Assembly (NCBI GenBank): GCA_027486655.1
Contig: JAIXOR010000001.1
Coordinates: 62,001 to 126,000, forward strand
Source of the DNA: Verrucomicrobiaceae bacterium
GTDB lineage: Bacteria > Verrucomicrobiota > Verrucomicrobiia > Verrucomicrobiales > Akkermansiaceae
Reading direction: 5' to 3'
DNA: 64,000 nucleotides
The translations under genes and the position numbers were made by a program. Below are positions 1-64,000 of this stretch, piece after piece. The notes under the pieces are model-generated. The model was not told where the DNA came from, did no database searches, and saw nothing but the letters and a program-made list of their open reading frames with translations. Numbering within the stretch: position 1 is the first letter of the stretch; each line of letters begins with the position of its first letter.

Positions 1-1552
1 TGAGGATGAGGGCGGTGGGGCCATCGGTGCGGGCCATGGCGGCGATGAAGGCACCGGCGGTTTCCTCGGCATCGCCGGGGCGGATGACGTCGAGGTTCGG
101 GATGACGCGCAGGCCGCTGACGGTCTCGACCGGTTGGTGGGTGGGGCCGTCCTCACCGACGCCGACGGAGTCGTGGGTGAAGATGTAGGTGACGGGCAGG
201 TGGGCGAGGGCGGCGAGGCGGATCGAGCCGCGGAGGTAATCGGCGAAGACGAGGAAGGTGGCACCGGAAGCGCGGAAGAGTCCGTCGTAGGCGATGCCGT
301 TGCAGATGGCGCCCATGGCGTGCTCGCGGATGCCGAACCAGATGTTGCGGCCGAGGGAATTGGCTTTCGAGAAATCGCCGCCGTCCTTGAGGTAGTTTTT
401 GGTAGAGCCGAAGAGGTCGGCGCTGCCGGTGAGCAGGGAAGGGATCGCTTTGGCGACGGCATTGAGCACGGTACTGCCTGCGGAGCGGGTGGCGTCCTTG
501 TAGTCGGCCGGGAAGGCGGGGATTTTCTCGGTGAGGTCGGTGGGGACTGCCTTGGCGAGGCCATCGGTGAGTTCCTCGGCGAGGGCGGGGTTGGCGGCGG
601 CCCAGGCGTCGTAGGTTTGCTGCCAGCCATCGAAGGCGGCCTTGGAAGCGGCTTTTTTCTCTGCGAAGAAGGCCTGGGTTTCCGCGGAAACGAAGAAGTG
701 TTGGTCGGCGGGGAGTCCGAGGCCGGCGCGGGCGGCTTCGGAGAATTTCGCGCCGCCTTCGCCGTGGCCCTTGGCGGTGCCTTGGACTTCGGCGATGCCT
801 TTGCCGATGATGGTCTTGGCGATGATCACCTTGGGGCGGCCATTGTCATCGGCCTTGGCCTTGGCAAGGGCGGAGGCGATGGCGTCGAGGTCGTGGCCAT
901 CGATGGTGACGGCGTCCCAGTTTTGGGATTGGAAGTAGGCCTCGGCGTTTTCGCTCTGGGTGACGTCCGCCATCGCGTCGAGGGTGACGTCGTTGGAGTC
1001 GTAGATGAGGATGAGGTTATCGAGGGCGTTGTGGCCGGCGAAGGCGATGGCTTCCTTGGCGACGCCTTCCTGGAGGCAACCGTCGCCCATGAGAGCGATC
1101 ACGTGGTGGTCGAAGAGTGTGTGTTCCGCGGTGTTGAAGCGGGCTGCGGCGCGTTTGCCGGAGAGGGCGTAGCCGACGGCGTTGCCGACGCCCTGGCCGA
1201 GCGGGCCTGTGGTGGCCTCGACGCCCGGGGTTTCCGCGTATTCCGGGTGGCCCGGGGTGATCGAGTGGAGCTGGCGGAAATTCTTCACATCGTCCTTGGA
1301 GACGGCGTATCCGGAGAGGTGGAGCCAGCCGTAGAGGAACATCGAGCCGTGGCCGGCGGAGAGGATGAAGCGGTCGCGGTTGAGCCACTTGGGTGCGTCC
1401 GGGCAGTAGCGCATGGATTCGCCGAAGAGGACCGCGCCGATCTCGGCGGAGCCGAGGGGGAGGCCGAGGTGGCCGGAATTGCAGGCGTGGACGGCATCGA
1501 TGGCGAGGCCGCGGGCTTCGTTGGCGGCTTGGGCGAGGAGGGTGTGGTTCAT
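1..1552 (-). CDS. tkt: Transketolase, 3' end cut by window edge
   Basis: Read on the minus strand from the ATG at 1552, this gives about 517 codons of a thiamine-diphosphate transketolase; the C-terminal part lies beyond position 1. The enzyme moves two-carbon ketol units in the pentose phosphate pathway. Visible family features are the N-terminal substrate His region ([11 protein letters not shown], then [11 protein letters not shown]), the GPLGQG loop, the ThDP motif beginning GDGCLQEG and closing with the N of YDSND, and the pyrimidine-domain stretch [14 protein letters not shown] with its catalytic-type Glu. The family is usually about 660 residues, so roughly 140 are missing. The long opposite-strand reading frame over the same bases is low-complexity and is a shadow. 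The gene runs the same way as the RNase R gene upstream, with a 168-bp gap in which I see no clear signal. Confidence 0.95.
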
Positions 1553-1720
1553 GGGGATGGACGCGGCGCGGGTTTTACCATGGGTCGCGCGGAGCGCGTG
1601 AAGACTAGGAATCCGGGCCGGGATGACAAGCGGGTTTCGGGTTTCAAACGTATTACAGTCGCATGACCCGGGTGAAAGCCGGAGCACAGGGGCAGGGAAG
1701 CGACGGCCGCGGGTGGGGGA

Positions 1721-4078
1721 TCAGCGGCGTTTCTTGCGTTTGGGCGGCGGGGACGAGCGGTGTGACTTGGGCGGCCCGGCCTTGGCAGCGGGCTTGGCGG
1801 CGGGTTTGGACTGGGGTTTGCCGCGGTGTTTCGGTTTGGGAGCGGGGCGGCCGTGGACCGGCTGGGTGCCGATGGTGGTGGGAGGTCCGGCGACGGCGAA
1901 ATCGACGAAGCGTTTCTCGCGATCGAGGCCGGTGACGTGGAGGGGGACGCGCATGCCCATGGCGATGACCATGCCATCGGCGGAGACCCATGCGCCGCGG
2001 TGGGGCTCGAGGCGCCAGCGGCCGGGCGGGAGTTCCTCGCGTTTGACGACGCCGCGGATGCCCATGTCCGGGACCTCGACCATGAGGCCCATCGGGCGGA
2101 CGTCGGTGACGAGGCCGTCGAATTCGTGGGGATCGTGCATTTCCGCGACGCGTTGGAGGTATTCGAAGAGTTTGATCATCTTCGTTTCGGACTCGGCCTC
2201 GGCGGAGGTGCGTTCGGTGTCCGAAATGTGGCGTGCGATGCCCATGAGTTCCTGCTGGGAGGAGGTGCGGTCCGGGCGTTTGGGCGGGTTCTCGAGCAGC
2301 GGCTGGAGGGCGCGGTGGACGATGAGGTCCGCGTAGCGGCGGATCGGGCTGGTGAAGTGGCAGTAGTCCACCTTGGCGAGGCCGTAATGTCCGACGGGAT
2401 CGGCGGAATAGGCGGCGCGCTTGAGGCTTTTGAGGAGGCCGAGCTTGATGATGTGTTCCTCGGGGCTGCCTTTGGAGGCATCGAGCAGTTTCTGGATGTG
2501 GGCGCGGTTGGTGAGATCGCCGGGGCGGTAGCCGTGCATGAGGGCGGTCTCGGTGTAGTCCATGAGCTTCGAAGGCTCGGGGTCTTCATGGATGCGGTAA
2601 ACGGCGGGCTTCATGCGATGCTTGAGGGCGCGGGCGACGGCCTCGTTGGCGGCGAGCATGCATTCCTCGATGAGCTGGTGGCTTTCCGTGTGCTGGACGT
2701 GTTCGGCACCGCAGGCGCGGCCTTTGTCGTCGAGGCGGATTTTGATTTCCGGCATTTCGAGGTCGAGCGCGCCGTTTTCGAAGCGTCGGCGGCGCAGGGT
2801 GGAGGCGAGCTGCCAGGCCTCCTTGACCATGGGGGTGAGTTGCGGGTCCGAGCCTTTGGGGGCGGGTTTGCCATCGAGGATGGCCTGGGCCTGCTCGTAG
2901 GAGAGTTTGGCGCGGCTGTGGATGACGCAGTCGAGAAAGCGCGCCTTGGTGATCTCGCCCTTGGGCGAAACATCGAGCAGGGCGCACTTGGTGAGGCGGT
3001 CGACATCCGGCTTGAGCGAGCAGATGCCATTGGAGAGCTCGACCGGGAGCATGGGCAGCACGCGGTCCACGAGGTAGGTGGAGTTTCCGCGCTCGATGGC
3101 TTCCTTGTCCATCGGGCTGCCGGGTTTGATGTAATGGGAAACATCGGCAATGTGCACGGCGAGCGTCCAGCCCTTGGAGGTCTTTTCGAGCCAGATCGCG
3201 TCGTCGTGGTCCTTGGCATCGGCGGGGTCGATGGTGATGACGAGCTTGTCCCGCCAGTCCTGGCGGCGGGCGATTTCTTCAGGCTCTGGCTCTTCGGGGA
3301 CGGCGCGGGCCTCGGCGAGGACATTGTCGGGAAACGAGGTGCGCAGACCGAAGCGGTGGATCACCGAGATGATGTCCACGCCGGGATCGCCGGGCCAGCC
3401 GAGCACTTCGATGATGCGGCCGCGCGGGGTGGTTTTCGGGTCCTTCCAGGTTTCCACATCGACGACGACCAGTTGGCCGGGTTGGGCGGTGGTTTCTCCG
3501 GTGAGGTCGATTTGTCCGTCCACGGCCTTGTCTTCCGACTCGACCCAGCCGAAGCCGCGGTTCTTGCGGTAGATGCCGACGAGGCGGCCGGAGCGGCGGT
3601 CGAGCACGCGTTCGACGTGGCCGCGGATTTCCTCTTCGGGATCGGGGAGGGCGCCGGGTTTGTTGCGGAACTGCTTGCGCGGGCTGGGTTTGCGGATGGT
3701 GACGAGGACCCGGTCGCCATCGAGGGCGGTGCCGGCATCGCGGCGGGCGATGTGGACGCGGGAGTGGCGGGTGAGGTCGAGGCCGGTGGCGAGGTTGTCC
3801 GGATCGGTGAGGTCCGGGAAAAACATGGCATGGCCCTTGGGGTGGAATTTGATCGAGCCTGCGAGGGTGTTTCCGGTCTTTGAGCGGGGGGCGTAGCGGG
3901 CCTTGCGGCCTTCCTCGACGAGGCCTTCGTCTGCAAGCGAGGCGAGGGCTTTGCGGAGTTCGCCACGCTGGTCGGATGGGACTTCGAGTTGACGGGCTAG
4001 CTCCGAACGGGTCAGCGGCTGGTATTTGGGGGAGCGCATCAATCCGAGGATGGCGTCTCGGAGATTTTCACCGGGCAT
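1721..4078 (-). CDS. rnr: Ribonuclease R (RNB-family 3'-5' exoribonuclease)
   Basis: A 785-residue RNase R/VacB protein that degrades structured RNA processively in the cytoplasm. The order is an N-terminal winged-helix segment (about residues 5-60), cold-shock/OB domains, the RNB catalytic domain and a C-terminal S1 domain (roughly 640-720). It ends in a Lys/Arg/Pro-rich tail of about 60 residues, as in many RNase R proteins. The catalytic acidic cluster DPADAKDHDDAI lies at about residues 284-295. I chose the ATG at 4078 (MPGENLRDAI) because it matches the usual start of the helix-turn-helix region. An open frame continues to 4234 but reads as non-conserved upstream sequence. Start choice is moderately secure; function is secure. 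Confidence 0.95.
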   Translation of the reverse strand: MPGENLRDAILGLMRSPKYQPLTRSELARQLEVPSDQRGELRKALASLADEGLVEEGRKARYAPRSKTGNTLAGSIKFHPKGHAMFFPDLTDPDNLATGLDLTRHSRVHIARRDAGTALDGDRVLVTIRKPSPRKQFRNKPGALPDPEEEIRGHVERVLDRRSGRLVGIYRKNRGFGWVESEDKAVDGQIDLTGETTAQPGQLVVVDVETWKDPKTTPRGRIIEVLGWPGDPGVDIISVIHRFGLRTSFPDNVLAEARAVPEEPEPEEIARRQDWRDKLVITIDPADAKDHDDAIWLEKTSKGWTLAVHIADVSHYIKPGSPMDKEAIERGNSTYLVDRVLPMLPVELSNGICSLKPDVDRLTKCALLDVSPKGEITKARFLDCVIHSRAKLSYEQAQAILDGKPAPKGSDPQLTPMVKEAWQLASTLRRRRFENGALDLEMPEIKIRLDDKGRACGAEHVQHTESHQLIEECMLAANEAVARALKHRMKPAVYRIHEDPEPSKLMDYTETALMHGYRPGDLTNRAHIQKLLDASKGSPEEHIIKLGLLKSLKRAAYSADPVGHYGLAKVDYCHFTSPIRRYADLIVHRALQPLLENPPKRPDRTSSQQELMGIARHISDTERTSAEAESETKMIKLFEYLQRVAEMHDPHEFDGLVTDVRPMGLMVEVPDMGIRGVVKREELPPGRWRLEPHRGAWVSADGMVIAMGMRVPLHVTGLDREKRFVDFAVAGPPTTIGTQPVHGRPAPKPKHRGKPQSKPAAKPAAKAGPPKSHRSSPPPKRKKRR

Positions 4079-4260
4079 GGCGGGACTTTGCCTTCCGGAG
4101 GCTCCCACCGCAACGGCAAAGGCGGAAATAAAAAGGTTGCAGCCACGGGATCGCAGGATTAGGTGTTTACCATGTGAATGCGGAACACCCGGCCTTGATT
4201 TGATCCCGTCCGGAACTTTGTGTTTGCCCCGCATTTCAAGAAATCCATCCTAGCGCCGAC

Positions 4261-4848
4261 ATGAAAATCCCAGCCACCCGTCGCCAGAGCGGCTTCACGT
4301 TGATCGAGCTCCTCGTTGTCATTTCCATCATCGCCGTGCTTGCGGCCGCCGGTTTCGCCGCGGGCAATGCCGCGATCCAGAAGGCCCGCCGGACGACCGC
4401 CCTTTCGACCGCCACGGCCATCGAGAGTGCCGTGAACAACTTCTTCACCGAGTATGGCACGATGCCCAAGGCAGATATGACCGCTGACACCCCTGTCGAT
4501 TCCGAGGACAAAAGCTTCCTCAATGAGTTGTTGGGTCTCGCCAGTACCAGCGGCACGGGCACACTTAACACCCGTGCCATCAAGTTCCTCTCGGTGAAGG
4601 AAGGCAAAGGCAACAAGAACGGCCTGATCTACAACACCGCAGGCACCACGGTCTCCGGCCTGTATGACCCGTGGGGCGGCAAGTTCTACGCGATGCTCGA
4701 TGGCGACTACGATGAAAAGATTAAGCCCGAGCCATCTGCCGGTGGCACAGTCGTCACCCTCAACGGCCGCCGTGTGGCTGTCTGGTCCAATGGAGCCGAT
4801 GGAGTTAAGCTGGGTGGCAAGGCCGCCGACGATGTAAGAACTTGGTAA
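4261..4848 (+). CDS. Type II secretion pseudopilin, GspG-like
   Basis: A 195-residue protein with a class III prepilin signal: a short basic leader, then a Gly just before FTLIELLVVISIIAVLAAA. That is the site for prepilin peptidase cleavage and N-methylation, followed by the hydrophobic helix that assembles into a pseudopilus. The C-terminal half (DPWGGKFYAMLDGDYD) resembles the GspG major pseudopilin head, in which an Asp-rich loop often binds calcium. It stands alone here, with no gsp operon nearby. Its last 92 codons recur almost unchanged at 7222-7497. A strong terminator follows 27 bp after the stop. It could equally be a verrucomicrobial stand-alone prepilin-like surface protein. Confidence 0.85.
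   Translation: MKIPATRRQSGFTLIELLVVISIIAVLAAAGFAAGNAAIQKARRTTALSTATAIESAVNNFFTEYGTMPKADMTADTPVDSEDKSFLNELLGLASTSGTGTLNTRAIKFLSVKEGKGNKNGLIYNTAGTTVSGLYDPWGGKFYAMLDGDYDEKIKPEPSAGGTVVTLNGRRVAVWSNGADGVKLGGKAADDVRTW
4573..4848 (+). repeat. Repeat copy A: 3' part of the pseudopilin gene
   Basis: This 276-bp stretch is collinear without gaps with 7222-7497 (constant offset 2649). Of the 91 residues encoded from the shared Arg onward, 84 are identical. Similarity fades into the two terminator regions downstream. Confidence 0.9.
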
Positions 4849-4874
4849 GCAACATGCAGGTCATCAATACATCA

Positions 4875-4907
4875 CCCCGCCTCGTTTTCCCCGAGGCGGG
4901 GTTTTTT
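4875..4907 (+). terminator. Rho-independent terminator after the pseudopilin
   Basis: A perfect 10-bp stem (CCCCGCCTCG at 4875-4884 with CGAGGCGGGG at 4892-4901), a 7-nt loop and six T residues at 4902-4907. It lies directly downstream of the pseudopilin stop codon. Confidence 0.9.
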
Positions 4908-5033
4908 CGTCGAATGGACCATTGCAAAAGGTCGGAATCAAATGAGCGAATATCTCGATGATTTTGGCGGGTCGAAATGGCTTGTAGATTGATTCCCACT
5001 CATTTCCCAAACATAGAATACAAACAATCCTGG

Positions 5034-5048
5034 TAACCTACTAGGTTA
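5034..5048. repeat. Short perfect palindrome after the RCC1 stop codon
   Basis: TAACCTA, one base, TAGGTTA. It lies one base beyond the stop codon of the minus-strand RCC1 gene. It has no T-run, so calling it a terminator would be a guess. Confidence 0.4.
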
Positions 5049-5049
5049 G

Positions 5050-6983
5050 TCAGTCCGGAGTTACTATAAACCGAACAAAACATCTCCCGGCTCCGGGCTG
5101 TAATGTATACGACACGGCCACGTTAGTGTTTGAGAGATTTGAGTCGGTGATTTGGACATCCGCCCATTCGCTCAAATCAGACGATGTCTGGACGATGAAT
5201 TGGCTCCCATATGCGCTTGGAGGAATTTTACCACCATTCGGCCAAGTGATAACCCCATTGACTAAGTTGGGATTAGCAGTGGATCCAACACCAGAGTTCA
5301 TGAAAAATTCGATTCCGTTATCGATTCCGTCTTGATCGTAGTCTTCGCTAGGGGACTGGCTGTTTGCGTTTATTCTCGCCCATTCGGAATAGTTGGATTT
5401 CGCGGGCGAAGCAACCAAGGCGAGGGTGTGAAGAGCCGAGCAGCGAGTGTATGCTCGGACAAGGCGTTCTCCCGGTGCAAATCCTATGGTTGACGCGAGT
5501 GTGGGTGCCGGGCTATCGGAACCACTAAGGTTGTTACCTAACTGCCCCCTTTGGCTGCTGCCCCAGCCTGCCAAAACACCGTCTGCGCTAACGGCTAGAC
5601 AGTGTTCACCACCGCCACAAATGGAGATAATGCTTTTGCCATTCAATGCTCCGCTTTGGTCAACAGCTACTGGAACATTGCTGTAGATAAAGCTGTTATT
5701 TCCTAACTCCCCATTAGCGTTTTCCCCCCCCATGCAACAACAGTGCCATCTGAGCACCTAGCCAAGCTATGAAAGGCTCCTGCTTCCAATTCAATGGCTG
5801 TCTTGCCGGAAAGAATGCCAGTTCGAACCACTTCTACCGGAATCTTTCGCCGTGTCCAAGTGCCGTCACCCAACTGTCCCTCGAAATTCCAACCCCAAGC
5901 AGCTATTGTTCCATCCGAACAGAGCGCCAAGCTATGCTCTTTTCCAGCGCTAACTGAAATTATTGTTTTGCCAGCAAGCACTCCGTCCAGATAGGTGGCG
6001 ACTGGAACAGTACTATAGCTATCACTTGTGTTGTCGCCAAATTCACCATCAGAATTGTCGCCCCACGCAACCACTGTGCCATCCGAGCACAATGCCAAAC
6101 AGTGGAAGTATCCAGCCGAGATGGCGATGACGGATTTGCCTGCGAGAACACCATTATTGTAAACCGCCACTGGGACCGGACTGGAAGTGGTACTGTTGTT
6201 GCCTAATTCACCATTAGAGTTGTTGCCCCAGGCGGCAACCGTACCATCCGAACACAGTGCAAGACTGTATTGAAAACCTGCAGAAACCGCGATGACGGTT
6301 CTGCCTGCAAGCGCACCACTTTGATCAACAGACACCGGAATTGAGCTGTGATCTTCCCCATTATTTCCTAACTCGCCAAAGAAATTCGAACCCCAAGAAG
6401 CTACTGTTCCATCAGCGCAAAGTGCCACGCTGTGAGTCTGACCTGCTGACATTGCTACGACCGTCTTGCCAGCAAGAACTCCGCTCGTCACTGGCATCAG
6501 GATTGATTGAGTTCCCGTGTTATCCCGTCCTAATGCACCGTAGTAGTTTTCACCGCAAGAGACTGGGTGGACATCTGCCCAAACAAGGATCAGATCGTTG
6601 CCCGTGCCTCCGTAGTAATTTGCGAAAAACCGATAGCCTACACCATCGAAACTTAGGGTCACTTCTTGACCCTGAACTAAATTGCTAAATGTATTGATGA
6701 TAAAATTGCGACTTGTATTATTTACTACATGAAGGTTTGTTCCTGTCTCGGGGGTGAAATTTAATGCCAGCGTTATTGATCCGGAGGCGGTAAATCCATT
6801 TCCGGATAGTGGTACATCCGCTGCGGAATTGTAAGTCCAAGTCGTATCCGCAATAGCAAGACTCGATGTATACAGTAAAAACACAAAGCTAATTGCACGA
6901 ACGAAAGCATGGGTAGATACTAGGCGACGAAATAGTTCGTCAACGTTAGCACGGAAACAATATATGTATGGTTTCATAGTCAA
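5050..6983 (-). pseudogene. RCC1-repeat exported protein interrupted by a frameshift in a G8 tract
   Basis: Two minus-strand frames together encode one protein. The 5' frame (6983 to 5703) has a signal-peptide-like N-terminus (after residue 20, hydrophobic, ending SLAIA), a short beta-rich region, and then repeats of the RCC1 type such as HSLALCSDGTIAAWG. The 3' frame (through 5050) continues the repeat pattern and ends in a C-terminal module like those of other exported proteins here (EDYDQDGIDNGIEFF). The switch is at eight consecutive G residues (C8 on the plus strand, about 5724-5731). Six or nine G would restore a normal WG-EN-NGELG repeat. The region is visibly less GC-rich than its neighbours, which suggests acquired DNA. 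It may be a true pseudogene, a phase-variable gene or a sequencing error. Confidence 0.8.
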
Positions 6984-7161
6984 GTTTTATTCTAAACTTT
7001 GAAAGAAATACTAGTATTTGTAAAGATTGTCAACGGGTAAACTTCTTAACGGTTTTTTGATGGCGAAATGAAGAAGCCAATCTCCAATTTGGATTTTTGA
7101 AATAATCAATTATTTAAGACTATGCTTCACGCGAGTAATTGATAACGATGTCCCGTTCCGA

Positions 7162-7497
7162 ATGTCAGCTCAAATTGGAGAGTCGGTGGCAGAAAGCAGC
7201 GAAAAGGCACGGGCGAACAGTCGTGCCATCAAGTTCCTCTCGGTGAAGGAAGGCAAAGGCAACAAGAACGGACTGATCTACAACACCGCAGGCACCAAAG
7301 TCTCCGGCCTGTTCGACCCCTGGGGCGGCAAGTTCTTCGCCATGCTCGACGGCGACTACGACGAGAAGGTCAAGCCGGAGCCATCCGCCGGTGGCACGGT
7401 GGTCACGCTCAACGGCCGCCGCGTCGCGGTCTGGTCGGATGGCGCGGACGGCGTGAACGGCGGAGGCAAAGCGGCCGACGACGTCAGGACCTGGTAA
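7162..7497 (+). pseudogene. 5'-truncated second copy of the pseudopilin
   Basis: The open frame starting at 7162 encodes 111 residues. The first about 20 are unrelated, and the rest (from 7222) is the C-terminal 91 residues of the pseudopilin at 4261, with seven substitutions. The prepilin peptidase site and hydrophobic helix are absent, so the product could not be a pilin. The copy keeps an intact reading frame and its own terminator. It could be the remnant of a tandem duplicate whose 5' end was lost when the AT-richer RCC1 gene came in. Alternatively it could be a silent donor cassette for gene conversion; the sequence does not decide between these. Confidence 0.8.
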
Positions 7498-7524
7498 GCC
7501 AGCGCACCGGTCATTGATTTTCCA

Positions 7525-7556
7525 CCCCGCCCGGCTGTGTCCGCGGCGGGGTTTTT
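7525..7556 (+). terminator. Rho-independent terminator after the pseudopilin fragment
   Basis: A 7-bp stem CCCCGCC (7525-7531) with GGCGGGG (7545-7551), followed by five T residues. It is related in position and sequence to the terminator at 4875. Confidence 0.75.
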
Positions 7557-7571
7557 CATTTCATGAGACCG

Positions 7572-7602
7572 TCAGCGCACGACTTCCGTGCCGATGCCGC
7601 CG
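7572..7602. repeat. 31-bp direct repeat, left copy (duplicate of the argB 3' end)
   Basis: Identical over 31 bases to 8498-8528, which are exactly the last 31 bases of argB including its stop codon (read on the minus strand). The two copies flank the two-gene module at 7639-8494. Identity stops sharply on both sides. Confidence 0.95.
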
Positions 7603-7638
7603 GGGCGTGGTTGACGTGCCGCCGTCCGCGTGCCCATA

Positions 7639-7965
7639 ATGCCTCCGATGCACCATCTCAGGGAAGCGCAGTCGCTCGCCATGCACCGCAGGATCGCCGC
7701 TTTGATCGAGAGCGACCCTGAGTCGGTGCTTGGAAAAGCCCGGAGCAATCTGGATGGATGGTTGCAGCGGCATCAGGGCTCAGCGACCGAGGTTGTTTTT
7801 CGGGAATGGCTGGACGTGATGAGTCGCATGTCTCCCTCGGAAATCGCCACTTTCATCGTATCGGGGAGCGAGCAGGCCATCAGGATGCGTCAAAGCAGCC
7901 CCTTCGCGGGAGTGCTGACACCTCGGGAGGTCTGGGCTATCAAGCGCGGTCATGAAGCGGCATGA
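7639..7965 (+). CDS. Hypothetical partner protein of a DUF6036 nucleotidyltransferase
   Basis: A protein of about 108 residues, rich in helix-forming sequence, ending SPFAGVLTPREVWAIKRGHEA. Small proteins of this sort are known to me as the usual upstream partner of DUF6036 nucleotidyltransferases, in pairs that look like toxin-antitoxin modules. No DNA-binding motif is obvious. Candidate starts are GTG 7630, ATG 7639 and ATG 7648; none has a clear ribosome-binding site, and 7639 is a compromise. It overlaps the next gene by 14 bp, which implies translational coupling. The pair lies between the two 31-bp repeats derived from argB and so appears inserted. Confidence 0.65.
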   Translation: MPPMHHLREAQSLAMHRRIAALIESDPESVLGKARSNLDGWLQRHQGSATEVVFREWLDVMSRMSPSEIATFIVSGSEQAIRMRQSSPFAGVLTPREVWAIKRGHEAA

Positions 7966-8494
7966 ATTGGAGCACCTGATCCTTGCAGCGGGGGCCATCA
8001 CCGGTGCGGATGAGATTATTGTGATCGGCAGCCAGGCCATTCTTGCCTCCATGCCGGATTCTCCGGATTCACTGCTGCGTTCCTGTGAGGCGGACCTGTT
8101 CACCTTCCGGGATCCAAAAGACGCGGATCTGATCGATGGCTCGATCGGCGAAGGTTCACCGTTTCATGAAACCTTCGGCTATTACGCCCAGGGAGTATGG
8201 ATCGATACGGCCATCCTGCCTGAAGGATGGCAGGAACGGATGATCGTGATCTGCAATGAGAACACCCGGCATGTTTCGGCACGCTGTCTGGAACCAAACG
8301 ATCTGGCGGTTTCCAAGCTGGTGGCCGGTCGCGAGAAAAACCGCGAGTTCATCGGGGAGATGTTGCGGCACCGGATGATCCGGCCAGATGTCATTCTGGA
8401 AAGAATCTCCCGGCTATCCCTGAGTCCGGACGAGTTGGCTTCGACCAAGGAGCGATGGTCGCGGATGGAGTCCTTGTCGCGGGGGGCTGGGTGA
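7952..8494 (+). CDS. DUF6036-type nucleotidyltransferase, putative toxin-antitoxin component
   Basis: A 180-residue protein resembling the DUF6036 nucleotidyltransferase superfamily (AbiEii-like fold). It has an early GSQAIL motif in the place of the G-[SG] nucleotide-binding signature, then EADLF and DPKDADLIDG acidic residues, GSPFHETFGYYAQGV, and LEPNDLAVSKLVAGREKN near the end. The last motif is typical of this family, with Lys/Asp residues that are probably functional. Members often sit in two-gene modules with a small upstream partner, as here. Its biochemical target is unknown, and a toxin role is inference from the module architecture and its mobile-looking position. Confidence 0.75.
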   Translation: MKRHELEHLILAAGAITGADEIIVIGSQAILASMPDSPDSLLRSCEADLFTFRDPKDADLIDGSIGEGSPFHETFGYYAQGVWIDTAILPEGWQERMIVICNENTRHVSARCLEPNDLAVSKLVAGREKNREFIGEMLRHRMIRPDVILERISRLSLSPDELASTKERWSRMESLSRGAG

Positions 8495-8497
8495 TTC

Positions 8498-8528
8498 TCA
8501 GCGCACGACTTCCGTGCCGATGCCGCCG
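8498..8528. repeat. 31-bp direct repeat, right copy (3' end of argB)
   Basis: The functional copy: these 31 bases encode the last ten residues and stop codon of argB on the minus strand. The matching copy is at 7572-7602. Confidence 0.95.
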
Positions 8529-9367
8529 TCGGTGAAGATCTCCAGCAGCAGGGCATGGGGCAGCCGGCCATCGACGAAGTGGACCTTGCGCACGCCGGCG
8601 TTGAGGGCATCCACGGCGCTGCGGATCTTGGGGATCATGCCGCCGGAGATGGTGCCTTTGCGGATCATTTCGTCCGCCTCGCCGCGGGTGACGGACTTGA
8701 TGAGGGTGGCGGGGTCCTTGGGATCGGAGAGGAGGCCCGGGACGTCGGAAAGGTAGACGAGTTTCGCGACACGGAGTTCCTTGGCCAGGGCGGCGGCGGC
8801 GAGGTCTGCGTTGATGTTGAGCGGTCGGCCGGTGGCGAGCTCTGCGGCGAGTGGCGAGATCACCGGAACGATGCCTGCCTGGTGGGCGGCATCCATGTGG
8901 GCGAGCTGGCAGCCGACCACCTCGCCGACGCGGCCGATGTCGACGCGGGTTCCGTCCGCATCGATGCCTTTGGTTTTCTCGCCGAGAAACACGTCGTTGC
9001 CGGGAATGCCCACGGCCTTGCCGCCGAAGTCGCGGATCATTCGAACAAGCCCCGGGTTGATCTCCTCGGACAGCACGCGGGCGACGATGTCGATCGCCTC
9101 GTCGGTGGTGACGCGGAAGCCGCCGACGAATTTGGCCTCGAGCCCGGCTTTCTCCATGGCGGCGGAGATGGCCTTGCCGCCGCCGTGCACGACGATGGGA
9201 TTGATGCCGGCGACTTCGAGGAAGACGACATCCCGCATCACCTTGGCGACCAGGTCCGGATCCTCCATGGCGGAGCCTCCCATCTTGATCAGGAAGGTCT
9301 TGCCGCGGAAGGCCTGCAGGTAGGGGAGTGCCTCGATGAGGGAGTTGGCTTTGTCGATCGGCTGCAT
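8498..9367 (-). CDS. argB: Acetylglutamate kinase
   Basis: A 289-residue amino-acid-kinase-fold enzyme that phosphorylates N-acetylglutamate in the second step of arginine biosynthesis. Visible motifs are the N-terminal Lys and glycine loop (LIKMGGSAM), the substrate loop VVHGGGKAIS, the acetylglutamate-binding NINAD and the nucleotide-side SGGMIPKI with its conserved Lys. Length and full-length similarity are normal, so the gene is intact. Its final 31 bases are duplicated 926 bp away at 7572. Transcription runs from the DinB-like gene 56 bp upstream, possibly as one unit. Confidence 0.96.
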   Translation of the reverse strand: MQPIDKANSLIEALPYLQAFRGKTFLIKMGGSAMEDPDLVAKVMRDVVFLEVAGINPIVVHGGGKAISAAMEKAGLEAKFVGGFRVTTDEAIDIVARVLSEEINPGLVRMIRDFGGKAVGIPGNDVFLGEKTKGIDADGTRVDIGRVGEVVGCQLAHMDAAHQAGIVPVISPLAAELATGRPLNINADLAAAALAKELRVAKLVYLSDVPGLLSDPKDPATLIKSVTRGEADEMIRKGTISGGMIPKIRSAVDALNAGVRKVHFVDGRLPHALLLEIFTDGGIGTEVVR

Positions 9368-9423
9368 GGCCGCAGGCTAGCGAAGCCCGGCCGCGGCGCA
9401 ACGCGGAAACCACGGACCGGTGT

Positions 9424-10017
9424 TCAACGCGGGTGCCTGCCGGCCGCGAGGATCCTCTCGATCTGGATGCGGTGGATGCCCATGTGCCCGCTGGCCAGCG
9501 CAAACCAGCCGTGAGCGTCCATCGGGCCGAACCACGGGTGGGGAAAACGCGCTGCGGTCTTGAAGTTCCGGATGCGTCCGGTGGTGGCCAGCAAGGCATC
9601 GCAGCTCTCTTCGTAGGTCCCGATCACGCTGATGACGGTTGCCGGGTCCGGTTTGACCGCGGCGGTGCTAGCCTCGCCTTCAGGCACCCGCCCGGCGGCG
9701 AGGGATTCGAGCACGCCGATGAATGCGTGATGCACGATCCTCAGGTGGTCCAGCGTCATCAGCACCGACCAATCCCGGCTGCTGTCCTCCAGGCCGCGGG
9801 GGCGTGCGATCAGCCGCCTCTCGGACAGTTCCGCAGCGTCCCTGCCGCTCATCGCGGTCCGGATCCGCTCCCGTTCGTCGAGGAAGCGTGCGGTGTAGGA
9901 AGCCGGGCTGCCGGTGAGCCGGCGGATGCCTAACAGAAATCGGGCGGCCAGGTGTTCCGGCGCGGGAAGTCCCGCGCCGGGCGGAGCGAGTTTCGGTGGG
10001 CGGGCGTCTTCGATCAT
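9424..10017 (-). CDS. DinB-superfamily protein (four-helix bundle, putative metal-dependent)
   Basis: A 197-residue protein with the spaced His pattern of the DinB/YfiT-like superfamily: LDHLRIVHH in the second helix and GHMGIHRIQI near the C-terminus, which would form a three-His metal site. Members include thiol-dependent S-transferases and proteins of unknown function. The substrate cannot be told here. The gene is divergent from an HxlR regulator with an operator-like palindrome between them, so it is a plausible target of that regulator. It reads into argB downstream. Confidence 0.75.
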   Translation of the reverse strand: MIEDARPPKLAPPGAGLPAPEHLAARFLLGIRRLTGSPASYTARFLDERERIRTAMSGRDAAELSERRLIARPRGLEDSSRDWSVLMTLDHLRIVHHAFIGVLESLAAGRVPEGEASTAAVKPDPATVISVIGTYEESCDALLATTGRIRNFKTAARFPHPWFGPMDAHGWFALASGHMGIHRIQIERILAAGRHPR

Positions 10018-10035
10018 CGGCGTGAATCTCTCAAA

Positions 10036-10056
10036 TTACTTGCAAAAAACAAGTAA
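10036..10056. promoter_or_regulatory. Palindromic operator candidate for the HxlR regulator
   Basis: TTACTTG, a 7-nt spacer made of C and six A, then CAAGTAA, in the 83-bp gap between the divergent DinB-like and HxlR genes. Known HxlR-family sites (YodB/HypR type) are built on TACT...AGTA half-sites, which this palindrome contains. It could control both genes. Confidence 0.6.
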
Positions 10057-10100
10057 AATGACGGATGGAATGCGGGTCCGTGGCGGGGTAGGGTGGGCGC

Positions 10101-10487
10101 ATGTCCGAGAAGATCCGTGGCGGAAGATCCAGGAGGGAGTTGAAGAACGGAGCGGGAGAGGTCCTGCGCTCGCCGTGTCCGGTGGCCTGTGCGCTGGATA
10201 TTCTGGGGGATCGGTGGACCTTGCTGGTGATCCGGGATTTGTTGTTAGGCCGTTCGCGTTTCAAGGATTTCGCCGCGTCGCCGGAGGGGATTCCGAGCAA
10301 CATCCTTTCGGAGCGGCTGGGTCGTTTGTTGAGGCACGGTCTTGCGGAGCAGGTTCCGGCGGAGGACGGCACGATGCGTCTCGGGTATCGGCTCACCGAG
10401 AAGGGCCGTGCCCTGGGTCCGGTGCTGCGGACCCTGAGGGATTGGGGTTTGAAATGGGAGCCCTCCACCGAGGCGCGGATGAAGTGA
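10101..10487 (+). CDS. HxlR-family winged-helix transcriptional regulator
   Basis: A 128-residue HxlR/MarR-like regulator. The signature is clear: CPVACALDILGDRWTLLVIRDLLLG with the N-terminal Cys common in redox- or electrophile-sensing members. It is followed by the recognition helix region GIPSNILSERL and the wing GYRLTEKGRAL. HxlR proteins are dimeric repressors or activators that respond to reactive aldehydes, quinones or oxidants. The single conserved Cys near residue 26 would be the sensor if that applies here. It is divergent from the DinB-like gene, with a palindrome between them. Confidence 0.9.
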   Translation: MSEKIRGGRSRRELKNGAGEVLRSPCPVACALDILGDRWTLLVIRDLLLGRSRFKDFAASPEGIPSNILSERLGRLLRHGLAEQVPAEDGTMRLGYRLTEKGRALGPVLRTLRDWGLKWEPSTEARMK

Positions 10488-10544
10488 GGCCGGGTTGAAT
10501 TCGGACGTTGCCGTGGCCCGGGCGGAGTCCTAGCCTGAGCGCCG

Positions 10545-12263
10545 ATGAAAACCCTGAGCGGCCTTGCCGGCCTTTGTTTCCTGGTGGTGTTTCCGCAATC
10601 CGTCCGCGCGGAGCCGGGGCCGGCCGGTTTGGTGTATTCCGGAAACTATCAGAACGGAGCCTTCGATAGCCTCACCTTCGTCAACTCGGTGGTCGGCTGG
10701 GATACCTTTTTCAACGCCGGATTCCGCGGGGCGAGCACCGTCATCGGCAACATCGAGGCCGGGCATGTCTGGACCGGCCATGAGGCCTTCGTCCGTGCGC
10801 CGGGAGCTTTGAACGGCGTGACCAACTTCACCAACACCGCGCCGGGAGCTTTGAATGAAATCGATTTCCACGCCACCATGGTGGGCCATGTGCTGGCGGG
10901 CAGCGGTTATGTTCCGGACAACGGCGGATCCTACACCTATGTGGGGCTCGGCATGGCTCCGGAAGCGGCCTTGGTCTCCGGGGCCATTGCCACGTCCTTC
11001 TCCGCCACGGACCTCGGTTCCTTCGAGATCAGCAATGCGGCGGTGACCGGCGTTTACAAATCGTTCTTCCGGGGCACGGGTGTCGCACGGCCGGATGTGA
11101 TCAACAGCAGCTGGGGTGGCTCGGATCCTGCGGCGATCACGGATGCGGCCTTGGTCATCGACGGGCTCGCGCGGCAGAACGCCTCAGTGGCCTTCGTGGT
11201 CTCCGCGGGCAACGGCGGGAATGCCGCAGTGGGTTCTCCCGGGGCGGGCTACAACAACATTTCCGTCGGCTCCACCGGTGGTGCGGGTTTCCTCCAGCCA
11301 TCCGCATTCTCCTCGAGCGGCGCGGTGGACTTCTACAATCCGGTGACCGGCCAGACTCTCACAGGCGTGCGCTCGGCGGTGGACATCGCCGCGCCCGGCG
11401 AGCGGATGTTTCTCGCGGCCTATCTGGGTGGCGAGGGCGGCATCGGCGCCGCACTGCCCGGGCTGGTGGCGAACCCTGTCCCTGCGGACCAGTATTTCCT
11501 CAACATGGACGGCACCAGCTTCGCCTCGCCGATGGTGGCGGGCGGCGTGGCGTTGTTGAAGGACGTGGCGAAGACCCACTTCTTTCTCAACCACTCGGGA
11601 AACACGGATGCCTTCGACACCCGGGTGATCAAATCCGTGCTGCAAGCCTCCGCCACCGCCACGGCCGGATGGAACAACGGGCAGAACGCGATGAACGTCA
11701 CCACCCAGGCGCTCGACGCGGTGACCGGGGCGGGCCTGATGGATCTCAACAAGGCGATCGACGTCTATTTCCTCGGAACCCGCGAGCTGGCCCTGGACGG
11801 CGGCGGCCAGATCGGTGAGGACGGATGGGATGCCGCCACCATCGGCCTCGGGCAGACTTTCGAGTATGTGTTTTCCTCCGCGTTTTCCCAGCAAATGGCG
11901 CTCACGGTGGCCTTGAACTGGTTTTCTGTGAGGGATTTCAACGGCACCACGGACACCGGATCGGACGTCGCTTTCTCCAATCTGGACCTCGAAGTCTGGT
12001 CGGTGGACGGACTGGGCAATTTCCTCAGCCGCGTGGGGGCATCGCTGAGCACATACAACAACACCGAGTTCCTGCGCTTCGACTCGCTGGATGCGGGCCG
12101 CTACGGGTTCCGCGTGAACTTCGGGAGCAAGGTCTTCGACACCAGCGGCCTGGTGAACAGCGAATACTTTGGTCTCGCGTGGAATGCCGTGCCGGTGCCC
12201 GAGCCGGGAGCGCTATGGCTGCTGGCCGCGGGATCGGTGCTTTTCGCCCGCAGGCGGCGTTGA
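10545..12263 (+). CDS. Exported S8 (subtilisin-like) peptidase with PEP-CTERM anchor
   Basis: A 572-residue secreted protein: signal peptide (residues 1-22), S8 fold, beta-rich C-terminal domain and a terminal PEP motif, helix and RRRR tail for exosortase sorting. S8 landmarks are His109 (DFHATMVGH), oxyanion Asn223 (SAGNGG) and nucleophile Ser325 (DGTSFASPMVAGG). At the position of the catalytic Asp the sequence reads IEAGHVW, giving Glu71 in place of Asp, so activity is uncertain. The stop codon abuts that of trpB on the other strand with no bases between (TGA/TCA). No partner genes are evident. Confidence 0.85.
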   Translation: MKTLSGLAGLCFLVVFPQSVRAEPGPAGLVYSGNYQNGAFDSLTFVNSVVGWDTFFNAGFRGASTVIGNIEAGHVWTGHEAFVRAPGALNGVTNFTNTAPGALNEIDFHATMVGHVLAGSGYVPDNGGSYTYVGLGMAPEAALVSGAIATSFSATDLGSFEISNAAVTGVYKSFFRGTGVARPDVINSSWGGSDPAAITDAALVIDGLARQNASVAFVVSAGNGGNAAVGSPGAGYNNISVGSTGGAGFLQPSAFSSSGAVDFYNPVTGQTLTGVRSAVDIAAPGERMFLAAYLGGEGGIGAALPGLVANPVPADQYFLNMDGTSFASPMVAGGVALLKDVAKTHFFLNHSGNTDAFDTRVIKSVLQASATATAGWNNGQNAMNVTTQALDAVTGAGLMDLNKAIDVYFLGTRELALDGGGQIGEDGWDAATIGLGQTFEYVFSSAFSQQMALTVALNWFSVRDFNGTTDTGSDVAFSNLDLEVWSVDGLGNFLSRVGASLSTYNNTEFLRFDSLDAGRYGFRVNFGSKVFDTSGLVNSEYFGLAWNAVPVPEPGALWLLAAGSVLFARRRR

Positions 12264-13469
12264 TCAGAGCAGATACTTCGAGGCCTGCTCCACATCCTTG
12301 TCGCCACGACCCGAGAGGTTGGCGATGAGGATGGAGGACTTGGGCAGGCTGCCGGCGACCTTCGAGATGTAGGCCATGGCATGCGAACTCTCCAGCGCGG
12401 GGATGATGCCCTCGCTATGAGAAAGCTCCTTGAACGCGGCAAGCGCCTCGTCGTCGGTGGCGTAGGTGTATTCGACGCGGCCGATGTCATGCAGGTAAGC
12501 GTGCTCCGGCCCGATGGCGGCGTAGTCGAGACCCGCGGAGACCGAGTGGGTGAGCTCGATCTGGCCATCGTCGTTGGCAAGCAGCCAGGTCTTGGTCCCC
12601 TGCAGCACGCCGAGCTTGCCACCTTGGAAGCGTGCGGCGTGGCGTTCCGGGATGATGCCGTCTCCGCCCGCCTCGACGCCGACCATGCGGACGTTTTCAT
12701 CGGCGAGGAAGGGATGGAAGAGCCCGATGGCATTGGAGCCACCGCCGACGCAGGCAACGAGGAGATCCGGGAGACGGCCTTCCTTTTCCAAAATCTGGCG
12801 GCGTGCCTCGACGCCGATGACTCGGTGGAAGTCACGGACAATCATCGGGAATGGATGCGAGCCGAGGGCGGAGCCAAGGATGTAGTGGGTGTGATCGACC
12901 GTGGCCACCCAGTCACGCATGGCCTCATTGACGGCCTCCTTGAGCGTGGCTTGGCCAGCGGTGACGGCGCGGACTTCCGCACCCATCAGGCGCATCCGGG
13001 CGACGTTGAGGGCCTGGCGTTCCATGTCCACCTTGCCCATGTAAACCACGCACTCCATGCCGAAGCGGGCGCAAACGGTGGCGGTGGCCACGCCGTGCTG
13101 GCCGGCTCCGGTCTCGGCGATGATGCGGGTTTTGCCGAGACGTTTGGCGAGGAGGATCTGGCCGAGGGCGTTGTTGATCTTGTGGGCTCCGGTGTGCAGG
13201 AGGTCCTCGCGTTTCAGATAGATTTTCGCGCCGCCGAGCATCTCGGTCCAGCGTTCCGCGAAATAGAGCGGAGTGGGGCGGCCCACGTAGTTGTGGAGGA
13301 GGTGGTCGAGCTCGGCCTGGAAGGCGGGATCCTTGCGGGCTGCGTCATAGGCCGTGGCGAGTTCCTGAAGCGGAGCCATCAGCGTCTCCGGCACGAACAT
13401 GCCGCCGAAGCGTCCAAAGTGACCGGTGGCGTCCGGAACGGCGGGGCGGGTTGTGGCTGCGGTGCTCAT
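12264..13469 (-). CDS. trpB: Tryptophan synthase beta chain
   Basis: A 401-residue PLP-dependent beta subunit that condenses indole with serine. The PLP-binding Lys lies in HTGAHKINN, the catalytic Glu in [12 protein letters not shown], the phosphate-binding loop is GGGSNAIG, and the C-terminal LSGRGDKD is typical. Length is normal. No trpA or other trp genes flank it, so the pathway is scattered in this genome. It lies 64 bp downstream of the transglutaminase gene on the same strand and could be read from that operon or from its own promoter. Confidence 0.97.
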
Positions 13470-13533
13470 CCGCGCGGACCTTCAGCGCGGGAGGCGTCCG
13501 AATCAAGAGCGAACCTCGCGCGGTCCGCCTGCC

Positions 13534-15597
13534 TCAGGAATTCCGGATGCGGGAGGCGAGATCCTGCGAGAGTTCTTCGAGCCGCTGCCGTGCTTCGTCA
13601 GGCGCGGGAGCGGGATCAAAGCGGAGCCGCTGGTGAAGATCGATCGCCTCACGAAGCTGCGGGGATTCCGGAAGTTTTTCCTCCAGCCCGGACAACCAGC
13701 CGGCGAAGGTCTGGCCGGGAGCGCGGCTGCCGAGGAGCTTGCGGGCCCGGATTTCGACATCATGCAAAGGCGTGCGGATCCGCGGGCCGTCGTAGGTGGC
13801 GGGTCCGCCGGGACCAAGGAGACGGCGCTTCGAACGCCACAGGCGGCGGCTGATGAAAGCCACCAGCGCCAATGCCACCAGTGACATGGCGATGGACACG
13901 GCGAGGCGGTTGGCCGGACGGTTCCGCCAGACGAAGAAGTCCTCGCGGATGCGTTTGAGCGCGTCGTTGAAAAGCTGCATCCGTGTGAATTCGGGAGTGG
14001 CGCCAGCCATCCAGTCGGGCGGCGTGGGATCGAAGTCGATCCAAGCGCCGGAGTCGCCATCCCAGACGCGGCACCAGGCGTGGCCGTGGGTTCCGCGGAT
14101 CACCCAACCGCCGCGTTTCGGGTCCTTTTCCATGAGGGCGAATCCAGTGGCGTAGCGGGCGGGCGTCCCGGTGTCCCGCAGGATGAGCGCGGCCGCAGTG
14201 GCGAAGTATTCGCAATGGCCCGCCCGGGTTTCCTTGACGAACCGGGTCATCGCCGTGGGCCCGGGCCTGCCATCAAAACCGGAGCGGATCGTCAGGTTTC
14301 TCGTGTAGCGAAACTCCTTGTGAAACCAGGTGCGCAGCGCGGCGAGCTGGGCTTGCAGGCTGTCCGTCGGCTGGATGCCGATCTCCGCGACCACCGCACG
14401 GATGGTTTCCTTCTCGGCGATCGGCAGGCGCAGGTCTTCGGAAGCGATCGGTGGAAAATCCGGATTGGTCCCGCCTTTCCAGTAGACTCCGCCGTCGATG
14501 ACCGGGTTTTTCGGATAGATGCGAACGGTTCCGAAGGTGTTGCGTTCCACACCGTCCAGCTCGAAGTCCGCCAAGCCCGCGACATCTCCGGGCAGTGGCA
14601 GTGGCGATTCCTCGGTAGCGGCTCCACGCAGCCAGAACGAGGGCAGGGTGGGCAGGCGGTCGGCTTCCCCCGCGGCGGTGGCGGCGGGGCCTCCATCCGT
14701 GTTCCGCGGGTCTAACAGATAGTAGGGCTTGCCGCCGATGATCCGCGTGTCGAGGTCGTTGAAGTCGGTGGCGGCGACGCGCTGGTTCTGCCAGTTGTTG
14801 CCGATGAAGGTGTTGAAGGTGCCGGTGCGCAGCAGGCGGGGGAGCGGCGCGTTGCCCTCGGTGCGCACGCGCCAGACGATGTCGGGCGATTGGCGCACGA
14901 GTCCGAGTGCGCCGATGAGGGTTCCTGAGAAATTCGGATCGAAGCGGCCGCGGGCGGTGCCTGCGCTGCGTCCGAGCCATTCCTCGAAGTATTCGATGCC
15001 GACCTTGCCGCCGAATCCGGCGAGTCCGGCGGCGGCGAGCACCGGGATGAGCGAGGCGAGCCGGCTGCGTCCCGCGCCGAAGATGCCCCACCCGGTGAGC
15101 AGAACCAGACAGGGAAGGAAGGCGGGGGAGTCCGCGCGGCTGCCGACGGAGGCAGCGACCATGCAGGTGGCGAAGACGACGTTTCCAAAGTTGAAGACCG
15201 TGGGATCCTCCGCGAGGCCGAGCCGCTGGTTGCGCGAACGCCGCTGGCGGGCGAGGAAGGAAAACGCGCTCAGCGGAAGGGAATCCCGCATGCCGAATGC
15301 CTGGATGAACTGCATGGGCAGCAGCAGCGGAGGCATCCACGAGAGCAGGCTGGGCAGGGCGGTGTAGCGGTTGCCGTCCAGCCAGATGAGCACGGCGGCC
15401 AGCGCGATCGCCAGCGTGGTGAACTGCCAGGCGCGGCTCACCGCGTCCTCGTCAAAGTCCCAGCGCAGGGTGGTCCAGTGCCTGAGTTCGACGAGCAGCC
15501 CGGCGATCAGTCCGATTACCGGCCTGCCGGTCATCGCTCCCCAGAACAGAAGCGAGCATCCTAACAGAAAACGCGGTGGCGGGCTGGTCTTGTCCAT
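13534..15597 (-). CDS. Membrane transglutaminase-like protein (TgpA/DUF3488 type)
   Basis: A 687-residue protein with several N-terminal membrane helices (first about 200 residues), a large extracytoplasmic region and a transglutaminase/protease-like core. The catalytic triad is visible: Cys in RAGHCEYFATAAA, His in GTHGHAWCRVW and Asp in WIDFDPTPP. One more helix follows near residues 560-585, then a cytoplasmic tail. Such proteins usually form an operon with DUF58 and MoxR genes, exactly as here (9 bp to the DUF58 stop). Their biochemical role is poorly defined; they are linked to envelope maturation and protein-complex assembly. Confidence 0.88.
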   Translation of the reverse strand: MDKTSPPPRFLLGCSLLFWGAMTGRPVIGLIAGLLVELRHWTTLRWDFDEDAVSRAWQFTTLAIALAAVLIWLDGNRYTALPSLLSWMPPLLLPMQFIQAFGMRDSLPLSAFSFLARQRRSRNQRLGLAEDPTVFNFGNVVFATCMVAASVGSRADSPAFLPCLVLLTGWGIFGAGRSRLASLIPVLAAAGLAGFGGKVGIEYFEEWLGRSAGTARGRFDPNFSGTLIGALGLVRQSPDIVWRVRTEGNAPLPRLLRTGTFNTFIGNNWQNQRVAATDFNDLDTRIIGGKPYYLLDPRNTDGGPAATAAGEADRLPTLPSFWLRGAATEESPLPLPGDVAGLADFELDGVERNTFGTVRIYPKNPVIDGGVYWKGGTNPDFPPIASEDLRLPIAEKETIRAVVAEIGIQPTDSLQAQLAALRTWFHKEFRYTRNLTIRSGFDGRPGPTAMTRFVKETRAGHCEYFATAAALILRDTGTPARYATGFALMEKDPKRGGWVIRGTHGHAWCRVWDGDSGAWIDFDPTPPDWMAGATPEFTRMQLFNDALKRIREDFFVWRNRPANRLAVSIAMSLVALALVAFISRRLWRSKRRLLGPGGPATYDGPRIRTPLHDVEIRARKLLGSRAPGQTFAGWLSGLEEKLPESPQLREAIDLHQRLRFDPAPAPDEARQRLEELSQDLASRIRNS

Positions 15598-15606
15598 GGT
15601 GGCGTT

Positions 15607-17013
15607 TCAGTTCACGGCGGCGAGCCGCGGCGGCATGAGCTTGAGATCGCGGGCGATGTGGCCGGATTCCAACCAGTATCCCGGAGCGCCAGCGGGTCGT
15701 CCGCCGCGTCCGATGAGGATGGGTGCGCAGGTGACGCCACCCTCGCGGAGCGCTCCGAGAAAGCGGGCGCGCAGCGGGTCCCAGCCATTGAGAATGACAA
15801 GGCACGATGTGAGATCCTCCGCATGGCGCAGGACGAGGCGGGTCAGTGCCTGGAAATCCCCGCTGCGCTCTGCGGTCACTCCGGCGAGTACTTCCAGCAG
15901 TTTCTCCGCGCGTTCGACGCCCCGGCCGGCGGTGACGATGTGCGCTTCGTTCTTGATGAACATGAGATCGAGCAGCGACTCGCTGGTATCGATGGCAGAG
16001 GCAAACGATGCGGCCACCGAGACGGCTTCCTCGAAGGTGGTGTCCGTGCGGTCGGCGGAGAGCGTGTCGAGGATGAGTCCGTATCGTGGATAGAAGGTGT
16101 CTTCGAGCTCCTTGACGATGGGGCGGCCGGTGCGCGCCCAGCTTTTCCAGTGGATCTGCCGCAGTGGATCGCCGGGCCGGTATTCGCGCAGTCCGGTGAA
16201 TTCGCCGGAGTTTCCGATCGCGTTGGTGTTGGATTCCCCGGTGATCTGGACGGCCGCACCGCCGGGCAGTTCGATCCTTGGCAGGGGATAGCGGCGGGGA
16301 AGCACGGTGACGGTGGCCGGAGCGGCGGGCACTTTCACGCAGTTTTGAAACAATCCGAAGGGATCCGGAAGCAGGACGCGCAGGTCGTTGAGACGGATCA
16401 CCCCGCGGCGCAGTGGGGTGAGTTCGATCATGGCGAGGGTGCTTTGCCCGGGTTTGAGAGACAGTTCGTCCGACGATCCGCCATCCGTGAACAGGCGTTT
16501 GCGCAGCAGGAGCCATTGCCAGCGGAAGTAGGCGAAGAGGCGGTCGAAGCGGTTGCGTTCCTCCTCGCCGGGCTCACGCAGCAGGGTGAACTCCTCGATG
16601 TCCGGCCGCGGGTCCGGCGGCGATTCGGCGAGCCACGCGCGGTGGATCGCGCGCCGACCCGTGTTCTGCACACGCACGGCGAATCGGAGCGGTTGCCCCG
16701 CAGTCGCGTAGCGGGGGACATCGCGCCGCGCTTCCAGCCGGGCCTTGCGGAAAAGCGCCCATGGCAGCCCCATGCCCAGCATCGCAAGTGTCACCGAAAA
16801 AAGCTGATAGATCGAGCCGCGCTCGTGGCCGATGCCGAGGCAGGTCGCCAGGACGAACACCAGACCCAACGCCACCCCCGCCGGACGGATGCGGCGGGCC
16901 ACGAAGAAATGAACGCCCGCCGTGCGGAAATAGGTGCGATGCAGCCAACGGTCGAAGCGTTGCCGGGCGGGAGGCACCGCCAGGTCTGCGGGGGATGGCC
17001 GGGCCGCTTCCAT
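15607..17013 (-). CDS. DUF58-domain protein
   Basis: A 468-residue protein with two close N-terminal membrane helices (about residues 45-85), a beta-rich middle and the DUF58 signature GEFTGLREYRPGDPLRQIHW followed by KSWARTGRP. The C-terminal half has a von Willebrand A-like arrangement (LILDTLSADRTD). DUF58 proteins act with MoxR AAA ATPases, whose gene is 4 bp upstream, in chaperone-like or metal-insertion functions. The specific client is unknown. Confidence 0.88.
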   Translation of the reverse strand: MEAARPSPADLAVPPARQRFDRWLHRTYFRTAGVHFFVARRIRPAGVALGLVFVLATCLGIGHERGSIYQLFSVTLAMLGMGLPWALFRKARLEARRDVPRYATAGQPLRFAVRVQNTGRRAIHRAWLAESPPDPRPDIEEFTLLREPGEEERNRFDRLFAYFRWQWLLLRKRLFTDGGSSDELSLKPGQSTLAMIELTPLRRGVIRLNDLRVLLPDPFGLFQNCVKVPAAPATVTVLPRRYPLPRIELPGGAAVQITGESNTNAIGNSGEFTGLREYRPGDPLRQIHWKSWARTGRPIVKELEDTFYPRYGLILDTLSADRTDTTFEEAVSVAASFASAIDTSESLLDLMFIKNEAHIVTAGRGVERAEKLLEVLAGVTAERSGDFQALTRLVLRHAEDLTSCLVILNGWDPLRARFLGALREGGVTCAPILIGRGGRPAGAPGYWLESGHIARDLKLMPPRLAAVN

Positions 17014-17017
17014 GGCG

Positions 17018-17953
17018 TCAGACCGGAACAGGAATGCTTTCTATCAGATCCGCCACGATGCGTCGCGCGCTGGCACCGGAGTACTTCGCTTCCGGTGCGA
17101 GCACGATGCGATGGGCGATCACATCGGCGGCGACGGACTGGATGAGCTCCGGCGAGACGAATTCATCGCCCTGGAACACCGCCATCGCCTGGGAGACCTT
17201 CATCAGCGAAAGCGAGGCACGCGGGCTGGCGGCCAGCTGGATCTGGGGGTGGCCGCGGGTGGCCCCGACGAGGGCGACGACGTAGTGCCGCAGCTCCTCG
17301 CTGAAGCGGACCTTCCGCGCTGCGGCCATCAGTTCGAGGATTTCCTCCCGGCTTGCCGCGCTTTCCAAGCGGTCCACGGGATGGCTTTCCGCCTGATCGG
17401 AAAGGATCGCCACCTCCTCGGCCGGGCTGACGTATCCGAGCGTGCATTGCATGGTGAAGCGGTCCATCTGCGCCTCCGGCAGCGGATAGGTCCCGCGGAA
17501 CTCGACCGGGTTTTGAGTGGCGATGACAAAGAACAGCCCGTCCAGATCATGGCGGCTGCCTTCGATGGTTGCCTGTCGTTCGCCCATCGCTTCCAGCAAA
17601 GCACTCTGGGTGCGTGGCGAGGCGCGGTTGATCTCGTCAGCCAGCAGGATGTCGGTGAACACCGGGCCTGGATGGAAGCGGAACTCCTGGGTGCGCGGAT
17701 CGAGCACCGAGATGCCCAGAATGTCCGAGGGCAGCAGATCGGGGGTGAACTGCACGCGTTTGAAGACCGCTCCGTGGATCGCTTTGGCTATCGCCTTGGC
17801 CAGTGTGGTTTTTCCCGTGCCCGGGAAGTCCTCCAGCAGAACGTGGCCGCCGGAGATCATGCAGGCCAACACGCGGCGCACGACATCCGGTTGCCCGCGG
17901 ACCACGGAGCTGACGGCGGATTCAAGGCGGGCGGCGGTATCAGAAACACTCAT
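17018..17953 (-). CDS. MoxR-family AAA+ ATPase
   Basis: A 311-residue AAA+ ATPase: Walker A GTGKTTLAKAI, Walker B ILLADEINRA, sensor 1 ATQNP, and the C-terminal lid with ASPRASLSLMK. I start it at the ATG at 17953 ([10 protein letters not shown]). Longer upstream frames would overlap the previous gene deeply, and the family begins here. The start overlaps the 3' end of the glycosyltransferase gene by 14 bp, indicating coupling. It is expected to work with the DUF58 and transglutaminase-like membrane proteins encoded next. Confidence 0.93.
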   Translation of the reverse strand: MSVSDTAARLESAVSSVVRGQPDVVRRVLACMISGGHVLLEDFPGTGKTTLAKAIAKAIHGAVFKRVQFTPDLLPSDILGISVLDPRTQEFRFHPGPVFTDILLADEINRASPRTQSALLEAMGERQATIEGSRHDLDGLFFVIATQNPVEFRGTYPLPEAQMDRFTMQCTLGYVSPAEEVAILSDQAESHPVDRLESAASREEILELMAAARKVRFSEELRHYVVALVGATRGHPQIQLAASPRASLSLMKVSQAMAVFQGDEFVSPELIQSVAADVIAHRIVLAPEAKYSGASARRIVADLIESIPVPV

Positions 17954-18932
17954 GGGTTGCCTCATTCCAGCGTCCGGCGCTCGCCGCGTCGAGAAATTCC
18001 AACAGTGCCGGACGCTCCGGTTCCGGAATCCGCCGCTCGACCGCAGTGACCGAGACCGCGTCGATAAGCCAGCGGCGGTGGACATCCGGCAGTGGCTGGT
18101 GAAGCGAAATCCTGCCATCGCGCTCAAGCCTGCGAAGGATCACCCTGAGGATGGCGAAAGCGGTGTCCCCCAGATCGCCCTCGGAGCGGTTGCGGTGCAC
18201 GCGTTTGACCAGATCGGTCTGGGCAATGCGCGTTGCCTGACCGCGCACCGCCAGATCGATGAGGTGGGCGATCTCAACTCCGTATCCGGTCGGAAAGCGG
18301 AGGGTTTCCAACAGTTCCCGTCTGGCGGCATACTCACCGGCCAGCGGTTGCAGCACGTCCGTGAGCTCCGGATAGAACATCGAGATCAAGGGGCGCACGA
18401 GGATCTCCGAAACGCGTCCGCCGCCCTGGCTCTCGATGCCTCCTCCGTGGGAGATCGGCCGTTCGTAAAAGGCCTTCACGTAATCGATTCCATCGTCGGT
18501 GAGCAAAGGGCCTGTCAGTCCGGTGACGAAACCCGGATGGAAGTTCGAAATGTCCGCATCCAGATAGCAAAGGATGTCTCCCTCAGCCACGTGCAGGGCT
18601 TTCCACAGGTTCTCCCCTTTCCCCGGCAGGTCGCCGGCTTCCGCTGCGATCTCCGAGGAACGATGGACCATGGCCCCGGCCTCGGCGGCCACATGCAGAG
18701 TGGCGTCGGAGGACCCGGAGTCGATCACCCGGATTTCATCCACCAGCGGGACCGCTTCCATCAGGTCGCGCCGCACGCTGCGGACGATGTCGCCGATGGT
18801 CGGCGCCTCGTTGAGCGTGGGGATGCAGACGGAGATCCTTTGAGCCCCCTTCAAATCCACCAGCGCCCGCACGTCCGAGAATTGTTCATGGTGAAAGCGC
18901 CGCATGGCCGGACAAAAGACCGCATCCGGCAT
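17940..18932 (-). CDS. gpgS: Glucosyl-3-phosphoglycerate synthase-like glycosyltransferase
   Basis: A 330-residue GT-A glycosyltransferase. It has the N-terminal [15 protein letters not shown], the [11 protein letters not shown] nucleotide-sugar motif, the metal-binding DAD of CYLDADIS, and [12 protein letters not shown], which together match the GpgS (GT81) family better than generic GT2 enzymes. GpgS joins glucose from a nucleotide sugar to 3-phosphoglycerate, the first step to glucosylglycerate, a compatible solute, or to polymethylated glucose lipids. No phosphatase partner (GpgP) is seen nearby. The ATG at 18905 is an alternative start. It is the first gene of a minus-strand operon with moxR, DUF58 and transglutaminase genes, an unexpected pairing. 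Confidence 0.8.
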
Positions 18933-18992
18933 CGACTCAAGGCGGAATGCCTCTCCGCATCCGGCAACTTGGTATGGCCTGTGCTTAAAGCC

Positions 18993-19020
18993 GTATGAAA
19001 TTATCGCCCGATCCTCATAC
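18993..19020. promoter_or_regulatory. NikR-type operator upstream of the ABC transporter unit
   Basis: GTATGA at 18993-18998, exactly 16 bases, TCATAC at 19015-19020; the symmetry extends two more bases (CC...GG). This is the half-site and spacing of the E. coli NikR operator. It lies 30 bp before the substrate-binding protein start, and an identical palindrome precedes the NikR-family gene at 27746. Confidence 0.85.
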
Positions 19021-19050
19021 GGGTGGTTTCAAATCCCCAACTCCATCGCC

Positions 19051-20034
19051 ATGAAATCCCTGCTTCATTTCGGATCCGCCGCACTCGGCCTGCTCGCCCT
19101 CTGTGGCCCGCTCTCCGCCGAGCCCCTCAAAATCGCCTACTCCGACTGGCCAGGCTGGGTCGCCTGGGAAATCGGCGTCCAGAAAGGCTGGTTCAAGGAA
19201 GCCGGTGTGGACGTCGAGTTCAAGTGGTTCGACTACGTTCCCTCGATGGAGGCCTACGTGGCGGGCAAGGTGGACGCGGTCTGCATGACCAATGGCGACG
19301 CCCTCGTCACTGGTGCCACGGGCAAGCCATCGGTCGGCATCATCATCAACGACTTCTCTAACGGAAACGACATGATCGTGGCCGCGCCGGGCATTGATTC
19401 CATCAAGGGCCTCAAGGGCAAGAAGGTCGGGCTGGAGGAAGGATTTGTCTCCCACCTGCTGTTGCTCACCGGACTCGAGAAGAACGGCATGAAGGCGGAG
19501 GATGTCACCATCGTCAACACGCCCACCAACGAGACTCCGCAGGTTTTCGCCTCGAAGGACGTGGATGCCATCGGTGCCTGGCAACCCAGCTCCGGCCAGG
19601 CACTCAAGGCGCTGCCGGGTTCCAAGCCCGTTTTCACCTCCGCGGATGCTCCCGGCATCATCTATGATCTTCTCTACGTCTCCCCGGAAAGCCTGGAGAA
19701 GAACAAGGAAGAGTGGGCGAAGGTGGTGAAGGTCTGGTACCGCATCGCCGACTTCATTCGCAACGAGGAAAACCTCGATGAGTCCCTCAAGATCCTCTCC
19801 GCCCGCGTCAAGATCACGCCGGAGGAATACGAGCCCTTCCTTAAAGGAACCTACATCCTCACCCTCGACGAGGCTCTCAAGCGCTGGGAGAAAGGCGTGG
19901 GGCTCGGCAATGTCTACGGTTCCTCCAAGGTCGTCGATGACTTCAATCTCAAGTTCAAGGTCTACGAGAAGAGCCAGGACGCCGACAAGTATCTCGATCC
20001 ATCCCTCACCAAGGCCCTCGCCGAGAAAAAGTAA
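19051..20034 (+). CDS. ABC transporter substrate-binding protein (urea-carboxylase-associated, SsuA/TauA-like)
   Basis: A 327-residue periplasmic binding protein with a signal peptide (about residues 1-22, cleavage after LSAE-type region). The mature start [17 protein letters not shown] is typical of the NMT1/SsuA/ThiY class. I start at ATG 19051; the longer open frame upstream runs through the operator. It is the first gene of the transport unit and supplies ligand specificity. Homologues in urea-carboxylase clusters are annotated as urea-carboxylase-related transporters, so guanidine, urea or a related amine is a reasonable ligand guess. Confidence 0.88.
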
Positions 20035-20115
20035 GCTCCGCACGCCTCACTTTCACGGTCTAACAGCCGTCCGGCTCCTCCCGGGCGGCTCACCCCATCC
20101 CCAAACCCATCCGCC

Positions 20116-21519
20116 ATGCCACGCCCCGGCATCCTCAGGGACTGGTTCCTGATCCGTCGAGATCTCCCGCAGTCCCGGGCGCTCTTGCTCACGGCTGTCT
20201 CTTTCCTTATGCCGCTGGCCCTGTGGTGCGTCGTTTCCTACGTGCCATGGATCTGGCACCCGGATGTCCGGATCGAAATTTCCGCGGAGCGCGAGGGGGT
20301 CACCACGGTCTTCACCGCAGGCGACCACGTGAGCAAAGGCTTCTTCCCGGAATTCGTCCGGGCGGTTCGTGACGAAAATGCCGCCGTCACCAAGGCGAGG
20401 TCGGAAGGCACCGCCGTGACCGGTGCGCGCCGCAAGAACCAGAAGATCCTCCGGCAGATCGCACCGGTGGCGGTGGGCAATGGCTGGATCGACTACCGGG
20501 ACACCCAGAACGACGCGGCCCTCTATCAGACCTGGCGCGATCTCGCCACCGGGGCCAAGGTTTCAAGTGAGCCGAGGCTTACCGAGGAAAACCTCGGCAT
20601 CATCCGCGCGAACTGGGCCGCACTTTCGGCGCTGTCTCCGGAGTTCGTTTTCAGAAAACTGCCGGACGAGCCGCTGCTCAAACTCGTACCCCAGGGTCGT
20701 CCGGCCAATCCGGTTTACCTTCCCGAGCCCGACGACGTCCTGCGCACCGGCTTCCGCGACTTCACCGCCTCCGCTCCGGAAGGGGAGCTGACGATGCTCC
20801 AGCGTTACGGAGCCTCGTTGCGGGTCATTTTCCTCGGGTTCTTCTGGGCCTGCTTGATCGGCATCCCGCTTGGAATCCTGTGCGGTGTCTTCGACTTCTT
20901 CTCAAAGCTGATCGAGCCGTTTGTGGATTTCTTCCGCTACATGCCGGCGCCGACCTTCAGCACGCTGCTCGTCGCCGTGCTGCTTGCGGGCGAGGCACCC
21001 AAGGTCGCCCTCGTCTTCATCGGCACGGTGTTTCAGATGGTCCTGGTCATCTCCAAGACAACGCGCCTGCTCGATCCCTCGCTTCTGGAAGCCGCGCAGA
21101 CGCTGGGCGCGAAGCCCCGCCAGTTGCTCAAAAGCGTGGTCATTCCGGGCATCCTTCCAAACCTCTACAACGACCTCCGCATCCTGCTCGGCTGGGCCTG
21201 GACCTGGCTGGTCATTGCGGAACTCATCGGCGTGAAGAGCGGCCTCACCGAGTTCATCGAAACGCAGGGCCGCTTCCGCAACTTCGACCGGGTTTTTCCC
21301 GTGATCATCCTCATCGGCGTGACCGGCTTTGTCATGGATCAGGTGCTTTCCTGGCTCCACGGACTCCTGTTCCCCTGGTCCGGCAAATCAAGCGCCCTCT
21401 CCCGATCCATCGCCGCCGCCTTCACCTGGCCCTTCCGCACCGGTGCCCGCGCCATCCGGAACCGCCTCGCCGCCGTGGAAGCCGCACGCATTGCCGCCAC
21501 CCGCGAACCCTCGCCATGA
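20116..21519 (+). CDS. ABC transporter permease with large periplasmic insertion
   Basis: A 467-residue inner-membrane permease. After one N-terminal helix (about 24-43) comes an unusually long soluble stretch of about 190 residues. The standard five-helix permease core then follows from about residue 235, with the cytoplasmic EAA loop ([20 protein letters not shown]) that contacts the ATPase. The insertion is known in permeases of urea-carboxylase clusters. The stop codon overlaps the ATPase start (ATGA). Confidence 0.9.
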
Positions 21520-22409
21520 GCACGCTCGAACTTCCCAGTTACCTCGATCAAACGCCGGAAGTCGCCGCGCGTTTTTCCCGACTCCGCGAGCGCCCTGTCG
21601 CTCTCGAGGTCCGCGGACTGACCAAACGCTTCGAGACTCCCCGTGGGGTGGTCACCGCCCTCGATGATGTTTCGTTCTCCGTCCACAAGCGCGAGTTGAT
21701 GTGCGTGATTGGTCCCTCCGGTTGTGGGAAATCCACGCTGGTGAGGATCCTCGCCGGACTCGAAACTCCGACCTCCGGCGAGGTTCTCGTCGGTGGCACC
21801 GCCGTCTCGGGTCCCGGACCGGACTGTGGCATGGTCTTCCAGGGCTACACGCTCTTCCCATGGCTTTCGGTGAAGGAAAACGTGATGTTTGGTCCCAAAA
21901 TGGCCGGGAAATCCTCGTTCACTGCGGAAAGCGAAGCCCGTGAATGGATCGATCTGGTCGGGCTGTCCCGCTTCGAGAACGCCTACCCGCACCAGCTATC
22001 CGGCGGGATGAAGCAACGCGTCGCCATCGCCCGCGCCCTGGCCAACCAGCCGCGCGTGTTGTTCATGGACGAGCCCTTCGGCGCGCTCGATGCCCAGACC
22101 CGCTGCAACATGCAGTCCTATCTCCTCGAGATCTGGAAGAACGTGGATATCACCATTGTTTTCATCACCCATGATCTCGACGAGGCGGTCTATCTATCAG
22201 ACCGCATCCTCGTGCTCGACGCCAATCCCGGACGGGTGCGCGAGATCGTCGAGGTACCGGTGCCCCGTCCGCGCTCGGAGTCTCAGTTGTTCGATCCCTC
22301 GTTCATGGCCACCCGGAAGCACATTGACGAACTCATGCATCCGCCGGGGCAGGAACAGAAGGACACGCCGGTCATGCGCCTCGCGGTTTCCAATCCGGAT
22401 GTGGTTTGA
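21516..22409 (+). CDS. ABC transporter ATP-binding protein (SsuB/TauB-like)
   Basis: A 297-residue ATPase with Walker [11 protein letters not shown]-loop [11 protein letters not shown], signature LSGGMKQR, Walker B RVLFMDEP and H-loop FITHD. It begins at 21516, overlapping the permease stop by 4 bp. A long open frame upstream in this phase is a shadow of the permease. It completes the importer with the two preceding genes. Confidence 0.95.
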
Positions 22410-22473
22410 AGCCGCATCACGACGACAGGGCCCCTGTCCGCGCGGGGCTCTTCATACTTTTCCAATCAAACAT

Positions 22474-23832
22474 ATGAAATACGATTCCATTCCCGGCCTG
22501 CGGGATTCGCTCAAACAACAAGGCGTGAAATACTGCGTCGGCGCCTATGTGGACATCCATGGCGTGCCGAAAGGCAAGTTCGTCCCCATCGATCACTTCG
22601 AGGACTTCGCCGCCGGATCCGAGTTGTACACGGGATACGCGCTCGACGGACTGGGCCAGAAGCCGAATGACGATGAGATCAACTCGCTCCCGGACCTCGA
22701 CCGCGGCTGCATCCTGCCTTGGAACCGGGAGGTCGCCTGGTTTCCCGCGGACAACACGTTCAAGGGGGAGCCCTACGAGGTGTCCACCCGGGTCGCGCTC
22801 AAGAAACAACTCGCCGCCGCGGCCGAGATGGGCTTCGGGATGAACCTCGGGATCGAATGCGAACTCTACGTGGTCAAACACAGTCCCGGCGGTCCGCTGG
22901 AGATACCCAATCCGGACGACGATCTGGTGAAGGCCTGTTATGATGTGAAGCGTTTCCTCGACCGCTACACATGGCTCGACAAGGTTTCCACGGCCATCAA
23001 CGATCTTGGTTGGGACTTGTATTCCCTCGACCATGAGGATGCCAACTCGCAGTTCGAGTTCGACTTCAAGTATGCCGACGCGCTCACCATGTGCGACCGC
23101 TACGTGTTCTTCCGGTTGATGGCGAAATACTACGCGGCCGAGGAAGGCCTGCTGGCCACCTTCATGCCCAAGCCGTTTGCGAACCGCACCGGCAGCGGCG
23201 CGCATTTCAACATGTCGCTTTACGATCTTGATTCGGGATTCAACCTGTTCAAACGGGATCACGCCGCGGATCCGCGCGGCTTGGGAATCAGCGAACTCGG
23301 TTATCAGTTTATCGCCGGCATCCTCAAGCATGGCCCGGCGCTGTGTGCGGCCTTCGCCCCCACGGTGAATTCCTACAAGCGCTTGGTGAGGAAGGGGCTG
23401 ATGTCCTATTATTCATGGGCTCCCGTGTTCAATTCATACGGCCGCAACAACCGCACGAACTCGGTGCGCGTGCCGATGGCCGGAGGACGTTGCGAAAGCC
23501 GCAATGCCGACGCCGCCTGCAATCCCTACCTCGCCGCTACGCTGGTTCTCGCCGCGGGACTGGAGGGCATCCGCGAGAATCTCGATCCGGGACCTGCGCA
23601 GGAAGACAATCTCTACGAACTGAGCCCCGCCGAGTTCGCCGCGCGCGGGATTTCCGAACTTCCACGGACGCTCGATGAAGCGGTGGCCGCCTTCGCTGCG
23701 GATCCATTCGTGGAGAAAACCCTCGGCAAGGAGTTGCGGGATGAGTTCATCACCTACAAGTCCGAGGAATGGCGTCAGTATCACCAACGCGTGAGCCAGT
23801 GGGAGATCGATACCTATGCCCGCCTTTTCTGA
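22474..23832 (+). CDS. Class III (GlnT-like) glutamine synthetase-family enzyme
   Basis: A 452-residue member of the glutamine synthetase fold. It has the metal-binding Glu of [10 protein letters not shown], the [10 protein letters not shown] motif replacing [17 protein letters not shown], and the glutamate-binding stretch [15 protein letters not shown]. The N-terminal beta-grasp region ends in [13 protein letters not shown]. GlnT-type enzymes either assimilate ammonium or ligate glutamate to an amine (gamma-glutamylation). In this cluster it could capture ammonium released from guanidine or urea, or activate an amine substrate. It starts 64 bp after the transporter and 3 bp before the next gene. 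Confidence 0.88.
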
Positions 23833-23835
23833 TCC

Positions 23836-24624
23836 ATGAAACCGGTTCTGTTGGAGCATCTGCCATGGACGGAGATCGCCGCGCTGCGGGAGCGGAATGG
23901 CGGTCTGCTTCTCCTGCCGATGGGTGCCACCGAGCAGCACGGTCCGCACCTTCCCGTGGCGATGGACACCCTGCTTGCGGAAGCCGTCTGCCACGCCGCA
24001 TCGGCCCGCACCGGAGTGCCCGTGCTCCCGGCACTGCGCTACACCACCTCGCAAGGGCACACCACCAAGTGGCCGGGGACCTTCTCGTTGCGCCACGATA
24101 CTTTCATCCACACGCTCACCGACATCGCCGCCTGGGCCGCCGCCACCGGTTGGAAACGCCTGCTTTTCCTCAACGCCCACTTCGGAAACGACGCGCCTGC
24201 CAGGGTCGCGGTGGATCTACTGCGTCTGTCGTACTTGGGGAAGATGCAGATTGGCCTGCTTCATGCCTTCCGGCTCAACGAGTCGATCTGGTCCGAATAC
24301 ACTGCGGATGCCGCGGATCTGCATGCGAACCAGGCGGAGACCTCGTTGATGCTTCATCTTCATCCGGATCTTGTCCGGATGGAGGCGCTCTCCACCGCCG
24401 ACGATCCGGACCGCACGGCGGGCACCGTGTTTTCCCATCCGGTGGCGCAGACCAGTCTGAACGGAGTGACCGGATATCCCTCGCGCGCCACTGCGGAACA
24501 AGGTCGCAGGCTCTTCGACGCGATGGCCGATGCACTCACCGAGCTCACGCAGCGGGCCATCCGCGAGGAAGCTCCCCTGTCCCCGGAACATTGGTCCGAT
24601 CTCCCTCCGGTTCCCCATGTCTGA
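23836..24624 (+). CDS. Creatininase-family amidohydrolase
   Basis: A 262-residue creatininase-fold protein. The metal-site signature PMGATEQHGPHLPVAMDT carries Glu33, His35 and Asp44; NAHFGN replaces GNGHGGN, and HANQAETSLML supplies the later Glu. The family hydrolyses C-N bonds in small cyclic or linear amides (creatinine, formamides, mycofactocin precursor processing). In this locus a guanidino or amide substrate is plausible but unproven. It overlaps the next gene by 8 bp. Confidence 0.85.
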   Translation: MKPVLLEHLPWTEIAALRERNGGLLLLPMGATEQHGPHLPVAMDTLLAEAVCHAASARTGVPVLPALRYTTSQGHTTKWPGTFSLRHDTFIHTLTDIAAWAAATGWKRLLFLNAHFGNDAPARVAVDLLRLSYLGKMQIGLLHAFRLNESIWSEYTADAADLHANQAETSLMLHLHPDLVRMEALSTADDPDRTAGTVFSHPVAQTSLNGVTGYPSRATAEQGRRLFDAMADALTELTQRAIREEAPLSPEHWSDLPPVPHV

Positions 24625-25039
24625 AGATTCCATCCATGCCGGTGGTTGCCTGTGTGGCGCGATTCGCTACGAGGTGAGCGGCCTCGCCCTGCAAACCAGC
24701 TTTTGTCACTGTGAGGACTGCCGCAAAGCCAGCGGTGCACCTGCGGCCGCGTGGACCTTTTTTCCGCCGGATTCCCTGCGCTGGACAAAGGGTGCGCCGC
24801 GGAAGGTTTGTTTCGCAGAGCGCATCCGCTTCTTCTGTGGAGATTGCGGGAGCCCGCTTCTTTTTGTCGATCCCGCGCTGCCGGAGTTCACGGAGGTGAA
24901 CACCTGCTCGCTGGACCACCCTGAAAACTTCCCGCCGGTGGATCAGTGCTGGATGGCCGATGCCCTCCCCTGGATGTCATCGCTTGGAGAACTGCCCCGC
25001 TTTGATTCCACCTCGCCTCCTCCTCAACCCGAACGATGA
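24617..25039 (+). CDS. GFA/CENP-V family zinc protein
   Basis: A 140-residue protein with the Zn-binding Cys pattern of the glutathione-dependent formaldehyde-activating (GFA) fold: GGCLCGAIRYE, FCHCEDCRKASG and FFCGDCGSPL. Members bind glutathione or other small thiols; most are uncharacterised. In an operon with a Rieske oxygenase that may demethylate an N-methyl compound, a role in handling released formaldehyde is an attractive inference. Both ends overlap neighbouring genes (8 bp and 4 bp). Confidence 0.85.
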   Translation: MSEDSIHAGGCLCGAIRYEVSGLALQTSFCHCEDCRKASGAPAAAWTFFPPDSLRWTKGAPRKVCFAERIRFFCGDCGSPLLFVDPALPEFTEVNTCSLDHPENFPPVDQCWMADALPWMSSLGELPRFDSTSPPPQPER

Positions 25040-25722
25040 ATGCCGTTCCGATCGAGATCCGGTTTCAACGAATCCCCGCCGGTGAGTTCCGGATGGGTGG
25101 ATCGGATGAGGACAAGTTTGTGACCGCCGTGGAGCTGCCCGCCCGAATGGTGCGGGTGAAGGGCTTTTGGATGGGTGTCCATCCGGTGACCATCGGCCAA
25201 TGGAACTTGCAGACCGGTGCATCGCTTCCAGGACATCCGGATCTGCCCGTCACCCGCGTCTCGCATGCCGAGGCGCTCGCCTTCGCTGTTGCCTTGGACG
25301 CCCGACTGCCCAGCGAGGCGGAGTGGGAGCATGCCTGCCGTGGTGCGTCCTCTTCGATCTTTCCGCAAGGCTCGAACCTCGAACCGGACGATGCAAACTA
25401 TCTGTATGACGAATCCGGTGAAACCGTCGGCCGCGGTGCACCTTCCCCGGTGGGTGCCCATCCGGCAAATGCCTTCGGCCTTCATGACATGATCGGCAAT
25501 GTCTGCGAGTGGACTGCCGATCTCTGGCATCCCACCTATCGGAATGCGCCCTGCGATGGATCCGCCTGGCTGGAATCCGGTCAGGCCGACCGACGCGTGA
25601 TCCGTGGTGGCGGATGGGACCACCTGCCACGCCTTCTCCGCGTATCATGGCGGGACTGGGCACCCGCGTCCGCCCGCTGGGACAATCTGGGCTTCCGTCT
25701 CGCACGCGACATCCCGTCATGA
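25036..25722 (+). CDS. SUMF1/FGE-sulfatase-domain protein lacking active-site cysteines
   Basis: A 228-residue protein with the formylglycine-generating-enzyme fold: FRMGGSDED near the start, FWMGVHPVTIGQWN, RLPSEAEWEHACRG, GLHDMIGNVCEWTAD, and RVIRGGGWD followed by NLGFRLA. The C-terminal segment that carries the catalytic Cys pair in true FGEs reads VSWRDWAPASARW with no Cys. Sulfatase activation is therefore unlikely, and another oxygenase-like or binding role is expected. No sulfatase is seen in the window. It overlaps both neighbours by 4 bp. Confidence 0.85.
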   Translation: MNAVPIEIRFQRIPAGEFRMGGSDEDKFVTAVELPARMVRVKGFWMGVHPVTIGQWNLQTGASLPGHPDLPVTRVSHAEALAFAVALDARLPSEAEWEHACRGASSSIFPQGSNLEPDDANYLYDESGETVGRGAPSPVGAHPANAFGLHDMIGNVCEWTADLWHPTYRNAPCDGSAWLESGQADRRVIRGGGWDHLPRLLRVSWRDWAPASARWDNLGFRLARDIPS

Positions 25723-26558
25723 ACCTCCGGCTCTTCAAAACCCTGTGGGGACACGATGGCGATCTTGAATCCGCCCTTCTGCAGGCGCGTGAAACGGGGT
25801 TTTCGGGGATCGAAGGACCGGCCCCCGCCACCGAGGCCGGGCGCGAGCGGTTCTTTCAGGATCTAACAGGCACTCCGTGGATCGCGGAAGTGACCACCTG
25901 CACCCCCCCGGGACTTTATCTGCCGCAGCCTCATGCCTCCGTCGCCCGACATCTCGCATCGCTGGAGGACGGAGTGATCCAATGCCTGCCAGGAAAACCG
26001 GAATTCATCACGACCATGGCGGGCTCCGATGCATGGGATGGAGGGGAAACCATGGATTTCCTGAAAGGTGTGCTCGACTTGGAGCAGAAGCTCGGCATCG
26101 CGATCTCGGTGGAAACCCACCGCGGCCGTCCGACTTTCCACCCGTGGCAGACAGGGAAGTGGCTCGAAGCCCTGCCCACCCTCAGGCTTACCTGCGATTT
26201 CTCCCATTGGTGCGTGGTGGCCGAGCGCCTGCTGCTTGATGAGGAACCCCGGCTCCTTGAGCTTTGCGCGTGTCATGCATGGCATGTGCACGGCCGCATC
26301 GGCTATGCCCAGGGACCGCAGGTTCCGGATCCACGGGCACCGGAATTCGTCGCGGAACTCGAGGCCCACGAACGCTGGTGGGACGTGCTCTGGCGTTCGA
26401 TGCGCGAACGTGGCTTGCAGTCTCCCACTTTCACGCCGGAAAGCGGGCCGGACGGTTATCTTCATCTCGAACCCTACACGCTCCGCCCCGTCGCCGACCT
26501 TTGGGAAATCAACCGTTGGCTCGGTCTCCGCCAACTTGAACGCATCCACCCGACATGA
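25719..26558 (+). CDS. Xylose-isomerase-like TIM-barrel protein
   Basis: A 279-residue protein of the sugar phosphate isomerase/epimerase-like (AP endonuclease 2) fold. Metal ligands are readable at the strand ends: Glu in ISVETHRGRP, Asp in CDFSHW, His in HVHGRIGYA, and Glu in TPESGPDGY. The reaction cannot be inferred from sequence; relatives isomerise sugars, inositols or hydroxypyruvate-type compounds. It starts at 25719 by ATGA overlap with the preceding gene and ends overlapping the Rieske gene. It is thus a fixed member of the operon. Confidence 0.8.
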   Translation: MNLRLFKTLWGHDGDLESALLQARETGFSGIEGPAPATEAGRERFFQDLTGTPWIAEVTTCTPPGLYLPQPHASVARHLASLEDGVIQCLPGKPEFITTMAGSDAWDGGETMDFLKGVLDLEQKLGIAISVETHRGRPTFHPWQTGKWLEALPTLRLTCDFSHWCVVAERLLLDEEPRLLELCACHAWHVHGRIGYAQGPQVPDPRAPEFVAELEAHERWWDVLWRSMRERGLQSPTFTPESGPDGYLHLEPYTLRPVADLWEINRWLGLRQLERIHPT

Positions 26559-27751
26559 ACGCACTTGCCGAATCCATCCTCAATGCCGCGGCCCTGCCCC
26601 GCGAGCGCTCCGAATCCCTTCCCGCGGGCGCTTACCGGGACCCGGCCTTCGCGGACTTCGAAAAACGCGAGGTCTTCTCCAAGGAATGGATCTCACTCTG
26701 CCACGTCTCCCAGCTCAGGAATCCAGGGGATTTCGTTCGTGTGGATCTTGCGGATGAACCGCTGCTTGTCATCCGCGGCAAGGATGATGAGATCCGCGTG
26801 CTCTCGCGCACCTGCCGTCACCGTGGCATGGATGTGATGCCGAGCGGCTTCGGCCACCCCGACGAGGGAAACCGCCGCGTGGTGCTCTGCCCCTATCATC
26901 TCTGGAGTTATGATTTGACCGGCAAACTCGTCGGCGCGCCCGAAATGCAGCAAGCCGCGGGTTTCGATCGCTCGGAGGTCTGTCTTCATGCCTTCCGCTC
27001 GGAAGTCTGGCAGGGGTTTGTGTTTGTCGACCTCTCCGGTGAAGCGCCGCCGCTTGCGGAGAGGCTGGCGGATCTTGAGTCGAGGTTCCTCGGGAAGTGG
27101 GACATGGGCTCCGCCGAGCTCGTGTGGTCCGCGCATTGGGATTGTCCTTTCAACTGGAAGGTGCTCGTCGAGAACTTCATGGAATGTTATCATCATCTCG
27201 GCGCGCATCGCAAGACGCTGGAGCCCTTCCTTCCCGCCAAGGGGTGCTGGACCGAACCGGAAAACCCGGTGTTCTCCGCCATGCACCTGCCGCTCAAGCC
27301 ATCGATGCAGGATGAGATCCGCGCGGCCGGCCGGGCGGAGACCGCCTTTCCTGTCTTTCCCGGCCTGGCGCTGGACGATTGCGTGGAGTGGTCGATCTAC
27401 CTGATCTATCCGAACGGGCTCTTTTTCCACGCGCCGGACCGTTTCTACTGGTATCGCATCCTGCCGACCGGGCCGGAAAGTTCCAGTCTGGTCACCACGC
27501 TCTTTGTCCACCCGTCCGCCATGGAGGCCCCCGGTTATCGGGAAACCCTCGAACGCGAGATCCAGGCAGGCATCGATTTTCACATGGAAGACATGGAAAT
27601 GTGCACCGCCACCCAGCGTGGCCTCGCCTCCGCCGGGTATTCGCCCGGCCGTCTCAGCCACCTGGAGGAGACCATCTGGCAACTCCAACGCTGGCTCGCC
27701 CGCAAGATCCAGGCGGATTCCGTCAGCAGGGGCGCTGGGGAAAACGTATGA
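26555..27751 (+). CDS. Rieske non-heme iron oxygenase, quaternary-amine/N-demethylase type
   Basis: A 398-residue oxygenase alpha subunit. The Rieske [2Fe-2S] ligands are Cys87-x-His89 and Cys112-x2-His115 (CPYHLW). The mononuclear iron motif is ENFMECYHHLGAH, with His213 and His218. Glu210 sits where most ring-hydroxylating oxygenases have the bridging Asp. A bridging Glu is known in carnitine monooxygenase CntA and related amine oxygenases, so an N-methylated or quaternary amine is the better substrate guess. No ferredoxin reductase partner gene lies in the window. The stop codon is inside the downstream NikR-type operator. Confidence 0.88.
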   Translation: MNALAESILNAAALPRERSESLPAGAYRDPAFADFEKREVFSKEWISLCHVSQLRNPGDFVRVDLADEPLLVIRGKDDEIRVLSRTCRHRGMDVMPSGFGHPDEGNRRVVLCPYHLWSYDLTGKLVGAPEMQQAAGFDRSEVCLHAFRSEVWQGFVFVDLSGEAPPLAERLADLESRFLGKWDMGSAELVWSAHWDCPFNWKVLVENFMECYHHLGAHRKTLEPFLPAKGCWTEPENPVFSAMHLPLKPSMQDEIRAAGRAETAFPVFPGLALDDCVEWSIYLIYPNGLFFHAPDRFYWYRILPTGPESSSLVTTLFVHPSAMEAPGYRETLEREIQAGIDFHMEDMEMCTATQRGLASAGYSPGRLSHLEETIWQLQRWLARKIQADSVSRGAGENV

Positions 27752-27773
27752 GGAATGCAAAAAATCTTCATAC
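27746..27773. promoter_or_regulatory. NikR-type operator upstream of the nikR-like gene
   Basis: GTATGA at 27746-27751, exactly 16 bases, TCATAC at 27768-27773. The first half-site contains the stop codon of the Rieske gene, and the second lies 31 bp before the start of the regulator. It matches the site at 18993 in half-sites and spacing, implying autoregulation and a shared regulon. Confidence 0.88.
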
Positions 27774-27804
27774 TGGCCCCGGGGCTGCTTTAGAGTCTGT
27801 GCCG

Positions 27805-28263
27805 ATGCGCGAGACTGACACCAGCGAAGGCGTGAAACGGATCACCGTTTCCATGCCGGATGAAACCTTCCAGGCCCTGGACCGCCTCGTCCAGCAGCGT
27901 GGCTTCGACAACCGATCGCAGGCGGTTTCCGAGATGATCCACCAGCATGCCGCCCAGCACCTTGGGAAAATCGGCACCGAGGTCATGGCCGGGACCCTCA
28001 CCCTCGTTTACGACGAATCCAAGAGTGCCCTGCTTCGCGATCTCTCGCGCATCTTCCGCGATCACATCGCCGAGGTGATTTCCTCCCAGCACGTCCTTCT
28101 GGAGGACGAGCATGTGCTTGAGGTGATCCTCATGCAGGGCCCCGCCAGGATCCTGCGGGAAATCGCCAACAAGCTCGTCACCTGCAAAGGCGTAAAGACC
28201 GCCCATCTCACCCTCACTCCCCATCTCATCCCGCCGCTCCATGCCAAGCGTGCCGCCGATTGA
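27805..28263 (+). CDS. NikR-family ribbon-helix-helix regulator with altered metal site
   Basis: A 152-residue protein with an N-terminal ribbon-helix-helix (KRITVSMPDETFQALDRL, then RGFDNRSQAVSEMI) and a C-terminal ACT-like tetramerisation domain (TLTLVYDESKS, HVLEVILMQGPA). The Arg and Thr of RIT match the DNA-contacting strand of E. coli NikR, consistent with the unchanged GTATGA half-sites. The nickel ligands are not kept: by alignment His76, His89 and Cys95 become Arg, Leu and Val, and only His87 remains. A neighbouring His pair (RDH, DEH) might build another site. It may sense another metal or a small molecule. GTG 27799 is an alternative start. Confidence 0.85.
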   Translation: MRETDTSEGVKRITVSMPDETFQALDRLVQQRGFDNRSQAVSEMIHQHAAQHLGKIGTEVMAGTLTLVYDESKSALLRDLSRIFRDHIAEVISSQHVLLEDEHVLEVILMQGPARILREIANKLVTCKGVKTAHLTLTPHLIPPLHAKRAAD

Positions 28264-28266
28264 ACC

Positions 28267-28983
28267 ATGAAACCGATCTTCGAGAAAACCCTGCACGGTG
28301 CCGGCATGTGGTCGGCCGTGATCTCCCGCCACAAGCGCCTGCGACTCACCGACATCGATGGCGGTGCGAACGTCGGCATGCTGCTCTACAACGCGCTGGA
28401 GCGGCAGGAACGCTACAACATGCCGGACACGCTCAAGGGCCAGCACATTTTCTTCCTGCGCGCGCCGTATGGCCTCCACTCGGACATGGGCCGCCTGCTC
28501 GCCTCCATCACCGCGGACTCCGTCGGTTGGCACGACACCGTGTGCGGCCACTCCGACGCGGCGCGGGTGCTGTCGAAATACGGTCCTAACAACTATCAGG
28601 CCGCCCGCAACGACTGGCATCGCAACGGTAGGGACTGCTTTCTCATCGAGCTCGCCAAGTGGGGCCTCGGCAAGAAGGACCTCGTGCCGAACCTCAACCT
28701 TTTCAGCAAGGTGGCTCCGGATGAGGATGGAAACCTCGCCTTTGTCCCGGGCCATTCAATGCCCGGCGCATCGATCGAAATTCGCTTCGAAATGGACACG
28801 CTGGTCGTGCTCAACACCTGCCAGCACCCGCTCGATCCGGATCCGGAATACCGCCACCGCCATGTGAAACTGGAGGTCCTGCAAGGTGCCGCCGCGATCC
28901 CTGGAGATCCATCCCTCACCGTCCGCCCGGAGAACCTCCGGGCCTGGGAAAACAACGAAACCTATCACGCCCTGCGTTTCTAA
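28267..28983 (+). CDS. Urea carboxylase-associated protein 1 (DUF1989; carboxyguanidine deiminase subunit-like)
   Basis: A 238-residue DUF1989 protein. Family landmarks are [33 protein letters not shown], and the Cys-containing DTVCGHSD followed by [12 protein letters not shown]1 and UAAP2 together form carboxyguanidine deiminase (CgdA/CgdB), which converts the carboxylated guanidine made by guanidine carboxylase into allophanate. Its presence therefore points to guanidine rather than urea as the main substrate. It follows the regulator by 3 bp and precedes UAAP2 by 1 bp. Confidence 0.88.
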
Positions 28984-28984
28984 C

Positions 28985-29617
28985 ATGAAAGAAAGCACGC
29001 TCGACCCGAAAGACGCCGTGTTCCGCGAGGTGATCCCCGCGGGCGATTGGTGGGTGCATGAAATCAAGAAAGGCCAGACGCTGCGCATCCTCGATCTCGA
29101 GGGCAACCAGGCGGCGGACACCCTGTTTTTCAGCGCCGCGGATCCCACCGAACGCTACAGTGCGGACCGTACGATCCAGGAGCAGGCCGCTCTTTATCTC
29201 ACCACCGGCACAAGGCTGATGAGCACCGAGGGCAATGTGCTCCTGACAATCACCGCCGACACCTGCGGCCGCCACGACACGCTCGGCGGCGCTTGTTCGC
29301 GCGAGAGCAACACGATGCGCTACGCCCACGACAAGGAATGCATGCACGCCTGCCGTGACAGCTTCATCCGCGGAGCGCAGGAGTGGAACGTCGAGCTCAC
29401 CAAGCGGGACATCACCTGCAACATCAACTTCTTCATGAACGTGCCGGTTTCTCCGGATGGCGGACTTACCTTCGCCGACGGCATCTCCGCTCCGGGCCGC
29501 TACGTCGAAATGAAGGCCGTGATGGATGTCGTCTGCCTCATCTCCAACTGCCCGCAACTCAACAACCCCTGCAACGGCTGGAATCCGACGCCGGTGGAAG
29601 TGATCATCTTCGATTGA
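28985..29617 (+). CDS. Urea carboxylase-associated protein 2 (DUF1989; carboxyguanidine deiminase subunit-like)
   Basis: A 210-residue second DUF1989 paralogue, with [36 protein letters not shown] and [13 protein letters not shown]. Together with the preceding gene it would form the deiminase of the guanidine pathway. The conserved Cys/His residues (CGRHD, GGAC) are present and probably catalytic or metal-binding. The stop codon falls in the left arm of an inverted repeat that flanks the next small gene. Confidence 0.88.
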
Positions 29618-29622
29618 AGATT
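29612..29622. repeat. Left arm of inverted repeat flanking the four-helix-bundle gene
   Basis: GATTGAAGATT, the reverse complement of AATCTTCAATC, which occurs twice at 30012-30022 and 30026-30036. The arms enclose the small gene at 29644. The left arm contains the UAAP2 stop codon. Confidence 0.8.
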
Positions 29623-29643
29623 TTTGATTGTAGATTTGAAGAA

Positions 29644-29988
29644 ATGACACCGGCCGAATTGAAAAAACGCACACAGAAGTTTGCCCTGAGGGTATTTCGT
29701 CCGGTGGAAGCCTTGCCGAAAAGCTACTCGGGGAAGACGATTGCCATGCAATTGGCGCGATCGGGGTCTTCGATTGGTGCCAACTACCGCGCGGCATGTC
29801 GTGGCAGATCGAAGGCGGAGTTTCGGGCGAAGTTGGGAACCGTGATCGAGGAAGCGGACGAATCGGCCTACTGGCTGGAAATTATCATTGAAGGAAATCT
29901 TATGGAGAAATCGAAAGTGGAGGCCTTGCTGAACGAAGCGAACGAACTAACCGCCATCATGGTGGCCTCACGCAAGTCATCCGAATAA
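29644..29988 (+). CDS. Four-helix bundle protein (23S rRNA intervening-sequence protein family)
   Basis: A 114-residue all-helical protein of the S23/IVP-type four-helix-bundle family (TIGR02436-like), with FRPVEALPKSYSGKTIA, LARSGSSIGANYRAACRGRS and EADESAYWLEIIIE. Such genes occur inside rRNA intervening sequences and also scattered singly in genomes; their function is unknown. Here it interrupts an otherwise tight catabolic operon between UAAP2 and the carboxylase. It is framed by an inverted repeat, so it looks inserted. It is oriented with the operon, which may allow transcription to continue. Confidence 0.85.
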   Translation: MTPAELKKRTQKFALRVFRPVEALPKSYSGKTIAMQLARSGSSIGANYRAACRGRSKAEFRAKLGTVIEEADESAYWLEIIIEGNLMEKSKVEALLNEANELTAIMVASRKSSE

Positions 29989-30001
29989 CCCGCACAGCGG
30001 C

Positions 30002-33000
30002 ATGAATCCCCAATCTTCAATCGGCAATCTTCAATCGGCAATCTTGGTTGCCAACCGCGGCGAAATCGCCGCCCGTGCCATCCGGACATTCCAGAAGCTC
30101 GGCTATCGTAGCATCGCCGTGTATTCGGATCCGGACTATCCGGCTCCGCACGTGGAGCTGGCAGACGAGGCGCATCGCCTCGGGCCGGGGCCGGTTTCAG
30201 AGAGCTATCTCCTGAAAGACAAGCTTCTCGAAATTGCGACGTCCTCGGGAGCAAATGCGGTTTTCCCCGGGTATGGTTTGCTCAGCGAAAACACCGACTT
30301 CGCCAGAATGTGCGAGGAGGCCGGTGTGAAATGGCTTGGACCCACGCCGGAGCAGATCATCGCCTTCGGACTCAAACACGAGGCGCGCCGCCTCGCGGGT
30401 GAGGCCGGAGTGCCGCTGGTGCCGGGAACCGATTTGTTGGAGAATGCGGACGCCGCGGTTTCCGCTGCGGAAGGCATCGGTTATCCGGTCATGCTCAAGA
30501 GCACCGCGGGCGGAGGCGGCATCGGCATGAAGGTCTGCCGCGATGCGGAGGAACTGCGCCGCGAGTTTGAAACCGTGGTGCGCTTGAGCGAGCGCAGCTT
30601 CGGTTCCGGCAGTGTGTTCCTCGAACGCTTCATCGAACGCGGCCGCCACGTGGAGGTGCAGATTTTCGGAGATGGCAGGGGCCGGGTGCTCGCGCTGGGC
30701 GAACGTGATTGCTCGGTGCAGCGTCGCAACCAGAAGGTCTTCGAGGAAACCCCTGCGCCCGGTCTAGCCGATGAAACCAGGTCCGCCCTCCATGCCGCCG
30801 CGGTCAAGCTCGGCGAGAGCGTGAGCTATCGCTCGGCGGGCACCGTCGAGTTCATCTACGACGCGGATCGCGGCGATTTCTTCTTTCTGGAAGTGAACAC
30901 ACGTCTGCAGGTCGAGCACGGTGTGACCGAGCTCGTCACCGGCATCGATCTGGTCGAGTGGATGGCGCGTCTCGCCTTGGATCCCACCTGGGAAATGCCC
31001 GCCACCGCGCCGGGATCCGCCGGTTGTGCGATTCAGGCACGGCTTTATGCGGAGGATCCGAACCACAATTTCCGGCCGAGTTGCGGACTGCTCACCGAGG
31101 CGTCGTTTCCCGATTGGACCCGCTGTGATGGCTGGGTGGCTGCCGGTGCCGAGGTGAGTCCGTTCTACGATCCGCTCCTGGCCAAGATCATGGTGCATGC
31201 GGAGAACCGCGAGGCCGCCGTGGCGAAGCTCGATCAGGCCCTTCGGGAAACCCGCATCTCCGGCATCGAAACCAACCTCCGCTATCTGCGTGGCATCGTC
31301 CAATGGCCACCCTACCTCGCGGGCGGCGTGGCCATGCGGGACATGGCTTCATTCGTCTATCAGCCGTCCACCATCGATGTGATCGCTCCCGGCACCATGA
31401 CCACCGTGCAGGACTGGCCGGGACGGGTGGGATACTGGGAAGTCGGCGTGCCGCCATGCGGGCCCTTTGATTCGCTTTCGTTCCGCCTCGCCAATACCCT
31501 TGTCGGCAATCCCGAGGGCTCGGCCGGACTGGAAATCACCATGACCGGGCCGACGCTGCGTTTCAACAGCGCCACCACCATCGCACTCGTCGGCGCCCCC
31601 GTGTTGGTGCTCAAGAACGGAGCCGCGGTGGAAATGAACCGTGCCATCCGCATGGATGCAGGCGATGTGCTCAAGATCGGCCGCTTCGAGGGAACCGGCG
31701 CGCGCGCCTACCTCGCAGTCTCCGGCGGCATCGAATCGCCGGACTATCTGGGCAGCGCCTCGACCTTCACTCTCGGAAAATTCGGCGGACCGTTTGGTCG
31801 CGCACTTCTTCCAGGCGATGTCCTTGGAATAAGGAGCGGGGACGTCTCGTCCCCGAAAGAAGGGACGAGACGTCCCTTCTCCTTCACGCACCACTGGAAG
31901 ATCGGCGTGCTTTACGGCCCGCACGGGTCGCCGGATTTTTTCCTCGATGAGGACATCGATACCTTTTTCGCCACCGAGTGGGAGGTCCACTACAACTCGG
32001 CAAGAACCGGCGTTCGCCTGATCGGTCCCAAGCCGAAATGGGCACGCACCGACGGAGGCGAGGCGGGACTTCATCCCTCGAACCTGCACGACAACGCCTA
32101 TGCCATCGGCGCGGTGGATTTCACGGGTGACATGCCGGTCATTCTCGGCCCCGATGGTCCAAGCCTCGGAGGCTTCGTGTGCCCGGTGGTGGTGGTCGAT
32201 GCCGAATTGTGGAAACTCGGGCAACTCCGCCCTGGCGACAAGATCACCTTCGTGCCAGTGGATGAGCTTTGGGCCAAAGAGCGACAGCAGCAGGTCTCCG
32301 ATCTCCTCTCGGGAAAAATCGAGGAACTGGTGGATCCTTTGGAGGGTGACCGCGGATCCTGTTTCATCGATTCGTTTGGCGAGGGCGATGACAAGGTCGT
32401 GGTGCGTCGCGCGGGCGACCGGTATTTCCTCATCGAGTTCGGTCCTCACCATCTGGATCTGAAACTCCGCTTCAAGGTGCATGTCGTTTATGAATGGCTC
32501 AAGGAGCAGGGTCTTGCGGGCATCATCGACCTCACTCCGGGCATCCGTTCCCTTCAAGTCCACTTCGACCCGGCGCTCATGGGGCGTTGCGATCTATGGG
32601 AAAGGATTCGCGAAGGCATCCTGTCCTTGCCGCCTCTGGAACAGATCGAGGTGCCCACACGCATCGTCCACCTGCCGCTGAGCTGGGATGATCCGAGCAC
32701 GCAGGAAGCGATCCGGCGCTACATGCAGGGCGTGCGGCCGGATGCACCCTGGTGCCCGAGCAACCTGGAGTTCATCCGCCGCATCAACGGCCTGGAGGCC
32801 ATCGATGAGGTCTATCGGAAGTTTTTCGCCGCCTCCTATCTCGTCATGGGGTTGGGCGACGTCTATCTGGGCGCTCCCGTGGCCACTCCGCTGGATCCGC
32901 GTCATCGGATGGTGACCACCAAATACAATCCGGCGCGCACTTGGACGCCCGAGAACGCGGTGGGCATCGGCGGGGCCTATCTCTGCGTCTATGGCATGGA

Positions 33001-33604
33001 AGGTCCGGGCGGATATCAATTCACCGGCCGCACGATCCAGATGTGGAACCGCTGGCGGGTGACCGCGGATTTCCAGCAGCCGTGGTTGCTGCGTTTCTTC
33101 GATCAACTGCGATTCCATCCGGTGGAGGCCGACGAGTTGCTCCGCCTGCGCGAGGATGTGCCGCTCGGGCGCCACAAGCTGGAGATCGAGGAGTCCGTAT
33201 TCCGGCTGGCGGATTACGAGCGCTTTCTGGAGGAACACGCCGGGGAAATCGATGGTTTCCGGAGCATGCAGCAGGCGGCTTTTGCCGAGGAACGGCGCCG
33301 TTGGGAGGAGGCCGGGCTTTCGATGGATGTGGCGGCCGAGGAGATGGTGGAGGAGTCGGCGGTGGTGGTCCCGGAGGGATGCGTGACGCTGGACAGCCCG
33401 GTTTCCGGCAGTGTGTGGAAGATTGATGGCAAGGCTGGCACGCGCATCGCTAGTGGAGCCGCCGTGCTCATCCTGGAAGCGATGAAGATGGAGGTGGCCC
33501 TCGAAGCCGATGGCGAAATCGAGATCATCGACATTCTTGTCGCGGAAGGAGCCAGTGTGAAGGCAGGGCAGTCTCTTGTGATCGCTAGACCTTTGAACCC
33601 ATGA
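30002..33604 (+). CDS. Urea/guanidine carboxylase (biotin-dependent)
   Basis: A 1200-residue single-chain carboxylase. The biotin carboxylase domain (about residues 15-460) starts ILVANRGEIAARAIR and contains the ATP-grasp region MLKSTAGGGGIGMK. KipA/KipI-like carboxyltransferase domains follow (about 460-1100), then the biotinyl domain with Lys1162 in LEAMKMEV. It carboxylates urea to allophanate or guanidine to carboxyguanidine; the adjacent DUF1989 pair favours guanidine. Two oddities exist. Residues 2-13 are encoded by the tandem repeats of the inserted upstream element, so the original start is probably lost. A hairpin-forming repeat is also embedded in frame at about residues 610-628. 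The stop overlaps the allophanate hydrolase start. Confidence 0.93.
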   Translation: MNPQSSIGNLQSAILVANRGEIAARAIRTFQKLGYRSIAVYSDPDYPAPHVELADEAHRLGPGPVSESYLLKDKLLEIATSSGANAVFPGYGLLSENTDFARMCEEAGVKWLGPTPEQIIAFGLKHEARRLAGEAGVPLVPGTDLLENADAAVSAAEGIGYPVMLKSTAGGGGIGMKVCRDAEELRREFETVVRLSERSFGSGSVFLERFIERGRHVEVQIFGDGRGRVLALGERDCSVQRRNQKVFEETPAPGLADETRSALHAAAVKLGESVSYRSAGTVEFIYDADRGDFFFLEVNTRLQVEHGVTELVTGIDLVEWMARLALDPTWEMPATAPGSAGCAIQARLYAEDPNHNFRPSCGLLTEASFPDWTRCDGWVAAGAEVSPFYDPLLAKIMVHAENREAAVAKLDQALRETRISGIETNLRYLRGIVQWPPYLAGGVAMRDMASFVYQPSTIDVIAPGTMTTVQDWPGRVGYWEVGVPPCGPFDSLSFRLANTLVGNPEGSAGLEITMTGPTLRFNSATTIALVGAPVLVLKNGAAVEMNRAIRMDAGDVLKIGRFEGTGARAYLAVSGGIESPDYLGSASTFTLGKFGGPFGRALLPGDVLGIRSGDVSSPKEGTRRPFSFTHHWKIGVLYGPHGSPDFFLDEDIDTFFATEWEVHYNSARTGVRLIGPKPKWARTDGGEAGLHPSNLHDNAYAIGAVDFTGDMPVILGPDGPSLGGFVCPVVVVDAELWKLGQLRPGDKITFVPVDELWAKERQQQVSDLLSGKIEELVDPLEGDRGSCFIDSFGEGDDKVVVRRAGDRYFLIEFGPHHLDLKLRFKVHVVYEWLKEQGLAGIIDLTPGIRSLQVHFDPALMGRCDLWERIREGILSLPPLEQIEVPTRIVHLPLSWDDPSTQEAIRRYMQGVRPDAPWCPSNLEFIRRINGLEAIDEVYRKFFAASYLVMGLGDVYLGAPVATPLDPRHRMVTTKYNPARTWTPENAVGIGGAYLCVYGMEGPGGYQFTGRTIQMWNRWRVTADFQQPWLLRFFDQLRFHPVEADELLRLREDVPLGRHKLEIEESVFRLADYERFLEEHAGEIDGFRSMQQAAFAEERRRWEEAGLSMDVAAEEMVEESAVVVPEGCVTLDSPVSGSVWKIDGKAGTRIASGAAVLILEAMKMEVALEADGEIEIIDILVAEGASVKAGQSLVIARPLNP
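30012..30036. repeat. Right arm of inverted repeat, in two tandem copies
   Basis: AATCTTCAATC at 30012-30022 and 30026-30036 (14-bp period), inverted relative to 29612-29622. It lies inside the annotated 5' end of the carboxylase gene and encodes its atypical N-terminal residues. Confidence 0.8.
31831..31884. repeat. Hairpin (REP/MITE-like) insertion inside the carboxylase coding sequence
   Basis: Two arms of 24 bases (31831-31854 and 31861-31884) are inverted copies with three mismatches and a 6-nt loop. Each arm contains a GGGACG...CGTCCC unit. The element is kept in frame and translates as roughly RSGDVSSPKEGTRRPFS, between conserved carboxyltransferase segments. Confidence 0.85.
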
Positions 33605-35352
33605 CCCTTTCTGAAATCCAGCAACGATATGCCGAGGGCGATACGCCTTCGATGGTCATCGCCGAAATCTGCCTCAAGATTCTCGGTTGGAGCGATCCGG
33701 CGCTTTTCATCCATCTGCCGGACGACGGTGAGTTGATGGATCTCGCGCGCAAGGTCGAGGAAATGCCGCGCGACCTGCCCTTGTGGGGAGTGCCCTTCGC
33801 CGTGAAGGACAACATCGACGTGGCCGGCTGGCCAACCACTGCGGCCTGCCCGGAGTTTTCTTATCTGCCCACCGGGGATGCGGAGGTCGTCCGCCTGCTT
33901 CGTGAGGCGGGTGCGATTCCGATTGGCAAGACCAACCTGGACCAGTTCGCGACCGGATTGGTGGGAACGCGCTCGCCGCACGGTGTGGCGCGCAATGCCG
34001 TGGCCCCCGGGTTTTTGCCGGGAGGATCCAGCTCGGGCAGTGCCTCCGCGGTGGCTGCCGGGCTTTGTGTGTTTTCCCTGGGCACGGATACGGCGGGGTC
34101 CGGCCGGGTGCCGGCGGCATTCCAAGAGTTGATCGGTTGGAAGCCCACCCGCGGATGGTTGAGTGCGCGGGGTGTGGTGCCGGCCTGCCGCTCGCTGGAT
34201 ACGGTCTCGGTCTTCGCACGCACGGCGGCGGATGCCGCGGCGGTGGCTGCGGTGGTCTCGAAATTCGATGCCGAGGACCCGTTTTCCCGGCGCGTGACTC
34301 ACGGCTCTCCGGTGCCACGTCGCTTTCGCTTCGGTGTGCCGGATGAAATCGACTTTTCGGGCGACCCCGACACACCGCGTTTGTTCGCGGAAGCGGTCCG
34401 GCGATTGGAATCGATCGGAGGCACCGCGGTCGAGATCGACCTCCTGCCCTTCACCGAGGCGGCAAGGCTGCTTTACGAGGGACCATGGGTGGCCGAGCGC
34501 TGGGCTGCGGTGGGGGATTTCGTCGGCAGGCATCCGGATGCGGTGTTTCCGGTTACCCGCAGAATCCTTGAAGCATCCCGCACCTGGGATGCGGTCTCCA
34601 CGTTCAAAGCACAGTATCAACTCCGAGGATACGCCCGCAAGGCGGAGGCGGTGTGGGAAACGATCGATCTGTTGCTGCTGCCGACGACCCCCCGGCTTTA
34701 CACGGTTGAGGAGAATCTTGCCGATCCCTTCAATACCAACTCGGTGCTCGGGCGATACACCAATTTCATGAACCTTCTCGATCTCTCCGCCGTCGCGCTG
34801 CCTGCAGGGCGGGCGAGGGGAGGCAAGGCCCCCTGGGGGGTCACCTTGGCCGCTCCGGCCGGTATGGATGGGGCGCTCCTGGAAATGGCCGCGCGCATGC
34901 AGGGCGAGGATTTCCCTGCCGTGGAGAAGACCGACCGGATCCCGGTCGTGGTTTGCGGGGCGCACATGGATGGCCTCGCGCTGCACTGGCAGCTCGCCGA
35001 GCGGGGCGCGGTCTTTCGATCGAAGACTCTAACAGCACCGGAATACCGCCTCTATGCGATGCCTGCGAGCGGATCGATTCCGGCTCGACCGGCGATGATT
35101 CACGACGTTTCCGGAGGGGCCTCCATCGAGGTCGAGGTCTGGGAGCTTTCCCCTGCGGCATTCGGGGATTTTGTTTCCAGGATTCCGGCTCCACTTGGCA
35201 TTGGAAAGGTGGCTTTGGCCGATGGCACCCAGCTTCCCGGATTCATTGCCGAGCCAAGGGCGATCCGTGGTGCGGAGGAAATCACCGCCCACGGAGGCTG
35301 GAGGGCCTGGCTGGCCTTGAAAGATCAGCTTACGCCAGCATGTCTCGGCTGA
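33601..35352 (+). CDS. atzF: Allophanate hydrolase
   Basis: A 583-residue amidase-signature enzyme that hydrolyses allophanate to ammonium and CO2. The Ser-Ser-Lys triad is visible: Lys69 in FAVKDN, the cis-Ser region GGSSSGSAS (143-147) and nucleophile Ser167 in GTDTAGSGRVP. The C-terminal domain (from about 430) is the AtzF-specific extension seen in two-domain enzymes. ATGA overlap with the carboxylase ensures co-translation, as in known urea- and guanidine-degrading operons. The 3' end overlaps the convergent hslO gene by 23 bp. Confidence 0.95.
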   Translation: MTLSEIQQRYAEGDTPSMVIAEICLKILGWSDPALFIHLPDDGELMDLARKVEEMPRDLPLWGVPFAVKDNIDVAGWPTTAACPEFSYLPTGDAEVVRLLREAGAIPIGKTNLDQFATGLVGTRSPHGVARNAVAPGFLPGGSSSGSASAVAAGLCVFSLGTDTAGSGRVPAAFQELIGWKPTRGWLSARGVVPACRSLDTVSVFARTAADAAAVAAVVSKFDAEDPFSRRVTHGSPVPRRFRFGVPDEIDFSGDPDTPRLFAEAVRRLESIGGTAVEIDLLPFTEAARLLYEGPWVAERWAAVGDFVGRHPDAVFPVTRRILEASRTWDAVSTFKAQYQLRGYARKAEAVWETIDLLLLPTTPRLYTVEENLADPFNTNSVLGRYTNFMNLLDLSAVALPAGRARGGKAPWGVTLAAPAGMDGALLEMAARMQGEDFPAVEKTDRIPVVVCGAHMDGLALHWQLAERGAVFRSKTLTAPEYRLYAMPASGSIPARPAMIHDVSGGASIEVEVWELSPAAFGDFVSRIPAPLGIGKVALADGTQLPGFIAEPRAIRGAEEITAHGGWRAWLALKDQLTPACLG

Positions 35353-36094
35353 CCTCGTAATTCGCGGCGCAGCGCGGGCACTGGAGTTTGATGAAGTCGG
35401 ATTCACCGAACAATTCGTCGAGGCGCTCCCTCCACCCGCCGAGAACAGGCAGGATTCGTTCAAGCGTGCACCCGCAGTGGAAGCGGAAGCGCCGGGTCTC
35501 GAGAAGGGAGGTTTCTTCGGTCTTGTCGAGTGTGGCCAGGGCCTCTGCATCCAGCGCGTCGAACCATGCCATGTCACAATCCGGCTGGGCGGCCACCAAG
35601 GTGAAAACCTCGTCATCCAATCGAAAGGCCTTCGCCGGGCGTTGTTCGGATTGTTCGTAGTATTGGGAAATCCAGGCGACGGGATCCTTGCCGTCCACCT
35701 CAAGAGTCGAGGTGCGGGGTTCGTGCTGATTGGGAGCGGTGGTCTGGGCGTAGAAGTAGTTCCGGTCCGGCTCCCGCACGTCTTCGGTGAAGATCCTGCC
35801 AGTCACGGACTCGGTCGTCGAGGCACCGGTGACGAACAGATTCAGCCGGGGTGCGCGCAGACTGGCGGTCCAGGCAATCGTTTCTGCCCAGGGCCTGGCG
35901 ACGAGGTGCAGGGTGAGCATGGCCAGCGAGTCCTTGAGCATCTGATCGAGCTCTGCCGGATGGCGGATGCCATGCTGCATCAGGTGCAGGTAGTAGTCCG
36001 TGTAGATCGGGGTGAACTGACCGCGCAGCACAAGGGCGTTGCGCTTCCGGACGAAAACCGACTCGATGCGGGTGAATTCTTCAACGGGATGCAT
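35330..36094 (-). CDS. hslO: Hsp33 redox-regulated chaperone
   Basis: A 254-residue Hsp33. The C-terminal zinc-binding redox switch shows CGC (FHCGCTLERI) and CPRC (LQCPRCAANYE), the C-x-C...C-x2-C pattern. Oxidation releases Zn and activates holdase function in the cytoplasm. I start at ATG 36094 (MHPVEEF), since the 12 residues before it in the longer frame are not family-like. The convergent overlap with the allophanate hydrolase gene is 23 bp. Confidence 0.92.
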   Translation of the reverse strand: MHPVEEFTRIESVFVRKRNALVLRGQFTPIYTDYYLHLMQHGIRHPAELDQMLKDSLAMLTLHLVARPWAETIAWTASLRAPRLNLFVTGASTTESVTGRIFTEDVREPDRNYFYAQTTAPNQHEPRTSTLEVDGKDPVAWISQYYEQSEQRPAKAFRLDDEVFTLVAAQPDCDMAWFDALDAEALATLDKTEETSLLETRRFRFHCGCTLERILPVLGGWRERLDELFGESDFIKLQCPRCAANYEVSRDMLA

Positions 36095-36247
36095 GGGGCG
36101 AGCACAGAAGAGCACAGCGGAGGGGCGCACGCCACCGGGAAACGCAAAATGCCATTGATGCGGCCGCGGGCATCTGGTTTTGGCTCATGCTGCCATGGTT
36201 TTCCACCTTGTCCTTCACACGCCTCCGGCCATCATCGGCGGGTATTG

Positions 36248-38665
36248 ATGAAAACCCACGTCTTCGTTTTTTCCGCCCTATTGCTTTCGTTGTTTCCGCT
36301 GCCGATGAGCGCCGCGGCCGGCGCGAAGCCGCTTCAAGCTCCGGATTTCACCAAGGGTGAGGGCATTCCGGCGAATGCACGGCACGATTGGAATCTCGGC
36401 CCCACCGGACTGCGCGGCTGGATGTATTGCGACAAAATGGTCACCAGTGATGCGCGCCAGATCCAGATCACGCGTGTGGATCCAGGCTCCCCGGCGGATG
36501 GCGTTATCGCCGTGGGCGACGTCCTGCTCGGCGTCGGCGGAAAGGGCTTTGCCTCGGATCCCCGCACCGAGCTGGGTCAGGCCATCAGCCGCGCGGAATC
36601 GGAGGCCGGCGGAGGTTTGCTTTCCTTGACGCGCTGGAGAGCCGGCAAAACCGAGGAAGTGCGGGTGAAACTCCCCATCCTCGGCAGCTACTCAGAGACC
36701 GCGCCATACGGCTGCAACAAGTCTTCACGCATCTACAAGCAGGGCATCGGTGAACTCGCCGCTCGCGCCGCCACGAGCGACTACCCGAGGAAACAGAACC
36801 CGATCACCCGCTCGCTCAATGCCCTTGCACTGCTCTCCAGCGGGGATGCCGCCCATCTTCCTCTGGTGAAACGCGAGGCCGAGTGGGCAGCCGGATTTTC
36901 CAGTGATGGATTCGCCACCTGGTATTACGGCTACACCATCCTGTTCCTGGCCGAGTATGTCATGGCCACCGGAGACCAAAGCGTCATGCCAGGCTTGCGG
37001 CGGCTTTCCCTCGAAGCCGCGAAGGGACAAAGCGCCGTAGGATCCTGGGGCCACAAGTTCGCCCGCCCGGACGGCCTGCTCCATGGCTACGGGATGATGA
37101 ACTCGCCCGGCGTGCCTCTCACGATCGGTCTGCTCATGGCGCGCAAGGCCGGCATCGACGATCCGGAGCTGTCGCGGGCCATCACCTTGAGCGCCCGCCT
37201 GATCCGCTTCTACACGGGAAAGGGCGCGGTTCCCTATGGCGATCACCACCCGTGGACGCAGACCCATGAAGACAACGGCAAGTGCGGCATGGCCACGGTT
37301 CTCTTCGATTTGTTAGAAGAGCCCGCGCCCGCGGAATTCTTCTCCCGCATGAGCACCGCCTCCCACGGTGCCGAGAGGGATGGCGGCCACACCGGAAACT
37401 TTTTCAACCTCCTTTGGTCGCTTCCCGCCATCTCCCGCTCCGGTCCTCACGCCACCGGCGGTTGGATGCGCGAGTTCGGCGGTTGGTACCTCGACCTCGC
37501 CCGCCGCTGGGATGGCAGCTTCGTCCATCAAGGGCCGCCGGAGCCGGACAACGACAAGTATGCCGGCTGGGACTGCACCGGTGCCTACCTGCTCGCCTAT
37601 TCGCTGCCCCACAGGAAGCTCCTTCTTACCGGAAGGAAACCCTCCATCATCCCGCAAGCGGGGCCCACCGCAGTGGAAGGCCTCCTTGCCGACGGCCGGG
37701 GTTGGTCTAACAAGGACCGCGTCTCCAGCTGGCGCAAACTCGGTGAGGCCGATCTTCTCCAGCGCCTCGCCTCCTGGTCGCCCGTCGTGCGCGAGCGCGC
37801 CGCCAAAGAACTCGCTTCCAGGCCCAATCCGCCACTGCCCGCTCTCATCGCGTTGCTCGCCTCGCCCCGGATCGATGCCCGCTTGGGCGCCTGCCAGGCG
37901 TTTGAAGAACTCAAGTCTGCCGCCGCTCCGGCTGTTCCCAAGCTTCAGGAAACCCTCGATCACCCGGATCTCTGGCTGCGTGTGAAAGCCGCCGATGCCC
38001 TCGCCGCCATCGGCCCGGCCGCCATGCCCGCGGTGCCCCGCTTGTTGGAACGTCTGGCGCGCGGACCCACGCCCGACGACCCGCGCGGCATGGAGCAACG
38101 CTTTCTCTGCTTCTCGGTCTTCGGCGGCATGCTCGGGAAATCGCTCGATGGAGTCGATCGCGATCTCCTCCGCAAAGCCGTCGTCCTCGGCCTCCGCAAC
38201 GAAGACGGGCGCGCCCGGGGAGACGTGGGGCTTGTCTATCAGAAACTCAGCTTCGATGAGATCCGGCCACTGCTGCCGGCCATCCGCGACGCCGTGGTGA
38301 AGCCGGCACCCAGTGGCGAAATGTTTGCCGACGGCATCCGTCTGAAAGGCTGCGAGATCTTCGCGAAGCACCGCATCCGCGATGGCATGGAAATGACCTT
38401 CCAGCTCTTTGACCTGGATCGCTGGGGCAAGGGCCCGCGCATCAAGCGCTGCCTGGAGATCCTGCGGATGTATGGCTCCGCCGCAAAGCCCCTGCTGCCC
38501 CGCCTGCGGGAGGTTGAGAAACAACTCGCCGTTCATGCCGAGTCCAAGTCCCTCCAGCCCTGTCTTGAGCAAATCCGTTCGCTCATCCTTGAAATCGAGG
38601 GCTCCACCGCCGTGGTGGAGCTTCGCGACATCCACGGTGCTCCTGCACCAGCGTCAAACCCATGA
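36248..38665 (+). CDS. Exported DUF6288-like protein with PDZ and HEAT-like repeats
   Basis: An 805-residue protein: signal peptide (1-24), a PDZ-like domain (about 55-140, ITRVDPGSPADGVIAVGD), and an alpha/alpha-barrel-like region with conserved WYYGYTILFLAEYV, SWGHKF and HPWTQTHEDNGKCGM. A C-terminal run of HEAT-like helices follows (about 500-780). This matches the DUF6288 proteins common in Verrucomicrobiota and Planctomycetota, whose role is unknown. The middle resembles a polysaccharide-lyase or terpene-cyclase toroid only in outline. Its stop overlaps the start of the SGNH gene, so they act in one transcript. Confidence 0.75.
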   Translation: MKTHVFVFSALLLSLFPLPMSAAAGAKPLQAPDFTKGEGIPANARHDWNLGPTGLRGWMYCDKMVTSDARQIQITRVDPGSPADGVIAVGDVLLGVGGKGFASDPRTELGQAISRAESEAGGGLLSLTRWRAGKTEEVRVKLPILGSYSETAPYGCNKSSRIYKQGIGELAARAATSDYPRKQNPITRSLNALALLSSGDAAHLPLVKREAEWAAGFSSDGFATWYYGYTILFLAEYVMATGDQSVMPGLRRLSLEAAKGQSAVGSWGHKFARPDGLLHGYGMMNSPGVPLTIGLLMARKAGIDDPELSRAITLSARLIRFYTGKGAVPYGDHHPWTQTHEDNGKCGMATVLFDLLEEPAPAEFFSRMSTASHGAERDGGHTGNFFNLLWSLPAISRSGPHATGGWMREFGGWYLDLARRWDGSFVHQGPPEPDNDKYAGWDCTGAYLLAYSLPHRKLLLTGRKPSIIPQAGPTAVEGLLADGRGWSNKDRVSSWRKLGEADLLQRLASWSPVVRERAAKELASRPNPPLPALIALLASPRIDARLGACQAFEELKSAAAPAVPKLQETLDHPDLWLRVKAADALAAIGPAAMPAVPRLLERLARGPTPDDPRGMEQRFLCFSVFGGMLGKSLDGVDRDLLRKAVVLGLRNEDGRARGDVGLVYQKLSFDEIRPLLPAIRDAVVKPAPSGEMFADGIRLKGCEIFAKHRIRDGMEMTFQLFDLDRWGKGPRIKRCLEILRMYGSAAKPLLPRLREVEKQLAVHAESKSLQPCLEQIRSLILEIEGSTAVVELRDIHGAPAPASNP

Positions 38666-39759
38666 AAACCAAACCCATGAAAACCCTCGTTGCCATCACC
38701 TCCGCCGCCCTCGCGATCTGCGTTTCCCTGGCCTCCGCGGAATCCTCACGCCAGCTTCCACGTCCGGATGCAGGCCCGGCGGATCTTTCCAAGCCCGTCA
38801 AGGTCTTCATCCTGATGGGCCAGTCCAACATGTTCGGAATGGGCGATGTGGGACCTGCGGAAAAACCCGGCACCCTCGAATACCTCACCCGCACCGGAAA
38901 GAAGTATCCTCATCTTCTGGACGAGGCGGGCAAGTGGTCGGTGAGAAACGATGTCCGCTACGTCCAGGTGATGCAGGGCCGGGGAGACAAGTTCCAACTT
39001 GTGAAAAACGATTGGCACAGCCTTCAAGGCAAGGCCATCGGGCCCGAGTTGCAGTTCGGCCACATCATGGGACACCTCATCGATTCACCGGTCCTGATCC
39101 TCAAAAGCTGCATCGGCAACCGCAGCCTGGGTTGGGATCTGCTTCCGCCCGGCAGCGAGCGCTACGTCGTCGACGGCAGGACCTATGCCGGCTACAAGGA
39201 CACACCGGATTCATGGATCGAGGGGCAGCCGAAGAAGGTGGTCAATTGGTATGCCGGCAAGCAGTATGATGACGATGTCGCCAACGCGAAGAAGGTCCTC
39301 TCCGAGCTTGGAACCTACTATCCCGGCGCTTCCCGCTACGAAGTGGCCGGCTTCGTCTGGTGGCAGGGACACAAGGACCAGAACCCGGTCCACGCCAGCC
39401 GTTACGAGCAGAACATGGTTCGACTCATCCACTGCCTGCGCAAGGACTTCAACGCCCCGAAGGCACCTTTCGCGATCGCCACAATCGGCTTCGACGGATG
39501 GAATCTCAAGGAACCCGGCCTCACCGTCGCCAATGCCCAACTTGCCGTGGCGGATGCAAGGAAACACCCGGACTTCGCCGGAAACGTCCGCACCATCGAA
39601 GCCCGCGATTTTTGGAAGGAGGCTGCCGTTTCACCGAATCCCAAACAGGGCTACCACTACCATCGCAACGCGGAGACCTTCATGGAAGTCGGCGACGCCC
39701 TCGGCTGGGCGATGGCGGACATGCTCGGCCTCGCGCCGCAAAAAGAGAAGGGGAAGTGA
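38662..39759 (+). CDS. Exported SGNH/sialate O-acetylesterase-family (CE6-like) esterase
   Basis: A 365-residue exported hydrolase with a signal peptide (about 1-26). SGNH blocks are clear: nucleophile Ser in ILMGQSNMFGMG, Gly/Asn in ILKSCIGNRSL, and FVWWQGHKDQ. The last block is GYHYHRNAETFMEVG with the catalytic His. The family removes acetyl groups from sialic acids or xylan. With the GH115 enzyme 4 kb away, deacetylation of xylan-type polymer is a reasonable guess. It is coupled by ATGA to the DUF6288 gene. Confidence 0.85.
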   Translation: MKTKPMKTLVAITSAALAICVSLASAESSRQLPRPDAGPADLSKPVKVFILMGQSNMFGMGDVGPAEKPGTLEYLTRTGKKYPHLLDEAGKWSVRNDVRYVQVMQGRGDKFQLVKNDWHSLQGKAIGPELQFGHIMGHLIDSPVLILKSCIGNRSLGWDLLPPGSERYVVDGRTYAGYKDTPDSWIEGQPKKVVNWYAGKQYDDDVANAKKVLSELGTYYPGASRYEVAGFVWWQGHKDQNPVHASRYEQNMVRLIHCLRKDFNAPKAPFAIATIGFDGWNLKEPGLTVANAQLAVADARKHPDFAGNVRTIEARDFWKEAAVSPNPKQGYHYHRNAETFMEVGDALGWAMADMLGLAPQKEKGK

Positions 39760-39782
39760 GGCAATCTCGTCATTAAGAGATC

Positions 39783-40541
39783 ATGAACGCGAGAAAATCG
39801 ATCGTCGTTGCTGCGTTGGTGGCCGTGCTGGTCGGCATATTCGCATTCCTGAGAGTCCGGGAGACGATGAGTGCCGACGGTCGCGATGCAGGTCCGTCGA
39901 GTGCTTCGGGGAAGCCATCCTCTTCCTCTACGGATTCCCCGGCCGGGCCGGTGAAGTCGAAAGTGGAACGAAGCCGTGAACTCAACGCACCGTCGCCTGA
40001 GGAAGTCGAAGCCGCGGCGGCGCGCACCCGCAGAGCGATCGGCAATGCACGGCAGATCGGTCTGGGTTTGTTCGAGTTTGAGAGCGAGTTCGGATCTTTT
40101 CCCAACGAGGCGACCGCGGATGCCGTGCAACAGTCCAGTGAGACCAAGGAAAGGTTGGGAGCCGCCACGGCGAACGATTGCTTCCGGCAACTCATGGCGG
40201 CGGACATCGTGGAGGCCGCGTCCATCTTCACCTGGGACGAGGCGGTGCCGGATCCCGCCGCGGCGAATCTGAAGAAATGCGGGTTTGCCTATCTGTCTGG
40301 AATGACAAGCGCGGGCAATCCGCGACGGCCACTGGTCGTGGCCCCCTTGGTGCCCGGAACCCTGTCCTTCGACCGCAAGGCCTTCGGCGGCAAGGCCGTC
40401 ATTCTCCGAGTGGACAACAGTGTGTCCACATGGCCCATCGAGGCGGATGGAACGGTGAGGATCGACGGCATGGATCTCTTCGATCCCGCCCAGCCCTACT
40501 GGGGCGGCAAGGTCCCGGTGATCAAATGGCCGGAGGAATGA
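39783..40541 (+). CDS. Hypothetical membrane-anchored protein with pilin-like head fragment
   Basis: A 252-residue protein with one N-terminal helix (about 8-24), a low-complexity Ser/Pro/Gly linker (38-62), then NARQIGLGLFEFESEFGSFP. That stretch resembles the region after the helix in verrucomicrobial prepilin-like proteins, but no prepilin cleavage motif is present. I do not recognise a catalytic function. It is 23 bp after the esterase and probably belongs to its transcript. Confidence 0.6.
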   Translation: MNARKSIVVAALVAVLVGIFAFLRVRETMSADGRDAGPSSASGKPSSSSTDSPAGPVKSKVERSRELNAPSPEEVEAAAARTRRAIGNARQIGLGLFEFESEFGSFPNEATADAVQQSSETKERLGAATANDCFRQLMAADIVEAASIFTWDEAVPDPAAANLKKCGFAYLSGMTSAGNPRRPLVVAPLVPGTLSFDRKAFGGKAVILRVDNSVSTWPIEADGTVRIDGMDLFDPAQPYWGGKVPVIKWPEE

Positions 40542-40778
40542 CTTGCCCGCTCCGGAAGATCCTTGTCTTCCACGAAGGCAAGGAGACTGGATGAACGGAC
40601 CGTGAGATGCCGGCGGCTCATTTATGGAGGCTGGGTCCTGTAGCCTCATAATCTGAGCCACATGAACGGTGGTCTTGCTCTTGAACGCCCATCTCCTGCT
40701 ACGAGAAATCTTGCATTGCACAAAGAGGTGGAACAATTCATTTCTCCATTCGATGAAGATCCAAAATCGCGGAGCGCA

Positions 40779-41342
40779 ATGGAAAGCGGCGTCACCAGAA
40801 TACTAGAGGCAGCGAGCGATGGGGGCGAGTGGCCGTCCGAGTATCTGCTTCCTCTCGTCTATGACGAGCTGAGGCACTTGGCCGCCAGGTGCATGGCTTC
40901 CGAGAAGCCCGGACAAACCTTGCAGCCGACCGCATTGGTTCACGATGCTTGGCTCCAGTTGTCTGGGAACGGGGGACGCAGGTGGAATGATCCGGCGCAC
41001 TTTTTTCGCGCGGCAGCCCAGACGATGCGCAGAATTCTAGTGGATCGAGCCCGGGCGAAATCGACCCTGAAACGCGGGAGTGGCGAGGTTGCGTTGAACA
41101 TCGAGGCCTTGGATTTGACGGCCACGGACAGGGATGACCGGGTGCTGTTGATCGATGAAATGCTCTGCCGCTTGGAAAGTGAGGATCCCGATGGCGCGAG
41201 GGTGGTGATGTTGAAGTTTTTTGGCGGCCTCAATGAGCAGGAGATCGCCATGATTCAGGGGATAAGTGAGCGAACAGTGAGGCGACAGTGGACCTACGCG
41301 AAGGCCCGTCTCTACCAGTTGCTTCAGGAAGAAACCGAATGA
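40779..41342 (+). CDS. ECF sigma factor (TIGR02999-like)
   Basis: A 187-residue ECF-type sigma factor: region 2 (LVYDELRHLAARCMASE, TALVHDAWLQL, HFFRAAAQTMRRILVDRAR) and region 4 (VVMLKFFGGLNEQEIAMIQ, ISERTVRRQWTYAKARLYQ). I prefer ATG 40779 (MESGVTRIL), which has GGAG just upstream and matches the family length. The frame stays open to an ATG at 40662. It is coupled to the kinase gene by ATGA overlap. ECF/Ser-Thr kinase pairs of this type are common in Planctomycetota and Verrucomicrobiota and probably control exported-protein genes. Confidence 0.85.
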   Translation: MESGVTRILEAASDGGEWPSEYLLPLVYDELRHLAARCMASEKPGQTLQPTALVHDAWLQLSGNGGRRWNDPAHFFRAAAQTMRRILVDRARAKSTLKRGSGEVALNIEALDLTATDRDDRVLLIDEMLCRLESEDPDGARVVMLKFFGGLNEQEIAMIQGISERTVRRQWTYAKARLYQLLQEETE

Positions 41343-43528
41343 GGCTGGCTGTTGGGCAAATGGATTACACGAAAAACACCGAACGGACCCTGTTCGAAGC
41401 TGCATCCGGTCTTGCGGATCCTGACGAACGAAGTGCGTTTCTCGACCACACCTGCCATGGAGACCCTGCGCTGCGGGACCGGCTGGAAAAACTCCTCAAC
41501 TTGCAGCAGAAGGCCGAAGATTTCTTCAACCTGCCGCCCGTGAAGATACCTGCGGGCGTCGGCCGCTTGGCGGTGCTGGAGGGTGATGGCCATCATGCGC
41601 TCGGGCCATCGGACTTGGTCGGCAGTGGTGCCTTTATAGGTCGCTTCAAGCTCCTCAACCGGCTCGGCGAGGGTGGCTGCGGTGTGGTCTACCGTGCTGA
41701 TCAACTTGAACCGGTTCACCGCGAGGTGGCGCTCAAGGTGATTCGTTTGGGTATGGACACGGAGGCAGTGATTGCCCGCTTCGAATTGGAAAGGCAAGCG
41801 CTTGCCATGATGGAGCACCCGAACATTGCACGCGTTCTGGATGCCGGAACCACCACTTCCGGGCGTCCGTTCTTCGTGATGGAACTCGTCGATGGCCAGA
41901 AGATAACGGATTTCTGCGACACCAGCAAAATCGGTCTCCGCAGGCGCCTGGAGCTATTCATCCAAATCTGCGGTGCGATCCAGCACGCCCACCAGAAAGG
42001 CGTGATCCACCGCGATATCAAACCATCCAACGTGCTTGTCCGGCAGCTCGACGGCGCACCCTTGCCCATGGTGATCGATTTTGGAATCGCCAAGGCAACG
42101 ATGTCAGGCTCGTCGGACGGCGGAGTCATCACCGGCACTGGACAATTTCTGGGGACGCCAGCCTACATGAGCCCCGAGCAGGTGAAAGGCGGGAGCGATG
42201 TCGATACTCGAAGCGATATCTACAGCCTCGGGGTCTTGCTCTATGAGTTGATTTCCGGTCGTCTGCCATTTGATCCCGACCGCCTCCGGGACGCGGGGCC
42301 GGAGGAAATCCGTCGCATCATTTGCGACGAGGACCCACCGTTGCCTTCAAGGGTTTCGAAAAGCAATCATCTGGTCGAGCTCGACTGGATCATCATGAAG
42401 TCGATGGCGAAAGAACGGCAGTTCCGCTATGACTCGGCGAGTGACCTCGCTGCCGACGTCCGACGATTTCTCGAAAACGAAGCGGTCATCGCAGGGCCGC
42501 CAAAGCGCAGCTACCGCCTCCGCAAACTGATCCGCCGGAACCGGCCGACATTCATCGCAGGGACCGTCGCGTTCGTCGCCCTGATTGCGGGTCTGGGTGC
42601 GTCCACCCGGCTTTACCACTTTGAGAAGAAGGCCCGGGAAGAACAAGTCCGTCTCCGCTATTTGGCGGAAACTGCCCGGAGCAATGAATCCCTGCTGCGA
42701 CAAAAGGCGGAATACCAAAGCCTGGTATCCCAAGCCGCCGTCCTGATCCGTTACGGAAACCGAGAAGGAGCCGACAAGCTGCTGGCCATGGTGCCTGTCG
42801 AAAGTACTCCCCCCACTTTGGAAGCAGCCTCTACCTACGGAAACGTGGCGGATTGGCATCTCATGGCCGGTCGCTGGAAGGAAGCCGGGGTGAGGTATTC
42901 CTCGCTGGTTCGGGCGGTTTCAAACGTGGACGAATCGGACAACGACAGCGTTTCCCGCAACTTGCTGTTCGGCTCTGCGGCCACCTGTTTCACCGAAGAC
43001 GTCGCCGCGTATGAAAGTATCAGGAGCCTGGCTCTTGATCGCTTCGCAAACAGCTCGCACCCTGTCGTTGCGGAACAGATCCTCAAGGTTTGTCTTTTGC
43101 TGCCGGCGACCGAGCAGGAGCGCGGCAGGCTTGGATTGCTGGCCGACGTCCTCTCCAAGGCCTTGGATACGCCAGGGAGCATCGTCTCCCTCGATCCCCA
43201 TCTGCGGGCCTGGAGTTGCTTTTCGATGTCTCTGATGGAATTCCGCAAAGGAAATGATCAATCCGCTGCTGCATGGGCGGAGCGCTGCCTTTCATCACCG
43301 CGGAAAAACCCAGCCAGAGAGGCATCCGCTCGAATCATTCTTGCGATGGGCGAGTATCAGGCGGGACGTGAAGGAGAGGCAAGGGCTCTCTTGAATCAGG
43401 TGTCCAGTGATGTAATCCAGCACTCACAGCCTCCGCTCAACTACGGAGACGACGACCAAGGCTCGTGGCATGCCTGGCTGACTGCCCGCATTCTCCTCCG
43501 CGAGGCGGAGGCCTTGTTGGCGAAGTAA
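41339..43528 (+). CDS. Membrane Ser/Thr protein kinase (PknB-like)
   Basis: A 729-residue kinase. After an N-terminal helical region come the glycine loop LGEGGCGVVYRA, the VALKV Lys, HRDIKPSN (224-231), DFG (Asp247) and TPAYMSPEQ with the activation segment. One membrane helix follows at about 405-425, then a C-terminal extracytoplasmic part with TPR-like helices (roughly 470-720). It is predicted to sense an envelope cue and to regulate or be regulated by the adjacent sigma factor. The start at 41339 overlaps the sigma stop; ATG 41360 is an alternative. Confidence 0.9.
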   Translation: MRLAVGQMDYTKNTERTLFEAASGLADPDERSAFLDHTCHGDPALRDRLEKLLNLQQKAEDFFNLPPVKIPAGVGRLAVLEGDGHHALGPSDLVGSGAFIGRFKLLNRLGEGGCGVVYRADQLEPVHREVALKVIRLGMDTEAVIARFELERQALAMMEHPNIARVLDAGTTTSGRPFFVMELVDGQKITDFCDTSKIGLRRRLELFIQICGAIQHAHQKGVIHRDIKPSNVLVRQLDGAPLPMVIDFGIAKATMSGSSDGGVITGTGQFLGTPAYMSPEQVKGGSDVDTRSDIYSLGVLLYELISGRLPFDPDRLRDAGPEEIRRIICDEDPPLPSRVSKSNHLVELDWIIMKSMAKERQFRYDSASDLAADVRRFLENEAVIAGPPKRSYRLRKLIRRNRPTFIAGTVAFVALIAGLGASTRLYHFEKKAREEQVRLRYLAETARSNESLLRQKAEYQSLVSQAAVLIRYGNREGADKLLAMVPVESTPPTLEAASTYGNVADWHLMAGRWKEAGVRYSSLVRAVSNVDESDNDSVSRNLLFGSAATCFTEDVAAYESIRSLALDRFANSSHPVVAEQILKVCLLLPATEQERGRLGLLADVLSKALDTPGSIVSLDPHLRAWSCFSMSLMEFRKGNDQSAAAWAERCLSSPRKNPAREASARIILAMGEYQAGREGEARALLNQVSSDVIQHSQPPLNYGDDDQGSWHAWLTARILLREAEALLAK

Positions 43529-43650
43529 TCCGGTGGCGCACCGCGGTCTGCCGGGTGGGTGAGAGGGAAAAGTTGCGGTTTTTTTGGCCGGATTTTTCGG
43601 CCGTTCCCGCTTCTCAACAGGCGGAGAGCCAGTTCCGCCTCCACCCCTTC

Positions 43651-46600
43651 ATGATTCGGATTCTCCAGCATCTTAAGCGCCCCTTAGCCGGGAATCTCTC
43701 ACTTTTCCTGCATCTGCTCGGCCTGCACGTCGCGTTGGCAGCCCCTTTGCCGCTTGTGAATGGAGATTTCGAGACCGGGAGCGATGGGAATTCGAGCCTC
43801 ACCCCGATCTTCGGATGGACCGATTCGGGAACCAGTGCCGGATTCTGGCTTCAGGATGGCAGCGGAGGCGGATCGTTTCCCCAGGATCCCAATGTGCCTC
43901 AGTCGGGATCCTTCTACCTGACCTCCAACCGTCTCGCGGGCCCGGCCGGTTCCCAACCCACCAGCTCCACCCTCAGCCAAGTGGTCGCCGTGGACTCCGT
44001 CGATCTCGCCCTGATCCAGGCAGGGGATGCGGAAATCAATCTCACCTTTTTCCATCAAGACACCGACAGCAACGACTCAGGGACAGTCATCGTCGAATTC
44101 CTCGACACCTCCTCCCAAATCATAGGCTCCGCCTCCACCGGGGCGCTTCCGAACATCGCTGCAAACGGGACCGCATACAGTCAAGCCAATGCCCCCTGGA
44201 CCCTTGTAACCCTCACCAACCCCTTGCCAGTCGGTACCAGATCCGTCCGGCTCAAAATTCAAACCAACCGAACTGGGGGCTCGGCTACAAACGTGCATTT
44301 CGACAAGTTCACAGCCGAAATCATTCCATCGACCACACCACCTGCCGTTTCGAAATACCGATCGACGAGATCCTGGGCACCCTACGACGGCGGCGCTAGG
44401 ACCGCCACCCCGGCTGGCTCGTATCTTACCGTCCCTTTCATGCCCGTCTCGGAAACTCCGATCAGCGGATCCCTGAAAATCGCAGGCAGTGGTCAAGCCG
44501 CTCCGATTTACTACAGCACCACGGACGCCGCTGTTGTCCGGATCGCCGCCGAAGCCCTGGCCGATGACATCGAGCGGGTCACCGGCATCCAGGCCACCGT
44601 TTCCACCGCTGCCCCGTCCGCTTCCGAAGCCATCCTGATCGGCACCGTCGGCTACAGCCCGCTGATCGACTCGCTGGTGAGCTCCGGGAAAATCGATGTC
44701 TCCGCGATTCAGGGCAAATGGGAAGCCTACACCGCTGCCGTCGTCGAAGACCCGCTCCCCGGCATTGCCCGGGCTCTGATCATTGCAGGCAGTGACCGTC
44801 GCGGCACCGCCTTCGGCGTGTTCGGTCTGTCCGAGTCCATGGGCGTTTCACCCTGGTATTTCTGGGGTGACGTCCCCACACCGGAAAAGCCAGCCCTCCA
44901 CATCGCGGGCGCCCACACCCAGAAATCACCTGGAGTTAAATACCGCGGCCTCTTCTTCAACGATGAGGACTGGGGGCTTCAACCATGGGCCGCCAGCACT
45001 TTCGAGCCGGAAGTCGGCAATATCGGGCCCAAGACCTACTCCACGATCTTCGAACTCCTGCTCCGCCTTCATGCCAATGTCATCTGGCCAGCGATGCACG
45101 AGTGGCCGGTTGAAACAACTCCATTCTATCTGGTGCCGGGAAACAAGGAAGCCGCGGACAACTACGCCATCGTCATCAGCACCTCCCACCACGAGCCGAT
45201 GATGCGCAACAGCCACGAATACAACGAAGGTATTCTAGGGGCCTACAACTACTGGACCAACCGGACAAACATTTACAACTTCTGGGACGAGCGGGTCGCC
45301 GAGACCAAGGATTGCGAGAACATCTACACCATGGGTATGCGCGGACGTGCGGATGCTGGCATGCTTGCTCCCGCTGGCACGACGGACGCTCAAAAGGCAG
45401 CGAAGATCCAGAATGAGATCATTCCAGATCAACGGCAGATGATCTCTGATCACGTGAACGCCAACGCGTCGGAAGTCCCGCAAATTTTCATCCCCTACAA
45501 GGAAACTCTCGTCCAATACCAATCCGGACTTCAACTCCCCGATGATGTCACGATCCTCTGGCCGGACGACAACCACGGCTACATCCGCCAGTTATCCAAC
45601 CCTATTGAACGGGCTCGCTCCGGCGGCTCCGGCGTTTACTATCACCTCTCTTATTGGGGTGTGCCGGCCAACTATCTCTGGCTCTGCACCACCCCGCCCG
45701 GCATGACATGCTCCGAGATGATCAAGGCCTGGGATTTCGACGCCAGCAAAATGTGGCTGGTCAATGTCGGCGATCTCAAGCCCCATGAGATCGGTGCCGA
45801 GTTCTTCCTCCGCATGGCCCGCGATCCGGAAGCTTTCCGCAACTTTGACCAGCACGCCTATTTGACACAATGGGCTGGCCGGACCTACGGCCCGACCCAC
45901 GCCGCTGCCATCGCCTCGGTGTTGGAGGAGTATTTCCGCCTAAACATCACGAAGCGGCCCGAGCATATCAGCCGCACTGCCAGCGGATTCAGCTTCACCG
46001 CGAAGGGCGACGAAGCCCAACAGCGCCTCGATGCCTTTGCCTCGATGACCGCCGCTGCCGATGCCATCTATGCCCAACTTCCCACCGAACAGAAGGCCTC
46101 CTTCTACGAAATGGTCCTTTACCCGATCCGTGGGTCGAACCTGGTGAACCGCCGCATCCTGCTCGCGGAAAGAAGCCGCCTCTGGGCCACTCAAAACCGG
46201 GCTGCCACCAACACGCTCGCCGCCGAAGCGCAGACTGCCCATGATGACCTGTTTGCCGAAAACCAATTCTACAACGAGACCAACGCCGGCGGAAAATGGA
46301 ACCGCATGATCACTTGGACCACCAACTCGGCCGCGTCAGCCCCCTTCATCATGCCCACCACCGGCAGCTATGCGCCTTCCGCAACCGCCGCGCTCGGCGT
46401 CGCCATCGAGGGTTCCGCCACGCCACTTGCCCCCGGAACTCCCGGGGTGTTGCCTCGTTTCAACCGAACCGCCGAATCCACATCCTTTATCGATGTATTC
46501 AACTCTGGAGCCACCCCGATGTCATGGACCGCAGTGACCAGTGCCCCATGGATCACCCTCAGCCGGACCAGTGGCAACTCCGACGCCCGCATTGTAGTCG

Positions 46601-48057
46601 GCATCGACTGGGATCAGGCACCTCGTGGTTACGCAGTTCCCGGCTCTGTCACCATTCAGGGAGCCGGTGGCACGCAGCACACCGTCAATCTCCATGCATT
46701 CTACCCGCTCGATCTCAATCTCGCCACTCTCCCACCAGCGGTTGAAGAAAACGGAGTGATCACCATCGAGGCCGAGAATTTCACCACGCGTCAAGATCGC
46801 GCCGATGGTGTCGGCTGGCGCAAGGTGGATGAAGCAGCCGCATCACAGGACGGAATGACCATCCAGCCGGTGACTGCCGCCAGCGTCTCCTCGGTCAATA
46901 TTCCCGCCGATACGCCATCGCTCATCTATCAATTCCACACCTTCAGCACCGGTTTGCTGAAAATCCGGACCGAGTGCCTGCCCACCCACAAGATTACCTC
47001 GGATCATCCGGGAGTCCGCTACGCCATCTCCCTGAACGGTGGCATCACGCAGATCGTGGACGTTAATGCCCCGGAGTACTCGGCTGCCTGGAACGTCAAC
47101 ACCCTAAGAGCTGCGGGATACGGGCTTTCCAGGCATGAGGTCACCGCACCCGGCATGCAGACACTGAAGGTTTGGATGATCGACGCCGGAGTGGTACTCG
47201 ACAAGTTTGTCATGGAGATCCGTTCCGGTAATTACGAAGCGGAGGATCTCAGCGTGCATGAATCGAACAAGCCCGTTGTGATCTTCAACGACGCCCCGGC
47301 CAGTCAGGGAGCCGGCCTGCACATCCAATCCACTGCGGTAAACGACTTCGCGACCGTCGTCCTTCCCAACGTCAGTTCAGGTGCCTATCAGCTCACCGTG
47401 CGAGTCAAGGAGTGGACCAGCCGCGGCATCGTTCAGATGGCCGTCGCAGACGATCCGTCCGGCCCCTTCACCAATATCGGTGCCCCATACGACCTATACA
47501 ATTCCACCGACCTATACACGGATCTTGAGGCCATGCCGGTCAGTTTCTCATCAGCCGGGAACAAATATCTGCGCTTTACCGTGGTCGGGAAAAATCCCTC
47601 CGCCACCAATTGCTGGGTCCTGCTCGATACCATCACCCTCCAGCCGGCTCCGGCTGGATCCGTGGCAAGTATTGAGACCTGGCGCGCTGCTTATTTTGGG
47701 ATCCCTGGGGACTCGGGCGTTGCCGCGGACCTTGCCGATCCTGACGGCGACCAGATCCCCAATCTCATCGAATACGCAACCGGAACTTACCCGACCCGGC
47801 CGAGCGCATCACCTGTGACAAGCACCCGGACTGGTGATCATCTGGCCATCTTCTTCAACCGCTCCCGCGACGCCACGGACATCATTTACCGGGTGCTGGC
47901 CGGCAACGATCTCCCGCCCGTCACCTCGATTTGGTCGAGCGACACAGTTCCCTATCCCGGCGGCACTGCGCCCTACGTGCAAACGACCGTCACAGATCCT
48001 CAGACCATCGGTGAATCTGACAAACGTTTCCTTCTTCTCGAGGTCGAAAGACCCTGA
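43651..48057 (+). CDS. GH115 alpha-glucuronidase-like exported enzyme with N-terminal NGDFETG domain
   Basis: A 1468-residue exported protein: signal peptide (1-31); an N-terminal domain (about 33-230) shared with the next two genes; and a GH115 catalytic region (about 265-900), with KYRGLFFNDEDWGLQPWA, HANVIWPAMHEWP, PDDNHGYIRQL and HLSYWGVPANYLWL. A 115C-like segment follows (about 1030-1200, ITIEAENF), then a carbohydrate-binding-like region and a C-terminal LADPDGDQIPNLIEYA module. GH115 enzymes remove (methyl)glucuronic acid from xylan. The fused N-terminal domain is unusual for the family and may anchor the enzyme to a polysaccharide or the cell surface. Confidence 0.9.
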   Translation: MIRILQHLKRPLAGNLSLFLHLLGLHVALAAPLPLVNGDFETGSDGNSSLTPIFGWTDSGTSAGFWLQDGSGGGSFPQDPNVPQSGSFYLTSNRLAGPAGSQPTSSTLSQVVAVDSVDLALIQAGDAEINLTFFHQDTDSNDSGTVIVEFLDTSSQIIGSASTGALPNIAANGTAYSQANAPWTLVTLTNPLPVGTRSVRLKIQTNRTGGSATNVHFDKFTAEIIPSTTPPAVSKYRSTRSWAPYDGGARTATPAGSYLTVPFMPVSETPISGSLKIAGSGQAAPIYYSTTDAAVVRIAAEALADDIERVTGIQATVSTAAPSASEAILIGTVGYSPLIDSLVSSGKIDVSAIQGKWEAYTAAVVEDPLPGIARALIIAGSDRRGTAFGVFGLSESMGVSPWYFWGDVPTPEKPALHIAGAHTQKSPGVKYRGLFFNDEDWGLQPWAASTFEPEVGNIGPKTYSTIFELLLRLHANVIWPAMHEWPVETTPFYLVPGNKEAADNYAIVISTSHHEPMMRNSHEYNEGILGAYNYWTNRTNIYNFWDERVAETKDCENIYTMGMRGRADAGMLAPAGTTDAQKAAKIQNEIIPDQRQMISDHVNANASEVPQIFIPYKETLVQYQSGLQLPDDVTILWPDDNHGYIRQLSNPIERARSGGSGVYYHLSYWGVPANYLWLCTTPPGMTCSEMIKAWDFDASKMWLVNVGDLKPHEIGAEFFLRMARDPEAFRNFDQHAYLTQWAGRTYGPTHAAAIASVLEEYFRLNITKRPEHISRTASGFSFTAKGDEAQQRLDAFASMTAAADAIYAQLPTEQKASFYEMVLYPIRGSNLVNRRILLAERSRLWATQNRAATNTLAAEAQTAHDDLFAENQFYNETNAGGKWNRMITWTTNSAASAPFIMPTTGSYAPSATAALGVAIEGSATPLAPGTPGVLPRFNRTAESTSFIDVFNSGATPMSWTAVTSAPWITLSRTSGNSDARIVVGIDWDQAPRGYAVPGSVTIQGAGGTQHTVNLHAFYPLDLNLATLPPAVEENGVITIEAENFTTRQDRADGVGWRKVDEAAASQDGMTIQPVTAASVSSVNIPADTPSLIYQFHTFSTGLLKIRTECLPTHKITSDHPGVRYAISLNGGITQIVDVNAPEYSAAWNVNTLRAAGYGLSRHEVTAPGMQTLKVWMIDAGVVLDKFVMEIRSGNYEAEDLSVHESNKPVVIFNDAPASQGAGLHIQSTAVNDFATVVLPNVSSGAYQLTVRVKEWTSRGIVQMAVADDPSGPFTNIGAPYDLYNSTDLYTDLEAMPVSFSSAGNKYLRFTVVGKNPSATNCWVLLDTITLQPAPAGSVASIETWRAAYFGIPGDSGVAADLADPDGDQIPNLIEYATGTYPTRPSASPVTSTRTGDHLAIFFNRSRDATDIIYRVLAGNDLPPVTSIWSSDTVPYPGGTAPYVQTTVTDPQTIGESDKRFLLLEVERP

Positions 48058-48117
48058 ATGCCAGCGAAAAACGCAACCAACTACTCCCTGCGAATCCATC
48101 TCCAGACCAATCGATCC

Positions 48118-48879
48118 ATGACAACAAAAACCAACAACAAAAGAAAAATCAGGCTTCAATCGCGGCATGCGACCCTCGCTGTGATCAGACTTCCACTCTT
48201 CGGCCTGCTGGCTTCGTCAGCCTCCGCCGCCACGCTCGCCATTGTTAACGGCGGTTTTGAAACCGGGACGGATGGGTCCGCCACGATCTCCGGTTGGACG
48301 ACCACCGCAGGTGCCACCGGCTTCTGGCTTCAGGACGGCACCGGTGGAGGGTCCTTTCCCCAGGATCCGTCCGCACCCCAAGCAGGAAGCTTTTACCTGA
48401 CCGCCAATCGTCTGGCCGGCGGCGCGGGTTCACAACCCGCCAGTTCGACCCTCAGCCAGACAGTCGGACTGGACCCGACAAACCTTGCCTTGGCTGCGGC
48501 TGGAACGGCTCAGATTAGCTTGAATTTCTTTTATCATGATACGGATTTCAACGACTCCGGCACAGTTACTCTCTCCTTTCTCGATGGCAGCTCCACTCTC
48601 ATCAGTTCGATCACCACCGGCACGCTTGCGAACATCGCTGGAAACGGCACTGCATTTGGTGCGCTGGCACCATGGACTTCCGTCACCCTCGGCGGACCCA
48701 TCACCGGGGCGGTTCCCATGAATACCGCTGCGGTTCGAATCAGCATAACCACCAATCGAATCGGCGGCTCGGCTACCAATGTGCATTTCGACAGCTTCAG
48801 CGCTCAAATCATTCCAGAGCCAAGTGCTGCAGTCCTCGGACTGGTCGGAACTCTCGGTCTGCTACGCCGGCGTCGTTGA
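48118..48879 (+). CDS. PEP-CTERM exported protein made of the shared NGGFETG domain
   Basis: A 253-residue protein: basic N-terminus and signal peptide (to about residue 38), one copy of the domain also found at the N-terminus of the GH115 enzyme (IVNGGFETG, GFWLQDGTGGGSFPQ, GSATNVHFDSF), and a PEP-CTERM tail (PEPSAAVLGLVGTLGLLRRRR). It has no enzymatic motif and is probably a carbohydrate-binding or surface-layer component. I start it at ATG 48118, while the frame is open from 48058. Exosortase sorting is inferred from the tail; no exosortase gene is in the window. Confidence 0.8.
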   Translation: MTTKTNNKRKIRLQSRHATLAVIRLPLFGLLASSASAATLAIVNGGFETGTDGSATISGWTTTAGATGFWLQDGTGGGSFPQDPSAPQAGSFYLTANRLAGGAGSQPASSTLSQTVGLDPTNLALAAAGTAQISLNFFYHDTDFNDSGTVTLSFLDGSSTLISSITTGTLANIAGNGTAFGALAPWTSVTLGGPITGAVPMNTAAVRISITTNRIGGSATNVHFDSFSAQIIPEPSAAVLGLVGTLGLLRRRR

Positions 48880-48959
48880 TCGCCACTTCCCCTGACAAAG
48901 ACAAACGGGATTCAGGGCGGTTCGGCCGCTTCTATTCGATTCTTTAGTCACTTTTGACC

Positions 48960-51140
48960 ATGAACCTCATAAAAAATCCAAGAATGAACACGAATACTCG
49001 AAGGCATCGATCGTCGATCTACTTTGCGGGGGTTTTTAAGACTTCCTGCTGCGTCGCGGCGATCCTCGCCACGATCGCGCTGTGCGCCACCGCAGCTCCT
49101 TTGACCATCGTCAACGGCGGCTTCGAAACCGGGACCGCAGGCAATTCCAGCCTCACTCCCATCGCTGGCTGGACCGACGCCGGAGGCACCGCTGGCTTCT
49201 GGCTCCAGGATGGTGACAACATCCCAGTCGGCAGCGGTTCGTTTCCCCAGGATCCTAACGTGCCACAGTCGGGTTCCCTCTACCTGACGGCCAACCGTCT
49301 GGCCGGCGCCGCGGGTTCCCAGCCCGCCAGCTCCACGCTCAGCCAGACCGTTGCGATTGACGGAGGGAATCTCATCCTCGTGCAATCGGGCGCGGCTGCA
49401 CTGAACCTCCAATTCTTCTATCAGGACTCCGACGGCAACGATTCGAGCACGGTCAGTGTTTCTTTCCTCAACGGCACTTCCGGTCTGATCAGCACGGTTA
49501 CCACCGGCACCTTGCCGGACGTCGCCGCAAACGGCACTGCTTTTACCAGCGGCTTGGCACCATGGACACTCAAGAACCTCAAGGGTGCAGTCCCGTCCAA
49601 CGCGGAGTTCATTCGCATCAACATCACCACCAACCGCATTGGTGGCTCTGCCACCAATGTGCATTTCGACAGTTTCAGTGGAGTCATCGAGCAGGCAGAC
49701 ACGGATAATGACGGACTGCCCGACAGCTATGAGCAAACGATCATCGACTCGAATCCGGGTGATGCCATCACTGCTTTCAGCCATGTGGCTGGTCCGAACA
49801 ACCTGCCCGCGACCACCGATTTCGACAGCGATGGCTCAAGCGATGCGAATGAATTCGAAAAAGGGACCAATCCGCTGGATTCCGATACCGATGACGATGG
49901 CCTGACTGACGGTGTTGAGACCAATACTGGCTCCTTTCTGATTCCTTCCAATACGGGGACCAATCCTCTAGCTTCTGACACGGATATTGATGGTTTCAAC
50001 GATGGGATCGAAGTCTTCTATGGCTCCAACCCGGTCAATAACACAGATCTCCCTGGCGCCGGCCTGAATGTGGTCAACGGAAGCTTTGAGTCACCCATCG
50101 TTGCCGTTTCCAAAGAGGGCGTCCCGGTGTCGGGCGGCACTGTCACTGGATGGAGCGTTGCCACCAACGAGATGTGGACCATCGACGCCATAGCGCTTTC
50201 AGCAAATGATCCGACCTCTGCGAGTCATGGGAGCCAGTTTCTGACTGCCAATCGACTGGCGCCGAATCCTGACGCTTTGGCGGCTGGCTTCATCGGCGGC
50301 AACGCCGCAGTCATGAGCGCCCGCCAAGACGTTGATGTCTCTTCCTTCGCCGCATCCATTGATGCGGGAGCCAGAACCGTCCTTGTGAAATTTGATTGGT
50401 TCGATAACGACCCGTTCGACCGCGGAACCGTCAGTATTCGATTCCTGAATGGTCTGGGTGTCGATCTCGGTCGCTACCGTTCGGATGTGACTCTCGGCAA
50501 CCTCACCGGGTGGCGGACCTCAATCCTCCCTGTCTATCCACCGGTGGGAACACGCACGGTCCGGATCACCCTCGAAGCGGACAACCGTAATGACGCAGGC
50601 GCACCTTCGGCCGCCGGAACTGCAAGAAACGTTCATTTCGACAACATCGTAGCCCGCCTCGCCTTCGTGGATTCCGACAACGATGGCATGCCTGATGACT
50701 GGGAACTCGCCAACGGTCTCAACCCGAACAACCCGGCCGATTCCAGCGCAATCTCATCCGGCGGCGGCCTCACCAACCTCCAGGAGTTTCTCGCCGGAAC
50801 CAGTCCCGATCTCGCGGATACAGATGGCGATGGATCCAACGACAACGATGAGGTCTCCGCCGGAACCGATCCGCTTGATCCGAGTTCGTTCCCGGTTGCC
50901 CTTCCCCCTGGTTCTCTGACTGTCGCGTCCTCCGGATTCAATGTCAGTGGTGATTTTCACGTAACTGTCAGTGGCTTGAGCACGTCATACTCCTACCGCT
51001 TGGTGAGAGGAACCGACCTCGCCAGCTTCCCGACTGTGGTGGAGCAGAAGGTCCCAACTAGCGCCACCGATGTCTTCACCGACCCCGAGCCACCCGCCAG
51101 CAAGGCATTCTATCGCGTGGAGCTAGTTACCCCTCCGTGA
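48960..51140 (+). CDS. Large exported protein with two NGGFETG-type domains and calcium-type repeats
   Basis: A 726-residue exported protein. After the signal region (to about 45), one shared domain (about 48-240) is followed by DxDxDG repeats (DTDNDGLPDSYE, DTDDDGLTDG, DTDIDGFNDG). A second, more divergent copy (VVNGSFESPIVA to NVHFDNIVA) follows, then more repeats (DSDNDGMPDDWE, DTDGDGSNDNDE) and a short C-terminal beta domain. The repeats are thrombospondin-3-like calcium sites used as rigid spacers in secreted proteins. There is no catalytic motif and no PEP tail. ATG 48960 is used; TTG 48954 is also possible. Confidence 0.8.
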   Translation: MNLIKNPRMNTNTRRHRSSIYFAGVFKTSCCVAAILATIALCATAAPLTIVNGGFETGTAGNSSLTPIAGWTDAGGTAGFWLQDGDNIPVGSGSFPQDPNVPQSGSLYLTANRLAGAAGSQPASSTLSQTVAIDGGNLILVQSGAAALNLQFFYQDSDGNDSSTVSVSFLNGTSGLISTVTTGTLPDVAANGTAFTSGLAPWTLKNLKGAVPSNAEFIRINITTNRIGGSATNVHFDSFSGVIEQADTDNDGLPDSYEQTIIDSNPGDAITAFSHVAGPNNLPATTDFDSDGSSDANEFEKGTNPLDSDTDDDGLTDGVETNTGSFLIPSNTGTNPLASDTDIDGFNDGIEVFYGSNPVNNTDLPGAGLNVVNGSFESPIVAVSKEGVPVSGGTVTGWSVATNEMWTIDAIALSANDPTSASHGSQFLTANRLAPNPDALAAGFIGGNAAVMSARQDVDVSSFAASIDAGARTVLVKFDWFDNDPFDRGTVSIRFLNGLGVDLGRYRSDVTLGNLTGWRTSILPVYPPVGTRTVRITLEADNRNDAGAPSAAGTARNVHFDNIVARLAFVDSDNDGMPDDWELANGLNPNNPADSSAISSGGGLTNLQEFLAGTSPDLADTDGDGSNDNDEVSAGTDPLDPSSFPVALPPGSLTVASSGFNVSGDFHVTVSGLSTSYSYRLVRGTDLASFPTVVEQKVPTSATDVFTDPEPPASKAFYRVELVTPP

Positions 51141-51702
51141 TTTCAAATCTGAACAACCATCCCTGTGAACCCCCGGGAGCATAAAAGGGTGTTCCACGAA
51201 AGTGACGGGTCCCCCCACGAGGGGCGGAAAGACTTGGATACTCGAACGCTCGGGTATCCTCGCGTCAGATTCTTCGATCACCATCCAAGCCAATGTTGCC
51301 AGCACAGTTTGCACGGTGGAGATCACTGATGTGAAGCGAAAGCGACGGAGTGAAACTACCAATCGTGGGGCGTGTGCAAACTTGTGACCGCACTCTGCAT
51401 GAGGCTTGCCGAGGGTTGGAGCTTCGTCTCAGCGAGCTTCGTTGGGAAAGCGGTGACGAGTTTCCGCAGTCCAAAGAATCAGACGACCTCTTGCGAGGCT
51501 GGTCTTTCTTGAGGGGTTCAGCTACCGGCAGTTCGATGAAGCATTCGATCTTCGGGATTTGGGAGAGGTGGCATCAAACCTGAATCCGCAGGCATCTCCG
51601 ACGCAGCTGGCAATGAAGGTGAAAGGCTCGCGACTTCGCTTGAGCTGCAGGGCACGGTGCATTCTTGCTTGCCGATTCATCGGGTTGAATGGAGCGTCCG
51701 GC
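51141..51702. other. Intergenic stretch without a confident gene
   Basis: A 562-bp region between the exported-protein gene and the sensor kinase. Short frames exist on both strands, but none has a convincing start, length or family feature. One plus-strand frame runs into the kinase gene from after a stop near 51450 and reads protein-like near VFLEGFSYRQFDEAFDLRD, possibly a fragment. The part just before 51703 probably holds the kinase promoter; GGAG at 51691-51694 is its likely ribosome-binding site. Confidence 0.5.
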
Positions 51703-53784
51703 ATGATCGGCCGCTGTGTGCTGTCCTTGCTGCTCCTGACAAGCGAATGGATCGCTGCACGTGCCGATGTGCCGGAATGCACCGTGATCGAAGCCACAAA
51801 GATGTCTTCCACCGAGCTGGCTAGCCAGCATCCCCGGCGGTTTCGCGGTTTGCTGACCTACCACGAACCTGCGCACCGCATGGCATTCCTTCAGGATGAA
51901 ACCGGCGCGATCTACCTCCAGATCAAGAACGCACAACCGGTAGCTTCGGGTGATTTTGTTGAGGTTGTCGGCATTGTCGACCCCGGCATCGACGGCCCGA
52001 ACATCCGGGGCTTGGACGAACGGTCCAGCCCGAGCATCCGCAAGCTTGGCACCGCACCATGGCCACAGCCGGTGGAAGAAACGGCGGCAAGAGTCCTGGC
52101 TGGCATCAGTGGAGCCACGTGGACGCGCATCGAGGGCAAGGTGCTCGACGTCGACGTCGTGGGCGATCGCGTTCGGCTTTCACTGGAAGACTTGCCGGAG
52201 TTGCCGGTATTTATTCCAGGAATCACCCGCCAGGCCTTCGCGCCCGGTCACCTTATGGGCGCGAGGGTAGCCATATCCGGAGTGCCGGCCGCATCGCCGG
52301 TGTCGACCCAGCCTCCGATCATGCAGCGCTCGCTGCTGGTGCCGTCGCTGGAACATGTTGTGATGGCTCAGGCCGACCGCCATGCCCGTTTTGCTGCCTC
52401 TGAGGCCAAACTTCACGATCTGCGCTGGATCCCGGAGAAAGGCGGCGGCGGCCTTACCACCCGGGCCTGCGGAGTGGTCACTTGGGTCCAGCCTGGCCGT
52501 GGCTTCTTCCTCCAAAGGGGAACCAGCAGTGCCTGGATCCAATGCACCGAGCCAGTCCTTCCCCGTCTCAACGAGCGTGTGGAGTGCGCCGGCCTTCCCG
52601 GAAGCTATCACGGAGCGGGTGAGCTGCGTGATTCGATCTGGCAGCCGCTCAGAGCGCTGGAGATATCTCCCATCACGCCCTTTGAAGGTCAGGCTGACGA
52701 CATGCTGGCCGACGAAAACCACGGCCGCCTCACTGCGATCGAAGGCACCGTGGCGGAAAGTTTCCAGAGCCCTGCCGAAGACATGGTGATCGTCACCTAT
52801 GGTGATTCCTCTTTCTCCGCCCGGCTCTCACGCGTTCCTTCCAAGCCCGGCTTGCCGACCATCGAGCGTGGCTCCCTCGTCCGCGTCACCGGGATTTGCC
52901 TCAATCGCCCGTCTCCGGGCGTCGACCTCGTCCATGGTGACGGCCGTTTCCAGATCCAGCTTCGCAATGCCGAAGACTTGGCCACCCTGGCCGAGCCTCC
53001 TTACTGGAACGCCACCCGCCTCACCCGGATGATCGCTGGCCTGATGTTGGTTTTCGTCCTCGCGACCGCCTGGGTCATTGCCCTCAAACGCCGCGTCCGG
53101 CAGCAGGAAATCGTCATCCGCGAACAGGTATCCCGCCAAGCCGTGCATGACGAACGCGTGCGGATCGCCCGTGAATGGCATGACACCTTCGAGCAGCACT
53201 TTGCCGGCCTCACCATGCAGCTCGACGCCACTGCCACCGTTCTCCCCGCCGACACGCTGCCCCGCCAGATGCTCGAACGCGCGGCGGAAATGGCCGATCA
53301 CAGCCGCTCCGAGGCCCGTCAGGCGATTTGGGACCTGCGCGCGCCCGACCCCACGGAAGGCAGCACCTTCCTCCATGAACTCGAATTCAGCCTGCGCGGC
53401 TTGTGGTCGGAGGAAGGCATTCCCTCGCTCACGATCGAAGGCTCCGGGAATACCGCGCTACCCCGCCGTGTGACCGCACACCTGCTTCGAATCGCCCACG
53501 AAGCCGTCGCCAACGCCTACAAACACGCTGCCGCCTCCCGGATCGTCGTCCGCTGGCGGGAAGACGTGGACGAATTTCTGCTGACCATCGATGATGATGG
53601 CCGGGGTATTCCGACCGAAGAAATCGGCAATGCCACCGCCCGCGGACACTTTGGCTTGCTCGGCCTGCGCGAACGAGCCCACAAACTCAAGGCGGTGCTC
53701 TGCATCGAATCACCCGCTCCCAGCCAAACCTGCGGCACATTGGTCTCCCTGAGGCTTTCCCGTTCTTCCGTCCAAGTCCTATGA
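51703..53784 (+). CDS. NarL-type sensor histidine kinase with beta-rich exported sensor
   Basis: A 693-residue sensor: signal-like N-terminus (MIGRCVLSLLLLT), an exported region of about 400 residues, one membrane helix (about 441-463), then a HisKA_3 domain with phospho-acceptor His493 (AREWHDTFEQHF) and an HATPase with DDDGRGIP. The sensor contains three similar beta-strand units (MAFLQDETGAIYLQI, GFFLQRGTSSAWIQC, MVIVTYGDSSFSARL) that look like tandem OB-fold repeats. I chose 51703 because GGAG lies 8 bp upstream; the frame is open to 51559. The stop overlaps the response regulator start. Confidence 0.88.
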   Translation: MIGRCVLSLLLLTSEWIAARADVPECTVIEATKMSSTELASQHPRRFRGLLTYHEPAHRMAFLQDETGAIYLQIKNAQPVASGDFVEVVGIVDPGIDGPNIRGLDERSSPSIRKLGTAPWPQPVEETAARVLAGISGATWTRIEGKVLDVDVVGDRVRLSLEDLPELPVFIPGITRQAFAPGHLMGARVAISGVPAASPVSTQPPIMQRSLLVPSLEHVVMAQADRHARFAASEAKLHDLRWIPEKGGGGLTTRACGVVTWVQPGRGFFLQRGTSSAWIQCTEPVLPRLNERVECAGLPGSYHGAGELRDSIWQPLRALEISPITPFEGQADDMLADENHGRLTAIEGTVAESFQSPAEDMVIVTYGDSSFSARLSRVPSKPGLPTIERGSLVRVTGICLNRPSPGVDLVHGDGRFQIQLRNAEDLATLAEPPYWNATRLTRMIAGLMLVFVLATAWVIALKRRVRQQEIVIREQVSRQAVHDERVRIAREWHDTFEQHFAGLTMQLDATATVLPADTLPRQMLERAAEMADHSRSEARQAIWDLRAPDPTEGSTFLHELEFSLRGLWSEEGIPSLTIEGSGNTALPRRVTAHLLRIAHEAVANAYKHAAASRIVVRWREDVDEFLLTIDDDGRGIPTEEIGNATARGHFGLLGLRERAHKLKAVLCIESPAPSQTCGTLVSLRLSRSSVQVL

Positions 53785-54419
53785 GCGCTTCCTATCGGCT
53801 CCTTCTGGTAGACGATCACTACGTCGTCCGAATCGGCATGGCTTCTTCCCTCAATCTCGAGCCCGACTTCGAGGTTGTGGCCGAAGCTGAAAGCGGCGAA
53901 GAGGCCCTGCGCCTCTACCGTGAGCACCGCCCTGACCTTGTGATCCTCGACTGGCGCCTGCCGGATCTCTCCGGCGCGGACATCATCAAGACCCTCCGCG
54001 ACGAACATCCCCAGGCCCGTGTGCTCGTGCTCTCTGCTTTCGAATCGGAGGAAGTCATCTATCAGGCACTGCAGGCCGGTGCCGTCGGCTACCTCACCAA
54101 GTCCTCCCGCCGCCCGGAGCTCATTGAATCGATCCGCCTTGCCGCCCAGGGGAAATCATCGTTTTCCGGGGCGATCGCCGCGAAGCTTGCCATGAGAATG
54201 CAACGCCCCGGCCTCTCGCCCCGTGAACTGGAGGTGGTCGCCGAACTCGTGAGGGGCAACTCTAACAAGGAGATCGCCACGCACCTTTCCATCAGCGAGA
54301 ATACCGTGAAGCTGCACATCACCCACATCATGCAGAAACTTCGCGCCAAGGACCGCACTCACGTCGCCAGCATCGCCTTGCAACGCGGCCTTGTCGGCAG
54401 CAGCTCGACAGGACTCTGA
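53781..54419 (+). CDS. LuxR/NarL-family response regulator
   Basis: A 212-residue regulator: receiver domain with the acidic pair DDH (11-13), phosphorylated Asp57 in VILDWRLP, Ser in place of the usual Thr (LVLSAFES) and Lys in YLTKSS. The C-terminal LuxR helix-turn-helix is LSPRELEVVAELVRGNSNKE to SENTVKLHITHIMQKL. ATGA overlap with the sensor kinase indicates a cognate pair. Nearby polysaccharide and surface genes are possible targets. Confidence 0.95.
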   Translation: MSASYRLLLVDDHYVVRIGMASSLNLEPDFEVVAEAESGEEALRLYREHRPDLVILDWRLPDLSGADIIKTLRDEHPQARVLVLSAFESEEVIYQALQAGAVGYLTKSSRRPELIESIRLAAQGKSSFSGAIAAKLAMRMQRPGLSPRELEVVAELVRGNSNKEIATHLSISENTVKLHITHIMQKLRAKDRTHVASIALQRGLVGSSSTGL

Positions 54420-54641
54420 CGGACATTCGGAAGTGGAAACGGCGTTGGGCAGTCGTCCGTCGCCAACGGGATGCAGTCCGTTTGAACACATTCAATCGGA
54501 TGGTGTGACGCCCACCCATCTGCCGGGGTGACTCGATGGGACGATAGAACATGGTAGCTGCGACCCTCATGCCCCGCGTGCGATTGACCCACGCCGATGC
54601 GGGGCAGGAATCCAAACAAACCCACGACCATCTCTCCCACC

Positions 54642-57600
54642 ATGAAAAACCGCACCTTGATCCTGCCTGCCCTCGGCTCCTGTCTCATCATCGTCTGCTC
54701 CTCCGCACACGCCATCGACATCGTCAAGGCCAACAACACCAGTGCCCTGAACCTCGGTGCCTCTTGGGTGGGCGGAACCGCTCCGACCCCAGCTGACGTG
54801 GCGGTGTGGAACAACACCGTGACCGCTGCCAGCGCGACACTCCTCGGGGCGAACGCCTCTTGGCAGGGGATTAAAATCGTCAATCCCGGCGGTCTAGTGA
54901 CTCTCAATACCGGCAATACCCTCACACTCGGTTCGGGCGGCATTGACATGAGCGGAGCGACACAAGGTCTGATCGTCAAAACACTCGTCACGCTTGGCTC
55001 GAATCAGTCGTTTTCAATCGCCAACGGTCCGGCAGCGGAAGATCTCACCTTCGATGCTCCAAGCACTGGCACGGCCTTCAACATGGGTGGCTTCACGGTT
55101 GGCACATCCGGAGCCGGCACCATGCGCTTCACTTCTGGCTTTGCCGTTAGCAACGGAACATTCAATCTCAACGCTGCGTCCAATCAGTTTCAGTCGGGCG
55201 GTGGTAAAACCACTTCATTGACCAGTGATGTCACCCTGAACCTGTCCTCGGGAAAAACCCTTGTTTTCGGCATTAACAGCGCTCCCGGCTCTCCTGCTGT
55301 GCTTCCTGCCTTGGGGCTGGCCGTCAACTCCGCAGCAGCCATCAACATCAACGGCGGCACTTTACAGATCAACTCCTCCGGGGCCGCCGGAACGAATCGC
55401 CTGGAGCAAACAGGGAAGCTCAGTTTCACCGGCACCTCGACCGTAAACAATGCGTCTGCCTTCGGTTATTTCTCCAATTTTTCCGGCGAAATCGCTCTCG
55501 CAGGCACCACGATCTGGAACGAATCCGGCAGCTCCACGGCGAACACCACCATCTCCGGACCGCTGACTGGTAATGGCACGCTGAGTTACCGCGGCACATC
55601 CACCGGACATCGCACCGACCTAAGCGGCAACAACTCAGGCTTCACCGGCACGATCAACCTTGACGGCTCTTCAGGGAACCGGAACCTGCGCCTCACCACC
55701 GCCACCGCCGGCAGCGCCTCGGCCGCTTGGTCCATCGCCGCCGCAAACGTCCTTCAGGTCGACGGAGTCGCCGTGAACCTCGGCACCCTCAACGGTGCGG
55801 GTGGGATCACCAATTCCCACGCCACCAACACCGCATCGATCTCCGTGGGGGCAGGCAGTTTCAGCGGCGTGATCTCGAACGGCACGCCCGCCAACGGAAT
55901 GGCCCTGATCAAGAATACGGCCGGGATTCTCTCCCTGTCCGGCGCGAACACCTACAGCGGCCTCACCCACATCCAGGCAGGCACGCTCACCACCACCTCC
56001 GCCCAGACCGGCGCGGGTGCCGTGACGGTTTCCGACACCGCCACCTTCGGCGTCACCCAGATCGGCGGCGGCGATACATTCAACGCATCCACCCTCACCC
56101 TTGGCAGCACCGGCGGTGCGACCCTCGTCCTCACCCCGGCGTCGTCGTCGTTCGCCCCGATCGTCACCACCAATGCCCTCGACATCAACGGGCCCACCAC
56201 CCTGCGCATCGCCGGCACCCCGGTCGCTGGTACCACGCTCATCGATTACACCACCCTTGGTGGAAGCAGTGGTTACAGCGGCCTGAACGTCGTGATGCCC
56301 TTCCGCATCAACGGAGGCATCACTGACAACGGCTCGGCCATCGTTCTGAGCACGGTGCAGGACGAAACTCCGAAATGGCGCGATGGCAATGGCGTCTGGG
56401 ACATCAACACCAGCGGGAGCTGGAAAACCAGCGCCACTTCCACCACCACCAACTACCTTGAGGGTGGTGCCGGTGCCACGGACTCGGTGATCTTCGACGA
56501 CACGTCCAGCGGCACCAGCCCGATCACCGTGACCTTGAATTCCACGGTCTCCCCGGTCGCCATCACCGTTGCCGGAACCAAGGACTACATCATCACCGGC
56601 TCAGGCGCGATCGCCGGCAACACCGGAATCTCCAAGACCGGAACGGCCGCCCTAACCCTTGCGACGGCCAATACGTTCAGTGGCGGTGTCCAACTCTCCG
56701 GAGGCACCCTCAACATCAATCATGCCTCCGCCCTTGGCAGCGGCATTCTGACGATTGCCGACGGGACCGTCCTCAATAACACCAGCGGTGCCTCCATCAC
56801 CGCCTCGCCGACGGTTGCTTCGGTCTGGAATGGAAGCTTCAGTTTCACCGGTTCCAATGACCTGAATCTCGGAGGTTCGGTCACAATCACTGCGGAACCC
56901 GCCGTCACGGTCGCCGCCGGCACCCTTGCTTTCGGAGGCATCGCCGGAGCGGGCTTCGGCCTGACGAAGGAAGGCAATGGAACCCTGGCCATCGGTGCCA
57001 GCAGCTACACTGGTGGCACCAACGTCAACGCCGGCACCCTCCGCGCCCGTGCGGCCGGTGCCTTCAACTCAACTTCTGCGGTGTTTCTTGCCGATGTCGC
57101 GGGAGTGAACCTCGACCTGAACGGATTTCACCAAACCATCAATGTCCTCGGCGGTGGCGGCACTGCCGGTGGCAATGTTCTCCTCGGCGGTGCCACGCTC
57201 ACCACTTCCTCGTCCGGCACGATGGGTGCCCTTTCCGGAGCCGGTGGATTGGTCAAGAACGGCACAACGACCTTCGCCATTGCAGGTGACACGACCGCAT
57301 ACTCGGGCACCACGACAATCAACGGAGGTGTGCTGGATGTCGGCAATGCCGGAAGCTTCCTCGCTTCTTCCGGCGTTCTGACGATGGGCAATGGTTCGGT
57401 GCTCCAAGGCTCCGGAACCATCAGCCGAAGCGTAGGAACCGGCAATGCGGTCGTCTCCAGCAACGGCGGCTTCGCGGCCCGCGGCGGGACGCTCGATGTC
57501 GACCTCGGGTCATTCTTCAACTTGAGCAGCGGTGGCAACTCCTTCGGCGGCAATCTTGTTCTAGGCTCGGCCGGCGCGAACGGTCTGGTGCGCGTTCTTA

Positions 57601-58508
57601 GCTCGATCGGGATCAACAACTTCGGAGGCAGCAGAACCGTCACGGTGCCGGTCGGCGCCGGCGGCGATTCCGCCGAACTGGCGGGCGCCATCACCCCGGG
57701 AAGCGCAGGTGGAGTCTCGGGCCTCTTGAAAAACGGCGGCGGCTTGCTGACCCTCAGCGCGGCCAACACCTACATCGGAAACACCAACGTCAACGAAGGC
57801 TCGCTGACCTTGGCCGCCACCGGCCAGCTCACGTTCAGGCCCACGACTAATGGTGCCGCCAACAAGGTCTTCGACGCCTCGCCAGACACCATCACCCCGG
57901 CCCTCAATCCGGTTTCGCTCAACGGTGTCTTTGCCATCGACCTCAGCACCGCCGCAGTCGCCAGCGGCAATCTGTGGACCTTGGTCGACCACGCCTCGGT
58001 CAATGCCAGTTACGGTTCCAGCTTCAGCGTGGCCGGATTTGATGACAGCGACCTCGACAACATCTGGACCAAGGTCGATGCCTCGGGCAACACTTGGAGT
58101 TTCTCCGAAGCGACCGGCACACTGTCTGTCATTCCGAGTGCTTACTTCCTCTGGATCACCGGCAACTTTGCGAACGGCACCCTTGCCGTGGCCCAGCAAG
58201 GAAAGGCGGCCGACCCTGACGGCGATGGCGTCAGCAACCTGCTGGAGTATGCGATTGCCGGTCTCGATCCCACCGTTCCCAACGGATCTCCGGGTACCTT
58301 TGCGGGCAACCTGCTGTCCTACTCCAAACGCCTGCCGCTGGACGCCACTTTGAGCTACAGGATCGAGCAATCGATCGACCTCGGTGCCACCCCCTGGGCC
58401 GAAGTCCCTGCTGGAATCGGCTACGTCAACAACGGGACCACCATCTCATACGAACTGCCGGCCAATCTGTCGGTGAACTTCATCCGCCTCAGCGTCACTG
58501 TCCCATAG
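54642..58508 (+). CDS. Giant exported protein of autotransporter-associated beta-strand (PATR) repeats
   Basis: A 1288-residue exported protein with a signal peptide (MKNRTLILPALGSCLIIVC to AHA). It is followed by a long Gly/Thr/Asn/Ser-rich beta-helix with repeated units such as GTLNGAGGITN, SGANTYSGLTHIQAGTL, KTGTAALTLATANTFSGGV and NGGGLLTLSAANTYIGNTN. The C-terminus is a DPDGDGVSNLLEYAI module, not a 12-strand beta-barrel, so it is probably not a classic type V autotransporter. A role in adhesion or surface structure is likely. It starts 222 bp after the response regulator, which could control it, and ends before a strong hairpin. Confidence 0.85.
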   Translation: MKNRTLILPALGSCLIIVCSSAHAIDIVKANNTSALNLGASWVGGTAPTPADVAVWNNTVTAASATLLGANASWQGIKIVNPGGLVTLNTGNTLTLGSGGIDMSGATQGLIVKTLVTLGSNQSFSIANGPAAEDLTFDAPSTGTAFNMGGFTVGTSGAGTMRFTSGFAVSNGTFNLNAASNQFQSGGGKTTSLTSDVTLNLSSGKTLVFGINSAPGSPAVLPALGLAVNSAAAININGGTLQINSSGAAGTNRLEQTGKLSFTGTSTVNNASAFGYFSNFSGEIALAGTTIWNESGSSTANTTISGPLTGNGTLSYRGTSTGHRTDLSGNNSGFTGTINLDGSSGNRNLRLTTATAGSASAAWSIAAANVLQVDGVAVNLGTLNGAGGITNSHATNTASISVGAGSFSGVISNGTPANGMALIKNTAGILSLSGANTYSGLTHIQAGTLTTTSAQTGAGAVTVSDTATFGVTQIGGGDTFNASTLTLGSTGGATLVLTPASSSFAPIVTTNALDINGPTTLRIAGTPVAGTTLIDYTTLGGSSGYSGLNVVMPFRINGGITDNGSAIVLSTVQDETPKWRDGNGVWDINTSGSWKTSATSTTTNYLEGGAGATDSVIFDDTSSGTSPITVTLNSTVSPVAITVAGTKDYIITGSGAIAGNTGISKTGTAALTLATANTFSGGVQLSGGTLNINHASALGSGILTIADGTVLNNTSGASITASPTVASVWNGSFSFTGSNDLNLGGSVTITAEPAVTVAAGTLAFGGIAGAGFGLTKEGNGTLAIGASSYTGGTNVNAGTLRARAAGAFNSTSAVFLADVAGVNLDLNGFHQTINVLGGGGTAGGNVLLGGATLTTSSSGTMGALSGAGGLVKNGTTTFAIAGDTTAYSGTTTINGGVLDVGNAGSFLASSGVLTMGNGSVLQGSGTISRSVGTGNAVVSSNGGFAARGGTLDVDLGSFFNLSSGGNSFGGNLVLGSAGANGLVRVLSSIGINNFGGSRTVTVPVGAGGDSAELAGAITPGSAGGVSGLLKNGGGLLTLSAANTYIGNTNVNEGSLTLAATGQLTFRPTTNGAANKVFDASPDTITPALNPVSLNGVFAIDLSTAAVASGNLWTLVDHASVNASYGSSFSVAGFDDSDLDNIWTKVDASGNTWSFSEATGTLSVIPSAYFLWITGNFANGTLAVAQQGKAADPDGDGVSNLLEYAIAGLDPTVPNGSPGTFAGNLLSYSKRLPLDATLSYRIEQSIDLGATPWAEVPAGIGYVNNGTTISYELPANLSVNFIRLSVTVP

Positions 58509-58545
58509 TGGCCTGGCGCAACCTCGCAAGCTCCCATCCATGCAA

Positions 58546-58573
58546 GGGCGGCTCCGGAATCCCGGAGCCGCCC
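58546..58573 (+). terminator. Strong hairpin after the beta-strand-repeat gene
   Basis: A perfect 12-bp stem GGGCGGCTCCGG with CCGGAGCCGCCC and a 4-nt loop, 38 bp after the stop codon. It has no T-run, so it may act as a transcript-end stabiliser or attenuator for the next gene rather than as an intrinsic terminator. Confidence 0.6.
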
Positions 58574-58600
58574 CCGTTGCGCCCAATGATCGATTTCCTC

Positions 58601-59809
58601 ATGAATCTCAGATTTCCAGCCATTCTCCCGATGCTACTGGCTACCGGCATCCCGTTGCTGGCCGCCGCAACCACGCTCGATCCCATGGTGCCCCTGTTCC
58701 ACAAGTGGCAGATGAAGGATGCCGCCTTGGTCGTGGACAGAGCCGCCGCCCAGGGCCACCAGCATGTCCAGTTCTGCATCGCGCTCCAGGCACGGCTTGA
58801 TCCCGAGCATCGCGTCAAAGCGATCGGCCTCTACCGGGAGAACCGCGAGCCCGGGAATGCAGGCAACGCATTCTATCCTTCCGACCCCGCCGTCACCCGC
58901 GAGTTGAAATCCTATTACGCCGCCTGCTTCGCCAGGGCCGTTGAAAAGAAACTCGCCATCTGCATTCTTCTTCATCTCAACGCCCACGGCGAGATCCAGG
59001 AGTGGCGCAACCATTTCGACTTCGATCCCCTGCAGCCGCTCTCCGGCGCGAGTTACGAGGAAAGCGTGCTCCTGCCCATCGTCGAGAGCCTTGAGTCCAC
59101 GGTTCCTGCCGATTGGCCGGTCGAACTCTCGCTGCAAGGCGAGATGGGCACCACCGTCTTCAAATACCCCGAATCCTGGCGCACCATGATCGAGCGCCTC
59201 CGCTCGCGTGGCAAACTCACCAAGGCCCGCTTCGGTCTGAGCTTCAACTATCAGGGCGTCGCCGGACGCGCCAACCCCGCCGGGACCGATCCAACGGCGC
59301 TCAAGAAGCTCTGGGATGCCTGCGACTTCATCGGCGTCTCGATGTACCAACGCGTCAGCATGCCGCCGCGCACGGAGGACTTCGATCTCGCTGTCGGCCT
59401 TTTCGCCGGCGAGTTCCACGGTCTCGGCTGCCCTCTTCCCTCGGCCAAGCCGCTCCACTTCGTCGAGGTAGGTCTCGGCGGTGGCGGTCTTTCGGATGCA
59501 GACTGGAAATCCTACATTCCCGCCAACACCGCTGCCGATGCCGCACGGGCTCCCTATCTGGGCAGTGCCAGCGCGAGCGAGGTCAACCCATGGTCGGATC
59601 CCGCCCTCAAGCTGCTTCGCATCGGATACCACCACGCACTGTGCCTCTACCTCGCAGACACCCGCCAGCGCCATCCGGTGGAACGCGCCTTCCTCTGGAG
59701 CTTCGGCTCATGGGACCCGCAGGGACTCGGTGAACCCCGCTTCGCGGATGCGGACATCATCCGCTCGATCACGGAGCACAACCGCAGGATTCAGAAAACC
59801 GGATCCTAG
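58601..59809 (+). CDS. Exported TIM-barrel protein, glycoside-hydrolase-like
   Basis: A 402-residue protein with a signal peptide (MNLRFPAILPMLLATGIPLLA). Motifs suggest a (beta/alpha)8 glycosidase: LAICILLHLNAHGEIQEWRNH, ELSLQGEMGTTV with a possible acid/base Glu, GVSMYQRVS, and LHFVEVGLGGGGLS with a possible nucleophile Glu. The pattern resembles clan GH-A (GH5/GH113-type), but I cannot assign a family or substrate. ATG 58586 is an alternative start. It sits between the beta-strand-repeat protein and the LamG/BNR_4 protein. Confidence 0.65.
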   Translation: MNLRFPAILPMLLATGIPLLAAATTLDPMVPLFHKWQMKDAALVVDRAAAQGHQHVQFCIALQARLDPEHRVKAIGLYRENREPGNAGNAFYPSDPAVTRELKSYYAACFARAVEKKLAICILLHLNAHGEIQEWRNHFDFDPLQPLSGASYEESVLLPIVESLESTVPADWPVELSLQGEMGTTVFKYPESWRTMIERLRSRGKLTKARFGLSFNYQGVAGRANPAGTDPTALKKLWDACDFIGVSMYQRVSMPPRTEDFDLAVGLFAGEFHGLGCPLPSAKPLHFVEVGLGGGGLSDADWKSYIPANTAADAARAPYLGSASASEVNPWSDPALKLLRIGYHHALCLYLADTRQRHPVERAFLWSFGSWDPQGLGEPRFADADIIRSITEHNRRIQKTGS

Positions 59810-59821
59810 CCGGCTCCTCGA

Positions 59822-60085
59822 ACGGGTTTCCGCCTTGATGGATCGCATCGTTCACGGCCGGCTCGTTGCTGGCGATCACGGAAACATTGTCACCCATGGG
59901 AACGGTGAGGCGGCAACTGTCGACTGTGCCGGAACAAACGCGAGCCGGAAGCCCTCGTTGGCATCGAGGCGGTAGAAACCCGGCCGCGGACGCCGATGGT
60001 CTCAGTGTTGCGTGTCGCGCCCCAGGCGTCCTTGAAGTGGAAGTCGATCCGATTCTCCAACGCCAGCGTGAGAGATGCGGGTTAG
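59822..60085 (-). pseudogene. Decayed gene fragment, product unknown
   Basis: On the minus strand three successive frames each give a protein-like piece: LENRIDFHFKDAWGATRNTE, then GFYRLDANEGFRLAFVPAQS, then RLTVPMGDNVSVIASNEPAV, joined by at least two frameshifts and without a start. The pieces are too short to assign a family. They are most likely the 3' remnant of a larger exported protein gene. This fragment fills most of the 349-bp gap between the hydrolase-like gene and the convergent LamG gene. Confidence 0.6.
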
Positions 60086-60158
60086 GCGGTTCAGCCCAAT
60101 CAACCGCTTCGAGCGGCTAACAGATTCCATGGCACGGGGTTTCCCGGGCGTATCGGAC

Positions 60159-63100
60159 TCAAGGATCAAATCCACCTTCCTTGATCTCCAGCCGCCAGAA
60201 TCGCTGTGGCCCGGCACCACCGTTGGCATGGGTGATCTGTTGCGTCGCTCCGTTGCCGCTGATGGTTTCGATTTGCTGCCAGCCGCCGTTTGTTAGATCG
60301 GTCCCGCTCCACAGGCGATAAGCCCAGCCGGGTTGCGTGGGAAAGGAAATGATGGCGTTCACCCTGTCTTCGGAAAAGGTGAGCCGTGGGTCCGGATGAT
60401 GAGCGAAATACGCCGCCGCATCCCACTCCAGCACGCCGACGGCCGCTGCGGAGTTTCCCGTGGACGGGCTCAGGTAGAAGATGTGCAGTTGGTTGTCCTG
60501 CTCCCATCGCTCCAAGTCCGGATTGGCGGCATCCATGGCTCCCACCGGATCGGTTGTCAGATCAAACTGCGTCCACAGGAGGCGTTGCGGGTCGAGTGCC
60601 TTGGGCCGGGTATGCACCACCGTGAGTCCGCCAGGGCCGTCGTTGTCGGCGTAAACAACTAGCAGGCGGTCATCCTTGTCGCAGACGATCACGGGTCTGC
60701 CCATGCGGCTCGTTCCCAACTGCGACTCCGCAACCTTGGTCGCAGGCGAGTCTACCGTGCGTGTGGTGATCTGTCGGGTTTCCCAGCCGTTGCTACCCGG
60801 AAATCCGACCATGTATTGTCGGCGGAAATCGTTCTTGCCGGTGCCGGGAGCCCACCAGCTTGCCAGCACGGGCTGGTTGGATCGATCCACACACATGCCA
60901 GCCTGATTGATCAGGCTTGATCCTTCGGGGATGGAGATCACTTTCTGGGCGATCGAGCCGGAGTTGCCGTTTTCACCGCGTTCGTTGATGGGCAGAACGT
61001 AGTTCGTCCCGTTGCCGCGCTTCCAGGTGACGCCTTCGTCAGGCGACCATGCGTAGGCGAAGTCATGGTTGGTTTGATAGCCGCTCTCGCCGGCAGGCGA
61101 GTCGCTGTTGTAACGCCACATCCAGACCAAGTGGATGTTCCCGTTCGAGTCCATGCAGGGTTTCTGCCAGTAGGCGTTGTAGTTCGGAGTGAAGCCCGTG
61201 CCTTTGATGAACGCCAACTGGTTCGTGCCGCTCAAATGCACGTTGGCCCACGTTTGCGAGGAGATCCGGTAGCGGTTCAGGAACAAGTCTCCATTGCCCG
61301 ACCCGCCCTCGCGGAAGAAATAGAGCAAGTCGCCGTTCCGGAGGCTCATGAATTGCGGATAGGTGACAGCGTTTTCCTTGCCGGTCATCGTGCCATCCGG
61401 GCCAAATGCAATCTCATGGGTGCCGGTTACAGGAGCCAGGCTCCTTGCATAGTGGAAGGCGTCGCCATGCATGCCCCAGCTCAAATGCATGTAACCGAGG
61501 CCATCGATGCCGAACGATATGCAGTCGTGTCCGTCGGTGATGTTGTTTGCGGTGAAGCCCGTGTGGAACACCTCCCAAACGTCAGCGCCCAGCGTGCGGC
61601 GCGCGACCCACAGCTTGTCATTGAAGGGGTTGCCGGCGTCGGTCTGGTGCCGCCCGTAATAGGTCATGAACTGCTGGTTGCCCACGGTCACGAGCGAGGA
61701 GCGGATGAATGATGCGGTATTGATGCCGCCGGATCGTGCGTATTCGCTGGTTGCCGGATTGCCGTCGTCCACCGGCACCCAACGCAAGTTCGGATCGGTC
61801 GGAAGCGATGCTGCGTCCTTGGGGTCCGTGCCTGCTAGAAACTCATCGCGGTTGTTGGATCCGTCGGTATCGGAATCATTCGAACCCGAGGCCGAAAGCG
61901 AACCAAAGATGGCCATCTCCCATGCGTCGGGCAGGCCATCCTCGTCCGTGTCGCCGGGATTGGAGTAGGTTTTGGCGGGGTTTGTTCCAGCTGTTCGTTC
62001 AGCGGTGTTCACATAACCGTCGCCGTCCGGATCGCCCGCGCCGGTCTGATCGAGCGAGCCGAAGTTCTGCGTTTCCCACAGGTCCGCCAGGCCGTCGCCA
62101 TCCATGTCGGATGGAGTTGAAAGCTTCCGGGTGGGGTCGGAACCCGCCTGGTATTCCGTCAGATTGTCGTTGCCGTCCTCATCGGGATCGGTGGTGGCGG
62201 TCTGGTTGAGATTGCCGAAGAAACGAAACTCCCATTCATCCGGCAGCCCGTCCGGTTCGGAATCTCCGAGCAGCGTGCTCAGGACTTCGACTTCCGTGTA
62301 ACTGTTCCACAGCGAAGTCGAATTGCCGTGGCCGACGATGCGCAGGTAGCGTGCAGGGCCGTCAGGGATATCAAAAGTCTCGGCAGCAAGCGAGGTGCCG
62401 CTGCTGACCGCGCCCACCAGCGCATTCGTCCAGGTGATGCCGTCGTTGGAAAGCTGGATGTCGAACGTGCTGTTGCGCGTGTTGCCAAGGTGGAACGCGA
62501 TGTTGACCGCTGAAACCCGTTCGACGCGTCCGAGGTCGTAGGCGATCCACTCACCGTCACCCAGCGCCGACCAACGGCTGGCCAGGTCTCCATCCAGCGT
62601 GTGCTCCGGAGGATGATAGTCCGCCGTCACGTTCTGATAGCTGCTGGCCCCGAGAATCGAAATGCCTCCGAACACAAATTGATTCGCCTGCCGCGCCACG
62701 CTGCTCAGCCGCACCTCGTCAATCAAGCCCACCCAGTTCTGATCCGAGCCTCCGGTCGCGCGACCGTCGTTGCCAATCGTCCAATCGGCGCTGCCCGTAG
62801 GAAGGTCGTTCGTCATGGTCAGACTCGCCAGCAGGTCGGCCTGTGTGCGGTTCGATTCGACCTTGGTCCAGTAGAACTTGAGATTGTCCGCGGTGTTGGC
62901 CAGGCCGTTGTAGGTGACGGCGACGTGATACCAGCCGTTGCTTGCGATGGCGTTGGGGCCGGACACCGGCAATGGGGCGGTGATGGTTTGAATCGGAGTG
63001 CCGATGTTGATGAACGTGATATCCGGGGTTGGATCGTTCACGCCACTCCATCCCAATTTGAATTGGAACAGCCTGACCGTTTCCTCGGCATCCGCCGAGA

Positions 63101-63578
63101 TAATCTGCATCGCGCGGCCTGTATCCGGCGCGACCGCCTGGCTGGCTGGGTCGAAGTCCACGCGCAGCAGCGCCTCGATCGTGAACGCGCCGTCAGCGCC
63201 AGTGAAGTTTAGCGTTGAATTGTCACCCGTGCCATTCACCAGCGGCAGAGGTCCGAGATACGCATTGCGTCCCGGGATCCCGCTCGGATTCGCGGCGAGG
63301 GTGGCACCGGGACCGGAGTCGTAGGTGCTCGCGGCAAAACCGAAGCCGGCGAATGAGGCATTGCCCAGCGTGGCTCCATCGCGGATCGCTGCCAGCGTGG
63401 TGCCGCCTGCGGCGTCGGCGGAACTCGTCGCGCCCGGTGCCTCATCGAGGTGCCAGAGGGCGCGGGTGTTGACGTCCGGAACGTAGGGGATCGGTTGCGC
63501 CAGAGCCGTTGAAACGGTTGCAAACAGGAGCAACAGGGATCCGCGCGATCGATCGAAATCAAGCGCTTTAGGGATCAT
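60159..63578 (-). CDS. LamG / discoidin / BNR_4 exported protein, possible polysaccharide lyase
   Basis: An 1139-residue exported protein with a signal peptide (to about residue 28). Its domains are a LamG-type concanavalin fold (about 40-300), an F5/8 type C (discoidin-like) domain (about 320-440; WIAYDLGRVERVSAVNIAF), and DxDxDG-type spacers (about 455-600). A BNR_4 beta-propeller follows (about 610-1010) with DGHDCISFGIDGLGYMHLSW, then FREGGSGNGDLFLNRY. The BNR_4 pattern is shared with ulvan-type polysaccharide lyases (PL24/25-like) and uncharacterised proteins; activity is not proven. ATG 63578 is used; the frame is open to 63644. Confidence 0.75.
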   Translation of the reverse strand: MIPKALDFDRSRGSLLLLFATVSTALAQPIPYVPDVNTRALWHLDEAPGATSSADAAGGTTLAAIRDGATLGNASFAGFGFAASTYDSGPGATLAANPSGIPGRNAYLGPLPLVNGTGDNSTLNFTGADGAFTIEALLRVDFDPASQAVAPDTGRAMQIISADAEETVRLFQFKLGWSGVNDPTPDITFINIGTPIQTITAPLPVSGPNAIASNGWYHVAVTYNGLANTADNLKFYWTKVESNRTQADLLASLTMTNDLPTGSADWTIGNDGRATGGSDQNWVGLIDEVRLSSVARQANQFVFGGISILGASSYQNVTADYHPPEHTLDGDLASRWSALGDGEWIAYDLGRVERVSAVNIAFHLGNTRNSTFDIQLSNDGITWTNALVGAVSSGTSLAAETFDIPDGPARYLRIVGHGNSTSLWNSYTEVEVLSTLLGDSEPDGLPDEWEFRFFGNLNQTATTDPDEDGNDNLTEYQAGSDPTRKLSTPSDMDGDGLADLWETQNFGSLDQTGAGDPDGDGYVNTAERTAGTNPAKTYSNPGDTDEDGLPDAWEMAIFGSLSASGSNDSDTDGSNNRDEFLAGTDPKDAASLPTDPNLRWVPVDDGNPATSEYARSGGINTASFIRSSLVTVGNQQFMTYYGRHQTDAGNPFNDKLWVARRTLGADVWEVFHTGFTANNITDGHDCISFGIDGLGYMHLSWGMHGDAFHYARSLAPVTGTHEIAFGPDGTMTGKENAVTYPQFMSLRNGDLLYFFREGGSGNGDLFLNRYRISSQTWANVHLSGTNQLAFIKGTGFTPNYNAYWQKPCMDSNGNIHLVWMWRYNSDSPAGESGYQTNHDFAYAWSPDEGVTWKRGNGTNYVLPINERGENGNSGSIAQKVISIPEGSSLINQAGMCVDRSNQPVLASWWAPGTGKNDFRRQYMVGFPGSNGWETRQITTRTVDSPATKVAESQLGTSRMGRPVIVCDKDDRLLVVYADNDGPGGLTVVHTRPKALDPQRLLWTQFDLTTDPVGAMDAANPDLERWEQDNQLHIFYLSPSTGNSAAAVGVLEWDAAAYFAHHPDPRLTFSEDRVNAIISFPTQPGWAYRLWSGTDLTNGGWQQIETISGNGATQQITHANGGAGPQRFWRLEIKEGGFDP

Positions 63579-64000
63579 GGGTTTGTCGGGTCTTCTGGTG
63601 GGTTTTCGAGCGCTTGACTCGATGAAGCCCTCGCGGATTGGCATCGAGTGAATTCACCGGGTGGTTTTCTCGTCCGGGAAAAGGATTCGCGGCAGCTCGT
63701 CCCGCTTCACTGACAGGTTCTTGGCGGCGCTCCCAGCAAAAAGCAGAAAGCATGCGGTCGCCGACCCCAGTGTCCCATCGCCAGCATGGTGGCGATCCAC
63801 TGGTTACTCACGCGGGTTTTCGCGCATTTCCCACACCGCTGCGGCTTTGCAAGCGGAGTCGGAAATGCCATTTGAGGCTTCTAGCCTGAGCTTCGTGCCT
63901 ACGCTCCAGGCAGCTCGATGAAGCCTTCGAGCTTCCGGATGCGGGTGGGGTGGCGCATGTTCGGAGTGGAGTTCGAACCTTCCATCCATGCTTAAAGGAC
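63579..64000. other. Window-end region without a confident gene
   Basis: 422 bp upstream of the LamG/BNR_4 gene. It should contain that gene's promoter, but I see no clear -35/-10 pair. A short minus-strand frame at 63908-63985 (ending RIRKLEGFIELPGA) is open with its own ATG but only 28 codons long. It could be noise or a tiny peptide. Nothing else is supported. Confidence 0.4.

Follow-up and report, generated by a model that had tools for sequence, protein, structure and literature searches.

Introduction

In Di Nocera et al. (2013; PMC3733652), in-frame intragenic REPs are described for the GTAG and CGTC superfamilies, with dimers or grouped repeats encoding 20-30 amino acids. According to the same study, Opitutus terrae, a member of the Verrucomicrobiota, has the most intragenic GTAG repeats, including those in both of its uvrA genes; the stop codon of a neighbouring gene is often supplied by the GTAG terminus; and recB of two Xanthomonas species carries different REPs at about the same site. 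Rickettsia palindromic elements (RPE) are described there as palindromic repeats that lie in frame within genes whose protein products are likely functional, the RPE-1 insertions being longer than the element described below. REPs usually exceed 100 copies per genome (PMC2817692).

The stretch of DNA analyzed here (64 kb; the window) carries a long palindrome within a predicted urea carboxylase gene. Like GTAG and CGTC REPs, the repeats that form it are short tagged stem-loops, often dimeric, that lie in frame within genes. They differ in their tag, which is (T/C)AAGGAG in most units rather than the terminal tag by which the superfamilies are recognized, and in their low copy number in the own genome. 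Because tag and copy number differ, we file the element as REP-type in a broad sense, outside the GTAG and CGTC superfamilies. Another difference, relative to that description, is that here the linker of one gene was turned over many times across the family, with heptad repeats among the alternatives. In the broad sense, the 27-nt unit is a stem-loop within the usual 20-40 nt, with an unpaired foot tag and compensating changes; it is associated with a RAYT gene (contig C3), and it forms dimers of opposite orientation, one on C2 (in urea carboxylase) and two on C3. The unit departs from typical REPs in copy number (at least 15 in the own genome) and in not being mostly extragenic there, although the pooled sample described below is largely intergenic. 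The original prediction had compared the hairpin with RPE, a comparison that is apt in idea only and not by sequence comparison; what sets the present case apart is a RAYT gene between dimers of the same family. The latter arrangement, a Y1_Tnp match on C3 between two head-to-head dimers, recalls REPtrons (RAYTs flanked by REPs), from which it differs in tag sequence and in the low score of the predicted RAYT (25.8 bits to PF01797, cut-off 23).

As set out below, the hairpin very probably consists of two head-to-head units of a RAYT-associated REP-type element that lie in frame in the carboxyltransferase A/B linker and serve as a passive spacer, at a site that has been repeatedly replaced in relatives.

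Results

The Hairpin and Its Host Gene

The features in the window are as follows.

30002-33604, plus strand: predicted urea carboxylase ORF, 1200 amino acids, carrying the hairpin element (TIGR02712, CT_A_B, 3va7/5i8i)
31832-31888, plus strand: variable linker, codons 611-629, made up by the REP dimer (tblastn alignments to relatives; AlphaFold coil)
31831-31884, no strand: large inverted repeat formed by two REP units (23-nt arms, 91% complementary, 8 nt apart)
31830-31856, plus strand: REP unit 1, with TAAGGAG tag, 8-bp stem and TCT loop, read I-RSGDVSSP (model R2, 41.7 bits, E 4.2e-8 in the window)
31859-31885, minus strand: REP unit 2, with tag GAAGGAG, the tags of the pair pointing outward; gene-strand reading EGTRRPFSF (model R2, 32.0 bits, E 8.9e-6)

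The whole window was scanned for inverted repeats (arms of at least 15 nt, spacing of at most 80 nt), which gave eight pairs. The pair at 31831-31884 is the longest with non-overlapping arms, the next such pair having 17-nt arms at 82%, and it is the best paired of the long inverted repeats there. The original prediction (24-nt arms, three mismatches, 6-nt loop) describes the same structure, its count reaching one pair further inward than that of the tool. As it had also stated, the element is in frame and translated. The host ORF matches TIGR02712 along its full length (1763.6 bits, residues 13-1194; curated cut-off 1303.85), and Pfam CT_A_B covers residues 481-752.

The linker is bounded by two conserved blocks, LPGDVLGI before it and W-x-I-x-VLYGPHG after it (W-K-I-G-V in the own protein). 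The element had been described as an insertion between conserved blocks, and its placement agrees with this; however, a linker of similar length is found in every urea carboxylase compared, so the repeat replaced linker sequence with no clear net addition. In the alignments the REP dimer makes up essentially the whole linker, and the idea of a mobile element turned protein linker fits residues 611-629 well. Linker length is 16-29 aa in all urea carboxylases compared, with low conservation (ranging from 16 to 28 aa among the 34 rows with more than 70% identity and from 17 to 29 aa among the other 71, these 105 rows including 11 duplicate fetches). Alignment had been suggested as a check on whether the residues are unique, and they are not conserved in distant carboxylases; the corresponding linkers of the nearest solved structures, 3va7 and 5i8i, are longer and show no sequence relationship to it. 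For residues 455-772, an AlphaFold model built on a 65-row alignment (mean pLDDT 78.2, pTM 0.83) predicts the linker as coil with strands 153-156 and 177-184 on either side (model numbering, i.e., residue minus 454); block pLDDT values in the linker region are 90, 73, and 89.

Heptad repeats also occur close by. The urea carboxylase ORF opens with an AATC-type heptad array at 30005-30046, which encodes its initial residues (MNPQSSIGNLQSAI), and a second array at 29612-29639 overlaps the UAAP gene at its end. A small ORF (29383-29988) situated between that gene and urea carboxylase, close to a heptad array, presumably resembles a four-helix-bundle protein.

The Repeat Unit and Its Copies in the Own Genome

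The 15-mer GGGACGTCTCGTCCC, which had been proposed as the repeat unit, has three exact matches in the genome, of which two belong to the urea carboxylase element. With up to two mismatches it has 20 genome matches, as does its reversed control; given this lack of excess, the 15-mer taken by itself does not qualify as a high-copy repeat, and a structure-aware model was adopted instead. It takes joint scoring of tag and base pairing to reveal the repeat. The unit then proves to be a tagged hairpin of 27 nt, the variation in its stem consisting of compensating changes. Two such units, each composed of tag, 8-bp stem, and TCT loop, are set head-to-head in opposite orientation to form the element. 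The expectation of further genome copies was thus borne out for the structured unit, of which there are at least 15.

Among nine aligned units of the own genome, AGGAG is present in all nine and AAGGAG in eight. The motif AAGGAG resembles a ribosome-binding site. Seven of the eight stem pairs show changes on both sides, and 98.6% of cells in this alignment are paired; its covariation score was reached by none of 500 shuffles, and pairing collapses when partners are slid by 1-3 columns. A covariance model built from seven units, with both urea carboxylase units left out (R2), nevertheless detected the pair in the window, scoring them 41.7 and 32.0 bits, followed by the next match at 10.4 bits. 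With a model trained on all nine units, both of these included (R1), they score 43.6 and 38.5 bits, respectively.

Model R1 detected at least 15 REP units in the own genome at E ≤ 1, a lower bound since 150 of 677 first-look candidates were scored; training sequences account for ten of these sites, the other five being new. Nine units lie inside ORFs, i.e., two in urea carboxylase, one each in PheT, PurL, and SufD, as named by family scans, and four in one RHS-like ORF (one of the four at E 0.08). Eight of the nine pass a strict intragenic test, with SufD narrowly below it. Four further units flank a RAYT gene. The last two are a unit at C2:61552, whose tag TAA is the stop codon of a preceding frame of at least 500 codons, and a unit on C39. 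PheT, PurL, and SufD each carry a REP in frame. Compared with a solved structure, the REP-encoded stretch of PheT falls in a variable region with no clear net insertion; the SufD alignment does not reliably extend to the REP, and for PurL no solved chain matched at 1e-40.

The ORF with four in-frame REP units, which we take to be RHS-like, is on C15 of G000 (L179, L196); it also has NIQNS-type heptads and stands beside a Y1_Tnp gene. A text pattern for full dimers, TAAGGAG...CTCCTTA, was abandoned: it matched only the two RAYT-flanking dimers and missed the urea carboxylase element, the second tag of which is GAAGGAG.

Association With a RAYT Gene

The own genome has 15 matches to Y1_Tnp (PF01797). 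One of these, at C3:12497-12628, is the 25.8-bit match mentioned above and lies between head-to-head dimers at 12111-12168 and 12788-12845. A 13-nt core, GGACGTCTCGTCC, is common to the second units of both C3 dimers and the urea carboxylase element. A second RAYT-like ORF, on C86, has AAGGAG-tagged hairpins of a different stem type on both sides. On the basis of the dimers around the C3 gene and the C86 hairpins, the family is RAYT-associated by position; from position only, we infer that RAYT moves the units. The element had been likened to REP or MITE. It has relatives in the genome, and given its positional link to a RAYT transposase gene, REP is a better fit than MITE.

Linkers of Related Urea Carboxylases

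Luteolibacter-like relatives have REPs of other types, heptads, or unrelated sequence in this linker. A fold survey of 96 linkers (11 duplicates dropped; z below -5 against letter shuffles taken as strong) identified eight strong folders, all within one Akkermansiaceae/Luteolibacter-like clade. Their stems differ: GACGTCTCGTC in the own linker and L051, GACACTCCTGTC or GACACTCTTGTC in L022, L084, and L052, GACATTTTAGTC in L054, GACATTCTTGTC in L029, and GTCGACC in L026. Half a REP is present in L027, L032, and L037 and a single REP in L033. AATC heptads replace the REP in L030, L031, L035, and L094, and L074 has AATTCAA heptads. At the same site, the linker of L066, from a Verrucomicrobiaceae MAG whose carboxylase is 60% identical, holds a GTAG-ended palindrome with an CGGGCTTCAGCCCG stem, a different REP-like type; it folds at -58.9 and is truncated in the segment folded for the 96-linker survey.

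Sister sequences differ at this site while agreeing elsewhere. L035 and L037 are 96.8% identical outside the linker (1173 positions), and their linkers, both of 19 aa, are unrelated. REP types differ between L051 and L084 (94.8% identical outside the linker), and a REP in L026 corresponds to heptads in L030 (93.3%). Linker lengths are nearly equal within these sister pairs, which are 93-97% identical elsewhere. On a tree of 32 rows made without the linker, at least ten changes are required among the states REP, heptad, and other; these states were labelled by hand, and the tree leaves 9 of its 29 inner branches open.

The linker types were also sought elsewhere by a REP pattern search of 13 genomes, in which the reversed-pattern control gave one match overall and the rows of G131 and G148 are not listed. 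G125 and G146 carry further units identical to that of their linker (the linker copy of G146 being assigned from positions), and units of the linker's type occur elsewhere in G145 and G079. In G147 the sole match to the pattern had the letters of the linker's own unit, and no second copy was seen; G111 gave no match to the pattern.

A single ancestral REP insertion, inherited vertically with stems drifting by paired changes and never replaced, would account for the dimers at the same codon position in the own sequence, L022, L026, L029, L052, L054, and L084, most of which start I-R-S, and for the nesting of several dimers within one clade. We regard this as unlikely, given the wholly different linkers of L035 and L037, the recurrence of linker REP types elsewhere in some host genomes, and the comparison of L051 with L084, which differ by one base per hairpin and one in the spacer, such that the frame is kept only in combination. 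The wholesale differences in stem type between sister species suggest instead that other repeats have overwritten the resident ones. L051 has the TCT type of the own unit and its sister L084 does not, which could reflect shared descent or transfer.

The original prediction further proposed that the mRNA hairpin could slow translation or create an RNase site. On such a reading, selection would maintain the pairing. The fold is certainly stable, the RNA of 31825-31890 reaching -43.5 kcal/mol (z -7.4; none of 200 shuffles as good), and the dimer is strongly paired in eight linkers despite different stems. However, 88 of the 96 linkers, including those of close relatives (L025, L028, L030, L031, L035), have no strong hairpin, and with the hairpin missing in most relatives a conserved RNA role is quite improbable, although an effect confined to this one gene may exist. 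Moreover, the repeat family shows such pairing at all its locations, so that no gene-specific selection is required, and an Rfam scan of 20000-40000 returned no match at the gathering score. The weakest alternative, a chance palindrome in an ordinary fast-evolving linker, has in its favor the variability of the linker in all urea carboxylases compared and the lack of 15-mer enrichment, but is contradicted so squarely by the leave-out model scores, by family dimers flanking the RAYT gene, and by same-layout dimers at the same codons in several species that we give it practically no weight.

Units Across the Family

Unit matches at E ≤ 0.01 were found in 28 of 141 family genomes. Re-scoring of about all but four of the places listed gave 172 matches, or 170 once two repeats were dropped, which were classed with a codon-usage score. 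Of these, 104 are intergenic, 22 strictly intragenic, and the rest near gene ends or ambiguous. The frame read R-S-x-x-V-S accounts for 16 of the 22 intragenic matches; three are in the +1 frame and three in minus-strand frames, the last three all being second halves of dimers. On average, 4.8 of the six frames of a unit are open. The 22 matches are not independent, with four from one RHS-like ORF, one from a relative of that ORF, two from one UvrA ORF, and three being second dimer halves. Hosts outside the own genome include UvrA, ThiC, NuoG, LeuS, and an Eco57I-type methylase, as identified by family scans, leaving out the hosts of L249, L260, L305, and L307. Where a sense gene lies directly upstream of a TAA-type unit, the tag TAA is that gene's stop codon in 18 of 22 cases (e.g., L204 1501, L299 1500, L309 1507).

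Related stem types reach 87 copies in G141, 95 in G026, and 123 in G129. The REP type of G026 and G141 reads mostly AAGGAGGG(T/A)GGACACTC(C/T)TGTCC among the matches listed, with no control match.

An In-Frame RAYT in leuS

Six leuS loci carry a RAYT in frame:

L236:34-3558, plus strand: leuS frame with in-frame RAYT in the editing domain (family scan)
L275:175-3546, minus strand: leuS frame with in-frame RAYT in the editing domain (family scan)
L359, L362, L363, L378: leuS frames with in-frame RAYT at the same editing-domain site (motif reading)

They are six of 30 loci read, from 135 genomes with a match; four of the loci counted as lacking a RAYT were judged solely by the absence of RAYT motifs. 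No RAYT is present in leuS of the own genome. In G122 and G036, leuS is a single open frame of 1175 and 1124 codons from stop to stop, corresponding in our reading to some 1070 aa when counted from the probable start. In both, the stretch between the editing-domain motif MAVPAHDERD and NSGFLDG contains a REP, a RAYT bearing an NHVH motif, and additional REPs. These two frames score 37.9 and 36.4 bits to PF01797, above the cut-off of 23, and 70.8 and 65.6 to NF047646, below the cut-off of 80. The peptides flanking the RAYT differ among the six loci. In a RAYT tree, the leuS copies were compared with only two standalone RAYTs, and one insertion is not separated from several.

Discussion

How could one linker be rewritten so often in an enzyme that is otherwise conserved? 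We propose that the linker has to be soluble and of roughly the right length, while any sequence with these properties would do. Repeat DNA would arrive via RAYT activity or by recombination with other copies, and a repeat that preserves the frame would be tolerated and act passively as a flexible spacer. Within genes, the unit is mostly read in one of several open frames, as R-S-x-x-V-S, a small polar peptide. Resident copies may then be overwritten by fresh insertion and loss, or by gene conversion, rather than by letter-by-letter change. The mRNA hairpin is most likely a by-product.

A broader reading, which we offer tentatively and hold to be somewhat doubtful, is that the RAYT/REP elements of this family are adapted to coding sequence. 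They would supply small polar linkers in a favored frame (urea carboxylase, UvrA, PheT, PurL, ThiC, NuoG), be overwritten repeatedly at one site or more, and, as REP-RAYT-REP, form an extra in-frame domain within the leuS editing domain of six genomes. The turnover at one site, the favored reading frame, and the in-frame RAYT in leuS are apparently new. A literature search of titles and abstracts, partial in coverage, returned nothing on the urea carboxylase linker as a repeat (the supplement list of Di Nocera et al., 2013, lying outside the search) and nothing on a leuS-RAYT fusion.

If the broader reading is true, the cell would produce a transposase either as a segment of an essential synthetase or from inside it. 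The urea carboxylases form a natural series, in which one protein segment was replaced repeatedly by probably mobile repeats of similar length, the rest of the enzyme having barely changed. With such a series one can study by what route palindromic elements come to lie in frame within coding sequence, and how much of its sequence a protein linker actually requires.
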